A stretch of 64,000 bases of DNA from Halichondria panicea (Eukaryota > Porifera > Demospongiae > Suberitida > Halichondriidae): contig NC_087378.1 of NCBI RefSeq assembly GCF_963675165.1, positions 2,465,525-2,529,524 on the forward strand, read 5' to 3'. Under the pieces are notes generated by a model, which saw nothing but the letters and a program-made list of their open reading frames with translations, made no database searches and was not told the origin of the DNA. The position numbers were made by a program, and so were the translations under genes. Below are positions 1-64,000 of the stretch, one piece after another (the stretch's first letter is position 1; each line of letters starts with the position of its first letter).

Positions 1-310
1 GTCTCTAGTTATGTATAATCCCATTACTATAAGTATACGTGCATTTTGTGTATCGGATATTATGTACTCCACTTTTGACTGTACCATGTGCTAGATCAAA
101 ATGGATATAAGAGGCTTTTTCTCTTGACTGATATACATGTAGATAGTTACATGTGATTATAATTATTCCTCTGTAAAACACCACAATTTGGTATGACATC
201 ATTAATTTTTCATATTTCCAGGGGGGAAACCCAGGGCACCCCCTTCTGTATGAAACCCTGCCCACTCATACTGATGTTAGTGTTACAGTAGTTATGTCTC
301 AAGGCGTAGC
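1..310. repeat. Inverted copy of the array spacer (pairs with about 1880-2110)
   Basis: Read on the minus strand, this stretch closely follows the plus strand at about 1880-2110: the same line-up of a TTATGCCTCAAGGCGTAGCC-like motif, the ACCCTGCCCAC block, the CCTCTGTAAAAC block and the GAGGCTTTTTCTC block occurs in the same order. The same spacer also lies, in the same orientation as 1880-2110, at about 9880-10110. Copy A of the gene array therefore sits between inverted copies of its spacer. I see no coding potential here. The similarity was judged by eye. Confidence 0.75.
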
Positions 311-490
311 CACATGACGAGGGATACGATAAAGCTGACTGTGTGTGTGTCTGTCTCTGTGTGTATTCCAGCGGTAACTGCTACGGTTGCAATGCGACGA
401 AAACTAACAGCTTCTATATGCTTCTAGCCACGTTCTCTTAGATTGATTCGTGGATTTGCAAACTAAAGCTTCTTTCTCGAGTTATGGCTA
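292..490 (+). repeat. Dispersed repeat family R1, copy 1
   Basis: About 200 bp beginning TTATGTCTCAAGGCGTAGCC and ending CTCGAGTTATGGCTA. A second near full-length copy is at 19422-19602, a 5' fragment at 49281-49343, and short inverted 5' ends occur at about 1890-1917 and 9876-9902. All share the palindromic head (CTCAAGGCGTAG), a GTGTGT stretch and, in the long copies, a block reading GCAATGCGACGAAAACTAAC. No open frame, tRNA-type A box or poly-A tail is visible, so the class is unknown. Confidence 0.75.
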
Positions 491-493
491 CTT

Positions 494-816
494 TCATACT
501 CACAGTGAATATGATACGAGGCTTGGAAAAGAAGGAACCGGAGAGAAACAGTGTCCCCGGGGCGGAAGGTTAAGGGGTGGTGGGATGTCTGGCCGACGAT
601 GGAACTGAATGACGATCTCGTAAAAACAATTATAAGTTTTCACCGCACAAAAAAATTATCTGTGTATACCATGTACAGTGTATTAGATCTATACTGCAAA
701 AAAAACATAATATTTTGCTATAGCTATATGCATGCAGTAAAAAAACCAAACCACGAAATATGTAAGCACTATGTAATCAGTTCCTTCTGTATAATGTTAA
801 AAGCTACTGTAACATA
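494..816. repeat. 3' spacer of array copy A
   Basis: The stretch repeats the spacer found downstream (minus-strand sense) of copies B and C. The block CTCACAGTGAATATGATAC to GTCCCCGGGGCGGAAGG recurs at about 5371-5432, and the AT-rich remainder up to the stop codon recurs around 5470-5760. It carries no gene of its own; the open frame across 551-988 is a by-product of the repeat and overlaps copy A in antisense. Confidence 0.7.
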
Positions 817-1768
817 TCATATCTCCAAAAGTGGCTCTCTAAGAGTGTTGGAATCACTGGACATCGTGAATTTATGCTCTCTTACATTCTCGTGCAACTC
901 CACTACTTGCGTCGTAACTTTGTCGGGTGCATTTCCTGGTACACTTTCAATATCCAATTCTTGTTTCTTCTTCTTGGAGAGCCTCTGAAGTTTGGGTCCG
1001 ATCTTCTTGGCTATGTGGAAGATTATAATGCAAGCAAACTGAAGGAGAGCAAAACAAACTGAGGTAGCTGTCACAGGATTAATAAGGGTATCTATTTCTC
1101 GAATATCCTGCGGTTGCATTCGATAAAATAAGAATGCTCCACCTAAGATGATGAGGTTGAGGAGGTACAAAACTTCAATCACTGACGTAATGTATAGATA
1201 TCCCACAATGGCTGTGTACACTAGCAGGAGTGTAGCTATAATTGTCGATACCAGTATGTTAGCATTCGGTCGAAGTTGACGAGAAAACAATCAATATCAC
1301 TACACGGGAGATGAGCAGAATCCCTGTCCACACTTGATGCTGTTGCTTATCTTTGAATGGACCGTAATAAGTATCAAAAAACGGCTTGAATGTGTTAATC
1401 CAGCGAAGAGGTCGGCGGTCTGACTTGACTTTTAGGAAGGGTACTAGAAGGAGGGTCAAGGTGTCCAACTACGATTAAGATAATGTGTCCGGGAGTTATT
1501 CCGTATTCAACATTTCCATCTAGTGACCAAACTTTGCGAATCGAGCCATTAGAGTCAGTAATGTCTGCTTTAGTAAACGCATTTGTGATGATCCTGAACA
1601 GCTTCCCATAAGATAGCAGAATGAGAGTGGATAAAACAGCAACAGAATTTCTACCAAAGAATCGAGTAGCTTTTATGGAATACCGATAAGATAAAATGAT
1701 GACACCAGCAATGCACCATAATTATGTATAGACAGGAAACGAACTGTAAACCACTTTTAGTTAGTTGA
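817..1768 (-). pseudogene. Array copy A: decayed 3' fragment of the beta-helix/multi-pass membrane gene
   Basis: On the minus strand this stretch encodes only the C-terminal membrane part of the protein that is intact in copy D. It starts near the segment reading LTKSGLQF in the other copies and runs to the shared end REPLLEI with its stop at 817. The frame is broken: bases are missing near 1271 (the other copies have an extra block between GCATTCG and GTCGAAG), about 30 bases are missing near 1460, and small in-frame changes occur near 1080 and 1190 (the KQWFA segment is lost). Everything upstream (signal peptide, ectodomain, first membrane segments) is absent and is replaced at about 1767 by the ZCCHC4-derived block. 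It is a dead copy from unequal exchange or truncation. Confidence 0.85.
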
Positions 1769-1891
1769 ATGGCATACAGTTACTGGACATGTATCGACAT
1801 ACAGTAAATGTTGTACTCACATATCTGCGATTAATATCCAGTATAGCAAGAAGTGAAAGGTTTCGGAACAGGATAGAGTCTCATGGAGTCT
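1767..1891 (-). pseudogene. ZCCHC4 exon 5 fragment, copy 1
   Basis: This block matches the ZCCHC4 region 24266-24372: the core CGGAACAGGATAGAGTCTCA, the donor-side ACTCACATATCTG and the following intron piece (GACATACAGTAAATG versus GACATACAATAAATG). It thus contains exon 5 of ZCCHC4 plus about 35 bp of the next intron, and similarity stops within a base or two of the exon's acceptor boundary. Small indels disrupt the frame. It lies exactly where copy A is truncated, followed by the R1 head motif. Confidence 0.8.
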
Positions 1892-2154
1892 TATGCGGCT
1901 ACGCCTTGAGGCATAACTACCTATTACATCAGTGGGCAGGGTTTCATACAGAGGGGGCACCCTGGAAATATGAAAAATTAATGCCAAGTAGTGGCGTTTT
2001 ACAGAGGAATAATTATATATACATTTAGCTATAAAATTGAATTCTACATGTATCAGTCAAATCAATTGAGAAAAAGCCTCTTATATCCGGTACAGTCAAA
2101 AGTACAGACAGGAGATTACACATCCATACACAAAATGCGTTTATTATCAGAATA

Positions 2155-2215
2155 CACTTGAGGGATACACTTGAGGGATACACTTGAGGGATACACTTGA
2201 GGGATACAGTTGTGT
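2155..2215. repeat. 13-bp tandem repeat ACACTTGAGGGAT, about four units
   Basis: The unit ACACTTGAGGGAT is repeated four times in a row (the last followed by ACAGTTG). The homologous spacer near 10150 has a single unit, so the expansion is specific to this spacer copy. Confidence 0.9.
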
Positions 2216-2430
2216 GTCTATCCCTGTCTTGTAAAAACAATGAGTTTTCACCGCACAATAATAAATTGTGTGTATACCATACTATGTGTTAGATCTAGAC
2301 TAAACTGCAAAAAATATAACTATACATGTATATTATGCATGCAGACAAAAAACTAAACCAAAATACGTAAGCACTATGTACACACTATTAATCAGTTCCT
2401 TCTGTATAATGTTAAAGCTACTGTAACTTA

Positions 2431-5357
2431 TCATATCTCCAAAAGTGGCTCTCTAAGAGTGTTGGAATCACTGGACATCGTGAATTTATGCTCTCTTGCA
2501 TTCTCGTGCAACTCCACTACTTGCGTCGTAACTTTGTTGGGTGCATTTTCTGGTGCACCTTCAATATCCAATTCTTGTTTCTTCTTCTTGGAGAGCCTCT
2601 GAAGTTTGGGTCCGATCTTCTTGGCTATGTGGAAGATTATAATACAAGCAAACTGCAGGAGAGCAAAACAAACTGAGGTAGCTGTCACAGGATTAAGGGT
2701 ATCTATTTCTCGAATATCCTGTGGTTGCATTCGATAAAATAAGAATGCTCCACCTAAGATGATGAGGTTGAGGAGGTACAACACTTCAAGCACTGACGCA
2801 AACCACTGCTTGTATAGATATCCCACAATGGCTGTGTACACTAGCAGGAGTGTAGCTATAATGGTTGATACCAGTATGTTAGCATTCGGATTGGAAGTCG
2901 AAGTTGACGAGAAAACAATCAATATCACTACACGGGAGATGAGCAGAATCCCCGTCCACACTTGATGCTGTTGCTTGTTTTTGAAAGGACCGTAATAAGT
3001 ATCAAAAAATGGCTTGAATCTGTTTATCCAGCGAAGAGGTTGGTGATCTGACTTGACTTTTAGGAAGGGTACTACAAGGAGAGTCAAGGTGAATGGCAAC
3101 CAAAACAATAGCATAAAGAGTAGTCCAACCACGAGTAAGACAATGTGTCTGGGAGTTATTCCGTATTCAACATTTCCATCTAGTGACCAAACTTTGCGAA
3201 TCGAGCCATTAATGTCTGCTTTAGTAAACACATTTGTGATAATCCTGAACAGCTTCCCATAAGATAGCAGGATGAGAGTGGATAAAACAGCAACAGAATT
3301 TCTACCAAAGAATCGAGTAGCTTTTATGGAATGCCGAGAAGCTAAAATGATGAGACCAGCAATGCACCATATGTAGACTGGAAACACAAACTGTAAACCA
3401 CTTTTAGTTAGTTGATCCAAATTTTGGCTGAAACATGTCTCAATACCAAAATCCAGATTAATCCAAGCTATAGGCACAGTGATGATGTAGTAACTAATGT
3501 TCTTGCCCTGCTGTGGGAACAATATAGCATTGTTAATCCACACAATATTTGCGTAGAATATGAGTCCATTTATGGTACCATTGGCAACTGTGAAATCGAA
3601 GAGTGTAATCATAGCAACCAGTATAATTCCAAGGATGGCGAACACTATCAACAGAGCAATATAATTATCGTCACATTGTCTGCATCGATTACTTCCTAAT
3701 TGCAGGCTGTAGTTTCCTTTACATTTCCCACACAAAATTCCAGCACGGTTCGAGCTGCATTGTGAATCAGGGGATCTCAAGTCAACCGGTGTTGAGGTTT
3801 GATTGCAGTAGTCACTATGACAGTATTGATGCCAGTAGTAAAAGTCAGTTTCATTTTTGGCTGTGTCCATTCCCACCCACACAGTTCCTCCTCTGGTGAT
3901 GTAGCCAGTGTGGTTTTGAATCTCACAGGTCAACTTCAACTGCTTAGTGTTTTCGTCGCATTCGCACACCCCTATAGTTTTATTAAGCTGAAACCCCAGT
4001 GGACAGTTATCCACAGTGATGTCAATGTAGATGGACGTAGTGAGAAGAGCTGTACACGGTAGTTCTGGGTATAAGGTTGTATCGGTGCATACATCAGAGT
4101 GTATGCTGTTTACACTGTCTTCAATTATATTGTGATGATGATATTCTTTAACAGAGAGGCCCAATTTAAGGGGCCTGCTTGTTTGGTTGGACAATACTGT
4201 ATACGTTAGTTTCTTACATTGGACATAAGCATTGATAGATTGTATACGTTGACTATCACTGATATTTCCAGCCTGCCCATCCAGCACAGTAGCAATCACA
4301 GTTCCTGTTACTCTGCTAAAGTTGAATCCCACGAGAGCTACGGAAGTCTCAAACCTCTCTCCCGGAAACCTCGTCTCGTTAATTACAAGGTACGCACGGT
4401 TTTGGCACTGTGGTGTATCGTTTACACAGAAACACACTCGAGAAGGGTCTGACGCAAGTTGAAAAGTACTCGGTACTGAATTGTCGAAATTAAAGATACT
4501 ATTCTCTGAAACTGAGCAATACTTATCAAAGTATGATATTTTTGTTAGTCCAAAAATGTCCCTTCCACCGAAACCAGCATTGTTCCCAAAGAACTTCACT
4601 TGAGTATCACCACTGGCATTATAAAAGCAAGGTCTATTAGTGACAAAATTATGAATATAGGCGAATAAATCATCTTTCTTGATTCCGTTTTCCACAGCAA
4701 CTAGTAGCTTTGGAAGGAAAGGTGGCACTGTAGCAATGTAGATCCCCCCACCATACTCAATAGCAGTATTGTTCTCGAAGCGTGTAGTCGATCCTGAATC
4801 AAACAACACTGTTGATTGATACAGGGCCAGTCCACCTCCCCTATCGGCAACATTGTTAGAAAACACAGTCTCTCCTGCCATCTGGAAGGTACTTTGGTAG
4901 GCTAGAATCGGTGTTTCTCTGTTGTTATCGAATATACAGTCCCTGAAAATTGCTTCTTCCATTAATAACCATATTCCAACAACATTGTTTCGTGTGAAAT
5001 TACAATGATCCATTTCAATGATTGGGCCAAAAAATAATACATCATCGTTCATAGCTAGCCCAACTCCAATATTATTGCTTTCAATCCGCGAGTTTCTGAG
5101 TGATAAGCCTGAGTTTAATGCTACATAGCCGATACCATTGTCGCTTAGCTCTGAATTGACAATTGTCACATTTGGTATGACATTAGTATATAATCCATAG
5201 TTGTCCGTGTGAAATATTATACTGTCTTGAATCAAAAGTTCCTTTACAAACTGGACAAAAGCTCCTTGACGATTATGAGATATAGTGGAGTTTTTGATTG
5301 TTATGTACGAGTTTGGGTACACACTGATAATGCCATATTCCGTGTATTTAGTGAATT
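2431..5357 (-). pseudogene. Array copy B: 5'-truncated beta-helix/multi-pass membrane gene
   Basis: An uninterrupted frame (2431-5322, 963 codons) follows copy D from the beta-helix segment beginning YPNSYITIKN to the C-terminal REPLLEI. It contains the rest of the repeat-rich ectodomain, the cysteine-rich stretch (CSSNRAGILCGKC) and all the membrane segments. Similarity to C and D continues upstream to about 5357 (TKYTEYG) and then breaks abruptly into array spacer, so the signal peptide and roughly the first 215 residues are missing. Without a signal peptide the product would not be made as in D, so I call it a truncated copy. However, the frame has stayed open, so truncation is recent or an upstream exon supplies the start. 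The Met at 5322 replaces a Val in copies C and D and is probably not a true start. Confidence 0.75.
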
Positions 5358-5762
5358 TTATTGTGTTTTACTCACAGTGAATATGATATGAGGCTTGGAA
5401 AAAGGAGAGAAACAGTGTCCCCGGGGCGGAAGGTCAATGGGTGGTAGAACGTCTGGCCGATGATGGAACTGAACAACAACTCATAAAAACAATAATAAAT
5501 TATGTGTGTATACCATACAATGTGTTAGCTGCAAAAATACTATTTATTTTGCTATAACTATATACATGCATGCAGTCAAAAAACCAAACCACAAAATCCG
5601 TAAGCACTATGTACACACTATTAATCGATCAGTTCCTTCTGTTCTTCATAATATTTTGCTATAGCTATATGCATGCAGTAAAAAAACCAAACCACGAAAT
5701 ATGTAAGCACTATGTAATCAGTTCCTTCTGTATAATGTTAAAAGCTACTGTAACATATCATA
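5358..5762. repeat. Array spacer between copies B and C, with internal duplication
   Basis: It repeats 494-816, and part of it is itself doubled: the block ATATTTTGCTATAGCTATATGCATGCAGT and the following CCAAACCAC run occur at about 5540-5600 and again at 5645-5700. No gene is seen. Confidence 0.65.
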
Positions 5763-6080
5763 TCTCCAAAAGTGGCTCTCTAAGAGTGTTGGAATCACTG
5801 GACATCGTGAATTTATGCTCTCTTGCATTCTCGTGCAACTCCACTACTTGCATCGTAACTTTGTCGGGTGCATTTTCTGGTACACTTTCAATATCCAATT
5901 CTTGTTTCTTCTTCTTGTCTCCAAAAGTGGCTCTCTAAGAGTGTTGGAATCACTGGACATCGTGAATTTATGCTCTCTTACATTCTCGTGCAACTCCACT
6001 ACTTGCGTCGTAACTTTGTCGGGTGCATTTCCTGGTACACTTTCAATATCCAATTCTTGTTTCTTCTTCTTGGAGAGCCT
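5763..6080. repeat. Tandem duplication (about 157 bp) of the copy C 3' end
   Basis: The segment from CTCCAAAAGTGGCTCTCTAA to TTCTTCTTCTTG at 5763-5919 is repeated directly at 5920-6077. It covers the last coding residues and stop codon of the array gene. In the unit next to the gene body the usual stop is removed by the junction, so the frame reads on for about 24 extra residues and stops at 5844. Confidence 0.85.
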
Positions 6081-9000
6081 CTGAAGCTTGGGTCCGATCT
6101 TCTTGGCTATGTGGAAGATTATAATGCAAGCAAACTGAAGGAGAGCAAAACAAACTGAGGTAGCTGTCACTGGATTAAGGGTATCTATTTCTCGAATATC
6201 TTGTGGTTGCATTCGATAAAATAAGAATGCTCCACCTAAGATGATGAGGTTGAGGAGGTACAACACTTCAAGCACTGATGCAAACCACTGCTTGTAGAGA
6301 TATCCCACAATGGCTGTGTACACTAGCAGGAGTGTAGCTATAATTGTCGATACCAGTATGTTAGCATTCGGATTAAAAGTCGAAGTGGACGAGAAAACAA
6401 TCAATACCACTACACGGGAGATGAGCAGAATCTCTGTCCACACTTGATGCTGTTGCTTATCTTTGAATGGACCGTAATAAGAATCAAAAAACGGCTTGAA
6501 TGTGTTAATCCAGCGAAGAGGTCGGCGGTCTGACTTGACTTTTAGGAAGGGTACTAGAAGGAGAGTCAAGGTGAATGGCAACCAAAACAATAGCATAAAG
6601 AGTAGTGCAACCACGATTAAGACAATGTGTCCGGGAGTTATTCCGTATTCAACATTTCCATCTAGTGACCAAACTTTACGAATAGAGCCATTAGAGTCAG
6701 TAATGTCTGCTTTAGTAAACGCTTTTGTGATGATCCTGAACAGCTTCCCATAAGATAGCAGGATGAGAGTAGATAAAACAGCAACAGAATTTCTACCAAA
6801 GAATCGAGTAGCTTTTATGGAATACCGAGAAGCTAAAATTATGAGACCAGCAATGCACCATATGTAGACTGGAAACACAAACTGTAAACCACTTTTAGTT
6901 AGTTGATCCAAATTTTGGCTGAAACATGTCTCAATACCAAAATCCAGATTAATCCAAGCTATAGGCACAGTGATGATGTAGTAGCCAATGTTCTGTCTGC
7001 CCTGCTGTGGGAACAATATAGCATTGTTAATCACACAACATTTGCGTAGAATATGAGTCCATTTATGGTACCATTGGCAACTGTGAAATCGAAGAGTGTA
7101 ATCATAGCAACCAGTATAATTCCAAGGATGGCGAACACTATCAACAGAGCAACAGAACTATTGTCACATTGTTTGCATCGATTACTTCCTAATTGCAGGC
7201 TGTAGTTTCCTTTACATTTCCCACACAAAATTCCAGCACGGTTCGAACTACATTGTGAAACAGGTGATCTCAAGTCAACCAATGTTGAGGTTTGATTGCA
7301 GTAGTCACTATGACAGTATTGATGCCAGTAGTAAAGGTCAGTTTCATTTTTGGCTGTGTCCATTCCCACCCACACAGTTCCTTCTCTGGTGATGTAGCCA
7401 GTGTGATTTTGAATATCACAGGTCAACTTCAACTGCTTAGTGTTTTCGTCGCATTCGCACACCCCTAAAGTTTTATTAAGCTGAAACCCCAGTGGACAGT
7501 TATCCACAGTGATGTTAATGTAGATGGACGTAGTGAGAAGAGCTGTACACAGTAGTGGGGAGGTTGTATCGGTGCATGCATCGGAGTATACGCTGTTTAC
7601 ACTGTCTTTAATTATATCGTTATGATTGTCTTGAACAAACAATTCTTTAACAGAGAGGCCCAATTTAAGGGGCCTACTTGTTTGGTTAGACAATACTGTA
7701 TACGTTAGTTCCCTACATTGGACATAGGCATTAATAGATTGTATATTTTGACTGTCACTGATATTTCCAGCCTGCCCATCCAGCACAGTAGCAAACACAG
7801 CTCCTGTTACTCTGCTAAAGTTGAATCCCACGAGAGCTACAGAAGTCTCAAAGCTCTCCCCTGGAAACCTTGTCTCGTTAACTACAAGGTACGCACGGTT
7901 TTGGCACTGTGGTGTATCGTTTACACAGAAACACACTCGAGAAGGGTCTGACGCAAGTTGAAAAGTACTTGGTACTGAATTGTCGAAATCAAAGATACTA
8001 TGCTCTGAAACTGAGCAATGCTCCTCAAAATACGATGTTCTTGTTAGTCCAAAGATGTCTCTTCCACCAAAACCAGCATTATTCCCAAAAAATTTCACTT
8101 GAGTATCACCACTGGCATAAGAATAAAAGCAAGGTCTATTAGTGATAAAACTATCGATATAGACAAACAAATCCTCTGTTTTGATTCCGTTTTCCACAGC
8201 AACTAGTAGCAGCGGAAGAAGAGGTGGAGCTGTAGCAATGTAGATCCCCCCACCATACTCAATAGCTGTATTGTTCTCAAACTGTGTAGTCGATCCTGAA
8301 TCAAAAAACACTGTTGATTGATACAAGGCCAGTCCACCTCCCCTTTTGGCAATATTGTTAGAAAACACAGTTTCTCCTGCCATCTGGAAGGTACTTTGGT
8401 AGGCTAGGATCGGTGTTTCTCTGCTGTTATCGAATATACAGTCCCTGAAAATTGCTTCTTCTTTTTTGTAAGTTAATAACCAAATTCCAACAACACTGTT
8501 TCGTGTGAAATTACAATGATCCATTTCAACGATTGGGCCAAAAAATAATACATCATCAATCATAGCTAGTGAAAGTCCAATCTCATTGCTATCAATCCGA
8601 GAGTTTCTGAGTGTTATGCCCGAGTTTAATGATGCATAGCCAACACTATTTTCACTGATCTCCGAATTGACAATTGTCACATTTGGTATGACATTAGTAT
8701 ATAATCCATAGTTGTCAGTCTGAAATATCATACTGTCTTGAATCAAAAGTTTCTTTACAAACTGGACAAAAGCTCCTTGACGATTATGAGATATAGTGGA
8801 GTTTTTGATTGTTATGTACGAGTTTGGGTACACACTGATAATGCCATATTCCGTGTATTTAGTGAAGACACTGTTTTGGAGTGTAATAGAGTAGTATCCA
8901 TTCATTGGTAAGTGACGCGGTGAGTATGAAAAAAAGCCATCCCCATAAACAGAGTATCCATTGAAACTCGAATCACTTATTTCAGCAGTAACATTTATAC

Positions 9001-9469
9001 TTCCAGATACTTCCAAGCCACCAATACACCAGTCACACCATTGGATAGTTACTTTATGGTCTTCGATTTCAGAATCATCACTTACATTGACAAATAGTGC
9101 AACCTTCTCAAAAGAAAGTCCTTTGATCAAAATATTTGATGCATTTGCTATGATTGCTAGTCTGTCAGATCGACCAATAACTTTCAGTAGTTGCCGTTGG
9201 TTTAGAAGTGCTGGCTGTAAAATTATATTGAGCTCACTTACAACATACAGGAGGCTGTTGAGGTCGTGGACTCCCTCCAGGAATGTCAGGGTGATGTTGT
9301 TGTAGCCAGCTAATAAAGTCTGGTTCTGAGCAAACTGGTCTAGGGTGTGACAAGGTGCAGGACAGTCAGTTGCTGGGAGAGTTGGAGCAATATAGAAGGT
9401 CTCTGCCATGCATGGAGAGAGGAGACCAGTTGTCACTAGCAGGCCCACTAGTTGAAGCATCTTGTTCAT
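5844..9469 (-). pseudogene. Array copy C: near full-length beta-helix/multi-pass membrane gene with a frameshift
   Basis: The first frame (9469 to 7031) has a start at M(N)KMLQL, a hydrophobic signal peptide ending near CMAETF, the beta-helix ectodomain and the cysteine-rich part, and ends just after the segment GLIFYANVV. The second frame (7034 to 5844) continues with INNAILFPQQG and the remaining membrane segments. Compared with copies B and D, one base is missing at about 7032 (AATCACACAA versus AATCCACACAA), turning a Trp codon into a stop. Its 3' end is altered by a 157-bp duplication, which replaces the usual LLEI end by about 24 unrelated residues. It is a recently disabled copy, unless the missing base is a sequencing or assembly error. 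Confidence 0.8.
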
Positions 9470-9475
9470 TGCATG

Positions 9476-9521
9476 CTATATATAGCTCAATTATAAAGCT
9501 TTTTATGGCTTCTTGCAGAAA
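9476..9521 (-). promoter_or_regulatory. Putative core promoter of copy C, shared with copy D
   Basis: The minus strand reads TTCTGCAAGAAGCCATAAAA followed by AGCTTTATAA just upstream of the copy C start. Copy D has the same block (TTCTGCAAGAAGTCATAAAA, GGCTTTA) at 14098-14127. CATAAAA is TATA-like and is the best-conserved upstream sequence of the two near-complete copies. A second TATATATAG lies at 9476-9484, very close to the ATG. This is inference from conservation only. Confidence 0.4.
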
Positions 9522-9744
9522 AAGGGGGCTGCTGGGCGGAGTTGCAGAGTGGTAAAGTAATTTCAATATGAACCAAATTGAACATTGCATGTAGTAAGAA
9601 GTGATAAGAACAGCAAAACAAAAAAGACATCATTTTCTCATTGTATAGTGAGATAACTAGAGAACTGTAATAATTATACGTCCACAGAATAAACTAGTGA
9701 CACATTAGATTCCCTTGTCGTCTTGGGTTTTGTGGGGAAGTAGG

Positions 9745-9875
9745 TGAATGGCATACAGTTACTGGACATGTATCGACATACAGTAAATGTTGTACTCACA
9801 TATCTGTGATCAATGTCCAGTATAATATAGCAAGAAGTGAAAGGTTTTGGAACAGGATAGAGTCTCATGGAGTCT
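9745..9875 (-). pseudogene. ZCCHC4 exon 5 fragment, copy 2
   Basis: The same ZCCHC4-derived block as at 1767-1891: GAACAGGATAGAGTCTCATG, TGATCAATGTCCAGTA and the donor-side ACTCACATATCTG are all present, with a short insertion (TATAATA) inside the former exon that breaks its frame. It is followed by the R1 head motif and by spacer that matches 1900-2430, so the block was duplicated together with the array spacer. Confidence 0.8.
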
Positions 9876-10399
9876 CGTGCGGCTACGCCTTGAGGCATAA
9901 CTACTTAACATCAGTATGAGTGGGCAGGGTTTCATACAGAGGGGGCGCCCTGGAATTCCCCCCCTGGAAATATAAAAATTAATGCCAAATAGTTGTGTTT
10001 TACAGAGGAATAATTATAATTATATACATTTAGCTATAAAATTGAATTCTACATGTATCAGACAAATCAATTGAGAAAAAGCCTCTTATATCTGGTACAG
10101 TCAAAAGTTCAGACAGGAGATTACACATCCATACACAAAATGCATTTATTTCAGAATACACTTGAGGGATACAGTTGTGTGTCTATCCCTGCATGTCTCG
10201 TAAAAACAATGAGTTTTCACCGCACAATAATAAATTATGTGTGTATACTATACCATACAATGTGTTAGATCTAAACTGCAAAAAATACTATAACTATAAT
10301 TATGGCATGCAGACAAAAAACTAAACCAAAATACGTAAGCACTATGTACACACTATTAATCAGTTCCTTCTGTATAATGTTAAAAATTACTGTAACATA
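9876..10399. repeat. Array spacer between copies C and D
   Basis: It matches 1892-2430 nearly throughout (R1 head, CTGCCCAC block, GAGAAAAAGCCTCTTATAT, then the AT-rich part up to the stop codon of the downstream gene). It differs by having one rather than four ACACTTGAGGGAT units. No gene is seen. Confidence 0.75.
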
Positions 10400-13300
10400 T
10401 CATATCTCCAAAAGTGGCTCTCTAAGAGTGTTGGAATACCTGGACATTGTGAATTTATGCTCTCTTGCATTCTCGTGCAACTCCACTACTTGCGTCGTGA
10501 ATTTATGCTCTCTTGCATTCTCGTGCAACTCCACTACTTGCGTCGTAACTTTGTCGGGTGCATTTTCTGGTACACTTTCAATATCCAATTCTTGTTTCTT
10601 CTTCTTGGAGAGCCTTTGAAGTTTGGGTCCGATCTTCTTGGCTATGTGAAAGATTATACTGCAAGCAAACTGAAAGAGAGCAAAACAAACTGAGGTAGCT
10701 GCCACTGGATTAAGAGTATCCATTTCTTGAACATCTTGCGGTTGCATTCGATAAAATAAGAATGCTCCGCCTAAGATGATGAGGTTGAGGAGGTACAACA
10801 CTTCAAGCACTGACGCAAACCACTGCTTGTATAGATATCCCACAATGGCTGTGTACACTAGCAGGAGTGTAGCTATAATGGTCGATACCAGTATGTTAGC
10901 ATTCGGATTAAAAGTCGAAGTTGACGAGAAAACAATCAATATCACTACACGGGAGATGAGCAGAATCCCTGTCCACACTTGATGCTGTTGCTTATCTTTG
11001 AATGGACCGTAATAAGAATCAAAAAACGGCTTGAATGTGTTAATCCAGCGAAGAGGTCGGCGGTCTGACTTGACTTTTAGGAAGGGTACTAGAAGGAGAG
11101 TCAAGGTGAATGGCAACCAAAACAATAGCATAAAGAGTAGTGCAACCACGATTAAGACAATGTGTCCGGGAGTTATTCCGTATTCAACATTTCCATCTAG
11201 TGACCAAACTTTGCGAATAGAGCCATTAGAGTCAGTAATGTCTGCTTTAGTAAACGCATTTGTGATGATCCTGAACAGCTTCCCATAAGATAGCAGGATG
11301 AGAGTAGATAAAACAGCAACAGAATTTCTACCAAAGAATCGAGTAGCTTTTATGGAATACCGAGAAGCTAAAATTATGAGACCAGCAATGCACCATATGT
11401 AGACCGGGAACACAAACTGTAAACCACTTTTAGTTAGTTGATCCAAATTTTGGCTGAAACATGTCTCAATACCAAAATCCAGATTAATCCAAGCTATAGG
11501 CACAGTAATGATGTAGTAGCCAATGTTCTTGCCCTGCTGTGGGAACAGTATAGCATTGTTAATCCACACAATATTTGCGTAGAATATGAGTCCATTTATG
11601 GTACCACTGGCAACTGTGAAGTCAAAGAGTGTAATCATAGCAACCAGTAAAATCCCAAGGATGGCGAACACTATCAACAGAGCAACAAAACTATTGTTAC
11701 ATTGTTCGCATCGATTACTTCCTAATTTCAGGCTGTAGTTGTCTTCACATTTTCCACACAAAATTCCAGCACGGTTCGAGCTGCATTGTGAACCAGGGGA
11801 TCTCAAGTCAACAGGTGTTGAGGTTTGATTACAGTAGTCACTAGGACAATATTGATGCCAGTAGTAAAGGTCAGTTTCATTTCTGGCAGTGTCCATTCCC
11901 ACCCACACAGTTCCTCCTCTGGTGATGTAGCCAGTGTGGTTTTGAATCTCACAGGTTAACTCCAACTGCGTAGTGTTTTTGTTGCATTCGCACACCCTTA
12001 AAGCTTTATTTAGCTGAAACCCCAGTGGACAGTTATCCACAGTGATGTTAATATAGATGGACGTAGTGAGAAGAGCTGTACACGGTAGTTTTGGGTATAA
12101 GCTTGTATCAGTGCATGTAGGAGAGTATATGCTCCTTACACTTTCTTTAATAACATCGTCATGATTGTCTTGAACAAGCGAGTCTGTAACAGAGAGGCCC
12201 AATTTAAGGGGCCTGCTTGTTTGGTTGGACAATACTGTATACGTTAGTTTTCTACATTCGACATAGGCATTGATAGATTGTATACGTTGACTGTCCATGA
12301 TATTTCCAGCCTGCCCATCCAGCACAGTAGCAAACACAGCTCCTGTAACTCTGCTAAAGTTGAATCCCACGAGAGCTACAGAAGTCTCAAAGCTCTCTCC
12401 TGGAAACCTTGTCTCGTTAACTACAAGGTACGCACGGTTTTGGCACTGTCGTGTATCGTTTACACAGAAACACACTCGAGAAGGGTCTGACGCAAGTTGA
12501 AAAGTACTCGGTACTGAATTGTCGAAATTAAAGATACTATTCTCTGAAACTGAGCAATACTTCTCAAAGTATGATATTCTTGTTAGTCCAAATATGTCTC
12601 TTCCACCGAAACCAGCATTGTTCCCAAAGAACTTCACTTGAGTATCACCACTGGCATAACTAGAATAAAAGCAAGGCCTATTAGTGACAAAACTATCGAT
12701 ATAGACAAACAAATCCTCTGTTTTGATTCCGTTTTCCACAGCAACTAGTAGCTGCGGAGAAAGAGGTGGCGCTGTAGCAATGTAGATCCCCCCACCAAAC
12801 TCAGTAGCTGTATTGTTCTCAAACCGTGTAGTCGATCCTGAATCAAAAAACACTGTTGATCGATACAAGGCCAGGGCACCCCCCCTTTTGGCATTATTGT
12901 TAGAAAACACTGTCTCTCCTGCTAACTGGAAGGTACTTTGATAGGCTAGGATCGGTGTTTCTCTGTTCTTATCAAATATACAGTCCCTGAAAATTGCTTC
13001 TTCTTTTTTGTAAGTTAATAACCAAATTCCAACAACATTGTTTTGTGTGAAATTACAATGATCCATTTTAGTAAGTAGGCCAGAAAGGTCAGTATATGAA
13101 TTACTCATAGCTAGTGCAACTCCAATCTCATTGCTATCAATCTGAGAGTTTATAAGTGTTATGCCCGAGTTTAATGATGCATAACCAATACTATTTTCAC
13201 TTATCTCCGAATTGACAATTGTCACGTTTGGTATGAGAAAAGTGTATAATCCATAGTTGACTGTCTGAAATATTTTACTGTCTTCAATCAAAAGTTCCTT

Positions 13301-14077
13301 TACTTGCCGGACATGAACTCCTTGACGGTTCTGAGATATAGTTGCGTTTTTGATTGTTATGTACGACGAGTATGGGTACACACTGAAAATGCCATATTCC
13401 GTGTATTTAGTGAAGATACTGAAAATGCCATATTCCGTGTATTTAGTGAAGACACTGTTTTGGAGTGTAAAAGAGTAGTATCCATTCATTGGTAAGTGAC
13501 GCGGTGAGAATGAATAAAAGCCTGAATAAAAGCCATACTTAGAAACAGAGTGTCCATTGAAACTCGAATCACTTATTTCAGCAGTAACGTTTATACTTCC
13601 AGATACATATACTTCCAAGCCACCAATAAACCAGTCACACCATTGGATAGTTACTTTATGTTCTTCAATTTCAGAATCATCATTTACAATGACAACTATT
13701 ATAACCGCCTCAAAAGAAAGTCCTTTGATCAAAATATTTAATGCATTTGCTCTGATTGCAAGTCCGTCAGATCGACCAATAACTTTCGGTGGTGGCCGCT
13801 GGTTTAGAAGTGCTGGCTGTAAAATTATATTGAACTCACATACAACATACAGGGTGTGGTTGAGATTGTGGACTCCCTCCAGGAATGCCAGGGTGATGTT
13901 GTTGTAGCCAGCTAATAAAGTCTGGTTTTGAGCAAACTGGTCCAGGGTGTGACAAGGTGCAGGACAGTCAATTTCTGGGAGAGTCGGAGCAACATAGAAG
14001 GTCTCTGCCATGCATAGAGAGAGGAGACCAGCTGTCACTAGCAGGGCCAGTAGATCTAGTTGAAGCATCTTGTACAT
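10400..14077 (-). CDS. Array copy D: intact secreted beta-helix ectodomain plus multi-pass membrane protein
   Basis: This is the only complete member of the array: a single exon of about 1225 residues. I start at 14077 because this Met (M-YKMLQL) aligns with the start of copy C and leads straight into a signal peptide ending near LCMAETF; an in-frame Met at 14146 would add 23 polar residues. In order: the CPAPCHTLDQFA motif; about 400 residues of repeated short strands with many N-glycosylation sites, typical of right-handed parallel beta-helix folds; a cysteine-rich region with CSSNRAGILCGKC and RCEQC; then about ten hydrophobic segments (from FVALLIVFAILG to SVCFALFQFACS); and a lysine-rich cytoplasmic tail. 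Two small in-frame duplications are private to this copy: 12 residues near 13382-13453 and 16 residues near 10450-10545. I do not know the function; a cell-surface receptor or channel-like role is possible. The fold assignment is by pattern only. Confidence 0.8.
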   Translation of the reverse strand: MYKMLQLDLLALLVTAGLLSLCMAETFYVAPTLPEIDCPAPCHTLDQFAQNQTLLAGYNNITLAFLEGVHNLNHTLYVVCEFNIILQPALLNQRPPPKVIGRSDGLAIRANALNILIKGLSFEAVIIVVIVNDDSEIEEHKVTIQWCDWFIGGLEVYVSGSINVTAEISDSSFNGHSVSKYGFYSGFYSFSPRHLPMNGYYSFTLQNSVFTKYTEYGIFSIFTKYTEYGIFSVYPYSSYITIKNATISQNRQGVHVRQVKELLIEDSKIFQTVNYGLYTFLIPNVTIVNSEISENSIGYASLNSGITLINSQIDSNEIGVALAMSNSYTDLSGLLTKMDHCNFTQNNVVGIWLLTYKKEEAIFRDCIFDKNRETPILAYQSTFQLAGETVFSNNNAKRGGALALYRSTVFFDSGSTTRFENNTATEFGGGIYIATAPPLSPQLLVAVENGIKTEDLFVYIDSFVTNRPCFYSSYASGDTQVKFFGNNAGFGGRDIFGLTRISYFEKYCSVSENSIFNFDNSVPSTFQLASDPSRVCFCVNDTRQCQNRAYLVVNETRFPGESFETSVALVGFNFSRVTGAVFATVLDGQAGNIMDSQRIQSINAYVECRKLTYTVLSNQTSRPLKLGLSVTDSLVQDNHDDVIKESVRSIYSPTCTDTSLYPKLPCTALLTTSIYINITVDNCPLGFQLNKALRVCECNKNTTQLELTCEIQNHTGYITRGGTVWVGMDTARNETDLYYWHQYCPSDYCNQTSTPVDLRSPGSQCSSNRAGILCGKCEDNYSLKLGSNRCEQCNNSFVALLIVFAILGILLVAMITLFDFTVASGTINGLIFYANIVWINNAILFPQQGKNIGYYIITVPIAWINLDFGIETCFSQNLDQLTKSGLQFVFPVYIWCIAGLIILASRYSIKATRFFGRNSVAVLSTLILLSYGKLFRIITNAFTKADITDSNGSIRKVWSLDGNVEYGITPGHIVLIVVALLFMLLFWLPFTLTLLLVPFLKVKSDRRPLRWINTFKPFFDSYYGPFKDKQQHQVWTGILLISRVVILIVFSSTSTFNPNANILVSTIIATLLLVYTAIVGYLYKQWFASVLEVLYLLNLIILGGAFLFYRMQPQDVQEMDTLNPVAATSVCFALFQFACSIIFHIAKKIGPKLQRLSKKKKQELDIESVPENAPDKVTTQVVELHENAREHKFTTQVVELHENAREHKFTMSRYSNTLREPLLEI

Positions 14078-14097
14078 CGCTAGCTCAATACAAAGGT

Positions 14098-14127
14098 CGT
14101 AAAGCCTTTTATGACTTCTTGCAGAAA
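14098..14127 (-). promoter_or_regulatory. Putative core promoter of copy D
   Basis: The minus strand carries TTCTGCAAGAAGTCATAAAA followed by GGCTTTA, the same block as upstream of copy C. The TATA-like CATAAAA lies some 30 bases before the start codon used here. Confidence 0.4.
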
Positions 14128-14409
14128 AGGGACTGGGCAACTTCACTTGGGAGTAAATTAAAAATGCGCGCTATGAATAACATTAATTAATCAATATTTT
14201 CTCACATGCGACAGCTCAGTACAGAATAGGAGTATCAGACACCCACGCACATTCCACTCCATACTTTCTCAGGGTGACATCACAAACACTGTGTAAACTG
14301 TGGTTTAGAGCCTGTCCTAGGTCTGATTAGCACAAACCACAATACAAACAAGTGGCTTGCGCATTATACATTAGCAGAATATTATTAACACCACCGAGCA
14401 CCAAGAAGA

Positions 14410-14740
14410 AGTCCAAGTGGCAATAGACATGATCAAGAATTCATTAGGAAGAGTATGCAACTCCACTTAAAACCATAGGGGGCGTTTCTCCACTTATGTC
14501 GCAACAACATGCTGTTGTATAAACTGTGAAATTAAATTTGCAATGAATAACATAGTGATAATTATCACTAATGTTATTCATTTACAACTGCCAGTAGGAG
14601 TTACTAATTTTATTCATTGCCTTTCCTGCTAGGTGGAGGGTTACAACAGCCAGTATCTGTGACGTAAGATTGGAGGAATGCTTTCAGTCTATTGGAATTG
14701 CGTACTCTTCCTAATGAACTCTTGACATGATAGATCAATT
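14410..14740. mobile_element. Foldback element with a 41-bp central palindrome
   Basis: Outer arms: the ATTCATTAGGAAGAGTATGC block at 14427-14465 is inverted as GTACTCTTCCTAATGAACTC at 14693-14735. At its centre, 14542-14582 is a nearly perfect palindrome (AATGAATAACAT...GTTATTCATT) around GTGATAATTATCAC. There is no coding capacity, which suggests a miniature inverted-repeat element. Confidence 0.65.
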
Positions 14741-14830
14741 TGTTATAGTCTCTACTAAAAATTATTTATGCCATTGTCATTATGATCCCAAAATAGTTTC
14801 CTTTCTGGAACTGAGGAAGCTTTGATTTGT

Positions 14831-16745
14831 CCTGGGGGTCATTCCATATCAATTCTAAAACGTGACATCTTCAGAATTGCATGAAACTTGGTATATGTAT
14901 GAGGAATGGTATGATAACATCTCAGAAAAAATGTTGAGTTTGTAAACAATATGGCTTCTGAGATTGAAAAAAAATGCATAAATTCTCCACCTTTAAAAAC
15001 TGGCTGCTGTTAGTTAAACTGTAACTTTCTAACCATTAACATTCAAGACTAAGAATGTATATCATCTTGTTGCCTAAGAAATTCTGCATCATTTGGTATG
15101 TTGTACGGCTTCAACTGATAAATTTTAGGTATTGCATCTAATTAGTGTCCTTTGAACTCTGACTTCTCAAAAAGCACTGTTTTTTCCCTGTAATTTGTTG
15201 TGTATCATGTTCCTCGTACCATTCTCTTGAAGTGTGACAAGTTTGGTTCTGGGATTCCAATGGGATCATGAGATGTTGTGGGATGTAGTGTGATTTGGGC
15301 AATATTAATTTTGTGGTTTCAGAGAATAAACAGTCCTTCTTTGTTGTGTCATGTACCTAAAACATGTGTGCTAACTTTCCTGGTTATCACAAGGAAGAAT
15401 TCGAACTTTCAGCCGAGGAACTGTAAAACGACTGATAGCTAAAACAAGTTTACAGCGACCATACGAGCAGCAAAATAATACTGACACCACGCCAGCTATT
15501 TGATTGAGTGGTGACAAGCATATCTGAATACTGCACTACAGAGAACTATGAAAGAGAGCAACATTATCTTGAACAATAATTTCTTCTTTTCTCAAACGAT
15601 TCCAGACACATGCAAACTACACACATTATAAATTATTTGCACCATCTCTAGCTACTGATATAGTATAGTACTGCAGTTAGAAGATGGACACTGAGTATAA
15701 TCTCATTAGAAACTGAAAAGCCACCAGAGAATATTTAGTGATTGGTCTGCAAAAAAATGGGTGGTTAGCTAGGGTGTTTTCCAAGTAAAACCACACAACT
15801 CACTAGTTTGTATAGAATTTCTCTACCCTCGCAGGCCATGAATGCAGCTTATTCAAGTATCCCAGCTCCAGAAATATGTTGCCTACATGATTTTTAAACG
15901 ATTGATCATCAAATCAGAACAGGTCGAATTTATCCAAAAGGAGATTAAAACTGCATCAGAAATATTGACCAAACATTTGGCCTAGGCTTGTTAATGTTTT
16001 TAAATGTTAATGCTAATGTTTTATACTGATCAACTTTTATGAAATTACCATTGCTACAACTAAAATGTATAATTGTTACCTACGTAGGTAATGTCGCTCA
16101 TAAACTTAAAACCTACAATATATTGCTAATTGTAATTATTGCCACAACAAAGGGCCTCACACACAGCTTACTTACTAAGGAAAAGTGCACAATAACAATT
16201 GGGAATGCAGAAATGTTTTGCAAAAAAATTTTAAGGACTGTTTATTCTAAAAACCACAAATATTGCCCACATCACATCTCATCCCACAACGTATCTCATG
16301 ATCCCATTGGAATCCCAGAATCAAACTTGTCACACTTCGGTTCCAAGAGAATGGTATAAGGAACATGATACTCAAAAAAAGTACAGAAAAAATTTTTTTG
16401 AGAAGCCAGACTTCAAAGAACACTAATTGGATGCAATACACGAACTTTATCGAGTGAAGCCATACAACATGCCAAATAATGCGGAATTTCTTAGGTAACA
16501 AGATGATATACATTCTTAGTCTTGAAAGTTAATGGTTATAGAAAGTTACAGTTTAACTAACAGCAGCCAGTTTCTAAAAGTGGGGAATTTCTGCATTTTT
16601 CAATCTCAGAAGCCATATTGTTTTACAAACCCAAAATTTATTCTGAGATGTTATCATACCATTCCTCATACATATACCAAGTTTCGTGCAATTCTGAAGA
16701 CGTTACGTTTTAAATTTCGTTGAATTGATATTGAATGACCCCTGG
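14831..16745. mobile_element. 1.9-kb foldback transposon with about 520-bp inverted arms
   Basis: The left arm (about 14831-15350) and right arm (about 16220-16745) are imperfect inverted copies along their whole length. For example CCTGGGGGTCATTC pairs with GAATGACCCCTGG, GAGGAATGGTATGATAACAT pairs with its inverse at 16655-16675, and GGATTCCAATGGGATCATGA pairs with TCATGATCCCATTGGAATCC. The 0.87-kb core has no long open frame. I found no clear target-site duplication. It looks like a non-autonomous foldback DNA transposon. Confidence 0.8.
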
Positions 16746-17163
16746 ACTAGATCCGGGCCGTCTGCTATGGCTCCAGGATCGGAGAGGAGGCCCCACTTGA
16801 CATTTTACAGTACCTTTTTTTATGTTTTGTAGTCTTGGGTACGGCCGGCTTCAGCTAGCTTCCTTCACAAGGCCTCAGCAAACTGCTACATTTAATAGTA
16901 AAACCCCTAAGTTTTACTTAAGGATTGGCAGTGGGTTTGCCTGTGTTCACATACATGCTTTTGACTTACGTTCAAACTGTTCCATCTTTGCAGGGAAAGG
17001 CCACATCTAGGAACTGGCTGAATAGATATGTTTATTTAGCCTTTTCTCTGTTTGTATGTCTCCTTTTATTATCTATGATATTGAAAATTGCACTATTGTA
17101 ATTGGCTTCTACAGTAGCTACAACCACTGGGAATAAGTATTTAACCACACACTCATTACTACG

Positions 17164-17584
17164 GTGGCTGAGAAGGGTCACCCGCCTCCGCCTCCCGCCA
17201 CAATGAACCGCGTGCATGGAGTTTCCGTTGACCGCGGGCACTTAAATATAAACGCTCGCGGTAAAGCACATAAAGCGCGCGGTGAGAGACACACAGCGCA
17301 GGCGGTTAAACAAAGAGCCGCCAACAAATTTTAAGATCAGTCTGCACAAGGTCAAAGGTCAATAAATCATACCTGGATAGCTATTGATGCAGACTGCAGG
17401 ACATGATTGATTGACCTTTGACCTTGTGCAGACTGATCTTAAAATTTGTTAGCGGCTCTTTGTTTAACCGCAGTAGGGCATCAGAAACAACCGCGCGCTT
17501 TATGTGCCTACCGCGAGCGTGATCAACGGAAACTCGGCGCGCGCTGTTCATTGTGGCGGTAGGGGGAGGACCCTTCTCGGCCAC
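17164..17584. mobile_element. 421-bp GC-richer foldback element
   Basis: The arms 17164-17372 and 17402-17584 are inverted copies: GTGGCTGAGAAGGGTC pairs with GACCCTTCTCGGCCAC, and GATCAGTCTGCACAAGGTCA pairs with TGACCTTGTGCAGACTGATC. A spacer of about 30 bp separates them. Its base composition is richer in CG than the surrounding sequence. The short frames on both strands are by-products of the palindrome. Confidence 0.8.
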
Positions 17585-18064
17585 TATACATTACAACACA
17601 CCTGATATCAGGTGATTTTCACTTATAAGTATATTCATGTACTAGCGATTGTTATGATAACTACGTAGTATGACGCTCTCACGAGAAAACATAGCTTTGT
17701 GCATTTGTTACAATGCGTGGGTGTCGGATACTCCTATTCATGCACTTCTGGTTAGTAGTGATTACAAGCGAATTATAAGTTAACAGTCTCTGGAGCTAGC
17801 TAGAGATTAGTCAGCTCTAGCACTATAACCAAACGCTAGTCGTTTGCTCAAATCATGCAGTTTCGAGGTGTGCCTACTGGACAATTTCATCCGAGGAAGG
17901 TTATTCATGGTTTGCAGGCTATTACACCATTAGAATTTTCCTGTATTTAGCCAAAGGAGGTAGGACAGGTGTCGCTAATGAGGGTATCGTACAAGGGTCT
18001 TAATTGCATTTTTTTCACATGATATCAGTGCTGCACATGTGGCTCTATATGTGTACACAGTAGA

Positions 18065-19255
18065 ACCTCGCTAATCCAGACCCCTTTACCTACATTACCC
18101 ATGTTACCTACATCACCTACAATTATACCCGTGCTACCTATATTACCCGTGTTACCTACATTACCTACATTATATACCTAAAATACCCGTGTTACTTACA
18201 TTACCCGTGCTACCTACATTACCCATGCTACCTACATTACCTACAATACCCGTGCTACCTACAATACCCGTGGCTACCTACATTACCCGTGTTACCTACA
18301 ATACCCATGTTACCTACATTACCCGTACTACCTAGTTGGGCGGAGTCCAATCAACTGCGTGGGGTTGGGCACCACTGCAATGTCAGGTTTTGTTCCATTG
18401 GTACTTAGCTTTAGGGTGTGGCTAACAAAGTGGGCGGTAACCGTAAATCTCAGTTAGAATGCTCTGCAGGAGTCACTTTTGCTTGCCACTAGCTCTAACT
18501 GACCTGGTGTGTTCCTGGATCAAGCTGGCTTGTCTACTATTGTTGCATTTTGATTTGACTAAAGAGAATTACCAGTTACTGACTCGTTCATTAATAAGCC
18601 ACGCCTTCAGCACTTGAACTCTGCAATCTGATTGGGCTGCAAAACTTTCGCAGTGGAACAAAACCTGACATTGCAGTGGTGCCCAACCCTACGCAGTTGG
18701 TTGGACTCCGCCCAACTACGTACTACCTACATTACCCACACTACCTATAATACCCATGCTACCTACATTACCTACGTTACCTAGAATACCCATGTTGCCT
18801 ACATTACCTACATTACCCGTGTTACCTACATTACCCGTGTTACCTACATTACCCGTGTTACCTACATTACCAGTGTTACCTACATTACCTACTTACCTAC
18901 ATTACCTACAATACCTGTGCTACCTACATTACCCGTGTTACCTCTACATTACCCGTGTTACCTATACATTACCTACAATACCCGTGCTACCTACATTACC
19001 CATGCTACCTACAATACCCGTGTTACCTACATTACCCATGCTACCTACAATACCCATGTTACCTACATTACCCCATGCTATACCTACATTACCCGTGTTA
19101 CCTACATTACCTACAACACCCATGCTACCTACATTACCCATGCTACCTACAATACCCGTGTTACCTACATTACCCCATGCTATACCTACATTACCCGTGT
19201 TACCTACATTACCTATAACACCCATGCTACCTACATTACCCACGGTACCTGAAGT
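18065..19255. repeat. ACCTACATTACCCGTG minisatellite, split by an insertion
   Basis: Imperfect units built from ACCTACATTACCCGTGTT and ACCTACAATACC, 12-18 bp long, run from about 18083 to 18334 and from 18720 to 19255. Because unit lengths are multiples of three, both strands stay open (MLPTLPVLP-type on plus, GNVGNTGNVG-type on minus). No start context, splice sites or non-repeat domain support a real protein. Confidence 0.9.
18335..18716. mobile_element. 382-bp MITE inside the minisatellite, TA flanks
   Basis: Terminal inverted repeats of about 60 bp start GTTGGGCGGAGTCCAA and end in the inverse TTGGACTCCGCCCAAC. The inner arm CAATGTCAGGTTTTGTTCCA (18378-18397) pairs with TGGAACAAAACCTGACATTG (18655-18674). 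TA lies on both sides, as for Tc1/mariner-type insertions. The insertion splits the minisatellite and so is younger than it. Confidence 0.85.
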
Positions 19256-19421
19256 TGTAAATGTGGTTTGTCAAGTTCAAGATCACTACTACTCAGTTGT
19301 AAATGGGTTGGATAACAGCTTCTAATTACTTCTAACAGGAGTACATGCACTCCTGCTTCTAATCAATACGTGTTCATAGTCCAAGCTATCTGTACCATGG
19401 ATATCTGCTTGTGTATTGTTA

Positions 19422-19602
19422 TTATGCCTGAGGAGTAGCCGCATGAGGAATACGGTAAATCTGACTGTGTCTGTTCCAGCTGTAACTGCTTAACGGTTGC
19501 AATGCGACGAAAACTAACAGCTTCTATAGGCTTCTAGCCACGTTCTCTTGGATTTTGCTTCGTGGATTAGCAAACTAAAGCTTCTTTCTCGAGTTATGGC
19601 TA
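19422..19602 (+). repeat. Dispersed repeat family R1, copy 2
   Basis: It matches 292-490 end to end, including the head TTATGCCT, the GCAATGCGACGAAAACTAAC block and the tail CTCGAGTTATGGCTA. Confidence 0.8.
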
Positions 19603-20045
19603 GTTTGACTCACATTGAAGGCTGTTGCAAGTCCCTTCAGAATCTTCACCTGTTCGCACAAACTTTCTATTCAACATGAGTTACAGCCTTGTACTAAAGC
19701 GCTAGCTTTTTGTTAGCTACAAGAGTCAGAAATATCTGTTAAAACAGCTAGCTATATAGTAGCCGCAGAGGAGGGTAGACAGGGTCAAATAGTCACTAAT
19801 GAATATCACGTGAGCTTATGTTTTGTGCAGTAAATTTGCAAGTTTGACTGCACATCGCGCCCTGATTCTTGTGATAAAGTAGCCCCTTCATGTTACTGCT
19901 GCAAATTAGTTAACTTTTAGCTACTGCGCCCCTCCAGAGAAATCGCAGTGCCTAAAAGGGGTGACCTCTCACAAAGGTCGTAGTTCTGTCATGTCAAACT
20001 GACCTCTGACCTTTATAAAGTAGGAGCTACCGTGCTGTAGAGTGA

Positions 20046-20384
20046 ATGTATAGCTCAGCTATATCATCATCTAAGTATACTCGTTTCCAGAATGAAAAGG
20101 TGACCTGCTGGCTAGAAAAGAGCTTGATAAAAGTAGGTTCAAGGTTCAAGTATTTTAATAAAGACTACGTCATTATTAACTTTTTGGCTTCGTGTCCAAC
20201 CTCCTCTGTAGTAGCCGTTTGTGATCAGAGGAGGTACGACATCCGCGTGTCAAAGGAAACGTTCTAGACACACATTCCTTAGGTCAAAGTTCGGAATGTG
20301 TGTGTTAAAGACATGCAGATGACACGCGGATGTCGTACCTCCTCTGGTTTGTGATGATCTCTTTGAACACACCCTTTAATTATT
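20046..20384 (+). pseudogene. Possible short coding remnant broken by a MITE
   Basis: An open frame from 20046 reaches the left flank of the MITE at 20225 with a protein-like tail (SCPTSSVVAVCD). If the element and one copy of its target duplication are ignored, the same frame runs on for a few residues (DLFEHTL) to a TAA at about 20384. The Met at 20046 may not be the true start and no splice sites were resolved. I do not recognise a family. This may be a chance frame. Confidence 0.25.
20226..20346. mobile_element. 121-bp MITE of family M6 with 9-bp target-site duplication
   Basis: The ends are exact inverted repeats over 27 bp: CAGAGGAGGTACGACATCCG and its inverse CGGATGTCGTACCTCCTCTG. An identical GTTTGTGAT flanks both sides (20217-20225 and 20347-20355). 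A 9-bp duplication is typical of Mutator-like (MULE) transposons. A relative with the same ends but a different inside lies at 52353-52485. Confidence 0.92.
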
Positions 20385-20970
20385 CCTGTGGATGTAATAC
20401 GCATGCGCGCTCATTCCCTACGTGTGAGAAAATAATATCCAAGATCTAGATCCAGATTCTCCTGGCAGAATCATCTTTTTCTTGAGGGCCTGGTAAGCCA
20501 CAAAACACTACCAATATGCAAGTATGATAGATATTATATACACTGAACTCCAGATCCTGGAAGAATCAATTTTCTTTTTTCTTGAGGTTCTGGTAAGCCA
20601 CATAATACAATAGATAACAACAATAGATATGTCTTTTCTTCTCAGTGAGTTTATATAGATAAGCTATATACTAACTTTAATGTAAAATTCATTATAACAC
20701 TAATACTTTTTGAGCGAAAGCATAACATGGCGAGAGGCATTAGCAAGCGCACGCTTGTTGTACAACTGTTATTGTACTACTGCGCCCTCAGGGAATATAT
20801 ACAACTATACACTGGTAGAAATTAGTACAAATCCAATATATACACCCTTGATATCTATGGTACTTGTACTATATTTAGCATAACATTTTTAGCTAGCTAT
20901 TTCCACATAGTCATAAAGTAGAGCAGAAAGTGACAACACGATTAAAGACATTTTAAAAACGCCTAAAAAA

Positions 20971-23900
20971 TCATTTCTTGTGTCTCTTTGCTCTAGCTTG
21001 CTTAGGACCAGGCAATTTCCTATGAGAGAAAAATGACCCGCTGACAGCTAGGTGTGTGTAAATAAAGCTGTACCTTTTACTTGGTTTAGGTGTACACTTT
21101 GTCTTGGGACAGTCCCTTCGTTTGTGCTCCAACGAGCCACACACATGACAACCAACACTGGCCCTGGAGAGGAAATTTATTATGTATGAACACCACAAAA
21201 AGTATCTTGTCCTGTAAGACAGTATAAATCCTATGCGACATCAACACTATTCTATACAGCACTCCTGATGGGTAAAAGGTTATTAACCCGAGGTGCGTGG
21301 GCGGCCACAGGTTATAGTTTTTGTTGGTTTGTTTGTTTGTTTGTAATTTGTGAATCTACTCACCTGGATGCCACAGCACTGCATTTACAGCATGGATAGC
21401 CTTCACATAACAAGTTATTAGTTTTAATAGTGGCAGAATTTGATGTTAAACCTTCGTTGTCAAATAAAAACGAGCAAAAGCTAAGAAGCTTGTGACTGGG
21501 TCTGCTTACCTGGATGCTCTAGCACTGCGTTTACAACATGGGTAGCCTCCACACAACAAGTTAGTACTTTTAATAGTGGCAGCTTTTGGTGTTAAAGCTT
21601 CGTTGTCTAGTAAAAGCGAGCAAAATGTAGCTTGAACAGAACTAGGCACATGCATTATTTTATAACTTTAAATAATTTTATTTTATAACTGAAGTGATCT
21701 TGTACCAGGAACAAAGGAACAGGGTCACTAAAGTAGAAAGCTATAATTATAGCTCCTGCTGCTTAGCCATGTTAGCTGACTGGGATCCTACTCCATGCAG
21801 GACCTGGGAGCCACACTTCTCTGAGACTCCAGGCTTCTTTGCTGTGATCCCAATCCACAGTGCATATAATTATAATACCACTACCTGTTTCTCAAATGTT
21901 TCAGCATGCCTCCAGTCTGGTTTAGTTTTCAGTAGTAATTGCTCCTGAGCTGCTGTACTATACTAGACAGTTAAGTCATACATGATAACAACATCACTAC
22001 ATGCACTGCATTCAATCATATCACCAGCCGAGGGTTTGCACTTTAGTCATAGATAGTAGAGGAAGGGGATTAGAAACACAGGCAATTAGCACTATTTCAC
22101 ACGGACCGTCCTCAATTATAGCCGCGACCATGGATGCAGCTTAAAGTGCTGAGCTTGCAATAAACTTTTTGTGCACTAATGGCAGTTTATGCTAAACTAA
22201 AAGCTTAAGCAAGCTTATGATCATGCATAGACAACAATGAACAATCAATAAAAGGTATAAGCATGATCTAAACATAATTATACATGAATTATCAATGTTC
22301 TTCCAGTGATTTCTCAGTCCAAGTTCTCGCCACACATCGACACTGCGGTGACAAAATCAGAGCATGAATAGTGATTTTCAAAATCTAATGGATTGGAAGC
22401 AATAATATGGACATTGATCTTTAATATTGCCGAGTCTCGAATATAAACTCAGCTTAGTTATGGAGATACTACCCCGCAAAGATGGCTAGTGGAAATCAAC
22501 AAATCGGTCAATAACTCAAGAAGTATGATATCCCCACTTCCAATATATAGCTGAAGCAATAAAATACCATCATGTACTACTACTGTGACCATTCATTTAC
22601 AATAGATGCAATTCATAAGTCAGTTCTTACCCCACAAATAAAAAGAAGAAGCTAAGTGTTGTAAAATCTTCAATTTTTGTGTGCTACCAAGAGTGAACAT
22701 GACTTCTAGCTAGTAAGACAAATTTTAGGGCTATTCATACATTTACTTACCTAGTATCCTCTCATTTGCTTCTTTTCAAAAGCTTCTCTTGACCTCAAAA
22801 CCAGTAAAATCACACCTCAAGGTGTCTATTGGTTGCCACGCGCACGGTCCCAGAGGCCTTACGTTGCAAGCATAAGCTCACGTGATCCCGTTTCCAATCC
22901 CCTTCCTCTACTATCTATGCTTTAGTGCTCTAAATTTCGATTTATTGAACTCTTGTGAGGAAAAGGGTATCCTGGCTACCAAGAGACACCGAAATAGAAT
23001 CTACACTGTAAATCATACATACTTCTGTCCACACTGATGATCTGGGAGCTCACACTTGTTGCATGTGGCACAATGAACACGCCCTGCATGGAACAAATGA
23101 TGATGTCATCATTAACCTTACATGTATATAATGGGGTGTGGTTTTAGTTCATCTACCAACCTGGTTTGACACACTCTCCACACGAGAAGCAGTGGCTGTA
23201 TTGTCTCCCATTCTGTACGTTGAAGGAAAAAAATTCTCAACAAAAACCAACGACGTATTTTTTGGCACAATAAATTATATTATGTACATGTACAATGAAA
23301 CTTTGTCGACAGGGACCACCTATGGGCTCCTGGAGCAAATAAGCACCGGTGGCTACAAATGTTATTGCAATGAAGCAGTGGCTCGTCAAAATTAATACTG
23401 TAGCAGGGAAATTTTTACTCAATATAGAGAGGAGCCTTGCAGTCAGGTGTAATTGTGTTGCATCTGATGCTGGAGGTACATGTACCTTTGAAGTGCAGCT
23501 GTCACAGGTATTGCAGTGAGTGTTCTGCTTGGCCACGTATTTGTTACACGGGACACAGAGTCGATAGCCTTTGGTAGCTGGCAGCTTCAGGCCTGGCTGA
23601 GGTAGGTTGGTGAAGATCCGTACAGGAGATGGGTTCTTAGCAGTGTCCGAGAAATGCTTGTGATTGTCATACGTCACCTGGAATGAAGACGTTTATACTG
23701 ATACAGTGTAGGTACAGTTTTATTATTAATGACTTGAGAAATGTGACGGCTAGAATCTAAAACAAGAATTGAAGCACAAACACCAAAGCCTGAAACAGCA
23801 GTTATATAATTATGTGTACAGTACCTGGTAGTCCATCATCCATAGTGACGGGAGGGTATCAGTCACATGACTCTCCATGAAGTAAGGGAATACCAGGAAT

Positions 23901-25388
23901 GTGGTCAGGTCTAGTGAAACACATTGATCACAACGGAAAGCAACCGTTTAGCATAATATTGTATTGGCCACTATTCTGTCAAACATTGTAATAGCTATAT
24001 GCCGTTGATTTAGACAGGACCTATTATCACTTACCACCTCCAGCCATTTTCCATAGTCCCTGCAATCCAGCAGCCAGCACTGTCGCTAGCCCTCCAAACG
24101 GAGGGTCCACCACAATGGCCACCTTCCCTGGGGATGAGGTTAGGAACTCCTCGCAGACCTTCCTTCCTCCTTTCTCGTAAAAATGGGAGGTAAACATGTT
24201 GAACCTTTGGAATTTCTCCACTGAGAAAAATTGTGCCTATTCAAAAGATAAGAAGACAATGCTTAGGTGAACGACATGGACATACAATAAATGATGTACT
24301 CACATATCTGTGATCAATGTCCAGTAGCAGCGAGTGAAAGGTTTCGGAACAGGATAGAGTCTCATGGAGTCTACAACAAAGAAGAATTATTGTAATAATC
24401 ACAGACAAATAACTACTAAATGTTAGCAGGGAGGATGGCCATGACAATACCTTGGAGTTCCCACACATAGAACATGTGTGTAATCCAGTCTGGTCAGCTC
24501 ACGAACAAACAGTTGAAGAAACGGTTTGGAGAAATAGAATTGCTGCAAGGATAGCATCACGTCATTAAATGCACCACTTGGTAGACCCCATAATTCTTTT
24601 CCTAAACTAAAACAATGCTTCAAGCTGACAACCCTAGCACATTCAATGATACAAGAGGCAAAACACCTTATCCACACAATAGCAAATACAAGGGAAAACC
24701 AGCCCACCCATCATAAGTTGAAAAGCATAATAAATATTATAAGCCTTATCAATACGACCAGGAGTACAGGGATTCGGAATATAGACTATACATGCAACCA
24801 CGCTAGAGCACTCACTGCTTGAGATTTCCTATCGTCTACAGGGGTGATCAATTTGGTGGGCTTGAGCAAAACTTCATCACTGATTTCTTTCGTAAGAAAG
24901 TGTCCTGAATGTGACATGAGATCAGACTCAAAGAACAGTATACTACACTGGTAGCAGTAATATCGTTGAGTGGGTGGAAGGGATTGTGCAGCAACTAGAG
25001 ATGACTGGAGCTTGAGCCGGTTGATTTTTGGCTGACTCTCTCTGAAAGTAGACATCCACCTGAAATGTTCACAATCATAAATATTGATCAGGGGAATATA
25101 AACAATACCTTTGACTTTTCTCTTCTGAAATGGGTTCGTCAGCCCAGTGGAAGAATGGACAGCCTTTTCTGTTCCGATGAACCGAGCAAACGAAGAATTT
25201 CCTTGGCTCTTTACTGGCATAGTACCTCTCAAACAGTAGGGTAGGTCCTGAAGATAGGTTTTGAGCTAGATCATTTAATACTAAACTATGGAGATTGAGA
25301 GTAGCTTACCATGAGGACAGAAAGGAATTTCAATGTCCAGTGAACCCAGTGGCAATGCTTCAACACCAAATCCTCTAGGTTTATCCAT
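20971..25388 (-). CDS. ZCCHC4: ZCCHC4-type 28S rRNA N6-adenosine methyltransferase
   Basis: Twelve exons (minus): 25388-25310, 25247-25109, 25059-24816, 24542-24451, 24370-24304, 24236-24035, 23910-23825, 23677-23486, 23212-23161, 23083-23023, 21163-21074, 21019-20971. All joins keep phase and give 450 residues. Known role of the family: it places m6A on 28S rRNA in the nucleolus. Seen here: an N-terminal GRF-type zinc motif (FCPHGPTLLF, then CSVHRNRKGCPFF), a C2H2-like part (YCYQC...HSGH), a methyltransferase core with LCVGTPR (SAM-binding strand), LLLDIDHRY and the catalytic DPPF (residues 251-254), a cysteine/histidine-rich block (YRLCVPC to LPDHQCG), the zinc knuckle CHVCGSLEHKRRDC and a basic tail ending in RHKK. 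Gene length and order match human ZCCHC4. Intron 10 (about 1.9 kb) is the only long one and holds a MITE and a doubled segment. It is divergent from the rhotekin-like gene. Confidence 0.95.
21357..21625 (-). repeat. Doubled segment in ZCCHC4 intron 10, each unit with a donor site
   Basis: Two diverged direct copies (about 21357-21480 and 21505-21625) share ACCTGGATGCCACAGCACTG versus ACCTGGATGCTCTAGCACTG and TTTTAATAGTGGCAG. On the gene's strand each unit ends in a good donor (GCATCCAG|GTGAGT and GCATCCAG|GTAAGC) after an open stretch reading GYPCCK. They could be old duplicated cassette exons. No clear acceptor was found and exon 10 joins exon 11 without them. Confidence 0.45.
22048..22919. 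mobile_element. 872-bp element of family M7 with 7-bp target-site duplication
   Basis: The ends are 30-bp inverted repeats (CATAGATAGTAGAGGAAGGG and its inverse CCCTTCCTCTACTATCTATG). The 7-mer CTTTAGT abuts both ends (22041-22047 and 22920-22926). No transposase frame is visible. A shorter relative is at 51179-51487. The element lies in ZCCHC4 intron 10. Confidence 0.9.
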
Positions 25389-25593
25389 ACGGTCAATGAT
25401 GATGTGATACAGAGCTATTAAAATAAATTCAGCCTTGCATGCTCTCAGTGATTTGCATAAACAGTACCACGTGGCATGGTATGTGGGCGTATCTCGTTGA
25501 TCTTGTGTGATCCAATCGAAACTCTTGCAAAAGTCACATGTAATGTTTTTGAATATTAACGCGGAAAGCTTTACAATCAAGATTTACAAAGCA
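25389..25593. promoter_or_regulatory. Divergent promoter of ZCCHC4 and the rhotekin-like gene
   Basis: Only 205 bp separate the two start codons. The gap contains a perfect E-box palindrome CCACGTGG (25467-25474) and a CCAAT box (25512-25516). No TATA box is placed convincingly for either side. Confidence 0.6.
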
Positions 25594-28500
25594 ATGGCTG
25601 CACCGGTACCCAAGAAGAGACTGTATCCCTCCCTGGATGAGGTGTCCGGGAAACGCAAGCACTCTAACGGCAAGGAGAACCTGCCCGTGACCCCATTAGC
25701 AAAGAGAGCTAAGCTGCTGCAGGGAACCCCAGTCAGGGTGAGAAGCATACACTGACTGTTCGTACACACCATCGGCATCCTGTATGATATATGGGCTGCA
25801 CTTAACTAAAATAGGTTACCTTTTAACTCAGTAGTGTACGGTTATAGATCTAGAAGGGTAGATGAACAGTGATTCAGTCTATTTAATAGTGGAAAGTTGT
25901 GATCATTCTGTGCACGTACGTGGTACACAAATGCACAGGTTCCACGGTGTATGGACCTTGTACACTATCCAGTATTGTATAGTGGGTAAATTTGGCGAAT
26001 GAGGCAATTGAACTATTGTTGTTTTTAATTTGACGATCATGCTGCACTGCATGGCATGCGATATACTGGGACTGAGAGGCCGAGGAGTCAAACTAAAACA
26101 TTGGCGACTCTCACCTTGATTTGCCAAATTTACTCGCTATATACACGGTGCCTACTGTTAAATAGTAGTTACAATATAAACTAGCCTACAGGATCACTAA
26201 GGAGTGGCATGTCAAGAATGCCAACAATCTGTGACATTTATACACAGTCATGTTTATTAAATCTTGGCTCATGTCCAGGCTCGTCCTATAAACCCAGCCG
26301 TAAACTCTCTTCAGTCAAGAATTGAGCTCGAGTACAAGATTCGTGATGGAGCGGCCAAACTGTTACAGGCCAGTAAGAATTCTCGACAGTCCGTGGAAGC
26401 CTCCAAAGGATTGTTTGTCTCCAATGCTAAGATCATAGCACTCATGAGAGAGATGCAACAGATGAAGGAGAATGTTGTCAAGGGCAACAGGTAATTGTTG
26501 AGAGTACATGTGCGCCTGTGTGAAATTAAATGGTTGCATTAATTTTGTTGTTTCAGTGATGAACCGTCTCCATGCAAAGCAAAGATCGCAATTTCAGGTG
26601 TGAATTTTGTGTGGCAATTTGGTATAATGTGCTGACAGGAGCACTTCTAGGCTGATATAATTATTATTACATGTTGTTCTTACTACAGACGTCAGGATTC
26701 CTCTCGAGTGGAGGGAAATAGACAATGCTAAAGCCAAAGCAGGTACTGTTCAACACTAAATGGCCAACAACTACCATGTAGCGCGAAGTTTTCGAGGAGC
26801 TTAAATTATCGCTGTTTTTGTGGTTTAACAATCTTCCATTTGACCAAAATAGCGCGAAATTCTATTCAACGAAAATTAATGGTTTTAGAGACCCATGAAA
26901 TTATATTTAATCTCTTCGTGCACCTACAGATACCCATTACGGAGTGTTCTGTCTGTTCAAGATGGGTAACCAGGTGATGGACTCGTCCACGCTGGCAAAC
27001 GTTGACAGGACCACTATGGACATTGTGTTCAGGGACACCATCATATTGTGAGCTGAGAGCCTATTCTTGAACATGTATTGAGTTGTCATGATCTCGTGTT
27101 TATTGAGTGGCATCAGTACATAATTATGTACTCTTATATGCAAGCCATAGTTCCCTTTGTATGTACAATGCGTGTGTGTTACATGTGCTTAAACGTCTAT
27201 GTACCTCATTTCTCAGCCCTGAAATGGTTGGTCCTGACTTCAGTCTGGAGGTGGAGGTGTATTGCTCAGTACCAGTAGAGGAGATCTCTGCTAAATCATC
27301 CACTCCCATCAGGATGCTCAAGAAGCTCAGGTCCAAGACACAGGTAAGTCTTACTTGTTGGCATACACTGACACACGTGTATCAAATTGGTGTGTAGTAC
27401 TTACTGAAGCCTATATACATGTGCTTGTTTTTGATGCCTGCTACGTCATCATGTATATTTGCTACATTCATGATATCCAACGAAACTTCCCCTAAAACTC
27501 TCCCTTTTGCAACTCTTTTTAGTCATACCTTCATGTACAACTGTTGGTTTTCTTCCTCCCCAGGACAAAGTTGATGGGTCCCCTGCTCCCCAGCCCACTA
27601 TCCCCTCCTCACCCTACACCCCACGTCCATCTTCTGTCAGTCCCTCTCATCGCTTTGTACTCGCCGGACATGCACACCTCACAATCAAAGATGTCTCCAA
27701 CTCCTGTCGGTGGGTATTCTTGCATTACATGTTGGTACTCACTTACCGGCCTACGAAATAGAACTAGAGAATGTTCCGTTAGTACAACATGGACATGTAC
27801 TGTGTACGATTGGCTAAAAAATTTTTTAACCTCGATATTTCCATGGACATGTACTTATATTTGTTAATTTCCCAGGACGTATATCTTGAAACGTGGCTCG
27901 GTTGGTGCGAGTGGCACTGCCTCCACTGGTAATGATTCGACGTTGCTCCCTCTTTGGGGCCAGATATGCTGCACCCTCATGGCAGAGCCTGCTTGTGCTA
28001 GTGGAGTCAGGAAAGATGGATTTGTCAACTTACATGTACGTAAGACTCTAGCAACATACAGTATTGTTAATACACATGTGATGGCGTCTAAAAGAAGCTA
28101 TCAGGGTCACTTTGTGGTGTACTGACCGTTGATCTGCCCTCTGTAGCGTATGATTGGTGGTCTACCTGACTGGACACGACTGTGGTGTGTGGTGAGACGG
28201 CATCACCTCCGGTACTGGGTGTCTCCTGAGGACGTGGGCAAGAGAGACCTAACCTACCAACTTGATCTTACCAAGGTATGTACATGTACACTACATGTAT
28301 AAGTATGTAGTGTGTTGAGAGTGTACAAATGTTGTTGTCAACCTGCTGGTGTACATGTAGTTCAATTGTACTTTAATTACGAGAGTTAGGCCTAGAGCAG
28401 CCTCTTTCCCAGGCCGACTTTGGAAAAAATGTTTGACCTATAGCGTTACGTACTTAAACAACGGGTTTACAATCCATTACATGTACCACATACGCTAGTA

Positions 28501-29036
28501 CACTAGTATCAGTAATTTATTGTCTCAGCTAGTGCACTCTTTACACACAGGCAATGACAGTGGAGCCTGCTCCTCGACTGTCCATTCGCCGTCCCAATGT
28601 GCTGCTGCTCAAGGACAGCAGCAACGAGTATTTTGTTGCCTTTGAGTCCAAGGAAGAGAGAGCAGAATGGATGGACACTCTCAAACAGGTGTGTGTACTT
28701 ACCGGTGGTTCCTGGAATTAAAATGTACTATATAACTGTTGCGTCCGAGATAAAGGCACACTATCTACGTGATCTGATGTCTTGTCATACAGTAGCATTT
28801 TAACAGAGTAGCAGCTCATTCTTGTATTTTTTTATTGCTGATTGTATCACATGGGTACTTTTTTGCAGTCAATTCTTGATATGAACGTGTGGAAGTCCTC
28901 TTGTGAATTTGTCATCCCTGTGCCCCAGAGCAAGTTCTACACCGAGTCCCCTAGTGTAGAGGAGCCTGTGAGATGGCAGTCTGATGTAATTACTACGGTT
29001 ACTGTCCCAGGGCTGAAATCTGAGACAACACTTTGA
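25594..29036 (+). CDS. Rhotekin-like Rho effector (HR1, anillin-homology, PH)
   Basis: Eleven exons: 25594-25737, 26279-26490, 26557-26597, 26689-26742, 26930-27047, 27217-27343, 27564-27709, 27876-28035, 28147-28275, 28551-28688, 28869-29036; 478 residues, all in phase. Family role: rhotekin binds GTP-Rho through HR1 and links it to septins and cytoskeleton; anillins are relatives that act in cytokinesis. Seen here: a basic N-terminus (KRKHSNGKENLP) resembling nuclear/anillin-type signals; HR1 at about 49-118 (KIRDGAAKLLQAS, EASKGLFVSNAKI); anillin-homology part from DVRIPLEWREI through GVFCLFKMGN and FSLEVEVY to GHAHLTIKDVS; and a PH domain from WTRLWCVVRRHHLRYW to EERAEWMDTLKQ. I chose Met 25594 because the upstream in-frame Met at 25507 lies in the promoter gap. 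The HR1-AHD-PH order fits rhotekin better than anillin, which lacks such a compact HR1. Confidence 0.9.
25974..26149. mobile_element. Family M8 MITE in rhotekin-like intron 1
   Basis: The left end GTATAGTGGGTAAATTTGGC pairs with the right end GCCAAATTTACTCGCTATAT. The same left part, AATTTGGCGAATGAG, occurs in the copy at 50751-50906. It has no coding capacity. Confidence 0.75.
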
Positions 29037-29587
29037 GTTTTAAACACAATCTAACGTTTTTAGAGCTGTAGGTATTCAATAATGTTCATGTTGTTAGCCG
29101 CTATCACGTTGTGTACATGTGTACTAGTCACTCTAGTGTCACTACATAGTTTGTGTGTAGCTCATGATTGTGATATTTGCTGCAATTTTTCTCACATGTG
29201 ACACGTTAGTCACACTTATCTTTACGTTTAATTTGTTGCACTGTTGGAATTTAAAATTAATATTATAATTATTTTGCTGATTCTGATTGTACAATTGCTG
29301 GCTGTATGTAAGTGACGCATCATGTACATGCATAATTTATGGTGTACTGTACTAGCTATTATAGCTGACAAAAAATAAGCATGTCCCATAGCTTGTCTCT
29401 GACACATTACAGCCTTTCATTGCTAATGTACTTCCATCAGTGACATTTTCACAACACTCCAGTCTTATAATACAGTATTGCATGTGTCTACTTTCCATCA
29501 GCTATATACATATATTAAACTCAAGTAGATCGAAACTAATACTGAAGTAAATAGCGTGGAATACATAAAGGATCTCTACAATTCAAG
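29037..29587. other. Intergenic stretch after the rhotekin-like gene
   Basis: AT-rich 3' flank. AATTAATATT and similar runs around 29250 could carry polyadenylation signals, and AGTCACTCTAGTGTCACTA is a weak palindrome. I see no gene. Confidence 0.5.
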
Positions 29588-29842
29588 ATGAACAATGGAT
29601 ATCAAGGATTCGATAATAACTCAAATAACAACAACATGCGCAGCAACAACAATACGTCTGCTATGCTCTGCCAATGTATGACTTGGATGCTCATTTGTGC
29701 TACCTGCCCATTTAGTGTGCCCATACTGTTCATGATGTGCTGTTTGCAAGGAACCTTCCCAATGATGGGGGATTTCATGCCACCTGGACTCGGCTCAGAC
29801 CCAGAGGCTCCAGAAATATCTGATTACTCAGGGACTGTATGA
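29588..29842 (+). CDS. Small Asn-rich, Cys-rich hydrophobic protein (84 residues)
   Basis: A single open frame starts in a good context (AAGATGAAC). The N-terminus is rich in Asn and Ser (residues 1-24). It is followed by a hydrophobic stretch with six cysteines (MLCQCMTWMLICATC to MMCCLQG) long enough for one membrane segment, and an acidic tail (DPEAPEISDY). It resembles small tail-anchored or palmitoylated cysteine-rich proteins in layout only. It lies between the convergent rhotekin-like gene and NAGK, plus strand. The ending TGA is followed by AT-rich sequence with AATAAAATAG near 29960. I do not recognise a family; it may also be the last exon of a larger gene. Confidence 0.4.
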   Translation: MNNGYQGFDNNSNNNNMRSNNNTSAMLCQCMTWMLICATCPFSVPILFMMCCLQGTFPMMGDFMPPGLGSDPEAPEISDYSGTV

Positions 29843-30031
29843 TCGATAATTATGAATATTCATCGTTTGTACTGATTCCACTAAACTAAAAGTCTGATGT
29901 GTATACAATCATTTTTGTACAGCAATTTTGAAATTGGGTATAGTAATTATAAAAGACAAAAAATAAAATAGGCTAAGAAGTTTAACACGAAGTACATGTA
30001 CCTGCATATTCAACACTCGATCTTATGCAAA

Positions 30032-33000
30032 TCAAGTTGGTTTGTAATGAAACAGCACGTTGACATTAGCTGCGTGGTCCATCGTGAGAGAGAGGCCAGC
30101 TGCCTTGGCTCCTAGAGCAGCTGCTCCTACTGCAGAGGACACACCCTCTTTCAGGCTCACCAGGGTAAACTCAACTCCAGTGTCCGATAGTGCAGACAAA
30201 AAGCCTGGCAGAAACAAAGTAGAAGTATCTTGTTATAATAATTATACGTAAAGAGAGGATATTGCGAGGGAAATGTCATAATCAAATTTCATTGTGCTAG
30301 AAATAGAGGTTATAATAATAAACATAATAGGGGTGAGCGGCGAGTCCCTTAGTTAGTCATTAACGTTGGTCGGTGGTGTGTATGTCATGGGCTGGCATAC
30401 GATATTTGCTTTTGGGACTCACCAATTTCTACGTGAGTCAATAAAAAGAATAGTAAGTAGTATGATAAAGAATAAAGATATGAATAGCGACAAAACAAGC
30501 AATAAGGAGGGAGCGAGAGCGACAGGCAAGATCCTCAGAAACAGCTAAAAAGAGGAAAAGGAGGCTTGCTAGACCCAGAGAAAGATACAGGGCACACAGG
30601 AGCAGCAGGAAGTGAAGGTAACTACCTCAAAGATAGCCAGCAGAAAGTGGCCAAAACATTATTAAGAGACTCCAGAGGCCACACAGGCACGCTTGAAGCA
30701 ACACAGGAAGATCGAGGCATACAGATGTGAATCCCGATATGCCTCTATTCGAACAATCTGCTTTTCAATCCAAGATGCTGAGGAGATGTTTATATCTGCA
30801 GTCATGCCCATCTATCGATTACCACTTGGACAATATGAATACACGCAGGCCATGTCATCAACCTGCCACAAGATGTGGTGTCATTTGCACAATCTCTTCC
30901 AGCAGAGTTGGATGCGTCGCTTGCCCCATGGCGCTTGCGTCACCCTAGTTATTGTCTTGCACTAACCTTCCTTCAGAAGATCCCAAGCTTTTATTAGTAC
31001 TGTTCCAATGGCAACTATGTGGAGACCTCCGGGCTCACACAGCAAAGACTGTTAGAACAACAACAGTGGACATAATGTTTTTGCTGGAACAGAAATGAGC
31101 CTTACTTTGTCAGCCTTTGGAATGAGAGTCCTGATGTGCCTTCCCAGCATTTGTCCAGCAATCCTGAACAGTTGAACAGCCAGTGGATCTCCAGTCTCTT
31201 GGGCCACTGTAAGCGAGTGAGTGTGAGTGTGCAGTGAAGAATGTACACATGTGTATGGAGTGGGGGGGTTGGGTCATCACATAAATACGAGGGTAAGTGT
31301 ACAGTGACAATAAATGTTGGATGCTCCCACACTATGTCTTACATTGAGCCAAGTCTTTGCAGAGAAGAGCCACTTTTGCTTTACTGAACTTCTCATAGAT
31401 ATGGGGCAGTATATCGAAGCGATCTTGCATCTAATGGCAGAAAGATAGTTAGTGAGAAGGATTCACAGAGCCAGCGTTAACTACTACATAACCGTCCCAC
31501 CATTTTTATATTCACTAACCTGAAATTTCTTCCAGATAAGATCTCTCACTGCTGTGACATCATGTTCACAGATCACAAACCCATCGTCATGGTCGTACAC
31601 GGTCTTCATGGCCCTCTGACTGATCCAATACCCTGCAGAGAGATGAACAGATAAGTATATTCAACAAAACTGGCATGTCTCGTCCAAATATCATATGGTA
31701 ATAATTATACATGTATAGGCCACGACAATCGAATTTTAATGCCGATAGATTGCGTTTCAATTATTCCAATAAAGAATGGCAATGGTTTATACACTACACA
31801 CTCCCATACCTGAGCCTTCGTCTCCCAACATGTGGCCCCACCCTCCACAACGAGGTGCCACGCCCCCGGATGGATTGAGCAGCTGGCAGTTGGAGCCGGT
31901 TCCTGATATCAGCACCATTCCTCCTATAGTACGGATTGATCAAATAGGTAACTGAGACACTATAAGGAGAGCCCATCTCAGTTTCATTGCATTGATAATG
32001 TGACTGTAATAGATACAGCATAAGACCGAGTGGTGTATGAAATATTTAGCCACAAGCCCGAGGGCAAGTTGAGTTGCCTGTGACCAATAGTACATAATAG
32101 ATGCAACACGAAGATTCTTATGCTATCATCATTATTATTTTATGGTTTTTAACACAACGACCCTTACCAAATCATGCCTTGAGGCTACGACTGTGTAATA
32201 ATAAAGGCCCTTGACCACAATCTACTATCGGGCCATAACACGGACGGGACTGTACGTTTTTAATACACGCTTGTTACCTTGTACAGGCTATTAGAAGTGT
32301 ATACAATATAGCTATTGTGATGCGATGTACACTGCTAAATATGATACTCACCACTGGAGAAGGCTGTAGCTATGGAGCCAAATGTGTCAGTGCAGACATG
32401 GTAGTGGGTGCTTGTGTGAGGGTACTTGTCCTTGAGGCCGGCTATGATCCTCTCTTGAGCTTCAGTCATCTCTCCTCCACTCAGCGACAAACCCTGAGCA
32501 TGAGGAGAATAAAGTTCATGTACAATGGTTCTACCTACAAGCTACAGTCATCTTTCCTTCACTTAGCAATAAACCCTGAGCATGAGGAGAATGAAGTCCA
32601 TGTACAATGGTCCTACCTACAAGCTTCAGTCATCTCTCCTCCACTCAGCTACAAACCCTGAGCATGAGGACAATGAAGTCCATGTACAATGGTCCTACCT
32701 ACAAGCTACAGTCCTCTCTTCTTCACTTCCTGCAAGCTACAGAACGCTTTTTGGGAGAAATCTGTTATGGCTTCTCAAGTCTATAGCATTAATTTGTTAA
32801 TCAGAAGTACGTAGATTCTTCATGTCATAGATGTAGCTATCTGAGTACCCCTTTAGGGGGCAAAGCTTACACATTAAAGCAACATTGATTTTTGTGTAAA
32901 GTTTCGGTAAAGAATGAGTTATAATTTGTGATCGACTTACAAGAGTAATGAGAGGAGTATTGGGGTCAACTCCTGCATCTTTCTTGGCCCGTGAGACCAT

Positions 33001-33777
33001 GTCACTGATTGTGTCCACCACGACATCGAACCCAACTTGCTGCATGCAAAATAAATGTACTATCACCCTACGGAACACATCGTAAATTCAATAAGGTCCT
33101 ACTAGTGGCCAGATGGACGCATACATAAGGGTTGGTACTACTACTATAATACAAGATTTTGTTTCACTGCAGAAAGTTTGGTTTAACTTCAAAGTGCTGA
33201 AGGTGTGGCTCATAGTGAATGTGTACCTCCTCTGGTACCTAGTCCTCCAAAGAGAGAAACACAATAACAGACAAGCTAGGAACAGACCAGGTCAACATAG
33301 AGCTACTGCTACGTGCAATTGTCTCTTGAAGTAGATCTAACTAGGACTTGCGGTTTCCGCCCACTTTTGATAAATCATATTCTTACTAAGTATCAATGGA
33401 AAAACTTGATATAGCAACGTGTTCATATATATACAGGGTTGGGCTTCACCTAGGCCCAACTAACTAGTACAATGGGAATGCTACCATGACAATTAATTTA
33501 CGAAATGGATACATGTATGCACACAGTACAATGTAAGCAAAACTATCCTCACCCACGGATTAGTTTCTGGTCCGTGTGACCTCCCTACAATGTTACCACT
33601 CTCAGTGATGAGCACTGCATCAGAACCACTGCCACCTCTGTGGAAAACAACAATGGAGTACCCCAATATCTAGCTCTACACAACAAAATTGAAAACAGCA
33701 ATATGCAAGAATCAAAGTAACACATATTTATTTATTTACCCCTGAATCCCACCATAAAGTCTGTCAGTTCTTTCCAT
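30032..33777 (-). CDS. NAGK: N-acetyl-D-glucosamine kinase
   Basis: Ten exons (minus): 33777-33740, 33637-33553, 33039-32941, 32493-32352, 31923-31810, 31632-31520, 31430-31343, 31206-31106, 31048-30967, 30204-30032; all in phase, 344 residues, the same length as human NAGK. The enzyme phosphorylates GlcNAc from lysosomal breakdown or diet to GlcNAc-6-phosphate in the cytosol, using ATP. Seen here: the N-terminal phosphate loop [15 protein letters not shown] (human VEGGGTRS), substrate motif [15 protein letters not shown], the catalytic-Asp motif CTDTFGSIA (D110, human D107), the GTGSNC adenosine motif, [13 protein letters not shown], and the C-terminal [11 protein letters not shown]. Its start codon lies 180 bp from the Tudor gene start. 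The acceptor region of exon 4 has been tandemly copied upstream, and intron 9 holds a Helitron relic. Confidence 0.96.
30470..30960 (+). mobile_element. Helitron-type coding relic in NAGK intron 9
   Basis: The plus strand contains scrambled pieces that resemble proteins of Helitron/Pif1-type elements: a basic run of Arg-rich repeats ([13 protein letters not shown], 30520-30610), then [20 protein letters not shown] (30779-30838) and, in another frame, [20 protein letters not shown] (about 30851-30910). The last two are adjoining motifs of the region preceding the Helitron helicase, so at least one frameshift separates them. It lies antisense to NAGK. Decayed, not functional. Confidence 0.6.
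32480..32740 (-). repeat. 82-bp tandem repeat copying the NAGK exon 4 acceptor
   Basis: Three units with an 82-bp period (ACCCTGAGCATGAGG at 32491, 32573 and 32655). On the gene's strand each unit contains the intron end, CTCAG, and a diverged copy of the first coding bases of exon 4 (GGTTTGTCGCTGAGTGGAGG in the real exon). The upstream units carry changes and run into a stop (TAG) after about 14 codons, so they cannot replace the real exon. Confidence 0.85.
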
Positions 33778-33957
33778 GACGAGAGGAGCAACAGTACGTA
33801 GCTATTATATATAGTGCAGCAAAGTATAAAAGATGGGAGTGGCTAGGTCTAGGTCCAATTACTTGGCGCATGCGCACTATCACCCCACGTGTAGCACACT
33901 CCACATGGACTTGGAACTCTGGACTTGGAGAAGATGATGAACGGTTCTAGGTAAAGA
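33778..33957. promoter_or_regulatory. Divergent promoter of NAGK and the Tudor gene, with NRF-1-type site
   Basis: The two start codons are 180 bp apart. The gap contains a perfect GCGCATGCGC palindrome (33866-33875), the classic NRF-1 recognition core, followed by CACGTG (33886-33891). A TATATATAG is present at 33806-33814. Such CpG-containing sites stand out in this AT-rich sequence. Confidence 0.65.
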
Positions 33958-36900
33958 ATGAGTGACTTCCTCGACCACACTGACCGTCCAAAGATTGCCT
34001 GGTCCAAGACACTTAGCAATCTCACTGCTAGCAATAGTACGTCTAAAAAGCAGAACTTGTAGTCTTGTGTTTGGGTATACATAACATACATACGATACAT
34101 ATAAATTATACATAATATATGCAATGTTAACTACGTGATTTGTATTGATTTGTATGTATTCATGTTAACATTGTACTGCGTTTACTTGTTTGGAAAGATT
34201 TGTCATGAAACTTGCAATACAATGCACACACGTCAAAGTCGGAAAGGGATTTGATTTGATAGTAATATTGTGTATGGATCAGATTATGTGATAACCACCT
34301 TCACAAGACTGCTGTGTACACCTTTAAACTGCTAATGTCACCTGTTTACGAGAATCAAGCACTGATTAATGCTGATCAATAGATTTCCTCTAGTGATAGA
34401 GTTCATTATAAATGATGATTATTATATTCTCTAGTAACTCCTTCACCTGCGTCAACATTGTCCTCTGGTCCTACCAAACCTCGTAACCAAGTTTCCCGCA
34501 AGTTGGCCGCACAATTGGCAGCAGCTGCAGGATATTCAGATGTTGAAAAACTTTCTGAAGCTGCTTCAAAGTGAGTTTGCTCAACTGTCTTAATCATCTT
34601 TTTCTAGAATAACGCCACGTTGCGATTATTGTGAGAGAATAATACTGTATAACTTGTTTTGTATTGCAAAAGTAACCCTCCTTACTTACCCCAGGGGCGA
34701 CATAGACAGCTGGGACCCAAGAACATTCGATCACGAGTCGCGCTCGTTCAATTCGTATGAGGAGGGTGGTCTTGGCTCAGTCATGCAGAACTGCAAGGAG
34801 TCTGGCCCCAAAACCGTCAACCTCTATGTTGGTAAAATACCAGCCACCCTCACCAAGGTGTTTACTTTTTCAGTGCAACTTGTAAAGATTGACAGTTTTC
34901 ATTGTAATTTCGAAATATTTTTTTAGGATACATGCACCATGTCACCGGAATTTTCTCCCAATGTTTGCTTGAATTTGTATAGACCTAGTGCTCAGTCTGT
35001 TTGTTGTTCTTCTGTGCAGGAGGGTCTTCGTAAACTCTTCTCAAGGGCTGGGAAAGTGAACCGTGTTTTTCTCAACAACCCCAAGACTGGGCAAAACCTC
35101 ACCTTTGGGTAAGTTCACTAGAATGTGATTAGATCACACTGTACTTGCAAAACAGTGTCAGTATATGAATACCCTGGCCAAAAAAATGTTATGCTTCGGA
35201 TGTGTAGGGTTACGTGATTAGGTAGACAGTAATTATGTTATCATAATTATCATTGTTTACGTTAGGTCACCAACTAGGCCTGGTAAATATTGCATGATTA
35301 TGGGCGTGGTTTCAATTCGTTCAGATTCAACTAATTTCTTCGTAAAAGCTGCCGTAATCACAAAAATAGCTCTGTGTTACAAGATATCTAAGCTAGCTAG
35401 GTATTCTAGGTGGTAGCAAGAGTTCATTAGCTCTTCTCAGGAGTATTAAGGACTGTCCAAATTAAAATGACATGGAATTTTGTTATAATGATATTCATAT
35501 AATGATATTCATGCGCGCAACGTCATCGCTTTGGAATGTTTATCACGTGCGTGGGTGGCAAACGTCTGCAATTACTGGTGAGGGCGGAGCTTGGGTCATA
35601 TGACACTCTTACTTAATTTATTAAAGTTGACCGTAGCTACTTGATTGAGTAAAACCCTGAAAGCATTTGTTGTAGGCTACCTAGTAGCTATTAAAGGCCT
35701 TAACTAAGACTAGTAGAGAACTTGTTTCCTGCTGCGCAAGACAGTGCAGCCAAGCAAGAAAGTTAGGAGGAGAAATCAGGTAAATATTAGCTTGTTGTTT
35801 GTATAGACCATGATTACCTATGAATCTGCTTTTGCGCAGCAGGATTTCATCAGTATATGATATGTACATCAGGATTCCAGGAAAAGATAGGATCTAACTA
35901 AATTGGAACAAATGCTTATTTTATAATTAGTTTTACAAGGAAATTTCATGTTAATTGGTCACATGATAATCACATGATCTTTATTTTTGATTAAGGAAAC
36001 CTAAATGTCAAATTAATAATTATGTTTAATATCGCACACTTTTCAATGTATGTGACGTTGGCCTTTTCTTGATTCTGGACGTGCCTTAATGCACCTGAGT
36101 TGGTAGTAGCTATCAAGTTGTGTCAAACAAGAAGGCCTCCCTCAATGAGCATCAAGTCCAAGCTGTCAACTCCAGTGTGAAGGAATGGACATTTTGTGTG
36201 GTTCCCTACTGTTGCAGACAGTGAACTTGGAAGCCATTTAGCTCGATCTACCTGGTCGTTAGATAGCATTCTATTATTTATTTGTATGTAGTTTAAGGTA
36301 GTTAACGTAGTTAACGAGGGAGCGGCCTTACCTCGAGAAAAGGGGCACTCAGACATACGGGCGTGCCCCTTCTTGCATGCATAGCCTACACGTGCAAGCT
36401 TACAGAACTGTCTTACAAGTGCGTTGACGGCTGCTCAACTTTCGAGCCTCCCACCCCCCCAGTCGGTTACTACCTATCACCTCTTTCCATCTGTTGATGA
36501 GGGCCCCCCCAAACACTTACATGCTTAATGTTAACCACGGGGGCCCCTCTCTCAGGACTCCCCCAAAACCTAACCACAGTCACGTGACCTTCGACCTCTA
36601 GGGCGACAGAGTCCACGGGACACGTGACTCCAGCTTAGTCCCGGTACTGCCAAAATGTTAATAATATCCGCGCACCGGATATGACACTCTAGTTATTGCA
36701 ACACTCTTGCGACCGTAGTTAACATTTGTGTAGCTGATTATACAATAGACCTTAGATCTCTATAGACACACCCATATGCAATCTTCACTAGGAAACATAG
36801 CGTTATTTTGGAGACAACTCGGCCTGGGTACATGCATGTATACGTAGCTTTGCTGTCTGGCAATCCATAGTAACGGATTATTAGCGGGTGTGTTGTACCA

Positions 36901-39900
36901 GAGCTCAATGCGCTTGTATTCAAGAATGCGCTTATGTTCATTTCAAGCCACCCAGTAACCAAATAAAGAGTAATGACTCGCCTACTAAGCAACCATAAAC
37001 TGTATCAATGAAAGCATCGCAGGTGCTGATGCCTCGGTGGATGTGTCAAAGCTACATAACATAAAGCTACTATAGCTAATAGACACGGATACATATCGTA
37101 ATGTTCTTACTGTATAAATCAGTAATCACAGATGTACTGTGCACAGTGAATGTGTACGGCAATGCAATGTCCTTTGATCTATAATTACCAGCAAAACTCA
37201 AAGAGTGGGCGTTCCAAACCGATTTTTCTCCAATAGAGCATAGTTTGCGTTAAGGAGGAAAGCCTGTCTGTAAAGAAGATTTTGCAAGCTTTTGTACCAC
37301 AACTGAAGCTATCCTTGAGATTGTAAGCGGTTCCAATAGCTACTACTAGTTGCACAGACTGAATGTCTGGAGCTAAGAAAGATTCTACTGTCGATAACTC
37401 TCATCAGCTTGCAGCATCACAAAACAAGCAGGCCGTTAAGGGCAAGGTACTTCAAATAGTATACTGGGATGCTACACTCCTACTTTCTGAATAACGAGTA
37501 ATTTAGTCGACAAATTTCACATTGAACTCAAATGTAAAAAAAACTCAGCAATATTTGTGCTCGTGTGATGTTGTCTGGCCCCCCCGAGCTCTGTGTATGA
37601 CTATCATCCAATAATTTTGCACATGCGCAAGCAGCCAGTAGCAGGCCTCCTTTCTGAGGCCTTGTGAAGGAAGCTAGATCAGGCCCCAAAGAGGTTGGAG
37701 AGACTCGCATCACCAGCTATATTATTAGAGCTACCATGCACTATACAAACTAGCTAGCTCTAAAATTATCGTATCATATATCCGTCGCATAATTAAATAT
37801 AGTCTGGTACAAAAACCAGCAGTCAAGCATGTGTTTAAAATAACGATACGTAGGACTACGCTTGTAATCGAGTATGTGCTAATAATCCAGTTTCTATAGT
37901 GTATAACATTATGCTGCATTATAATAGTTGTGTAGGCAGTGCATTTACAGTTATAACTGGATTTCTTAACTCAATAAGTTTCCTGGTTTTTACGTGTGTA
38001 GCTGTGCCCTAATGCAAAAACTGCATATATTTGCTTTGACAAAATTAATTTTTTCTGTAGGTTTGTCGAATTCAATACAATCAAAGAAGCAGCTTCAGCA
38101 ATTCAATTACTACACAATTTCGATATTGGCAACGATGACCGCCTTGTTGTCAAGATATCCGAAACACACGAACAGAAAGAAGCCAGACTTTCAAGACGAA
38201 CAAATTCACTTGCTTCTCACGTCCCCTCATTTGACGATACTGAGTGTGATTCTATCACTGACAATACTCATGATAACCCCCTCCTACCACAATACAAGTC
38301 GCTGTCCCTACGGAGTCCCGGAAAACCAAATCCAGCTTTCGACAGTATTGTAGGCACACAGAGGTCCCCGGCAGGTGGGGCTACTAGCCTGAAAGCTATG
38401 TCCAGTGCATTTGAGCAGGAACCAAATGAGAAAGTGTGTGAAAGAGCCTCTTCTGTGAATTCGACTCGAATTAACGATTATCTTCCCTGCCATGTGTGTG
38501 ACACATCCACTTTCAATCGTTGCTCGTTGTGCAAGACAGCTTATTGTTGCCTACGCTGTCAAACCCAAGACTGGCCAAAGCATCAATCGGAGTGCAAGCT
38601 AATCCAACTCGAGGGGAACGTTGGTTCTGTTGACCCTCCAACCCCACCCAGACCCTGTACCCCCCCACTTCATAAAACAAGCAATGGTCTACTTAGAGAC
38701 GATTCTAGTGACAGTTTCGATGAGCTATATGTCGATGAAGATGTCAAGTATCAGCAACTCAAAAACGAATTTAGTTTCGAACAGAAAAATGTGGATACTC
38801 AAAACAAGCCTGCGGAGGCTACGACACCTTCTACTGAAGCTGCGATTATGCAAATCCCATCTGCATTTGCACCGGTTACTGCTGCAGCTACACCTTCTTT
38901 TGAGAGTGAGCTTTTCCAGAATCCTTCCAAAAACCGTTACAAAGAGGCTGAAGGAGTTCCTTTGCAAGCTATTCTACCCCAATTCGACCTGGTGGCTCAG
39001 CCGTTGCCGTCTATTTCCCTCAGGGATACCGAGCTTCCCGAAGATTTTCCTGTGATTGTTACAGCGTATTGCGATGTTTCACACTTTAGTGTTATTCCAG
39101 CCTCAGTTGAAACTCTCCAAGCGTTCCTTAAAATAAAAGATTTCGGTGATAGGTCTGATTTCAGTCCCGAATACTCTTCAACTATTGGTACGATTTGTGG
39201 GTACAAAGATGAAAGTGGAACCTTCTATAGACTAAAGATTATCCACACACCAACACAAACTGTTGATCTTTATGACACTGGTTACAGAGCCATTCTCCCG
39301 TTCACTTCATTCGTTAAACTCCCCGATGAACTTATCTCCATCCCGAGTCTGTATAAAAGGTGCTCCCTCAATGATCTGCGACTAAACCCTGAAGTGCCTG
39401 GTGGAGTCGAGTATCTCAAAGAATTAATCGATCTAAAACCTGTACTCATAAATAGCGCCAACCTATACAGTAGCAATGACATGCAGATCCTCTGTTGTTG
39501 CATATCCACTTTGGACAAGCTGGTCGACATTCATGGCAAAATTGCTGCCAGTCAATTCTGTACAAAGAAGAACTATAATAACAATTCCAACATGTCAAAT
39601 CCACGGTCTCTTAATAAACTAGCACTCGATTCAAACCAATCTGGACACAGATCACCTTTTGGCACGGCTCAAAATACATCGACTCCTGGGCAGCCATCGG
39701 TCAATGGTGGCACACTTTACAAACCAGTCCAAATGGCATGCAAGGTCCCTTTTCACTGCCCACCTTTCAACGAAACTTTGACCATCATCCCCAGGGTTGT
39801 CCTAAACCCAAACATGATATGGGCTCAAACTATTCACAAGAACTTTTCCAATTTTCACAAGCTGCAAGCTGATGTCAATTCCATGTATCAGTCGTCTGTG

Positions 39901-42900
39901 GATAGTTCCTACGCACCTTCTGTTGGCGAAATGTGTATTGCCAAGTTCTCTAGCACCCAGTCTTTCTATCGAGCTGAAGTGCTCTGTGTGAACCACAACG
40001 GAACGGTTGACGTGCATTTTGTAGACTTGGGTAACCGAGAGACTGTCTCTACCGAGCAACTTCATTACACAATGTCCCACTTCCTCACTCTACCAAAGCA
40101 AGCGCTGAAGTTCTCCCTCGCTGGTCTGGGCCCTGCTAACACTGCACACAGCTGGAGCGATGCAGCTGTCATTGTATTGAAAGACAAGATAGTGAATCGT
40201 CGAGTGCAAGTGAAGATATTGTCCGTCACGAACGAAACGTTGGAGATTGAAATGTACGATCCTGAAGATCCCTCGCTGACTATAAACGATTTCCTTGTAC
40301 AGAGAGGACTAGGGAGTGTTAATGTCACATGTGTGGGCACACCCACCATCCCTACAACACCAACTGGCAGCATCACGGGAGTTTCCGTTAGCTCCACCGC
40401 TCAATCACTTGCAATGGCTTTCAAGAAATTAGTGAGCCCTAGCGCTGACCCCAAGCAGAGTGGCGATTATCTTCCTTCTATTTCTGAGTCACCTGCAGTG
40501 ATGAATAATGTTGCTACAGCTGGTATTGTTAATGGTCACCATGTGCCACCGCACAAAGTATCTCCGTCTAGTATGAACGTTTCCTCTGTGGAAAAGATGT
40601 TGTCTTTTAATTCTTCTGAATCAAGTGCTGCAGAGGATCATTTCGAGTCTTCTACCATGGCACCCCCAATTGATGAAGTAAGCCCTCGTTGTAATGGAGT
40701 ACATTCCTCTTCAGCTACAAAGTTTTCTCCTACTTTTAACGACGAACTGATAATCAATTACGTTGAGCTGAAAAAGGACACGATATGTCAAGTGACTGTC
40801 ACTCATATTACCAACCCATCTGATTTTTGGGTGCAACAGTTGAGTAAGCTAGCCGTCAACAAACTAATGTCTTTGTACGATAAGATCAAGAAGACTGAAC
40901 TCGTGCCTCTAACTTCTGTCTCTGCTGGTGACTTGTGTTTGTGTCGATTTTCTGAAGACAAACAAATTCATAGAGCTCGTGTACATTCTATAGAAAACAA
41001 AACTGCTGTTGTCATCTATCTCGATTATGGTAACTCTGAAACTGTCCCGTTAAATGACCTCTACGCAGTTAGCAGTGAATTGACTTCGTTCAAGCAGCTA
41101 GCGACATCGTGTACAATCAATAATCTTCTCAAACCAGACGGAAAGTTGTCCAAGTGGAGCGAAAGCTCTGTTATCTTCTTCAAAGAAAAAGCTTTTGACA
41201 AAGAAGTTGAAATGAGAGTTGTTAAATGTATGGGACGCAAGCATGTTGTCAAGATCTTTATCAATACCAGTAAAGGAAAGGAAAACATGTTGGATTTGTT
41301 TGTTAATAGTGGACTGGGAAAAAGAAGTGATTTGCCAAGTGAAGAACGTAAAAGAAAGCAAAGATCCCCTCAAAAGAACGAGTCTAATTTCCGGCAAAGA
41401 TCCAGCCCCAGTGAGAATAGTTCAACAACTTTTCGGACTGATAAAAAGTTTCCTACTGAACAAAATTCCGGCACGTTTCTTCGGCGAGACCGTTCAACTG
41501 AAGAGCCGTATGAAATCTCTCTATCCAATTCAAAACTCTCTCCTCCCCCTCAAGCACGTGTGTATTCGAAAGTAGCCGACATGAAAGTGGTCGATCTTTG
41601 TGGAGAAACTGATGTTATGGTGTTGGAAGTCTATCACCCTCAGAACATTGTTGTGCAACCGGCCAGTACTGGGAATGCTGAATGCCTTGATAAACTGTCC
41701 ACCAGTTTGAGTGCACTCACGGTGCAACCTTCAAAGTCTGATTTGCCTGGTGTTGGCTCTCTCTGCTGTGCTAATTTCTCGCTGGATGGACTTTGGTATC
41801 GAGCGCAAGTGTTGAAACATTCTCCGTCTGGAGCTGAGGTCTACTTCATCGATTATGGTAACACGGAAACTGTTCAGGCTCAAAGTATCACCCAGTGCCC
41901 CCAGGACGTTGCCGATATCCCTGTATGTGCAGTGAAGTGTTCTCTGAATGGAATATCACCTGCTCCTCCCAACACCGAGTGGCCATCCGAAGTAGCAGCT
42001 CGTCTCAAGATTCTGTGCTCAGAGAAAATCCTTCACGCGAAGGTGCTCAGTGCCAATTCTGCTAATGGTGTGAAGAATATTCAATTGTTTGATTCTTCCA
42101 GTGGTGATAAGATGGACATTGCTGCTAATTTGATTCAACAGAAGTTGGCTGCTCCTGTTGCTATGGCAAGCGTTAGAATGCCCAAAATCTCTGATATTCA
42201 ACAAGTTACTCTGCCCTCTGGCGTTTTCCAAGTTGCCATTAGCCATCTTGAATCTCCAGCGGAGATGTATGTTCAGCTAGCCACTCCAGAAAATGCTGCA
42301 CTCTTGGACGAATTTAGCACAGATCTCAACGACAAATTCTCATCCAATCCTCCCGTTCCACTGAAAACTCTCCCATCCAAAGGATCTCTCTGTGCTGCCA
42401 AATTCTCTGACAATTCCTGGTACAGAGCCGAGGTTTTATCTGTGTCAGGCACCAGCTGTGAAGTGAGATTCATCGACTACGGTAACAAAGACATGGTTGA
42501 TTTGAAGAACATGACCTATTGTCCTGAAGAGCTTCTGTCCGCACCTTGTTTTGCCATCTGTTGTAAACTAACTGGAGTGGAGTCCCCCAGTTTTGACAAA
42601 ACATCCTGGACAAAAGAATCTATTTCACAACTCAGAAACCTAATATTCGAGAAAATTGTGCAGGCTAAAGTGACTGGTACTGATGCATTAAACAATTCTC
42701 CATTGTTGAAGCTCAAGGATCCCTCCAGTGATACTAGTGTCGGCCAAAAGTTAGTGCAGCTCGGATTTGCAGTGGATTTGAATGTCGCCAAGCAAGTATC
42801 AAATACTATTCTCCCATTAGCTACGGTATTGAAGAAGCAAAAGCTACCAAGTGGGACATTTGCATTGATGGTGACTGAAGTTATATCTCCTGGAGAAATC

Positions 42901-45900
42901 TATATTCAAGTGGCCAATCCTGAACTGGCCAGCTTGTTGGATGTGCTAGGTACTGATCTCAACAACAAGTTCACTCCCGGAATTCCACCCTCTCTTGTGA
43001 TAAAATCTCCCCCACCTAAGGGATCTCTGTGCTGTGCTAAGTTCTCTGATGGTTCCTGGTACAGAGCCGAGGTCTTATCTGTGTCTGGCACCAGCTGTGA
43101 AGTGAGGTTCATCGATTTTGGCAATAAAGACATGGTCGATTTGAAGTGCTTAGCTGTCCTTCCCGAGGAGTTTCTGTCTGCACCTTGCTTTGCCATTTGC
43201 TGTGGACTAGCTGGAGTGAAATCTCCTGCCGCTACTAAGGAAGCCTGGCCGCAAGAATCAGCTGCACGGCTTGCTCAGTTAGTGGCTGACAAACTCTTGA
43301 GTGCTGAAGTGGTGAACGTAGATCAACCTAACAATGTTCCTCTTTTGAGACTGAGAGATTCTGCTGATGCCGATTTAAGCCATGATTTGCTAGAGAAGGG
43401 ATTAGCATTGACTACTGAAAAAACTTCTCCCCCCAAAAAGCAAGTTGTGTGTTCACATCCTGTTGCGACGATGCTGAAGAAGCTAGAGCTACCGACTGGT
43501 GTTTTCCAGGTTATTGTGAGTGAATGTGGGTCTCCTGGAGAAATGTATATTCAACTAGCCACTCCCAAACTAGCTCAATCGCTGAGCCAGCTGGGCGAAG
43601 ATCTCAATGACAAGTTCTCTCCATCTATTCCACCGTCACTTGTTGTAGAAACGCCCCCATCCAAAGGTTCTCTTTGTGCTGCCAAGTTCTCTGATGGCTG
43701 CTGGTACAGAGCCGAGGTCTTATCTGTGTTAGGCACCAGCTGTGAAGTGAGGTTCATCGACTACGGCAACAAAGACACGGTTCTACTCTATAATTTAGCA
43801 ACCTGTCCTAACGAGTTCTTGGTAGCACCTTGCTTTGCCATTCAGTGTGGACTAGCTGGAGTGGAGTCTCCTAATTCAAACAAGGTGATCTGGCCAGAAG
43901 AATCGATACTGCATCTCAAACAGCAAACTACCGACAAGCTTTTGAAGGCCAAATTAGCCAACATCCACCCAGTCAGCACTATTCCCTTTTTGAAGATGAA
44001 AGATCCTGCTAGTACAAGTGGCACGGATGTGAGCTCTGAGTTAATTCAACAAGGTTTTGCATTGAGCCCAGCCAACTTCTCTCCCAGTGCACCAACCAAA
44101 AAGTCACCAACATCTCTAGTAGCAAAGCCTTCTCCTAATCCTCTAGCAACTCCTTCTCTCAGTTTACAAGCAACAAAGTCTCCTAACTTCAACATAGAAA
44201 AACAACCAAGACAATCTCTTCCAATGGCAACTGTGTTGAAGAAATATGAGTTACCTTCTGACGCTTTTCAGGTTGTTGTAAGTGAGGTGGTGTCTCCAGT
44301 AGAGATGTATGTTCAGCTAGCTACGACAGAGATAGCTACAATGCTGGACAAGCTGAGTGCTGACCTAAACAATCATTTATCTTCCAACCCTCCTGTCTCT
44401 CTTATCAGTAAAGCTCCCCCATCCAAAGGTTCTCTCTGTGCTGCCAAATTCTCTGACGATTCCTGGTACAGAGCCGAGGTTATATCTGTGTCATGCACCA
44501 GCTGTGAAGTGAGATTCATTGACTACGGTAACAAAGACATGGTTGATTTGAAGAATATGACCTATTGTCCTGACAAGTTTTTGTCTGCACCTTGCTTTGC
44601 CATCCGTTGTGGACTAGCTGGTGTGGAGTCTCCTAATTCTAACAAGGCAATTTGGCCAGAAGAATCGATAGTGCATCTCAAACAGCAAACTACCGACAAG
44701 CTTTTGAAGGCCAAACTAGCCAACATCCACCCAGTCAGCACTATTCCCTTTTTGAAGATGAAAGATCCTGCTAGTACAAGTGGCACGGATGTGAGCTCTG
44801 AGTTAATTCAACAAGGTTTTGCATTGAGCCCAGCCAACTCCTCTCCCAGTGCACCAACCAAAAGGTTACCAACATCTCTAGTAGCAAACTCTTCTCCTAA
44901 TCCTCTAGCAACTCCTTCTCTCAAATTACAAGCAGCAAAGTCTCCTAACTTCAACATCGAACAACAACCAAGACAATCTTTTCCAATGGCAACTGTGTTG
45001 AAGAATTGTGAGTTACCTTCTGACGCTTTCCAGGTTGTTGTAAGTGAGGTGGTGTCTCCAGTAGAGATGTATGTTCAGCTAGCTACAACGGAAGTAGCTA
45101 CAATGCTGGACAATCTGAGTGCTGACCTAAACAATCATTTATCTTCCAACCCTCCTGTCTCTCTTATCAGCAAAGCTCCCCCATCCAAAGGTTCTCTCTG
45201 TGCTGCCAAATTCTCTGACGATTCCTGGTACAGAGCCGAGGTCTTGTCTGTGTCAGGCACCAGCTGTGAAGTGAGATTTATCGACTACGGTAACGAAGAC
45301 ATGGTTGATTTGAAGAACATGACCTATTGTCCTGACAAGTTTCTGTCCGCACCTTGCTTTGCCATCCGTTGTGGACTAGCTGGTGTGGAGTCTCCTAATT
45401 CTAACAAGGCAATTTGGCCAGAAGAATCGATAGTGCATCTCAAACAGCAAACTGCCAACAAACTGATGAAGGCCAAACTAGCCAACATCCACCCAGTCAG
45501 CACTATTCCCTTTTTGAAGATGAAAGATCCTGCTAGTACAAGTGGCACGGATGTGAGCTCTGAGTTAATTCAACAAGGTTTTGCATTGAGCCCAGCCAAC
45601 TTCTCTCCCAGTGCACCAACCAAAAAGTCACCAACATCTCTAGTAGCAAACTCTTCTCCTAATCCTCTAGCAACTCATTCTCTCAGTTTACAAGCAGCAA
45701 AGTCTCCTGACTTCAACATTGAACAACAACCAAGACTATCTTTTCCAATGACAACTGTTTTGAAGAAATGTGAGTTACCTTCTGACGCTTTCCAGGTTGT
45801 TGTAAGTGAGGTGGTGTCTCCACTAGAGATGTATGTTCAGCTAGCTACAACGGAAGTAGCTACAATGCTTGACAAGATGAGTGCTGACCTAAACAATAAG

Positions 45901-46971
45901 TTATCTTCCAACCCTCCTCTTTCTCTTATCGCCAAAGCTCTCCCATCCAAAGGTTCTCTCTGTGCTGCCAAATTCTCTGACAGTTCCTGGTACAGAGCTG
46001 AGGTCTTGTCTGTGTCAGGCACCAGCTGTGAAGTGAGATTCATTGACTACGGAAATAAAGACACGGTTGAATTGAAGAACATAACCTATTGTCCTGAAGA
46101 GTTTCTGTTCGCACCTTGCTTTGCCATCCGTTGTGGACTAGCTGGTGTGGAGTCTCCTAATTCAAACAAGGCAATTTGGCCAGAAGAATCGATTTCACAA
46201 CTCAGAAACACAACTGCTAACAAACTTATGCAAGCCAAAGTTATAGGCTCTGATCGTTTCCCTTCATTAGATCTATGCGACCCAGGAAGCTCGTCGAATG
46301 TCAGCCAAGACTTGATTCAACAGGGATGTGCAGTGGATCCAAGTGTTACACATGTACATGTACCTATTCCCACCAAAATAGAGCTGCCTTCTGATACTTT
46401 CCAGCTTGTCGTGAGTGAAGCTGTGTCTCCAGCTGAGATGTATGTTCAGCTAGCCACTCCAGAAAATGCTACACTTCTAGACAAATTGAGTACAAATCTC
46501 AATCATAAATTCTCATCCAATCTTCCTGTTCCACTGAGAACTCCCCCATCCAAAGGTTCCCTCTGTGCTGCCAAGTTCTCTGATGGTTTATGGTATCGAG
46601 CTGAGGTTTTGTCTGTGGCAGGCACCAGCTGTGAAGTAAGATTCATTGACTATGGCAACAAAGACACAGTACAACTCCACAATATGACTGCTTGTCCTGA
46701 AGAGTTCCTGTCAGTACCCTGCTTTGCCATTTTGTGTTCTCTTGACAGTGTTGTTTCCCCCAATGGTGATCTAAGTGTATGGCCAGAGAAATCTATCTCA
46801 GGATTGAAGCAACTCGTTTCCGATATGTTGATGAAAGCCAAGGTTGTACGAAATGGTGCTGTTCCAGTGGTTAAGATAAAGCAGGAGGAAAGTGTGGGGA
46901 AAGGTGATGTCAGCTACCAAATGATTCAGCAAGGTTGGGCCCTGGATCCAAGGATGCTCTCAGAATTCTGA
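33958..46971 (+). CDS. RRM-MYND-eleven-Tudor protein (TDRD1/TDRD6-like, piRNA pathway type)
   Basis: Five exons: 33958-34036, 34435-34570, 34695-34857, 35020-35108, 38061-46971; 3125 residues, phases consistent. Domains: an RRM at about 110-190 (RNP2 LYVGKI; RNP1-like LTFGFVEF, built across an intron; its first two positions are not the usual Arg/Lys-Gly); a MYND zinc finger at about 297-340 (CHVCDTSTFNRCSLC, then CLRC, HQSEC); and eleven Tudor cores near residues 532, 778, 1112, 1387, 1597, 1810, 2024, 2279, 2533, 2787 and 2988. Cores 3-5 and 7-11 keep the FIDYGN-type or LDYGN motif with WYRAEV (or equivalent); core 6 has FIDFGN, core 2 FVDLGN and core 1 (LYDTGY) looks degenerate. Family knowledge: extended Tudor domains bind symmetrically dimethylated arginine on PIWI proteins, and MYND-Tudor proteins scaffold germ granules. 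Human TDRD1 has MYND plus four Tudors, while TDRD10 has RRM plus Tudor; this gene combines both types. Confidence 0.92.
35109..38060 (+). other. Long intron 4 of the Tudor gene
   Basis: 2.95 kb, against 70-400 bp for the gene's other introns. It contains a stem-loop (AAGGGGCAC/GTGCCCCTT, 36340-36371), C-rich stretches near 36440-36560, a small possible exon at 37363-37446, and a short repeat (CTTCCTTCACAAGGCCTCAG in inverse orientation at about 37656-37675) that also occurs near 16859. Nothing else is supported. Confidence 0.6.
37363..37446 (+). other. Possible alternative first exon inside the Tudor gene
   Basis: An ATG opens 28 codons (MSGAKKDSTVDNSHQL, then AASQNKQAVKGK) that end exactly at a usable donor (AAG|GTACTT). 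Its phase (0) does not match the exon at 38061 (which needs two preceding bases), so a direct join would hit a stop within about 20 codons. It would need an unseen linking exon, or belongs to a separate transcript, or is a chance frame. Confidence 0.25.
43663..46200 (+). repeat. Near-identical Tudor units in the giant exon, 762-bp period
   Basis: The Tudor cores at 44428, 45190 and 45952 are spaced exactly 762 bp apart and their whole units, including the low-complexity linker (AKSPNFNIE, SPSAPTK), are nearly identical. The unit at 43663 is 764-765 bp before the first of these and shares the second half (PVSTIPFLKMKDPASTSGTD). Units at 42382 and 43021 are 640 bp long and more diverged. The spacing and identity point to recent in-frame tandem duplication. 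Confidence 0.92.
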
Positions 46972-47305
46972 TAACTTGATGTTCTATTTAGCCAACTTTC
47001 TCATATATCTTAACCAACTTTTCACTTATCAATCAATCAATCATTGTCGTACTTTGTCTCTTGCTATTTTGTATTCAAGGCTTGATTTAATTCTCCTATT
47101 TGTACATGTACAGTTTTTGTGTGAGGTTTTAATTTGTATGTGAATGTAATGTCACCCTGAATCCCTCAGTTATTAGCCGCGGATTGTATTGGTAAAACGG
47201 ATGTGGTATAGTTCAGTAATTGGAAGTGCAATTTGCAACCCGATAAAAAGTCTGCAGACCATTTTGTGTGCTAAAGTATACGTAGGTGAGAGAGATACTG
47301 AGACC
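46972..47305. other. Gap between the Tudor gene and haspin
   Basis: 334 bp. AATCAATCAATCATT near 47030 and AT-rich 3' sequence follow the Tudor stop. The in-frame open region begins at 47189 upstream of the haspin start. No canonical TATA box is seen. Confidence 0.5.
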
Positions 47306-50300
47306 ATGAAGAAGCGGCTGACATTAGTGCTATACACCGTTCTAATAGGAGCTTCCTTGTTTTTACTGTATTCCTTAACGGTGGATAGAGGCAACCTCGG
47401 TGCAGTTGAGATAGACAGTCGAGTATTAAAGTTGGACCAGCTCATAGGCAGGCAGTCAAGAGCAGGACAAAGACATCCAAACTCTATAGATACCCCAAGA
47501 GAGAGGTATGAGCAATTATTCACTACTTAACTGAGCATGTGTAAACTATGAATCTATTTCATTATTAAATACAATTGTGTCTGCACAATATTTTATTGTG
47601 CACATAGTACAGTCGGATCATTGTCAGCCATGCAGTGGTAGCAATCATATCAATCACCCTGTTTTACACAAGAATTTAACCTGGGCGCAACGGTCCCTTT
47701 TGCGAAGCTGCGTTCCATAATATTAAAAATTCATAGAGTTACGAGCTGTTAATTTGACAGGTAAGATGTAGAATGCACAATACCATACATGCGCACACAA
47801 TGTGTGAAGGATTTGTCTCTCTTGCAAATACCATGAGCACTTGAAGGCCATTCTGGGCATAAAATTATTGTGATTTTGTTCGTGTGGTTTCTGTTTGCTA
47901 GTATCAATTAAGCTTTGTATTGCCAAACCAGAATGTACATATTTATCGTCTTTCTCCACTCACAAAGCAGGGCTTGCCCTGTAGGCTGCCAGGTAGTGCA
48001 ATTAGTGGTTGGCAATGCTAGATCCACTGACTGTACCTAAGCAACCTGCTCTTGCAGTTAGCATCATGTTGGATACTGATTCAGTGGTGTATATTCTTTT
48101 ATTTGTACTCGTATGAACACACCGTATACTGTGCCTTCTAACCAATTATTTGTTTAGTCTATAGATGGTATTTGCATAGTTCTTTCTGTCTTTCAATGTG
48201 ACAATGGAGACTGAATTTACCTCAACCTTCCTGTTTAGAGCCATTGTCTTTCATATAACCTCGATAATACAAAAGGCTTGGAATCGAGACTAAGCTAGAG
48301 CCATGCATTACTTTCTGTAGCGACTACCTTAATTACCAATCTCTAAGAATAATATAGGGAGGTGGCCTTTTAGACTCAACATAGGAGTTACCATTAATAG
48401 GGCCAGGGAGAGTGTAAATGAGTGCAGGATCCTTGGATAGTGGTCCTTGGATACCGATTTTTTGTTGTAATTTTTGTTGGTGGGTGCCGCTCTAAGTAAT
48501 ATATTTATTGCATAGGACTGTTTCTAAGTTGGTTACGCTTGGTTACGCTCTAATCAGATTATAATATTCCTGAGTGCCTCTTGTGCAGCCGTGACTTCTA
48601 AAAGGGCTCCAGTGTGCTTGTCTGGTCTGTGGTTAAGGGTGAACTTGTCTGGGTACTTCTCTGCTTGTATGTAAATAATGTGGCATAGTGGTTGAGAGGT
48701 GCACATGCTGTGGAAACCCTAGCCCCCTTCCTCACACCTCAAGTGATAGTGCTAGCCAAGTGGTTTATGTGGCCTGCCAGTAGACATTATTAAACTAGAT
48801 AGCATCCCATAGTCTAACTTTTTGTTCTGTCACCACTGTGGTAGGCTTCAGGACATGAAATAGCCCCCACTTCTGCTGAAATTTTAGGATGTTTTGCTGA
48901 TCTAAGCTTACCACATTTTAATTCCCATATTGGGTAATTGACAGTTTTGCCCCTTTTTGGATGACTGTTCAACATTCACCAAATTTAGGGGCTGATTTGA
49001 GACGAATTTCCTTTTTTAGTGGCACGCTTACATCATAATTAGAAACCTACAGTTTGTATGTTATGTACTGGTCTTGTTTGTGGCCTAGCTGGTTCCCCAC
49101 CAGGGAGAGTTCCCTTGCTGCTCTTACTTATTGTACCAGCCATCCACCCCACCACCCATAACACACACACACAGGGACAATGCCCCATCACTGCCGATAG
49201 TACAAGGCTGTCCACGTGTTCCAAAACCAATGCTGGTAAGTCAGTCAGTCAACTTCGTTTGGTTATCAAGTTATAGCTAGTTATGCCTCGAGGCATAGCC
49301 GCACGGAGGAATACGATAAAGCTAACAGTGTGTGTGTGTGTGTCAGTTTAGTTGAGCGTAATGTCTACTAATTTGTTAGTGTGCATTGAGAGCATTGCTT
49401 TGACCAAAATGGTACATCTCTTGAAAGTGTTTCTCTAAAGCACTTTCTACACCATAAAATCTTAGTGATTATATCTGTACTGCACTATATAATTGTGTGA
49501 GTCGTATTAACTGTTTTTGTTTTGTTTCTGGGACAGAAATACATACCACCAGTCCATTCTGTGCCCCTCTCCCCCAAAGAGAAGCTGTTGGCCATGTGTG
49601 GACAGACAGAGCTGTTACCACTAAGCAGTTTTTTCACTGACACGTGAGTTGTAGGCAAATGAAATTGGAATAAGCAGCCAATTAAGCAAGTTTTCTTCAA
49701 ATCACCATTTAAATGTTATCTTCTTACAGGATGATCAATACCATGACTAAGATAGGAGAGGGAGCCTTCGCGGATGTGTTTGGCTGTCAGAAGGAAGGCT
49801 GGGACAAGCTCGCCATCAAGGTAGGCCCACACAAGCAATGGCAGTCTAACTAGCTGTGTGTACAGTGCCTGAGAAGTACTTAGGGAAAGGAAATGTGTGG
49901 GCGTTCAGTTTAGCCACCATTACTTTGATAGCCTATTACTTATTTAGGAATTTCATGCTGAAGGTCCATCGGTATTCACAGTAATATAACACTGTTGCCC
50001 AGACATTTCCTTCAACTAGATGACATGAGAATCTTCTACATTTACTTTATTGGTTACTTTATCTACTGCGACATTTGTCTAGATCTAGTTCTTGATGTAA
50101 CCACAAGGTAGTGACAATCTAGTGGCTCTATCTATTTAATAGCAAAGGGCATCTGTTAGCGGTTAGTCTATAATATAGTCCTATGTTGTAATGTACAAGT
50201 TTCTTAGACTTGTAAGGCCTCTATTGGCCCAACATGATACATGTGCATTGTGTCTGGGTAGCTCATGCACATCTTCTCCTTTTGTGCAATAACTATAAGC

Positions 50301-53300
50301 AGTTGAAGTTGTGCAGTGACCAGCTAACTCATGGGAAAGTTAGCTGTACGTTTATACAGCAGCCTTTTAAAATGTTTTTGTGAATGTAAGGTTTTAATTT
50401 CAGTGCTGAAAAGTGAAGGTAATAGTTTTATATGATATCTCTATGTAAACATCCACCTTGTTGTGATGCTTTTTTAAGATTAAGATTACTTCACGCTTAC
50501 TGTGTGTGTTCCCTCTGCAGATTATACCCATAGAAGGAGACTTCAAGTATAACGACGAGCCTCAGAACACGTTTCAGAGCATGCAGCCAGAAACTGTAGT
50601 CAGCATGTAAGTATCAAATTATGCTATTAATATTGTATGTACATCACACTGCTAACTTTTGAGGGAGTCTTGGTTCCAAATATACCCATACTGGATATAC
50701 ACTTGCACATATGCTTGGATTAGTAAAGATTCAAGCTCTTTACTGAGAGGTACCGTACAGCTGGTGAATTTGGCGAATGAGACAATTGAATATTATGCGA
50801 TATACTGCATGGGACTGAGTATAGCTACATTGGCGATTTTTAATTCTCGCAACCCTCGCCTGATTTGACAAAATGAAGTTGTCGCCAAATTTACCCGGTA
50901 CACGGTTACATATTTTCGTTAATGGCCAATGTAAAATCTGTCATAGTCAGATAGTCTACTCAGGAAGCTGTAATTAATAGCAGGATGTGCTTGTAACAAT
51001 CTAGTATAACAATCTAGTTTTTATCTTGTATGTTTCACTGGGAAAATTGTTCTTGAGGTACTCAAGTGTGGCAATGTTTATCTAGCGGTTATCTGAGGGG
51101 CAATCTTGTGGGGCAATCTTGTGGCTGATACAGAGTTTTGCCGACCATGGGTCAGTGGGTTGGTGGGCAGTGCACAACCATAGAAAGAAGAGAAAGGGAA
51201 TTGGCAATAGTGGCTAGTCTAACACAGAGCAATTTCATGCTTGTGTTAGTCTAGCTACTATGATATAGCTAAGGTTGTGTCACTAAGTAGTGTGCTGTGT
51301 CCCAAATGGCCACAACTATTAATTTTGATGTTTAGTAGCAAAACTTCTCGTGGACTTTTACAGACAGCCAAAACAATTCTCATTAATTATTCCCCACGTT
51401 GGAAATAAGCCTCGATTAAAACCGTGGGGAAACACGGATGGTACTTTGAGGGTACATCATTTCCAATCCCTCTCTCTTCTATCTATGGTGCAACTAGGCC
51501 TTGCTCAGAATTTTGCCTATTAGTCTATTCTCCAATGCTCATGTTTTACCTATTAGTCCTTTGATTCTCACCCATTAGGCTTTAGTTCTTACCCAGTAGT
51601 CTCACATTATTATTATTATTATTATAAAAATGTAAATATAGTCTTCTAGCGCACTATATTGATGTTCATTGAATAACTTTTTCATATACTCTTTTAGCTG
51701 CAGTTGATGATGGTTGAAATAGCAATTGCACGCTCCTGACAATTTATACAAATTTGACAAAAATTGCCTATTAGGCTGGCATTATGCTCCACTGTAATGC
51801 ACAATTATTATGTCTAACTTATTGATATTGCATGACTGTGTTGTTTAATTGCGTCTAATTGTGAATCTCTTGGCTGCAGAGAGCTGAGTCTATTGGGGGA
51901 TGCGAACAATAAGCTGGTGAGTTTGTGTGTGGTGACAGTGTGGGTGTATGTGCGTTGTCTGTGAAATTCAATTATACACAATGTATTTGAAGTATGTATG
52001 TGCATGTGGTGGGTTTTGTGCAGTGTTAGTAATTATATTCATATTTGGACATCGTGTCAACTCTGACTAATTTTTTACCACTCTTATTTTCAGAATATGT
52101 CAATTCCACACTACACAAAGAATTTCGTTCAAATGGATGCGTAAGTGCCACCGTATTGTTTGCACAAATACCATAGTTATCAGATTTCCTGTTTGAGGAC
52201 ATGAGCAGGTATGACCATTCATCCTGTCTGTTTGATCTCAGTTGGTAGCCAGGGTTACATGTATGTCATTGAACTAAGGGCTATACCTTTCTGTTGCCCC
52301 TGACAATATGGGTAGGTCTAGCACAGCTAAATGTGAAAGGATGTGTGTGTGCCAGAGGAGGTCCGACATGCGTGCACGAATCATTACAAGTTCAGTGCAT
52401 TGATGTCATTGCGGTCACGTGATAATGTCCAGGCCAAATGCACTGAACTTGTAGTGATTCGTGCACACATGTCGGACCTCCTCTGTGTATCAGTGTATCT
52501 CTGAATGCTAATTAGTAATTACTAGCTGATTATTGGAGAGTGTGTGGTGTATAATTATAAGTTAAATGCTGCATGTGATAATCTATCAATAGAAGGGTCT
52601 ATTCACATGTCTATTCACATGTCTATTCACAGAGTTGCTCTGGTTCAAGGCAAGTTCCCTGACTTTCTCGTTGAGGCCTGGGATGACTATGACTTCAGGA
52701 AGGACTCTGACAATGACAGACCAGGTGTGCTCACTGTTCTTTTCAATGTGTCTGTGTTTGTTGGCGTATATTCATTGTTGAGCAGTTTTGGTGCATGCCC
52801 ACAAGTTGGTGTGACTAGCCGTTGTGTTTTTGTGTAAAAGTCAATTTTTGTTAGTCACTGTGGCTTTACTTATTTCGTATGTCGCTCAAGTTAATTGTGT
52901 CCAAACCCTTGTTTACAACACTGAAAACAATACTGATGTCTCTATTGTCTATGTGGGTGTGTAAACCATTAGATAAATAGTTCTTGTGTGGGCACTTGCT
53001 CAGTTCGTACTATTGTTCACAGTACTGCATAAACAATACCAGTAGTCATGCACTCCAGACAATACTTATACTGTCTCTGTTTGGTTTGTAAGCCCCAAGC
53101 CCCTCTTGGTCAAAGTGTTTGTGTAGGTGTTGCCTATTAAGCTGCCTGAGCAGTTATACATGTACATGTAGTTGACTGATGTTGTGTTAACCCTCCCTGT
53201 TGATTGTCTCTACAGTTGTAGTTAGTTGACTGATGTTGTGTTAACCCTCCCTGTTGATTGTCCCTACAGTTGTAGTTAGTTGACTGATGTTGTGTTAACC

Positions 53301-55752
53301 CTCCCTGTTGATTGTCCCTGCAGTTGTATTTCCCGAGAGTCAACTGTACGTGCTGTTCTCAGCTGAGAATTCGGGTGTGCAACTAGGAAGTTATGTGGTA
53401 GGTTTCAATTGTGGTCTCTAGATCTGTACTTCTAGAGTAACTACCAATAACTTTGGTTTGAGTCACTTCCTATATTATTATCGTGGGTTAATGGCTAGCC
53501 TGAGGCAATTTTAAATGTGCTAGTATGTGTTATAATTAAAGAACACTTTCTCCCCTGTACAGTACCATTCGTTACAGGAGGCCATCAGCGTTTTACAGCA
53601 AGTGACTGCTACCATAGCAATTGGAGAAGCTGTAAGTTGTCGTACAACACATTCATGCACATAATAGCTTTTAAATAGGCTACCCTTTACCAGAATTATT
53701 TTAGCATGTGGAAAAAAGGTTCTGAACTGAATCATGAAACATGCTGCCCCCACACAGTGTGTCTGTGTTGATTATTCTCTTCTACCCTCAGGCACTTGAG
53801 TTCGAGCACCGTGACATGCACAGGGGCAATGTTCTAGTGAGGAGAACACACGAGAAGTACCATTACTTCAGACTCAACAATAAGGAGTACTACATTGAGA
53901 GCCACGGTGTGCAGGCCACCATTGTGGACTATACCCTCTCCAGAGTAAAGCAAGGTGTGTGTGTGTGTGTGTGTGGACTGATGGGGGGAGGGGCGCATCT
54001 AAGTGTGTGTTCTTTTAATTGCCTCGTTTTTGCTGTGTATACTATATTGGGCCACTCACCCCTTCTGTACAATCATGTAGCTTGTACTGTACATGTTATA
54101 CTACCTACCTAGCCCATCTCTTTATTATAGAGCCACTGTTGATATGAACCAGTGTAATCCTATAGATCATGTTTTACAAGTGTACATTAATTGTACTTGC
54201 TACCACACATTCTACAATCATGTACGTATTCAAGCTCAGGACATTATTTTATCTCCCTGTAGATTCCGAGTGTGTCTCGTTCACTGACCTCAACAACATG
54301 CCCTGGTTGTTCAAGGGCAAAGGGGACATCCAGTTTGACGTGTACAGAAATATGAGGAACGATACAAAGTGAGCCATCTCCTCCTTACCTAGCACTCTGT
54401 TCCATTGGGTTGTATTATACAAAGTGAGCCATCTCCTCCTTACCTAGCACTCTGTTCCATTGGGTTGTATTATACAAAATGAGCCATCTCCTCCTTACCT
54501 AGCACTCTGTTCCATATTGGGTTATATTATACAAAGTGAGCCATCTTCTCCTTACCTAGCACTCTGTTCCATTGGGTTATATTATACAAAGTGAGCCATC
54601 TTCTCCTTACCTAGCACTCTGTTCCATTGGGTTATATTATACAAAGTGAGCCATCTGCTCCTTACCTAGCACTCTGTTCCATTGGGTTATATTATACAAA
54701 GTGAGCCATCTCCTCCTTCCTTACCTAGCACTCTGTTCCATTGGGTTATATTATACAAAGTGAGCCATCTTCTCCTTACCTAGCACTCTGTTCCATTGGG
54801 TTATATTATACAAAGTGAGCCATCTTCTCCTTCCTTACCTAGCACTCTGTTCCATTGGGTTATATTATACAAAGTGAGCCATCTGCTCCTTACCTAGCAC
54901 TCAGTTCTATTTGGTTATATTATACAAAGTGAGCCATCTGCTCCTTACCTAGCACTCAGTTCCATTGGGTTATATTATACAAAGTGAGCCATCTTCTCCT
55001 TACCTAGCACTCTGTTCCATTGGGTTATATTATACAAAGTGAGCCATCTGCTCCTTACCTAGCACTCAGTTCTATTTGGTTACCATAATATAGCATGTAA
55101 ATGTTCATGGTTTTCGCTGATTATAAGCATGATTGCACTGCTATATCCACGAATTTACTATCACATGCATAGTCCACGAAAACCTTTCTAACAATTATTC
55201 TGCGAAAGTTTATACCCTATACGCACACCTATATACGGTATATACAAAGTGAGCCATCTGCTCCTTACCTAACACTGTGTTGCATTTGCAAAGTGAGCCA
55301 TCTGCTCCTTACCTGTTCCATTAAAGTGAGCCATCTTCTCCTTACTTAACACTCTGTTCAATTTATTCTGGTGCCTCGCGGAATAGGTGCCCGTAATGGG
55401 GGCACTGTTTAGAACTGTTTTCATGTAATGTGGTACTGTGTGAATGCTTTATAATCATGACTTTTATACATGTTAACGTTGATTTTAACTGTACCCCTAT
55501 CCCTCTCCTCTCAGGAACAAATGGGAAGAGCACCATCCCTTTACTAACGTCTTGTGGATCAACTACATAGCAACCAAGATGAGTATCAAGGCCAAGTTGA
55601 AAGGACCAAGCTCAAAGACATGGAAACAAAAGTTAGAGCCCTACGTTCGAAAGATACTTCGACACAGAACTGTTAATGACGTCTTCTTGAACATTTTCTC
55701 CCCTGAAAGAATTTTAAAGAAACCTGTCTCTAGGAAATCAAATAAATCTTAA
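47306..55752 (+). CDS. Haspin-family histone H3 Thr3 kinase with predicted N-terminal signal anchor
   Basis: Thirteen exons: 47306-47505, 49175-49235, 49537-49643, 49730-49820, 50521-50606, 51880-51916, 52094-52140, 52633-52724, 53324-53397, 53563-53631, 53792-53954, 54263-54368, 55515-55752; 456 residues, all phases fit. Family role: haspin phosphorylates H3 Thr3 at mitotic centromeres to recruit the Aurora B complex. Seen here: glycine loop KIGEGAFADVFG (130-141), Lys153 (LAIK), alpha-C region PETVVSMIELSLLG, catalytic EHRDMHRGN (D296), the haspin-specific DYTLSR in place of DFG (D334), QFDVYRNM and NVLWINYIATKM. Exon 1 encodes KKRLTLVLYTVLIGASLFLL, a signal-anchor-like segment not expected in a nuclear kinase. 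Its phase fits exon 2, but the link across a 1.7-kb intron is inferred. An in-frame upstream Met (47201) would add 35 residues. Confidence 0.9.
49281..49343 (+). repeat. R1 repeat, 5' fragment
   Basis: TTATGCCTCGAGGCATAGCC through the GTGTGTGTGTGTGTCAG run matches the first third of R1. It lies in haspin intron 2, just after the donor. Confidence 0.7.
50751..50906. mobile_element. Family M8 MITE in haspin intron 5
   Basis: It begins TACCGTACAGCTGGTGAATT and ends with the inverse-like AAATTTACCCGGTACACGGT. The inner part TTGGCGAATGAGACAATTGA matches 25989-26008. Confidence 0.75.
51179..51487. mobile_element. 309-bp element of family M7 in haspin intron 5
   Basis: It starts CATAGAAAGAAGAGAAAGGG and ends with the inverse CCCTCTCTCTTCTATCTATG, related to the ends of the 872-bp element at 22048-22919. 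The flanks are GTGCACAAC on the left and GTGCAAC on the right, a decayed duplication of about 7 bp. Confidence 0.8.
52353..52485. mobile_element. 133-bp MITE of family M6 in haspin intron 7
   Basis: The ends CAGAGGAGGTCCGACATGCG and CATGTCGGACCTCCTCTG match family M6 (20226-20346) over about 20 bp. The arms continue inward as CACGAATCATTACAAGTTCAGTGCA / its inverse, a different inside. No clear target duplication remains. Confidence 0.88.
52594..52632 (+). repeat. 12-bp triplicate at the haspin exon 8 acceptor
   Basis: TCTATTCACATG occurs twice and is followed by TCTATTCACAG, where the final AG is the acceptor of exon 8. The real splice site is thus the last unit of a small tandem array. Confidence 0.8.
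53168..53323 (+). repeat. 54-bp tandem repeat copying the haspin exon 9 acceptor
   Basis: Three units, each ending in the pyrimidine tract and AG of the acceptor (TTGATTGTCYCTRCAG); the AGs lie at 53215, 53269 and 53323. Only the last leads into an open exon: use of either upstream AG would bring in an in-frame TGA from the following unit (GTTAGTTGAC). Confidence 0.9.
54361..55335 (+). repeat. 55-bp minisatellite copying the haspin exon 12 donor
   Basis: About 16 units; the conserved start (A)CAAAGTGAGCC is at 54365, 54420, 54475, 54532, 54587, 54642, 54697, 54756, 54811, 54870, 54925, 54980, 55035, 55245 and 55289, with a decayed one near 55322. In the first unit CAAA|GTGAGCC is the real exon 12/intron junction, so every later unit is a decoy copy of this donor. 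The third unit has AT instead of GT. A MITE (55081-55240) splits the array. Confidence 0.92.
55081..55240. mobile_element. Family M8 MITE inserted in the donor minisatellite
   Basis: TACCATAATATAGCATGTAA to CCTATATACGGTA. It is the inverse of the copy at 61207-61372 (shared AACCTTTCTAAC/GTTAGAAAGGTT and the GCGAAAGTTTATACCC block). It splits the array with TA at the borders. Confidence 0.8.
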
Positions 55753-56350
55753 CGACGTCACATCTTTTGTTAGCAACAGATTGTCAGACTTTCTCTACAG
55801 CACTCATTGTACCCGTATCACTGCAGTCAATCTCACCAGAGGATTATAATTATAATTATTTTATGTTTATTTTTTTATTCAGGTTAAGAATGATGCAATT
55901 CTTGTGATTTTACTGAAACATGAAATTTCCCCTTTCAAGTGTCTTTTCAATGGGTACATGTATATTAATAATGAGCAGTCTCAAAACTTTCATTGGTTTC
56001 TAGAATCATAAAACTGTAGCTATAATAATTATATAAGTATAGGTGATAATTTAATGACAGCACCAATTAACATGAAGTGACAGCTGTATTTACAAACATC
56101 AGCAATAAACAAAATTTTTAATACAGTGTAAATTGTCTGCATAATACTTGCACATACAATTCTATTAATAATTACAGAAAGCTCAGACTGACATGATATT
56201 GAAGCGGCGAGAAACAGGAAAAAAGACTGTAAAGTTTGGATGACATTGTGTATTAAAAAAAACATTAACAACAAAGATTTATAAAGGCTATGCTGCAAGG
56301 TTCATGTCACTATAGCAACAGAAACGTATGCATGTGAGAGAAACCTCAGT
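55753..56350. other. Convergent 3' gap between haspin and the abLIM gene
   Basis: The 3' ends of the two genes face each other. AT-rich; TTATTTTATGTTTATTTTTT near 55857 is on the haspin side and several AATAAA-like runs (for example AGCAATAAAC at 56100) lie between. No gene is seen. Confidence 0.5.
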
Positions 56351-59300
56351 TCAGAAGAGGTTCGCTTTTTTCTTTACTTCCAGCTGTTTCCAGGCCTGCA
56401 GTTTGAAGAACATATCTCTCTCCATTCCGAGAGCTATTCTGAAGTCCTCATCAGAGAGATGTTGCTGTGGAGAAAAACACGACATGAAGCGAATTCCATA
56501 AGAGTCATTAAAACAATTGCTTGCTAAGGGAATAAGCTTAGGACACTATACTATTAGAGTGCCTATCTTTGTATGAATGGTTGGCTCTAGATATTTGGCT
56601 GAGTTGATCGCTCTACATTGTACAGCCACAACTTGTACATTATCCCATAACAAGTATATAATTATTGTGAACGGAAGCAGCTCATTCGGCACCCCCCATG
56701 GTAGGTGTATGCACAGGTACATGTATGGACAACAAAGGGTTTAGCTGACTTCGTTGTATGTACAGTACAGTACAAACTGCAATGCTTACTTCAAGCTTTG
56801 CCCTATTCACACCACGTGGCAGTCTCACTCCTGGTCCGATCAACCTGAGTGTGGCCAGCGGGTAGACAATCTGTAGAAAAAAACACAATTCATGAGTTTA
56901 TATGGTACACACCAGAAAGGGTTTACAAAAATGTAGCTGCACATGGCTGATCACTCCGTACCTTAGGTTCTCCAGCACTGCTCTCACGAGACATAGCCAG
57001 CTGTGAAGATGACCTTCTACCCCTCGAAGAATCAGCTGTTGTGGTAGCAAATAGCACAGTTACTTCATTGACTAACATGTCTGCTAAATATCTATCACAG
57101 CATTGACACAACTAGTATACATATTACACGTACAGCCATGAGAGGGTACCTGTTCCAGTGGGGGAGATGCTGTCAGTGCGGGAGTGTGAGCGAGAGTCCT
57201 CTGAACTGTACTCTGACTCTGAAACAAACAGCAACCATCGTTAAATCAACCACTTATCAGTGTGTATAGGTATTCATGCACTCCTGATAGGTATTATAGA
57301 GACTGGCCTAATCATAAAGCTATTATCATCGTGCATCCTACTCTCAGACAGCAGCCAAAAGTTAAACTTCTGCACCTTGCACTCCACATACCAGATCTCC
57401 CATTGAGTCTGTTGCAGTCGAGGTGCCATATGTCCTCTCTAGAGACACACATGTCTTCTCCTTCGGCAAAGGTACGAGAGCACCTGCAGCAAGTGGCACA
57501 GGACGGGTGGAAGTGCTTTTCTCCAGCCTGCAAAGGAAGCAAGAAACAGGTACTGCATGGGACAGAGAAACTACATGTAGTGGAAAAATTGATCTTTTAA
57601 ACAGTAATCCCATAACCAAGCTCAATCTACATGCAAGAAGAAATAAGTTCTTAAACCATATTCTACAAGAAAATGACACGACATTATAAATTGTCCTTCA
57701 GCCAAAAAAACCTCCAGAAAGCAAAAATGGTCGACTGATAGTTATTGCATATTGCAAGCAATGGGTTATAGGGTAAGTAGTCCTCATGCATACTCATACA
57801 GTCACTGTATAACAAGAGAAACTCACCTCCAGCACTTTGCCAGTGATGAACTGTTGACAGCCGTCACACGCCACACCGTGCATGTCTTGGTAGCACGGCT
57901 CACAGTACGGGTTGTTGCCCCTAGCAACAAAAAGACAACAGGTCAGTTAATTCATAAACAATACATACAATACAGTACCACACACATTTTACGGTGTACT
58001 TGTTATATTCTAGAGCAGACATGTTGAGTAGGATAGAAATTCAAAAGCAAGATTCATAGTACGGTTTACTGAACAGATAAGTTGCATCAGAGAGTGGTGA
58101 CTTACTTGGCCATGTACTCAGAGGTGAGTAGCTTCTTGCAGACTGAGCAGGTGAAGCAGAAGAGATGCCAGTGCCTCTCCAAGGCGATAAGTGACTGACA
58201 GCTGCGAATAGACTCTCGGCACCCAGCACACTCTACAGAAGGAGAAGCCACACAAATCAATTCATGTACCGTATAGTGCAACATTTTCGTGAAAGTGCCT
58301 CTAAATAAATTTTACGGTATTTGGTCAATGACGTTACGTCTTCCGTTAGTTAAGTAGTTCGTGGCCCTAATTTTCGTGGAGGATTGAAACATAGAGAAAA
58401 CAGCAAAACTTAAGCGCTAGGGTATGCCACAATGGAACAAAGCTGCTCAATGTAACTGAACTGTTGCTGATAAACGACAAACTCAATGTCTGTTTTATGA
58501 AGGGCATATTGACCCTGAAGGGGGAGAAGACATGCAACTTAGACTACACGTATGCTCAGACTAAGCAAAATTCATAGCGTGACTATTTTTAAGCCCCACT
58601 AGTAAACGAGTAAACGTACTGCTGTAGTATTCTATTTTGCATTTTGCTAGTACACATGTACCTTGCGTATAATTATAATGAGTTACATATACCCTCTTTT
58701 ATGCGCCCTTGGTTTTATAACATTGATGCATGCTAGAGAATCGTACCGGGGCTTGTAAAAATCATCAATAAGTACAGGACACTATCTGTATCATAGAGGA
58801 TATAATTTATGGTACAAAATGTATAGCACTGTAGATAAGTGGCTATTACATCATCTGGGATAGCTCTGTAGGGCTGCTAATGGGATTAGGGTACTACGAA
58901 GCTTGGGAACTGGACAAATTGCACAGGCTGAAATCCTAGTGCTACAACCATTGACATCCTGTACCCATCATATTATCCTGCAAGTATACAACTAGCCAGT
59001 TAATTGTGTTAGACAAGCATCTGGTTCCTAGATTCCATAGATTGTGTGTAAATCAACTGAAATGCTTACAATTAGCAGCATACCAGTGTCTGATGGGGAA
59101 TACACACTGGGGATGGTTGCTGTTCACTAAGCAACCACCTGTGATGTTGACGCCACTATGTACATTTATGCTCATAATTAATTTTTACGGGCTCTTAGAA
59201 GCAAGTGTATTTATGTATGGCTTCTCTCAATTTTGTTAAGGTACAAGTACTTACTTCCCAGGTGTGTGCGAGTCTTTGGGTCGACGTCTGGAACCTTTGA

Positions 59301-62300
59301 GAAGTCAAATATCTTGTGAATGTCCTCCTGCTGACTGGAGAAAGAGCCAGACCTGCTCAACTCAGTGCTAGGGTTCAGCTGCACGAGGGTGGGGAAAGAG
59401 AGGGAGAGTATAAATTGATGAGACACTTGAAGAAAACTAATAGAATGGCATATACCCATCAAAAAACTATTCTGAAGAAATATAAAGGCACTTAAAATAA
59501 TGGTAATGTGACAAAGCTTACGCACTTGTTTCTCTGCTCTGGGCATGTTGGATTCATTGTCTTCCTCATTGAGAGCAATGTCCGTGCACCTCTGACAGAG
59601 GATCTCTTGTCGGTCGTTGTACGTCACCACGGTACCACTGTGGATCTCATCCCTGTGTAGAGGTGTGTGTGTTTAGAAGGGGGGAGGGAGGGAGTAGTAA
59701 GCACAAGGCTAACTGAGCATGCACTGGGACCAGAGCAGTAGAGTTGGGTTGGATGGAACCATGCCATGCCACTGAAGCGTACTATTTTGACTCAATTTTA
59801 TGAAGGACATTCAATTGACAATTCATATATTTTCAGGTCATCAGGGGAGCACCAATCCTGTTGTTGCTAGTCCACAAGTTTTGGTCCCTTAATGAGAGGC
59901 CGGACCACTCCCATTCATGCAGAGTCTGGATTTTGACTGGTTAAACGTAATATCACATGCTATTATGCAGTTGAAAAAAAAAGCTCAAAAAATTTGTGTA
60001 GGGAGTACTTCATAATTAATTTGCAGCTTTCTAAAATATATATAACCCACGTGACGAAATCATTTTCTTTTGTCTTATCCATTCTGAGAATGCTTTTAGG
60101 TAGGTACGTACGTTCTTGTATATGATTATATTGCTTTACAGGTAATTTACCATGACGATTGTGTTTAGGCTCATGTGATTCCCATATCTGGGTATCATCT
60201 TACATTTGTGTTTGTGGCTTGTAGCTACAAGATAGGACCTATCGTATCAGGCTTCGAATGCGAGGTTAGTCGATAGTAAATGACAGTGTACAAACCTGAT
60301 TGTGTTTCTAAGTGCATGTAAAGCATGGGAAATTGCATGCACATGCTCACTCTTTGCGTGTCTTTCTATTGTGAATTATGCGAAAATTCGTAATTTGCAA
60401 TCAAAAGAACGTTGTACCGTATAGCGGGTAAGTTTCGTGGGGTAAAAAATTCGTTCAACTCGAGAAACAGTGGTTTTCGCGAGTAAAAATTTTCGTTTAG
60501 TCTCGTGGCTGCACGGCATTCCTACGTTCCGATAAGCCACGCCTACGTTAAAATTTCGTGGAGGTCAGCCTGCCCACGAAAATAACGAATATTTTACCCC
60601 ATGAAAATTACTCGCTATACGGTATTCGAAACCCGATATACGGTATAACCTTGGTTCTGACCGTGTGGACTTGCCACTGTGTGTGTGTGTTTGTGGAGGG
60701 GGGGGGGGGGGGGGGTAAGTGAAGGGATATCTTGGTGTTATACTAACAGGCTCCCACTCTTAGGCTGCTTCGTAATTTAAAGTCTACACTTAGTCTATAA
60801 CGATGGTTACTAGAAGGCATTGTAGGTATGTACGTACGTGTGTGTGTGTAATGGATTGAGTGAGTACATATGTCAGTGATTGCATTTCCTCTTCATAAAG
60901 TAAACAAATTTGTACGTCACAATGTAAGGAATGCAAGGAGGTAGAATTTAAATGGAGCACAAGGCACACAGGCCCTAGCTTGAAACAGAGTATTGAGTGA
61001 AAATCAAAATCAATTCGATTGATGTGACTTCCTTATTGAGAGCACCTTCAACCCAAACAGAGGCTACAGATGGTATTCAGTCTACATATTAACACGTACA
61101 TAGCTGTTACATACAGTATGGCAGATCTGACTAAAACGAAAACGAAAACATGTGGAAACTCTAGCCTGACTACATGCATAAAAAGTTCCTCCACATGATC
61201 TCAAGCTACTGTATAGAGGGTATAAACTTTCGCGGAAAGAACGTTAGAAAGGTTTTTGCGGATAGGAATAGCAGCTTTTTTGCAGTATTCATGCATGCGA
61301 TAATAAATTTGTGGGTATAAATGTTTGCGGTACATGCTAAATCAGCGAAAACCACAAAAAATATACCGGTATACATAGGTGGCCTTATTGGTATTGCCTA
61401 TACCAATATGAAGTTTTGACTTACTTGCATCGGTCGCAGACAAAGCACTGTGGGTGGTAGGAGTTTCCCAGTGCAGTGACCACCCTTCCCTCAACAAAGT
61501 CACCACACGTCTTGCACTTGGTCCCAAACAACAAGTGGTAGTCCTTGCTACAATAGTAGGCCCCACTCTTCACAAAGTACCCTCCTGATGCTAGTAATTG
61601 ACCACACTCTGAAAGAGAAGATACCATCGGGTTATGAGTAGCATGAATAGACTTCATGAATAAAACACATTAATTAGCAAGTAATTCATGCAAAAATAGG
61701 AAGCTAGGTTAGAGAAAGGCAAGGGCTTAGGTGTTGAATAGATAAAATATCTAGCCAGCTGCCTGAGCTGATACTCCAGCCTGAATAGTTTGGCTTTTTT
61801 AGCCTACGGAGAAGAGCAGGAGTAGAGAAATAGCCAAATTTGTGCACTGGATTGCCAATCACTTGAGCATGCAATCAGTGGACAGCAAACATAACACAGT
61901 AGCCAAAATTAGCACAGACAGCGGAATCTCCGTAGTCAAAACTACTACCCATCACACACACACTAAACAAAGATAATGTGCCTTAGGCTAACTCTATTGT
62001 TGATGCATTATGTTGCCCAGGGGCGGACTTTTGTAGTTGCTAGATACACATCACCACAGAATAATGTGGTACACAGTAGTGTAGATAAGTAAGTAACCGG
62101 AGAGATAATTTGATAAAAAAATTCTACGAGTCATGTGACACTGCAATTATGTTGGAGGCCAACACAAACGAATGGTTCTCAGCAAGCAAGAGTATCAGTT
62201 GATTGAGCAATTAACATTCCAGGCTGCAGCGATTGAGCACGAAACATGAATACCAGGCACTCCATAAAGTGAAGTGTTTATTACCAGCACACACCCACAT

Positions 62301-63200
62301 TACTGACATGTAACTTGAAACCGACAACAAGCCTTAGAACAACGCCCAGTGAAATTATGAATTTCACTAGCTATATGACCATATGACCAGACTTGGGACT
62401 AGGTAAAGTCTTTGAAATATAAACCAGGAATTGAATCTTGTATCACCATTGACACTATAGTCACATGCACACTCGTACAGTCTATAACTATTGTTCGAAG
62501 AATTGCCAGTATCACCTTGTAGTACTTATTGATGTTTACAGGTATGAGAGGCATTTAAAGCGTACCCTAAACATACGTGGCACCTAGTACAAACATTCTC
62601 ATAATAATATTATGCTTTCCACTTAGCACTGAGCACAATAAGGCTTCTATACTCAGTGAGTACATGACAACATGTAAGTCCCTTAGTAACCAGCCAGAAG
62701 TGGGCAAATGCCGCAACCAAACAATTGTACCACGAATCTCTAGGTTCACATGTACATATAATTATTACAGCTGAATGAACTATAAGAATATGGTAAACAT
62801 TAAACGTACGTATATATATCTCAATGACACGACACGAAAGATTTGATATAAAATTTACTGCTAAAGCAAAAACATAGAGAGTGGTTGATTAACGAGCATT
62901 CCTGTTCCCACATTCTCATGTTCAGTAGCGCTAGACTAGCCTGCATATAAATTAATATACTTTACTCACCTTTGCACACAAAGCACTTCATGTGAAAGTG
63001 TTTCTCCTGGACCTTGAGGACCTCTCCTAGGCAGGACTGCCCACACGAGTAGCAAGTAATCGCTACATGCAAGGAAATAATTGCACATTAATTGCCTGAT
63101 GGTAGGGTACAGTACCTACACACACCTCTTAGCTAACTAGGCAACTGTATCTGACATCATGGATTAACACCTCTGGGCTTATAGACTTTAGCTTACTCAT
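56351..63200 (-). CDS. abLIM/UNC-115-type actin-binding LIM protein (four LIM domains, villin headpiece)
   Basis: Twelve coding exons (minus): 63200-63197, 63062-62970, 61608-61425, 59652-59526, 59378-59255, 58232-58106, 57920-57827, 57527-57392, 57218-57150, 57035-56962, 56870-56790, 56464-56351; 408 residues, all in phase. Family role: abLIM proteins bind F-actin through a C-terminal headpiece and use LIM domains as adaptors in axon guidance and cell migration. Seen here: LIM1 (about 4-59, CYSCGQSC to YYCSKDY), LIM2 (64-121, CKTCGDFVEG), LIM3 (about 178-233, CAGCRESI), LIM4 (about 235-293, CDGCQQFITG), a Ser-rich linker (SEDSRSHSRTDS), and a headpiece (345-408) ending KKKANLF with the LSDEDFRIALGM core. 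The first coding exon is only ATGA before a GTAAGC donor, the least certain join. Exon 4 must use the weak GTGCGT donor; the nearby GTAAGC would cause a stop. The linker is much shorter than in vertebrate abLIMs. Confidence 0.93.
60415..60624. mobile_element. Family M8 MITE (210 bp) in abLIM intron 3
   Basis: It begins TACCGTATAGCGGGTAAGTT and ends with the inverse-like AATTACTCGCTATACGGTA. The inner arms GTGGGGTAAAAAATTCGTT and AACGAATATTTTACCCCATG also pair. Confidence 0.88.
60698..60715 (+). repeat. Run of 18 G
   Basis: An uninterrupted G run follows a GTGTGTGTGT stretch, inside abLIM intron 3 (C-run on the transcribed sense). Length is uncertain because such runs are error-prone. Confidence 0.85.
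61207..61372. mobile_element. Family M8 MITE in abLIM intron 3
   Basis: TACTGTATAGAGGGTATAAA at the left and ACCACAAAAAATATACCGGTA at the right. The inside (CGTTAGAAAGGTTTTTGCGG) matches the inverse of 55081-55240. Confidence 0.75.
61700..62969. other. abLIM intron 2, main part
   Basis: AT-rich intron sequence between the exons at 61425-61608 and 62970-63062. I see no gene, no repeat family named here and no clear palindrome. Confidence 0.5.
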
Positions 63201-63517
63201 GTTGTAGATCTGCCACCAACAATCAGTCGATCTTCTTAACAGCTCTGAGTCTAGGTCTCTAGCTTTTGCCTACAGGCTATAGATGAGTGCCAAGACTGAG
63301 ACAAGTCCTTGTACTTGTCTAGTCGAGTCGAGTCAAAACACTTCCACTGTAGTTTTTTGAGGTCAAGTGAGCATCGAGTAGGCGTGGTAAACAGACAGGT
63401 AAAGATCATCAGGTAATTAAGAGGGGTGGAGCTGCTCATTTATTCTGCGCATGAGCTGTGAACATTAATTATTTATTTTGTTAGGGGTGTGTTAGTAGGT
63501 GTGGCTTTATGTGAAAA
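63201..63517. promoter_or_regulatory. Divergent gap between the abLIM gene and the last gene
   Basis: 317 bp separate the proposed abLIM start codon (minus) from the next start codon (plus). It probably holds both 5' untranslated regions and a shared promoter. No E-box or NRF-1-type palindrome is seen. AGTCGAGTCGAGTC at 63319-63332 is a small repeat. Confidence 0.4.
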
Positions 63518-63887
63518 ATGGCTGAAGACTCTGTTCCATGGGAAGTGAGGCTCTTGCAAGCATATTGCAAGAATGATGACAGTCTTGAGTCTGTAAGTTA
63601 TTGAATACATGCATTCAGTGAAATGGTAGCTCAATTGGGCTGTGTAATGACTTCCCATCCCACCTACCACTTTACAGTTGGGCTATGCCAAACAGTCCGT
63701 TCTTGCTGGAGCTTGGTATGTGGCATGTGGGTCCCACGGGTCCCTCCCAGCAGATGTGTGCCTGTGTGGAGTGGGAAGGGTTGAGGAGGGGCTCATACGA
63801 CAGTGGGTGGAGTACTATCTCTCCCAAGTCAGGACAGAGACCGTGTGGGACGCTCTCAGCAAAGACCAACAGAAGGCAGTGCTGAAG
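63518..63887 (+). CDS. First two exons of an unidentified gene, possibly with a GST-C-like domain
   Basis: Exons 63518-63592 and 63678-63887 join in phase 0 to give 95 residues; a GTCAGT donor follows and the gene runs out of the window. The start context is good (AAAAATGGCTGAAG). The motif EEGLIRQWVEYYLSQV resembles the start of the helical GST-C-like domain of multi-synthetase-complex proteins such as EEF1E1 (QQWLEYRVTQV) and some aminoacyl-tRNA synthetases. The preceding part (GYAKQSVLAGAWYVACG) is not recognised. The assignment rests on one short motif and could be wrong. Confidence 0.6.
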
Positions 63888-64000
63888 GTCAGTGTTAGGT
63901 TGTGATATTTTAAATAAGGGTGTAGCTATATGAATCTGTCGTTGATTTTGTTTTTCCTTCATTGCTCATTCTCTTCAGTGACGAGCTCTTACTTTTAATT

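Follow-up and report, generated by a model that had tools for sequence, protein, structure and literature searches.

The locus described here raises the question of whether eleven Tudor domains are joined to a MYND finger and an RRM in one protein of the sponge Halichondria panicea and, if so, how such a combination arose. A first-pass annotation of the window, a stretch of 64,000 nucleotides, had proposed a gene of this kind and offered two origins for it: an ancestral combined scaffold that was later split or a lineage-specific fusion. Joining the five predicted exons yielded one in-phase open reading frame of 3125 codons with zero internal stops; the exon borders follow GT-AG and the intron phases are 1, 2, 0, and 2, all as that annotation had described (Table 1). 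An in-frame TAA starts 6 bases upstream of the predicted ATG, and 5 further ATGs occur from 33801 up to the start codon adopted here. Support for exons 1 and 2 comes from their splice sites, their phase, and the stop ahead of the ATG; neither showed homology. Two stretches of intron 4 are dispersed repeats: 36106-36699 had at least 52 genome matches including itself (40 of 194 candidates scored), and 37197-37459 (263 bases) had at least 41 including itself (40 of 97 candidates scored). A small ORF in this intron (ATG at 37363) was considered as an alternative first exon and was rejected, since it falls in the second of these repeats.

The HMM search that had been suggested for the translation found RRM_1, zf-MYND, and TUDOR (Pfam). 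Within the first 476 residues of the joined translation, RRM_1 was matched with an E value of 2.7e-13 and zf-MYND with one of 2.1e-5 (24.9 bits versus a cutoff of 22.7), and the MYND ligand spacing is complete by pattern, which bears out the proposed finger. The RRM is divided by intron 4. Its exon 3/4 half covers RRM_1 positions 1 to 42 and its exon 5 half positions 43 to 66, so that the two are exact complements; the exon 5 half by itself scored 14.3 bits, under the cutoff of 20.7, and the joined halves scored 53.5 bits across the junction. RNP1 is assembled over the intron, as had been claimed, with LTFG from exon 4 and FVEF from exon 5, and no RNP1-like alternative was found in the three forward frames of intron 4. 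RNP2 (LYVGKI) and RNP1 (LTFGFVEF) retain the aromatic residues characteristic of these motifs. Exon 5 opens with the second RRM half, an arrangement that is sensible only when this exon is joined to exon 4. The complementary halves constitute the best evidence for the predicted join, and we infer that this join is transcribed. An artefactual join of two neighboring genes was also considered and was rejected, since the RRM halves fit each other across the junction. At the level of the sequence, these results confirm a single predicted protein in which eleven Tudor domains follow an RRM and a MYND finger. In the PDB, the RRM was matched best by RNA-binding proteins of a generic kind, cS22 and ELAV among them; of the 179 PDB matches obtained with the RRM/MYND part, the best 60 named neither TDRD10 nor Vreteno.

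Table 1. Predicted exons, domains, and intron 4 of the sponge gene (window positions)
Feature	Position	Strand	Description
Exon 1 with predicted start codon	33958..34036	+	79 bases; in-phase join, donor GTACGT, upstream in-frame TAA; no homology
Exon 2	34435..34570	+	136 bases; in-phase join, GT-AG; no homology
Exon 3	34695..34857	+	Carries RRM start; RNP2 LYVGKI from 34822
Exon 4	35020..35108	+	Mid-RRM through first half of RNP1
Intron 4	35109..38060	+	2952 bases; dispersed repeats at 36106-36699 and 37197-37459
Exon 5	38061..46971	+	8911 bases; RRM end, MYND, eleven extended Tudors, stop
RRM C-terminal part	38061..38163	+	From the second RNP1 half to residue ~190; RRM_1 43-66 from first residue
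MYND finger	38488..38595	+	Residues 299-334; seven Cys and one His, MYND spacing; zf-MYND 24.9 bits
Tudor W0	39037..39372	+	Degenerate, cage lost
Tudor W1	39769..40125	+	Cage incomplete (F Y F L N)
Tudor W2	40771..41121	+	Cage incomplete (F H Y Y N)
Tudor W3	41608..41952	+	Cage complete
Tudor W4	42226..42576	+	Cage complete; amplified clade
Tudor W5	42856..43215	+	Cage complete; amplified clade
Tudor W6	43504..43860	+	Cage complete; amplified clade
Tudor W7	44257..44622	+	Cage complete; amplified clade
Tudor W8	45019..45384	+	Cage complete; amplified clade; confident extended-Tudor model
Tudor W9	45781..46146	+	Cage complete; amplified clade
Tudor W10	46387..46746	+	Cage complete; amplified clade

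TUDOR was matched in 11 stretches of exon 5 (E = 1.3e-253; Pfam), and a genome profile scan found 11 matches in the window, every one within this exon; the number given at first therefore stands, but all eleven domains, rather than nearly all, lie in the 8.9-kb exon. In one open frame, exon 5 thus shows a feature of the TDRD1/Vreteno group, namely several extended Tudors behind a MYND finger, and its best PDB matches were TDRD1 extended Tudors (5m9n, E = 1.2e-19; 4b9w, E = 5.3e-17). The aromatic cage is complete in 8 of the 11 Tudors and broken in W0 to W2; a dimethylarginine cage in at least one Tudor is a further feature of that group. The cage positions used are those of the dimethylarginine cage in extended Tudors, located with the help of the TDRD1 rows in the PDB alignment. 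W0 is degenerate, yet by itself it scored 26.7 bits against a Pfam cutoff of 23. Its structure model was modest (pLDDT 59) and is not independent, because the W0 alignment included the other Tudors.

In the tree of Tudor units, W4 to W10 formed one clade (support 97/98), and W0 to W3 are divergent. Ten computed pairs gave dN/dS values of 0.26 to 0.55; dS was 0.095 for W7/W8 and 0.37 to 1.23 for the other computed pairs. Three copies at 762-base spacing are 93 to 94% identical over a 300-base reference. W4 to W10 arose by tandem duplication under purifying selection. The unit tree was weak, with stars on 5 of its 27 inner branches, and the window units did not form one clade in it. In this weak tree, the two TDRD1 units included were not grouped with the window units, and unit G15 of a Tudor-only giant of the same genome grouped with W3 to W10 (95/88). 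The giant has an open frame of 4162 codons (C2:2.98 Mb), and no RRM or MYND match was found in or near this frame. With regard to the proposed lineage-specific fusion, our results suggest that the lineage-specific part is the Tudor amplification (W4 to W10), while the fusion itself is not clearly so.

The genome assembly consists of 39 contigs. Profile scans gave 15 zf-MYND matches, of which the window's alone sits in a Tudor locus, the next nearest being about 103 kb from one; no MYND-Tudor gene without an RRM was found in these scans. RRM matches numbered 108, and none lay within about 37 kb of the other Tudor loci in a scan that misses split RRMs, the window's own included. No relatives elsewhere were found in the scans of viral contigs and genome contigs or in NCBIfam. 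Two PIWI genes are present. The first (L015) starts with an RG-rich N terminus, MTGRARGRARGRSRGQ. As a whole query, it scored 310.7 bits with PIWIL1 (human-type) versus 281.5 with Piwi-A 7kx7, whose chain is shorter, and over the common part the two tied (207.6 versus 206.3 bits). The second (L014) scored highest with Piwi-A (382.4 bits), ahead of PIWIL2 (333.6 bits) and PIWIL1 (307.1 bits). We take 7kx7 to be Piwi-A of the sponge Ephydatia. A GTSF candidate with a double CHHC was found, and PRMT5 exons were matched. The scans also recovered four short loci (L023 to L026) with silicatein-type genes, in which Ser takes the place of the catalytic cathepsin L Cys (CGASYAF, CGSSYAF), as is characteristic of silicateins; other matches are ordinary cathepsins. 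A COX1 fragment lies within nuclear contigs.

We consider it likely that the predicted protein represents, in the sponge, the TDRD1/Vreteno group, whose members are piRNA scaffolds. In Drosophila and silkworm (Bombyx mori), Vreteno is described as having an RRM at its N terminus, then a MYND finger, and after it two or three extended Tudors, the order found in the sponge; in the silkworm protein, the first Tudor after the MYND finger (AF-eTD0) is degenerate, as is W0, and two of the three Tudors are cageless (PMC10711660). According to the same source, the silkworm RRM binds RNA and Ago3 binding requires methylated arginines; methylation-independent partners, e.g., unloaded PIWI or GTSF, have been proposed for silkworm Vreteno. 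For the sponge protein, we infer RNA binding, PIWI binding, granule localization, and a role in piRNA production. The two PIWI genes are candidate clients, and the GTSF candidate and the PRMT5 matches add to the possible partners encoded in the genome. The RRM would hold substrate RNA, and the MYND finger and flexible linkers would put the protein in a nuage-like granule. The caged Tudors W3 to W10 could dock several PIWI proteins via symmetrically dimethylated arginines in RG-rich N termini, and the broken-cage W0 to W2 would be left for methylation-independent partners like those proposed in silkworm. With many PIWI proteins near one bound RNA, cleaved RNA might be passed from PIWI to PIWI more readily.

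Between the two origins offered, the ancestral scaffold is favored because the domain order and the degenerate post-MYND Tudor are common to sponge and silkworm. The ancestor of sponges and insects would already have had an RRM-MYND-Tudor protein, the RRM would have been lost in vertebrate TDRD1, fly Veneno, and Kotsubu, and in the sponge lineage the terminal Tudor type would have multiplied from one to seven. Since the order recurs in the sponge, possession of the RRM would be the ancestral state and lack of it the derived one; the RRM was probably lost from vertebrate TDRD1. The fuller scenario, in which the sponge-bilaterian ancestor had a single RRM-MYND-multi-Tudor scaffold supplying both RNA and PIWI docking, the RRM of fly Vreteno is ancestral, TDRD1 is reduced, and the sponge protein is an eleven-Tudor hub, appears to us evenly balanced between true and false. 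If it is true, vertebrate TDRD1 must get RNA by another route; how mouse and fish TDRD1 complexes, which are without the RRM of Vreteno, come by their target RNA is a question raised in the 2023 silkworm study (PMC10711660). The polarity of RRM gain and loss could be tested by sampling sponges, cnidarians, and lophotrochozoans, and eight intact cages on one chain provide a natural case for Tudor valency in a germ-granule scaffold.

The shared domain order would be uninformative on the ancestor if the sponge lineage had, independently of insects, fused an RRM of its own with a TDRD1-type gene. The RRM is a common and mobile domain, as the number of matches in this genome illustrates, the best matches of the window RRM are generic, and the gene has evidently been remodeled (W4 to W10). 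However, the succession of RRM, MYND finger, degenerate Tudor, and caged Tudors is that described for silkworm Vreteno, and the scans revealed neither an RRM-less MYND-Tudor gene nor, within their blindness to split RRMs, an RRM near another Tudor locus; we therefore hold convergence to be unlikely, though a serious contender. We are more doubtful that a promoter in or near intron 4 accounts for most use of the Tudor exon and leaves out the RRM, giving a MYND-Tudor protein beside a minor or absent RRM form or, in a milder version, two isoforms as in silkworm, where Vreteno also has a short form without the RRM (PMC10711660). Intron 4 is the longest of the four introns, and the first in-frame ATG of exon 5 (residue 269) lies just ahead of the MYND finger, but two out-of-frame exon 5 ATGs precede it, exon 5 starts with the second RRM half, and the two examined stretches of intron 4 are dispersed repeats. 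That the gene is the surviving ancestor from which vertebrate TDRD1 and TDRD10 split is highly improbable. As had been stated, these are tabulated as separate proteins (TDRD10 with an RRM and one Tudor, TDRD1 with a MYND finger and Tudors; PMC12147562), and all three domain types occur here; however, nothing found links the window RRM to TDRD10, the joined form is kept in insects, and RRM loss alone accounts for TDRD1, so that this part of the ancestral proposal found no support. An assembly error in the repeated exon as the source of the eleven-Tudor count is hardly credible, since even with three copies so similar and regularly spaced, the copies carry many substitutions, the frame is open throughout, and the genome is in few enough pieces (39 contigs) to argue against it.

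The proposed RRM-MYND-Tudor fusion holds as domains in one frame, but it is not new as a kind, because Vreteno and Veneno have been published for insects. New are its presence in a sponge and the enlarged Tudor array; no RRM-MYND-Tudor protein outside insects was found in the open-licence literature, to which the search was limited. The ancestral-scaffold reading can be set against the known systems as follows. TDRD10 likewise has an RRM and a Tudor in one protein but is listed with a single Tudor and no MYND finger (PMC12147562). The Tudor/TDRD6/TDRD15 type, to which the 4162-codon frame of this genome corresponds, shares the long array of extended Tudors in one protein but consists of Tudors only. 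Vertebrate TDRD1 and Drosophila Kotsubu have the MYND finger followed by several extended Tudors and are described, unlike the sponge protein, with four Tudors and without an RRM (PMC9002060, PMC10711660). Aedes aegypti Veneno, an Ago3-Piwi5 adaptor, combines an RRM and a MYND finger with two Tudors; its MYND finger is reported to be required for granules, whereas RRM deletion left granules and Ago3 binding unaffected (PMC6411831), so that the RRM may be nonessential. Fly Veneno is described as lacking an RRM (PMC10711660), and Vreteno is presented as one of three fly TDRD1 orthologs, with its RRM termed "additional" (PMC9002060). The sponge RRM stands ahead of the MYND finger in the predicted sequence, which is a feature of the Vreteno subtype, but known TDRD1/Vreteno members have two to four Tudors, far from eleven, and Vreteno itself has two or three. 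We regard the sponge protein as a putative enlarged variant of the Vreteno subtype.

The first-pass annotation had claimed five in-phase exons, and the sequence join indeed yielded 3125 codons (phases 1, 2, 0 and 2) interrupted by four introns of 398, 124, 162 and 2952 bases, all of which are GT-AG; just upstream of the start codon (ATG, 33958) stands an in-frame TAA, at 33952. The proposed HMM check of the translation recovered every predicted domain in Pfam, namely RRM_1 (residues 115-180, E 2.7e-13), zf-MYND (residues 299-334, E 2.1e-5) and TUDOR in 11 stretches within exon 5 (E 1.3e-253), and no recognisable domain in exons 1 and 2. The 35108/38061 junction was probed via the RRM by scoring each half and the joined sequence on RRM_1. 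The exon-3/4 part alone covered profile positions 1-42 with 25.9 bits, the exon-5 part alone positions 43-66 with 14.3 bits (below the cut-off of 20.7) and the joined RRM positions 1-66 with 53.5 bits; the splice site is the exact break point of the profile. Intron 4, read in all three forward frames, contained no RNP1-like string. The RRM is, as judged from the sequence, part of this gene, since its second half shares one uninterrupted frame with the MYND finger and the Tudors. Introns cutting RNP1 in this way are suggested to be common among RRM genes of this genome. A shorter form of the predicted protein, starting after the RRM, may also be made: within exon 5, an ATG in the reading frame first occurs at residue 269, immediately N-terminal to MYND, and silkworm Vreteno has a comparable short form (PMC10711660). 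Two stretches of intron 4 were considered as a possible hidden exon, and both are dispersed repeats.

Features of the window and of contigs C1, C2, C15 and C17 of the same genome; positions without a contig count from the window start
Feature	Location	Strand	Description
Five-exon predicted gene	33958-46971	+	exon 5, 38061-46971; intron 4, 35109-38060
Candidate stretches in intron 4	36106-36699; 37197-37459
Three open frames	2431-14170	-	978, 814 and 1256 codons; right-handed beta-helix and NosD-type repeats
Open frame	2431-14170	-	437 codons; no Pfam match
Tandem pair	5763-6072		155 bases
Minisatellite arrays	18126-19250		18-base unit; strong GC skew
Minisatellite	54362-55082		55-base unit, 12.9 copies, 94% matches
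Other Tudor giant (L001, L002)	C2:2982919-2994015		4162-codon open frame, 17 TUDOR matches
MYND matches	C17:3519981-3529727		six, across two long open frames (1284 and 1442 codons)
Short TUDOR matches	C15 near 0.99 Mb and 5.52-5.54 Mb		five in two clusters; 39-41 residues each, all to the profile's last third
Argonaute-type gene, by eye (L013)	C2:7472501-7482000		minisatellite open in more than one frame
COX1 fragment (L016)	C1:5280527-5280718		nuclear fragment of mitochondrial COX1; two TGA codons

A profile scan covering all 39 contigs of the genome (131 Mb) gave 51 TUDOR matches: 11 in the window gene, 17 in a second giant open frame and 23 elsewhere. This other giant lies on the same contig, ~0.48 Mb downstream, and is Tudor-only in the stretch read, with no MYND or RRM match in the genome profile scans. 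A single MYND match of 15, the window's own, falls inside a Tudor locus; the next nearest is ~103 kb from one. No RRM was found within ~37 kb of another Tudor locus among the 108 matches listed (150 of 221 candidates scored), in a scan blind to intron-split RRMs, the window's own among them. At the sensitivity of the MYND and RRM scans, the genome contains no separate TDRD1-like or TDRD10-like gene. Several RRM matches stop near profile position 44-46.

RNP2 (LYVGKI) and RNP1 (LTFGFVEF) both keep their aromatic positions, which contact RNA in known RRMs, and in the MYND finger seven Cys and a single His stand at the usual spacing. With the five cage positions taken from the TDRD1 rows of the alignment, complete aromatic cages were counted in eight of the eleven Tudors (W0 to W10, N- to C-terminal), W0, W1 and W2 being incomplete, and in 14 of 17 in the other giant. 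W8 gives a good model of an extended Tudor (pLDDT 82), with TDRD1 5m9n as its best match (TM 0.85 by target). The W0 model is modest (pLDDT 59); its matches, too, are extended Tudors, led by 5m9n (E 6.1e-9, TM 0.55, rmsd 8.7). Its alignment included the other ten units, which makes the model supportive, not independent.

Identity to any other unit was 14-38% for W0-W3 and 53-95% for W4-W10. The latter form a single clade in the unit tree (support 97/98). Their DNA copies follow one another at a spacing of 639, 645, 762, 762, 762 and 603 bases; across a 300-base reference, three of them show 93-94% identity. In the ten pairs computed, of 21 possible, dN/dS was 0.26-0.55; the youngest of these, W7/W8, had a dS of 0.095 and a dN of 0.025. 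Clade, spacing, identity and dN/dS together argue that seven of the eleven Tudors are the product of repeated tandem duplication, maintained by purifying selection. Apart from this clade the unit tree is weak, with 5 of its 27 inner branches starred; in it, the window units split without forming a single clade, and G15, a Tudor unit of the other giant, groups with W3-W10 (95/88). The suggested phylogeny against TDRD1/4/6/7/10 was run with two TDRD1 units alone, and in this weak tree they did not group with the window units.

Our reading is that the window gene probably represents the TDRD1/Vreteno group in this sponge and that its product would serve as a multivalent piRNA scaffold. The genome contains a PIWI gene with an RG-rich N-terminal stretch (beginning MTGRARGRARGRSRGQ...), a second PIWI gene, a double-CHHC GTSF candidate and PRMT5 exons; PIWI, GTSF and PRMT5 are usual partners of such a scaffold. 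In four other fetched loci, a motif of the cathepsin-L fold has Ser replacing the catalytic Cys, which we take to be the mark of silicatein, and ordinary cathepsins are also present. These motifs and the second PIWI gene (L014) jointly indicate a siliceous sponge; comparison of the PIWI gene with the RG-rich stretch (L015) was not discriminating. The first pass had proposed, as one of two alternatives, an ancestral scaffold that later split; descent of TDRD10 from this gene is unsupported. An ancestral RRM, lost in vertebrate TDRD1, is favoured because the order RRM, MYND, degenerate Tudor, caged Tudors is shared; resting on two lineages, it has about an even chance of being correct. The main interest thus lies in the polarity of RRM loss and in the size of the array.

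The RRM-MYND-Tudor plan is already published for insects (PMC10711660, PMC6411831), and the open-licence literature, as far as its partial texts go, yielded insect cases only. In fly and silkworm, Vreteno comprises an RRM, a MYND finger and extended Tudors, two or three in number; in silkworm, the RRM binds RNA, the single caged Tudor docks Ago3 via methylated arginines, and unloaded Siwi is proposed to be bound by the Tudors that lack a cage (PMC10711660). Aedes Veneno (RRM, MYND, two Tudors) requires MYND for its granules, the RRM being dispensable for granules and Ago3 binding (PMC6411831). Vreteno, Veneno (CG9684) and Kotsubu are named TDRD1 orthologs, and among those drawn Vreteno only has an RRM (PMC9002060). 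A 2025 survey of Holozoa, in which sponges have the most Tudor genes, lists Vreteno without an extra domain, and TDRD1 with MYND separately from TDRD10 with RRM, as the first-pass annotation had stated (PMC12147562). Compared with these systems, the window gene has a MYND, as TDRD1 does, and an RRM, as TDRD10 does; it shares both with Aedes Veneno, which has two Tudors instead of eleven, and it shares the order of RRM, MYND and Tudors with Vreteno, whose Tudors number two or three versus eleven.
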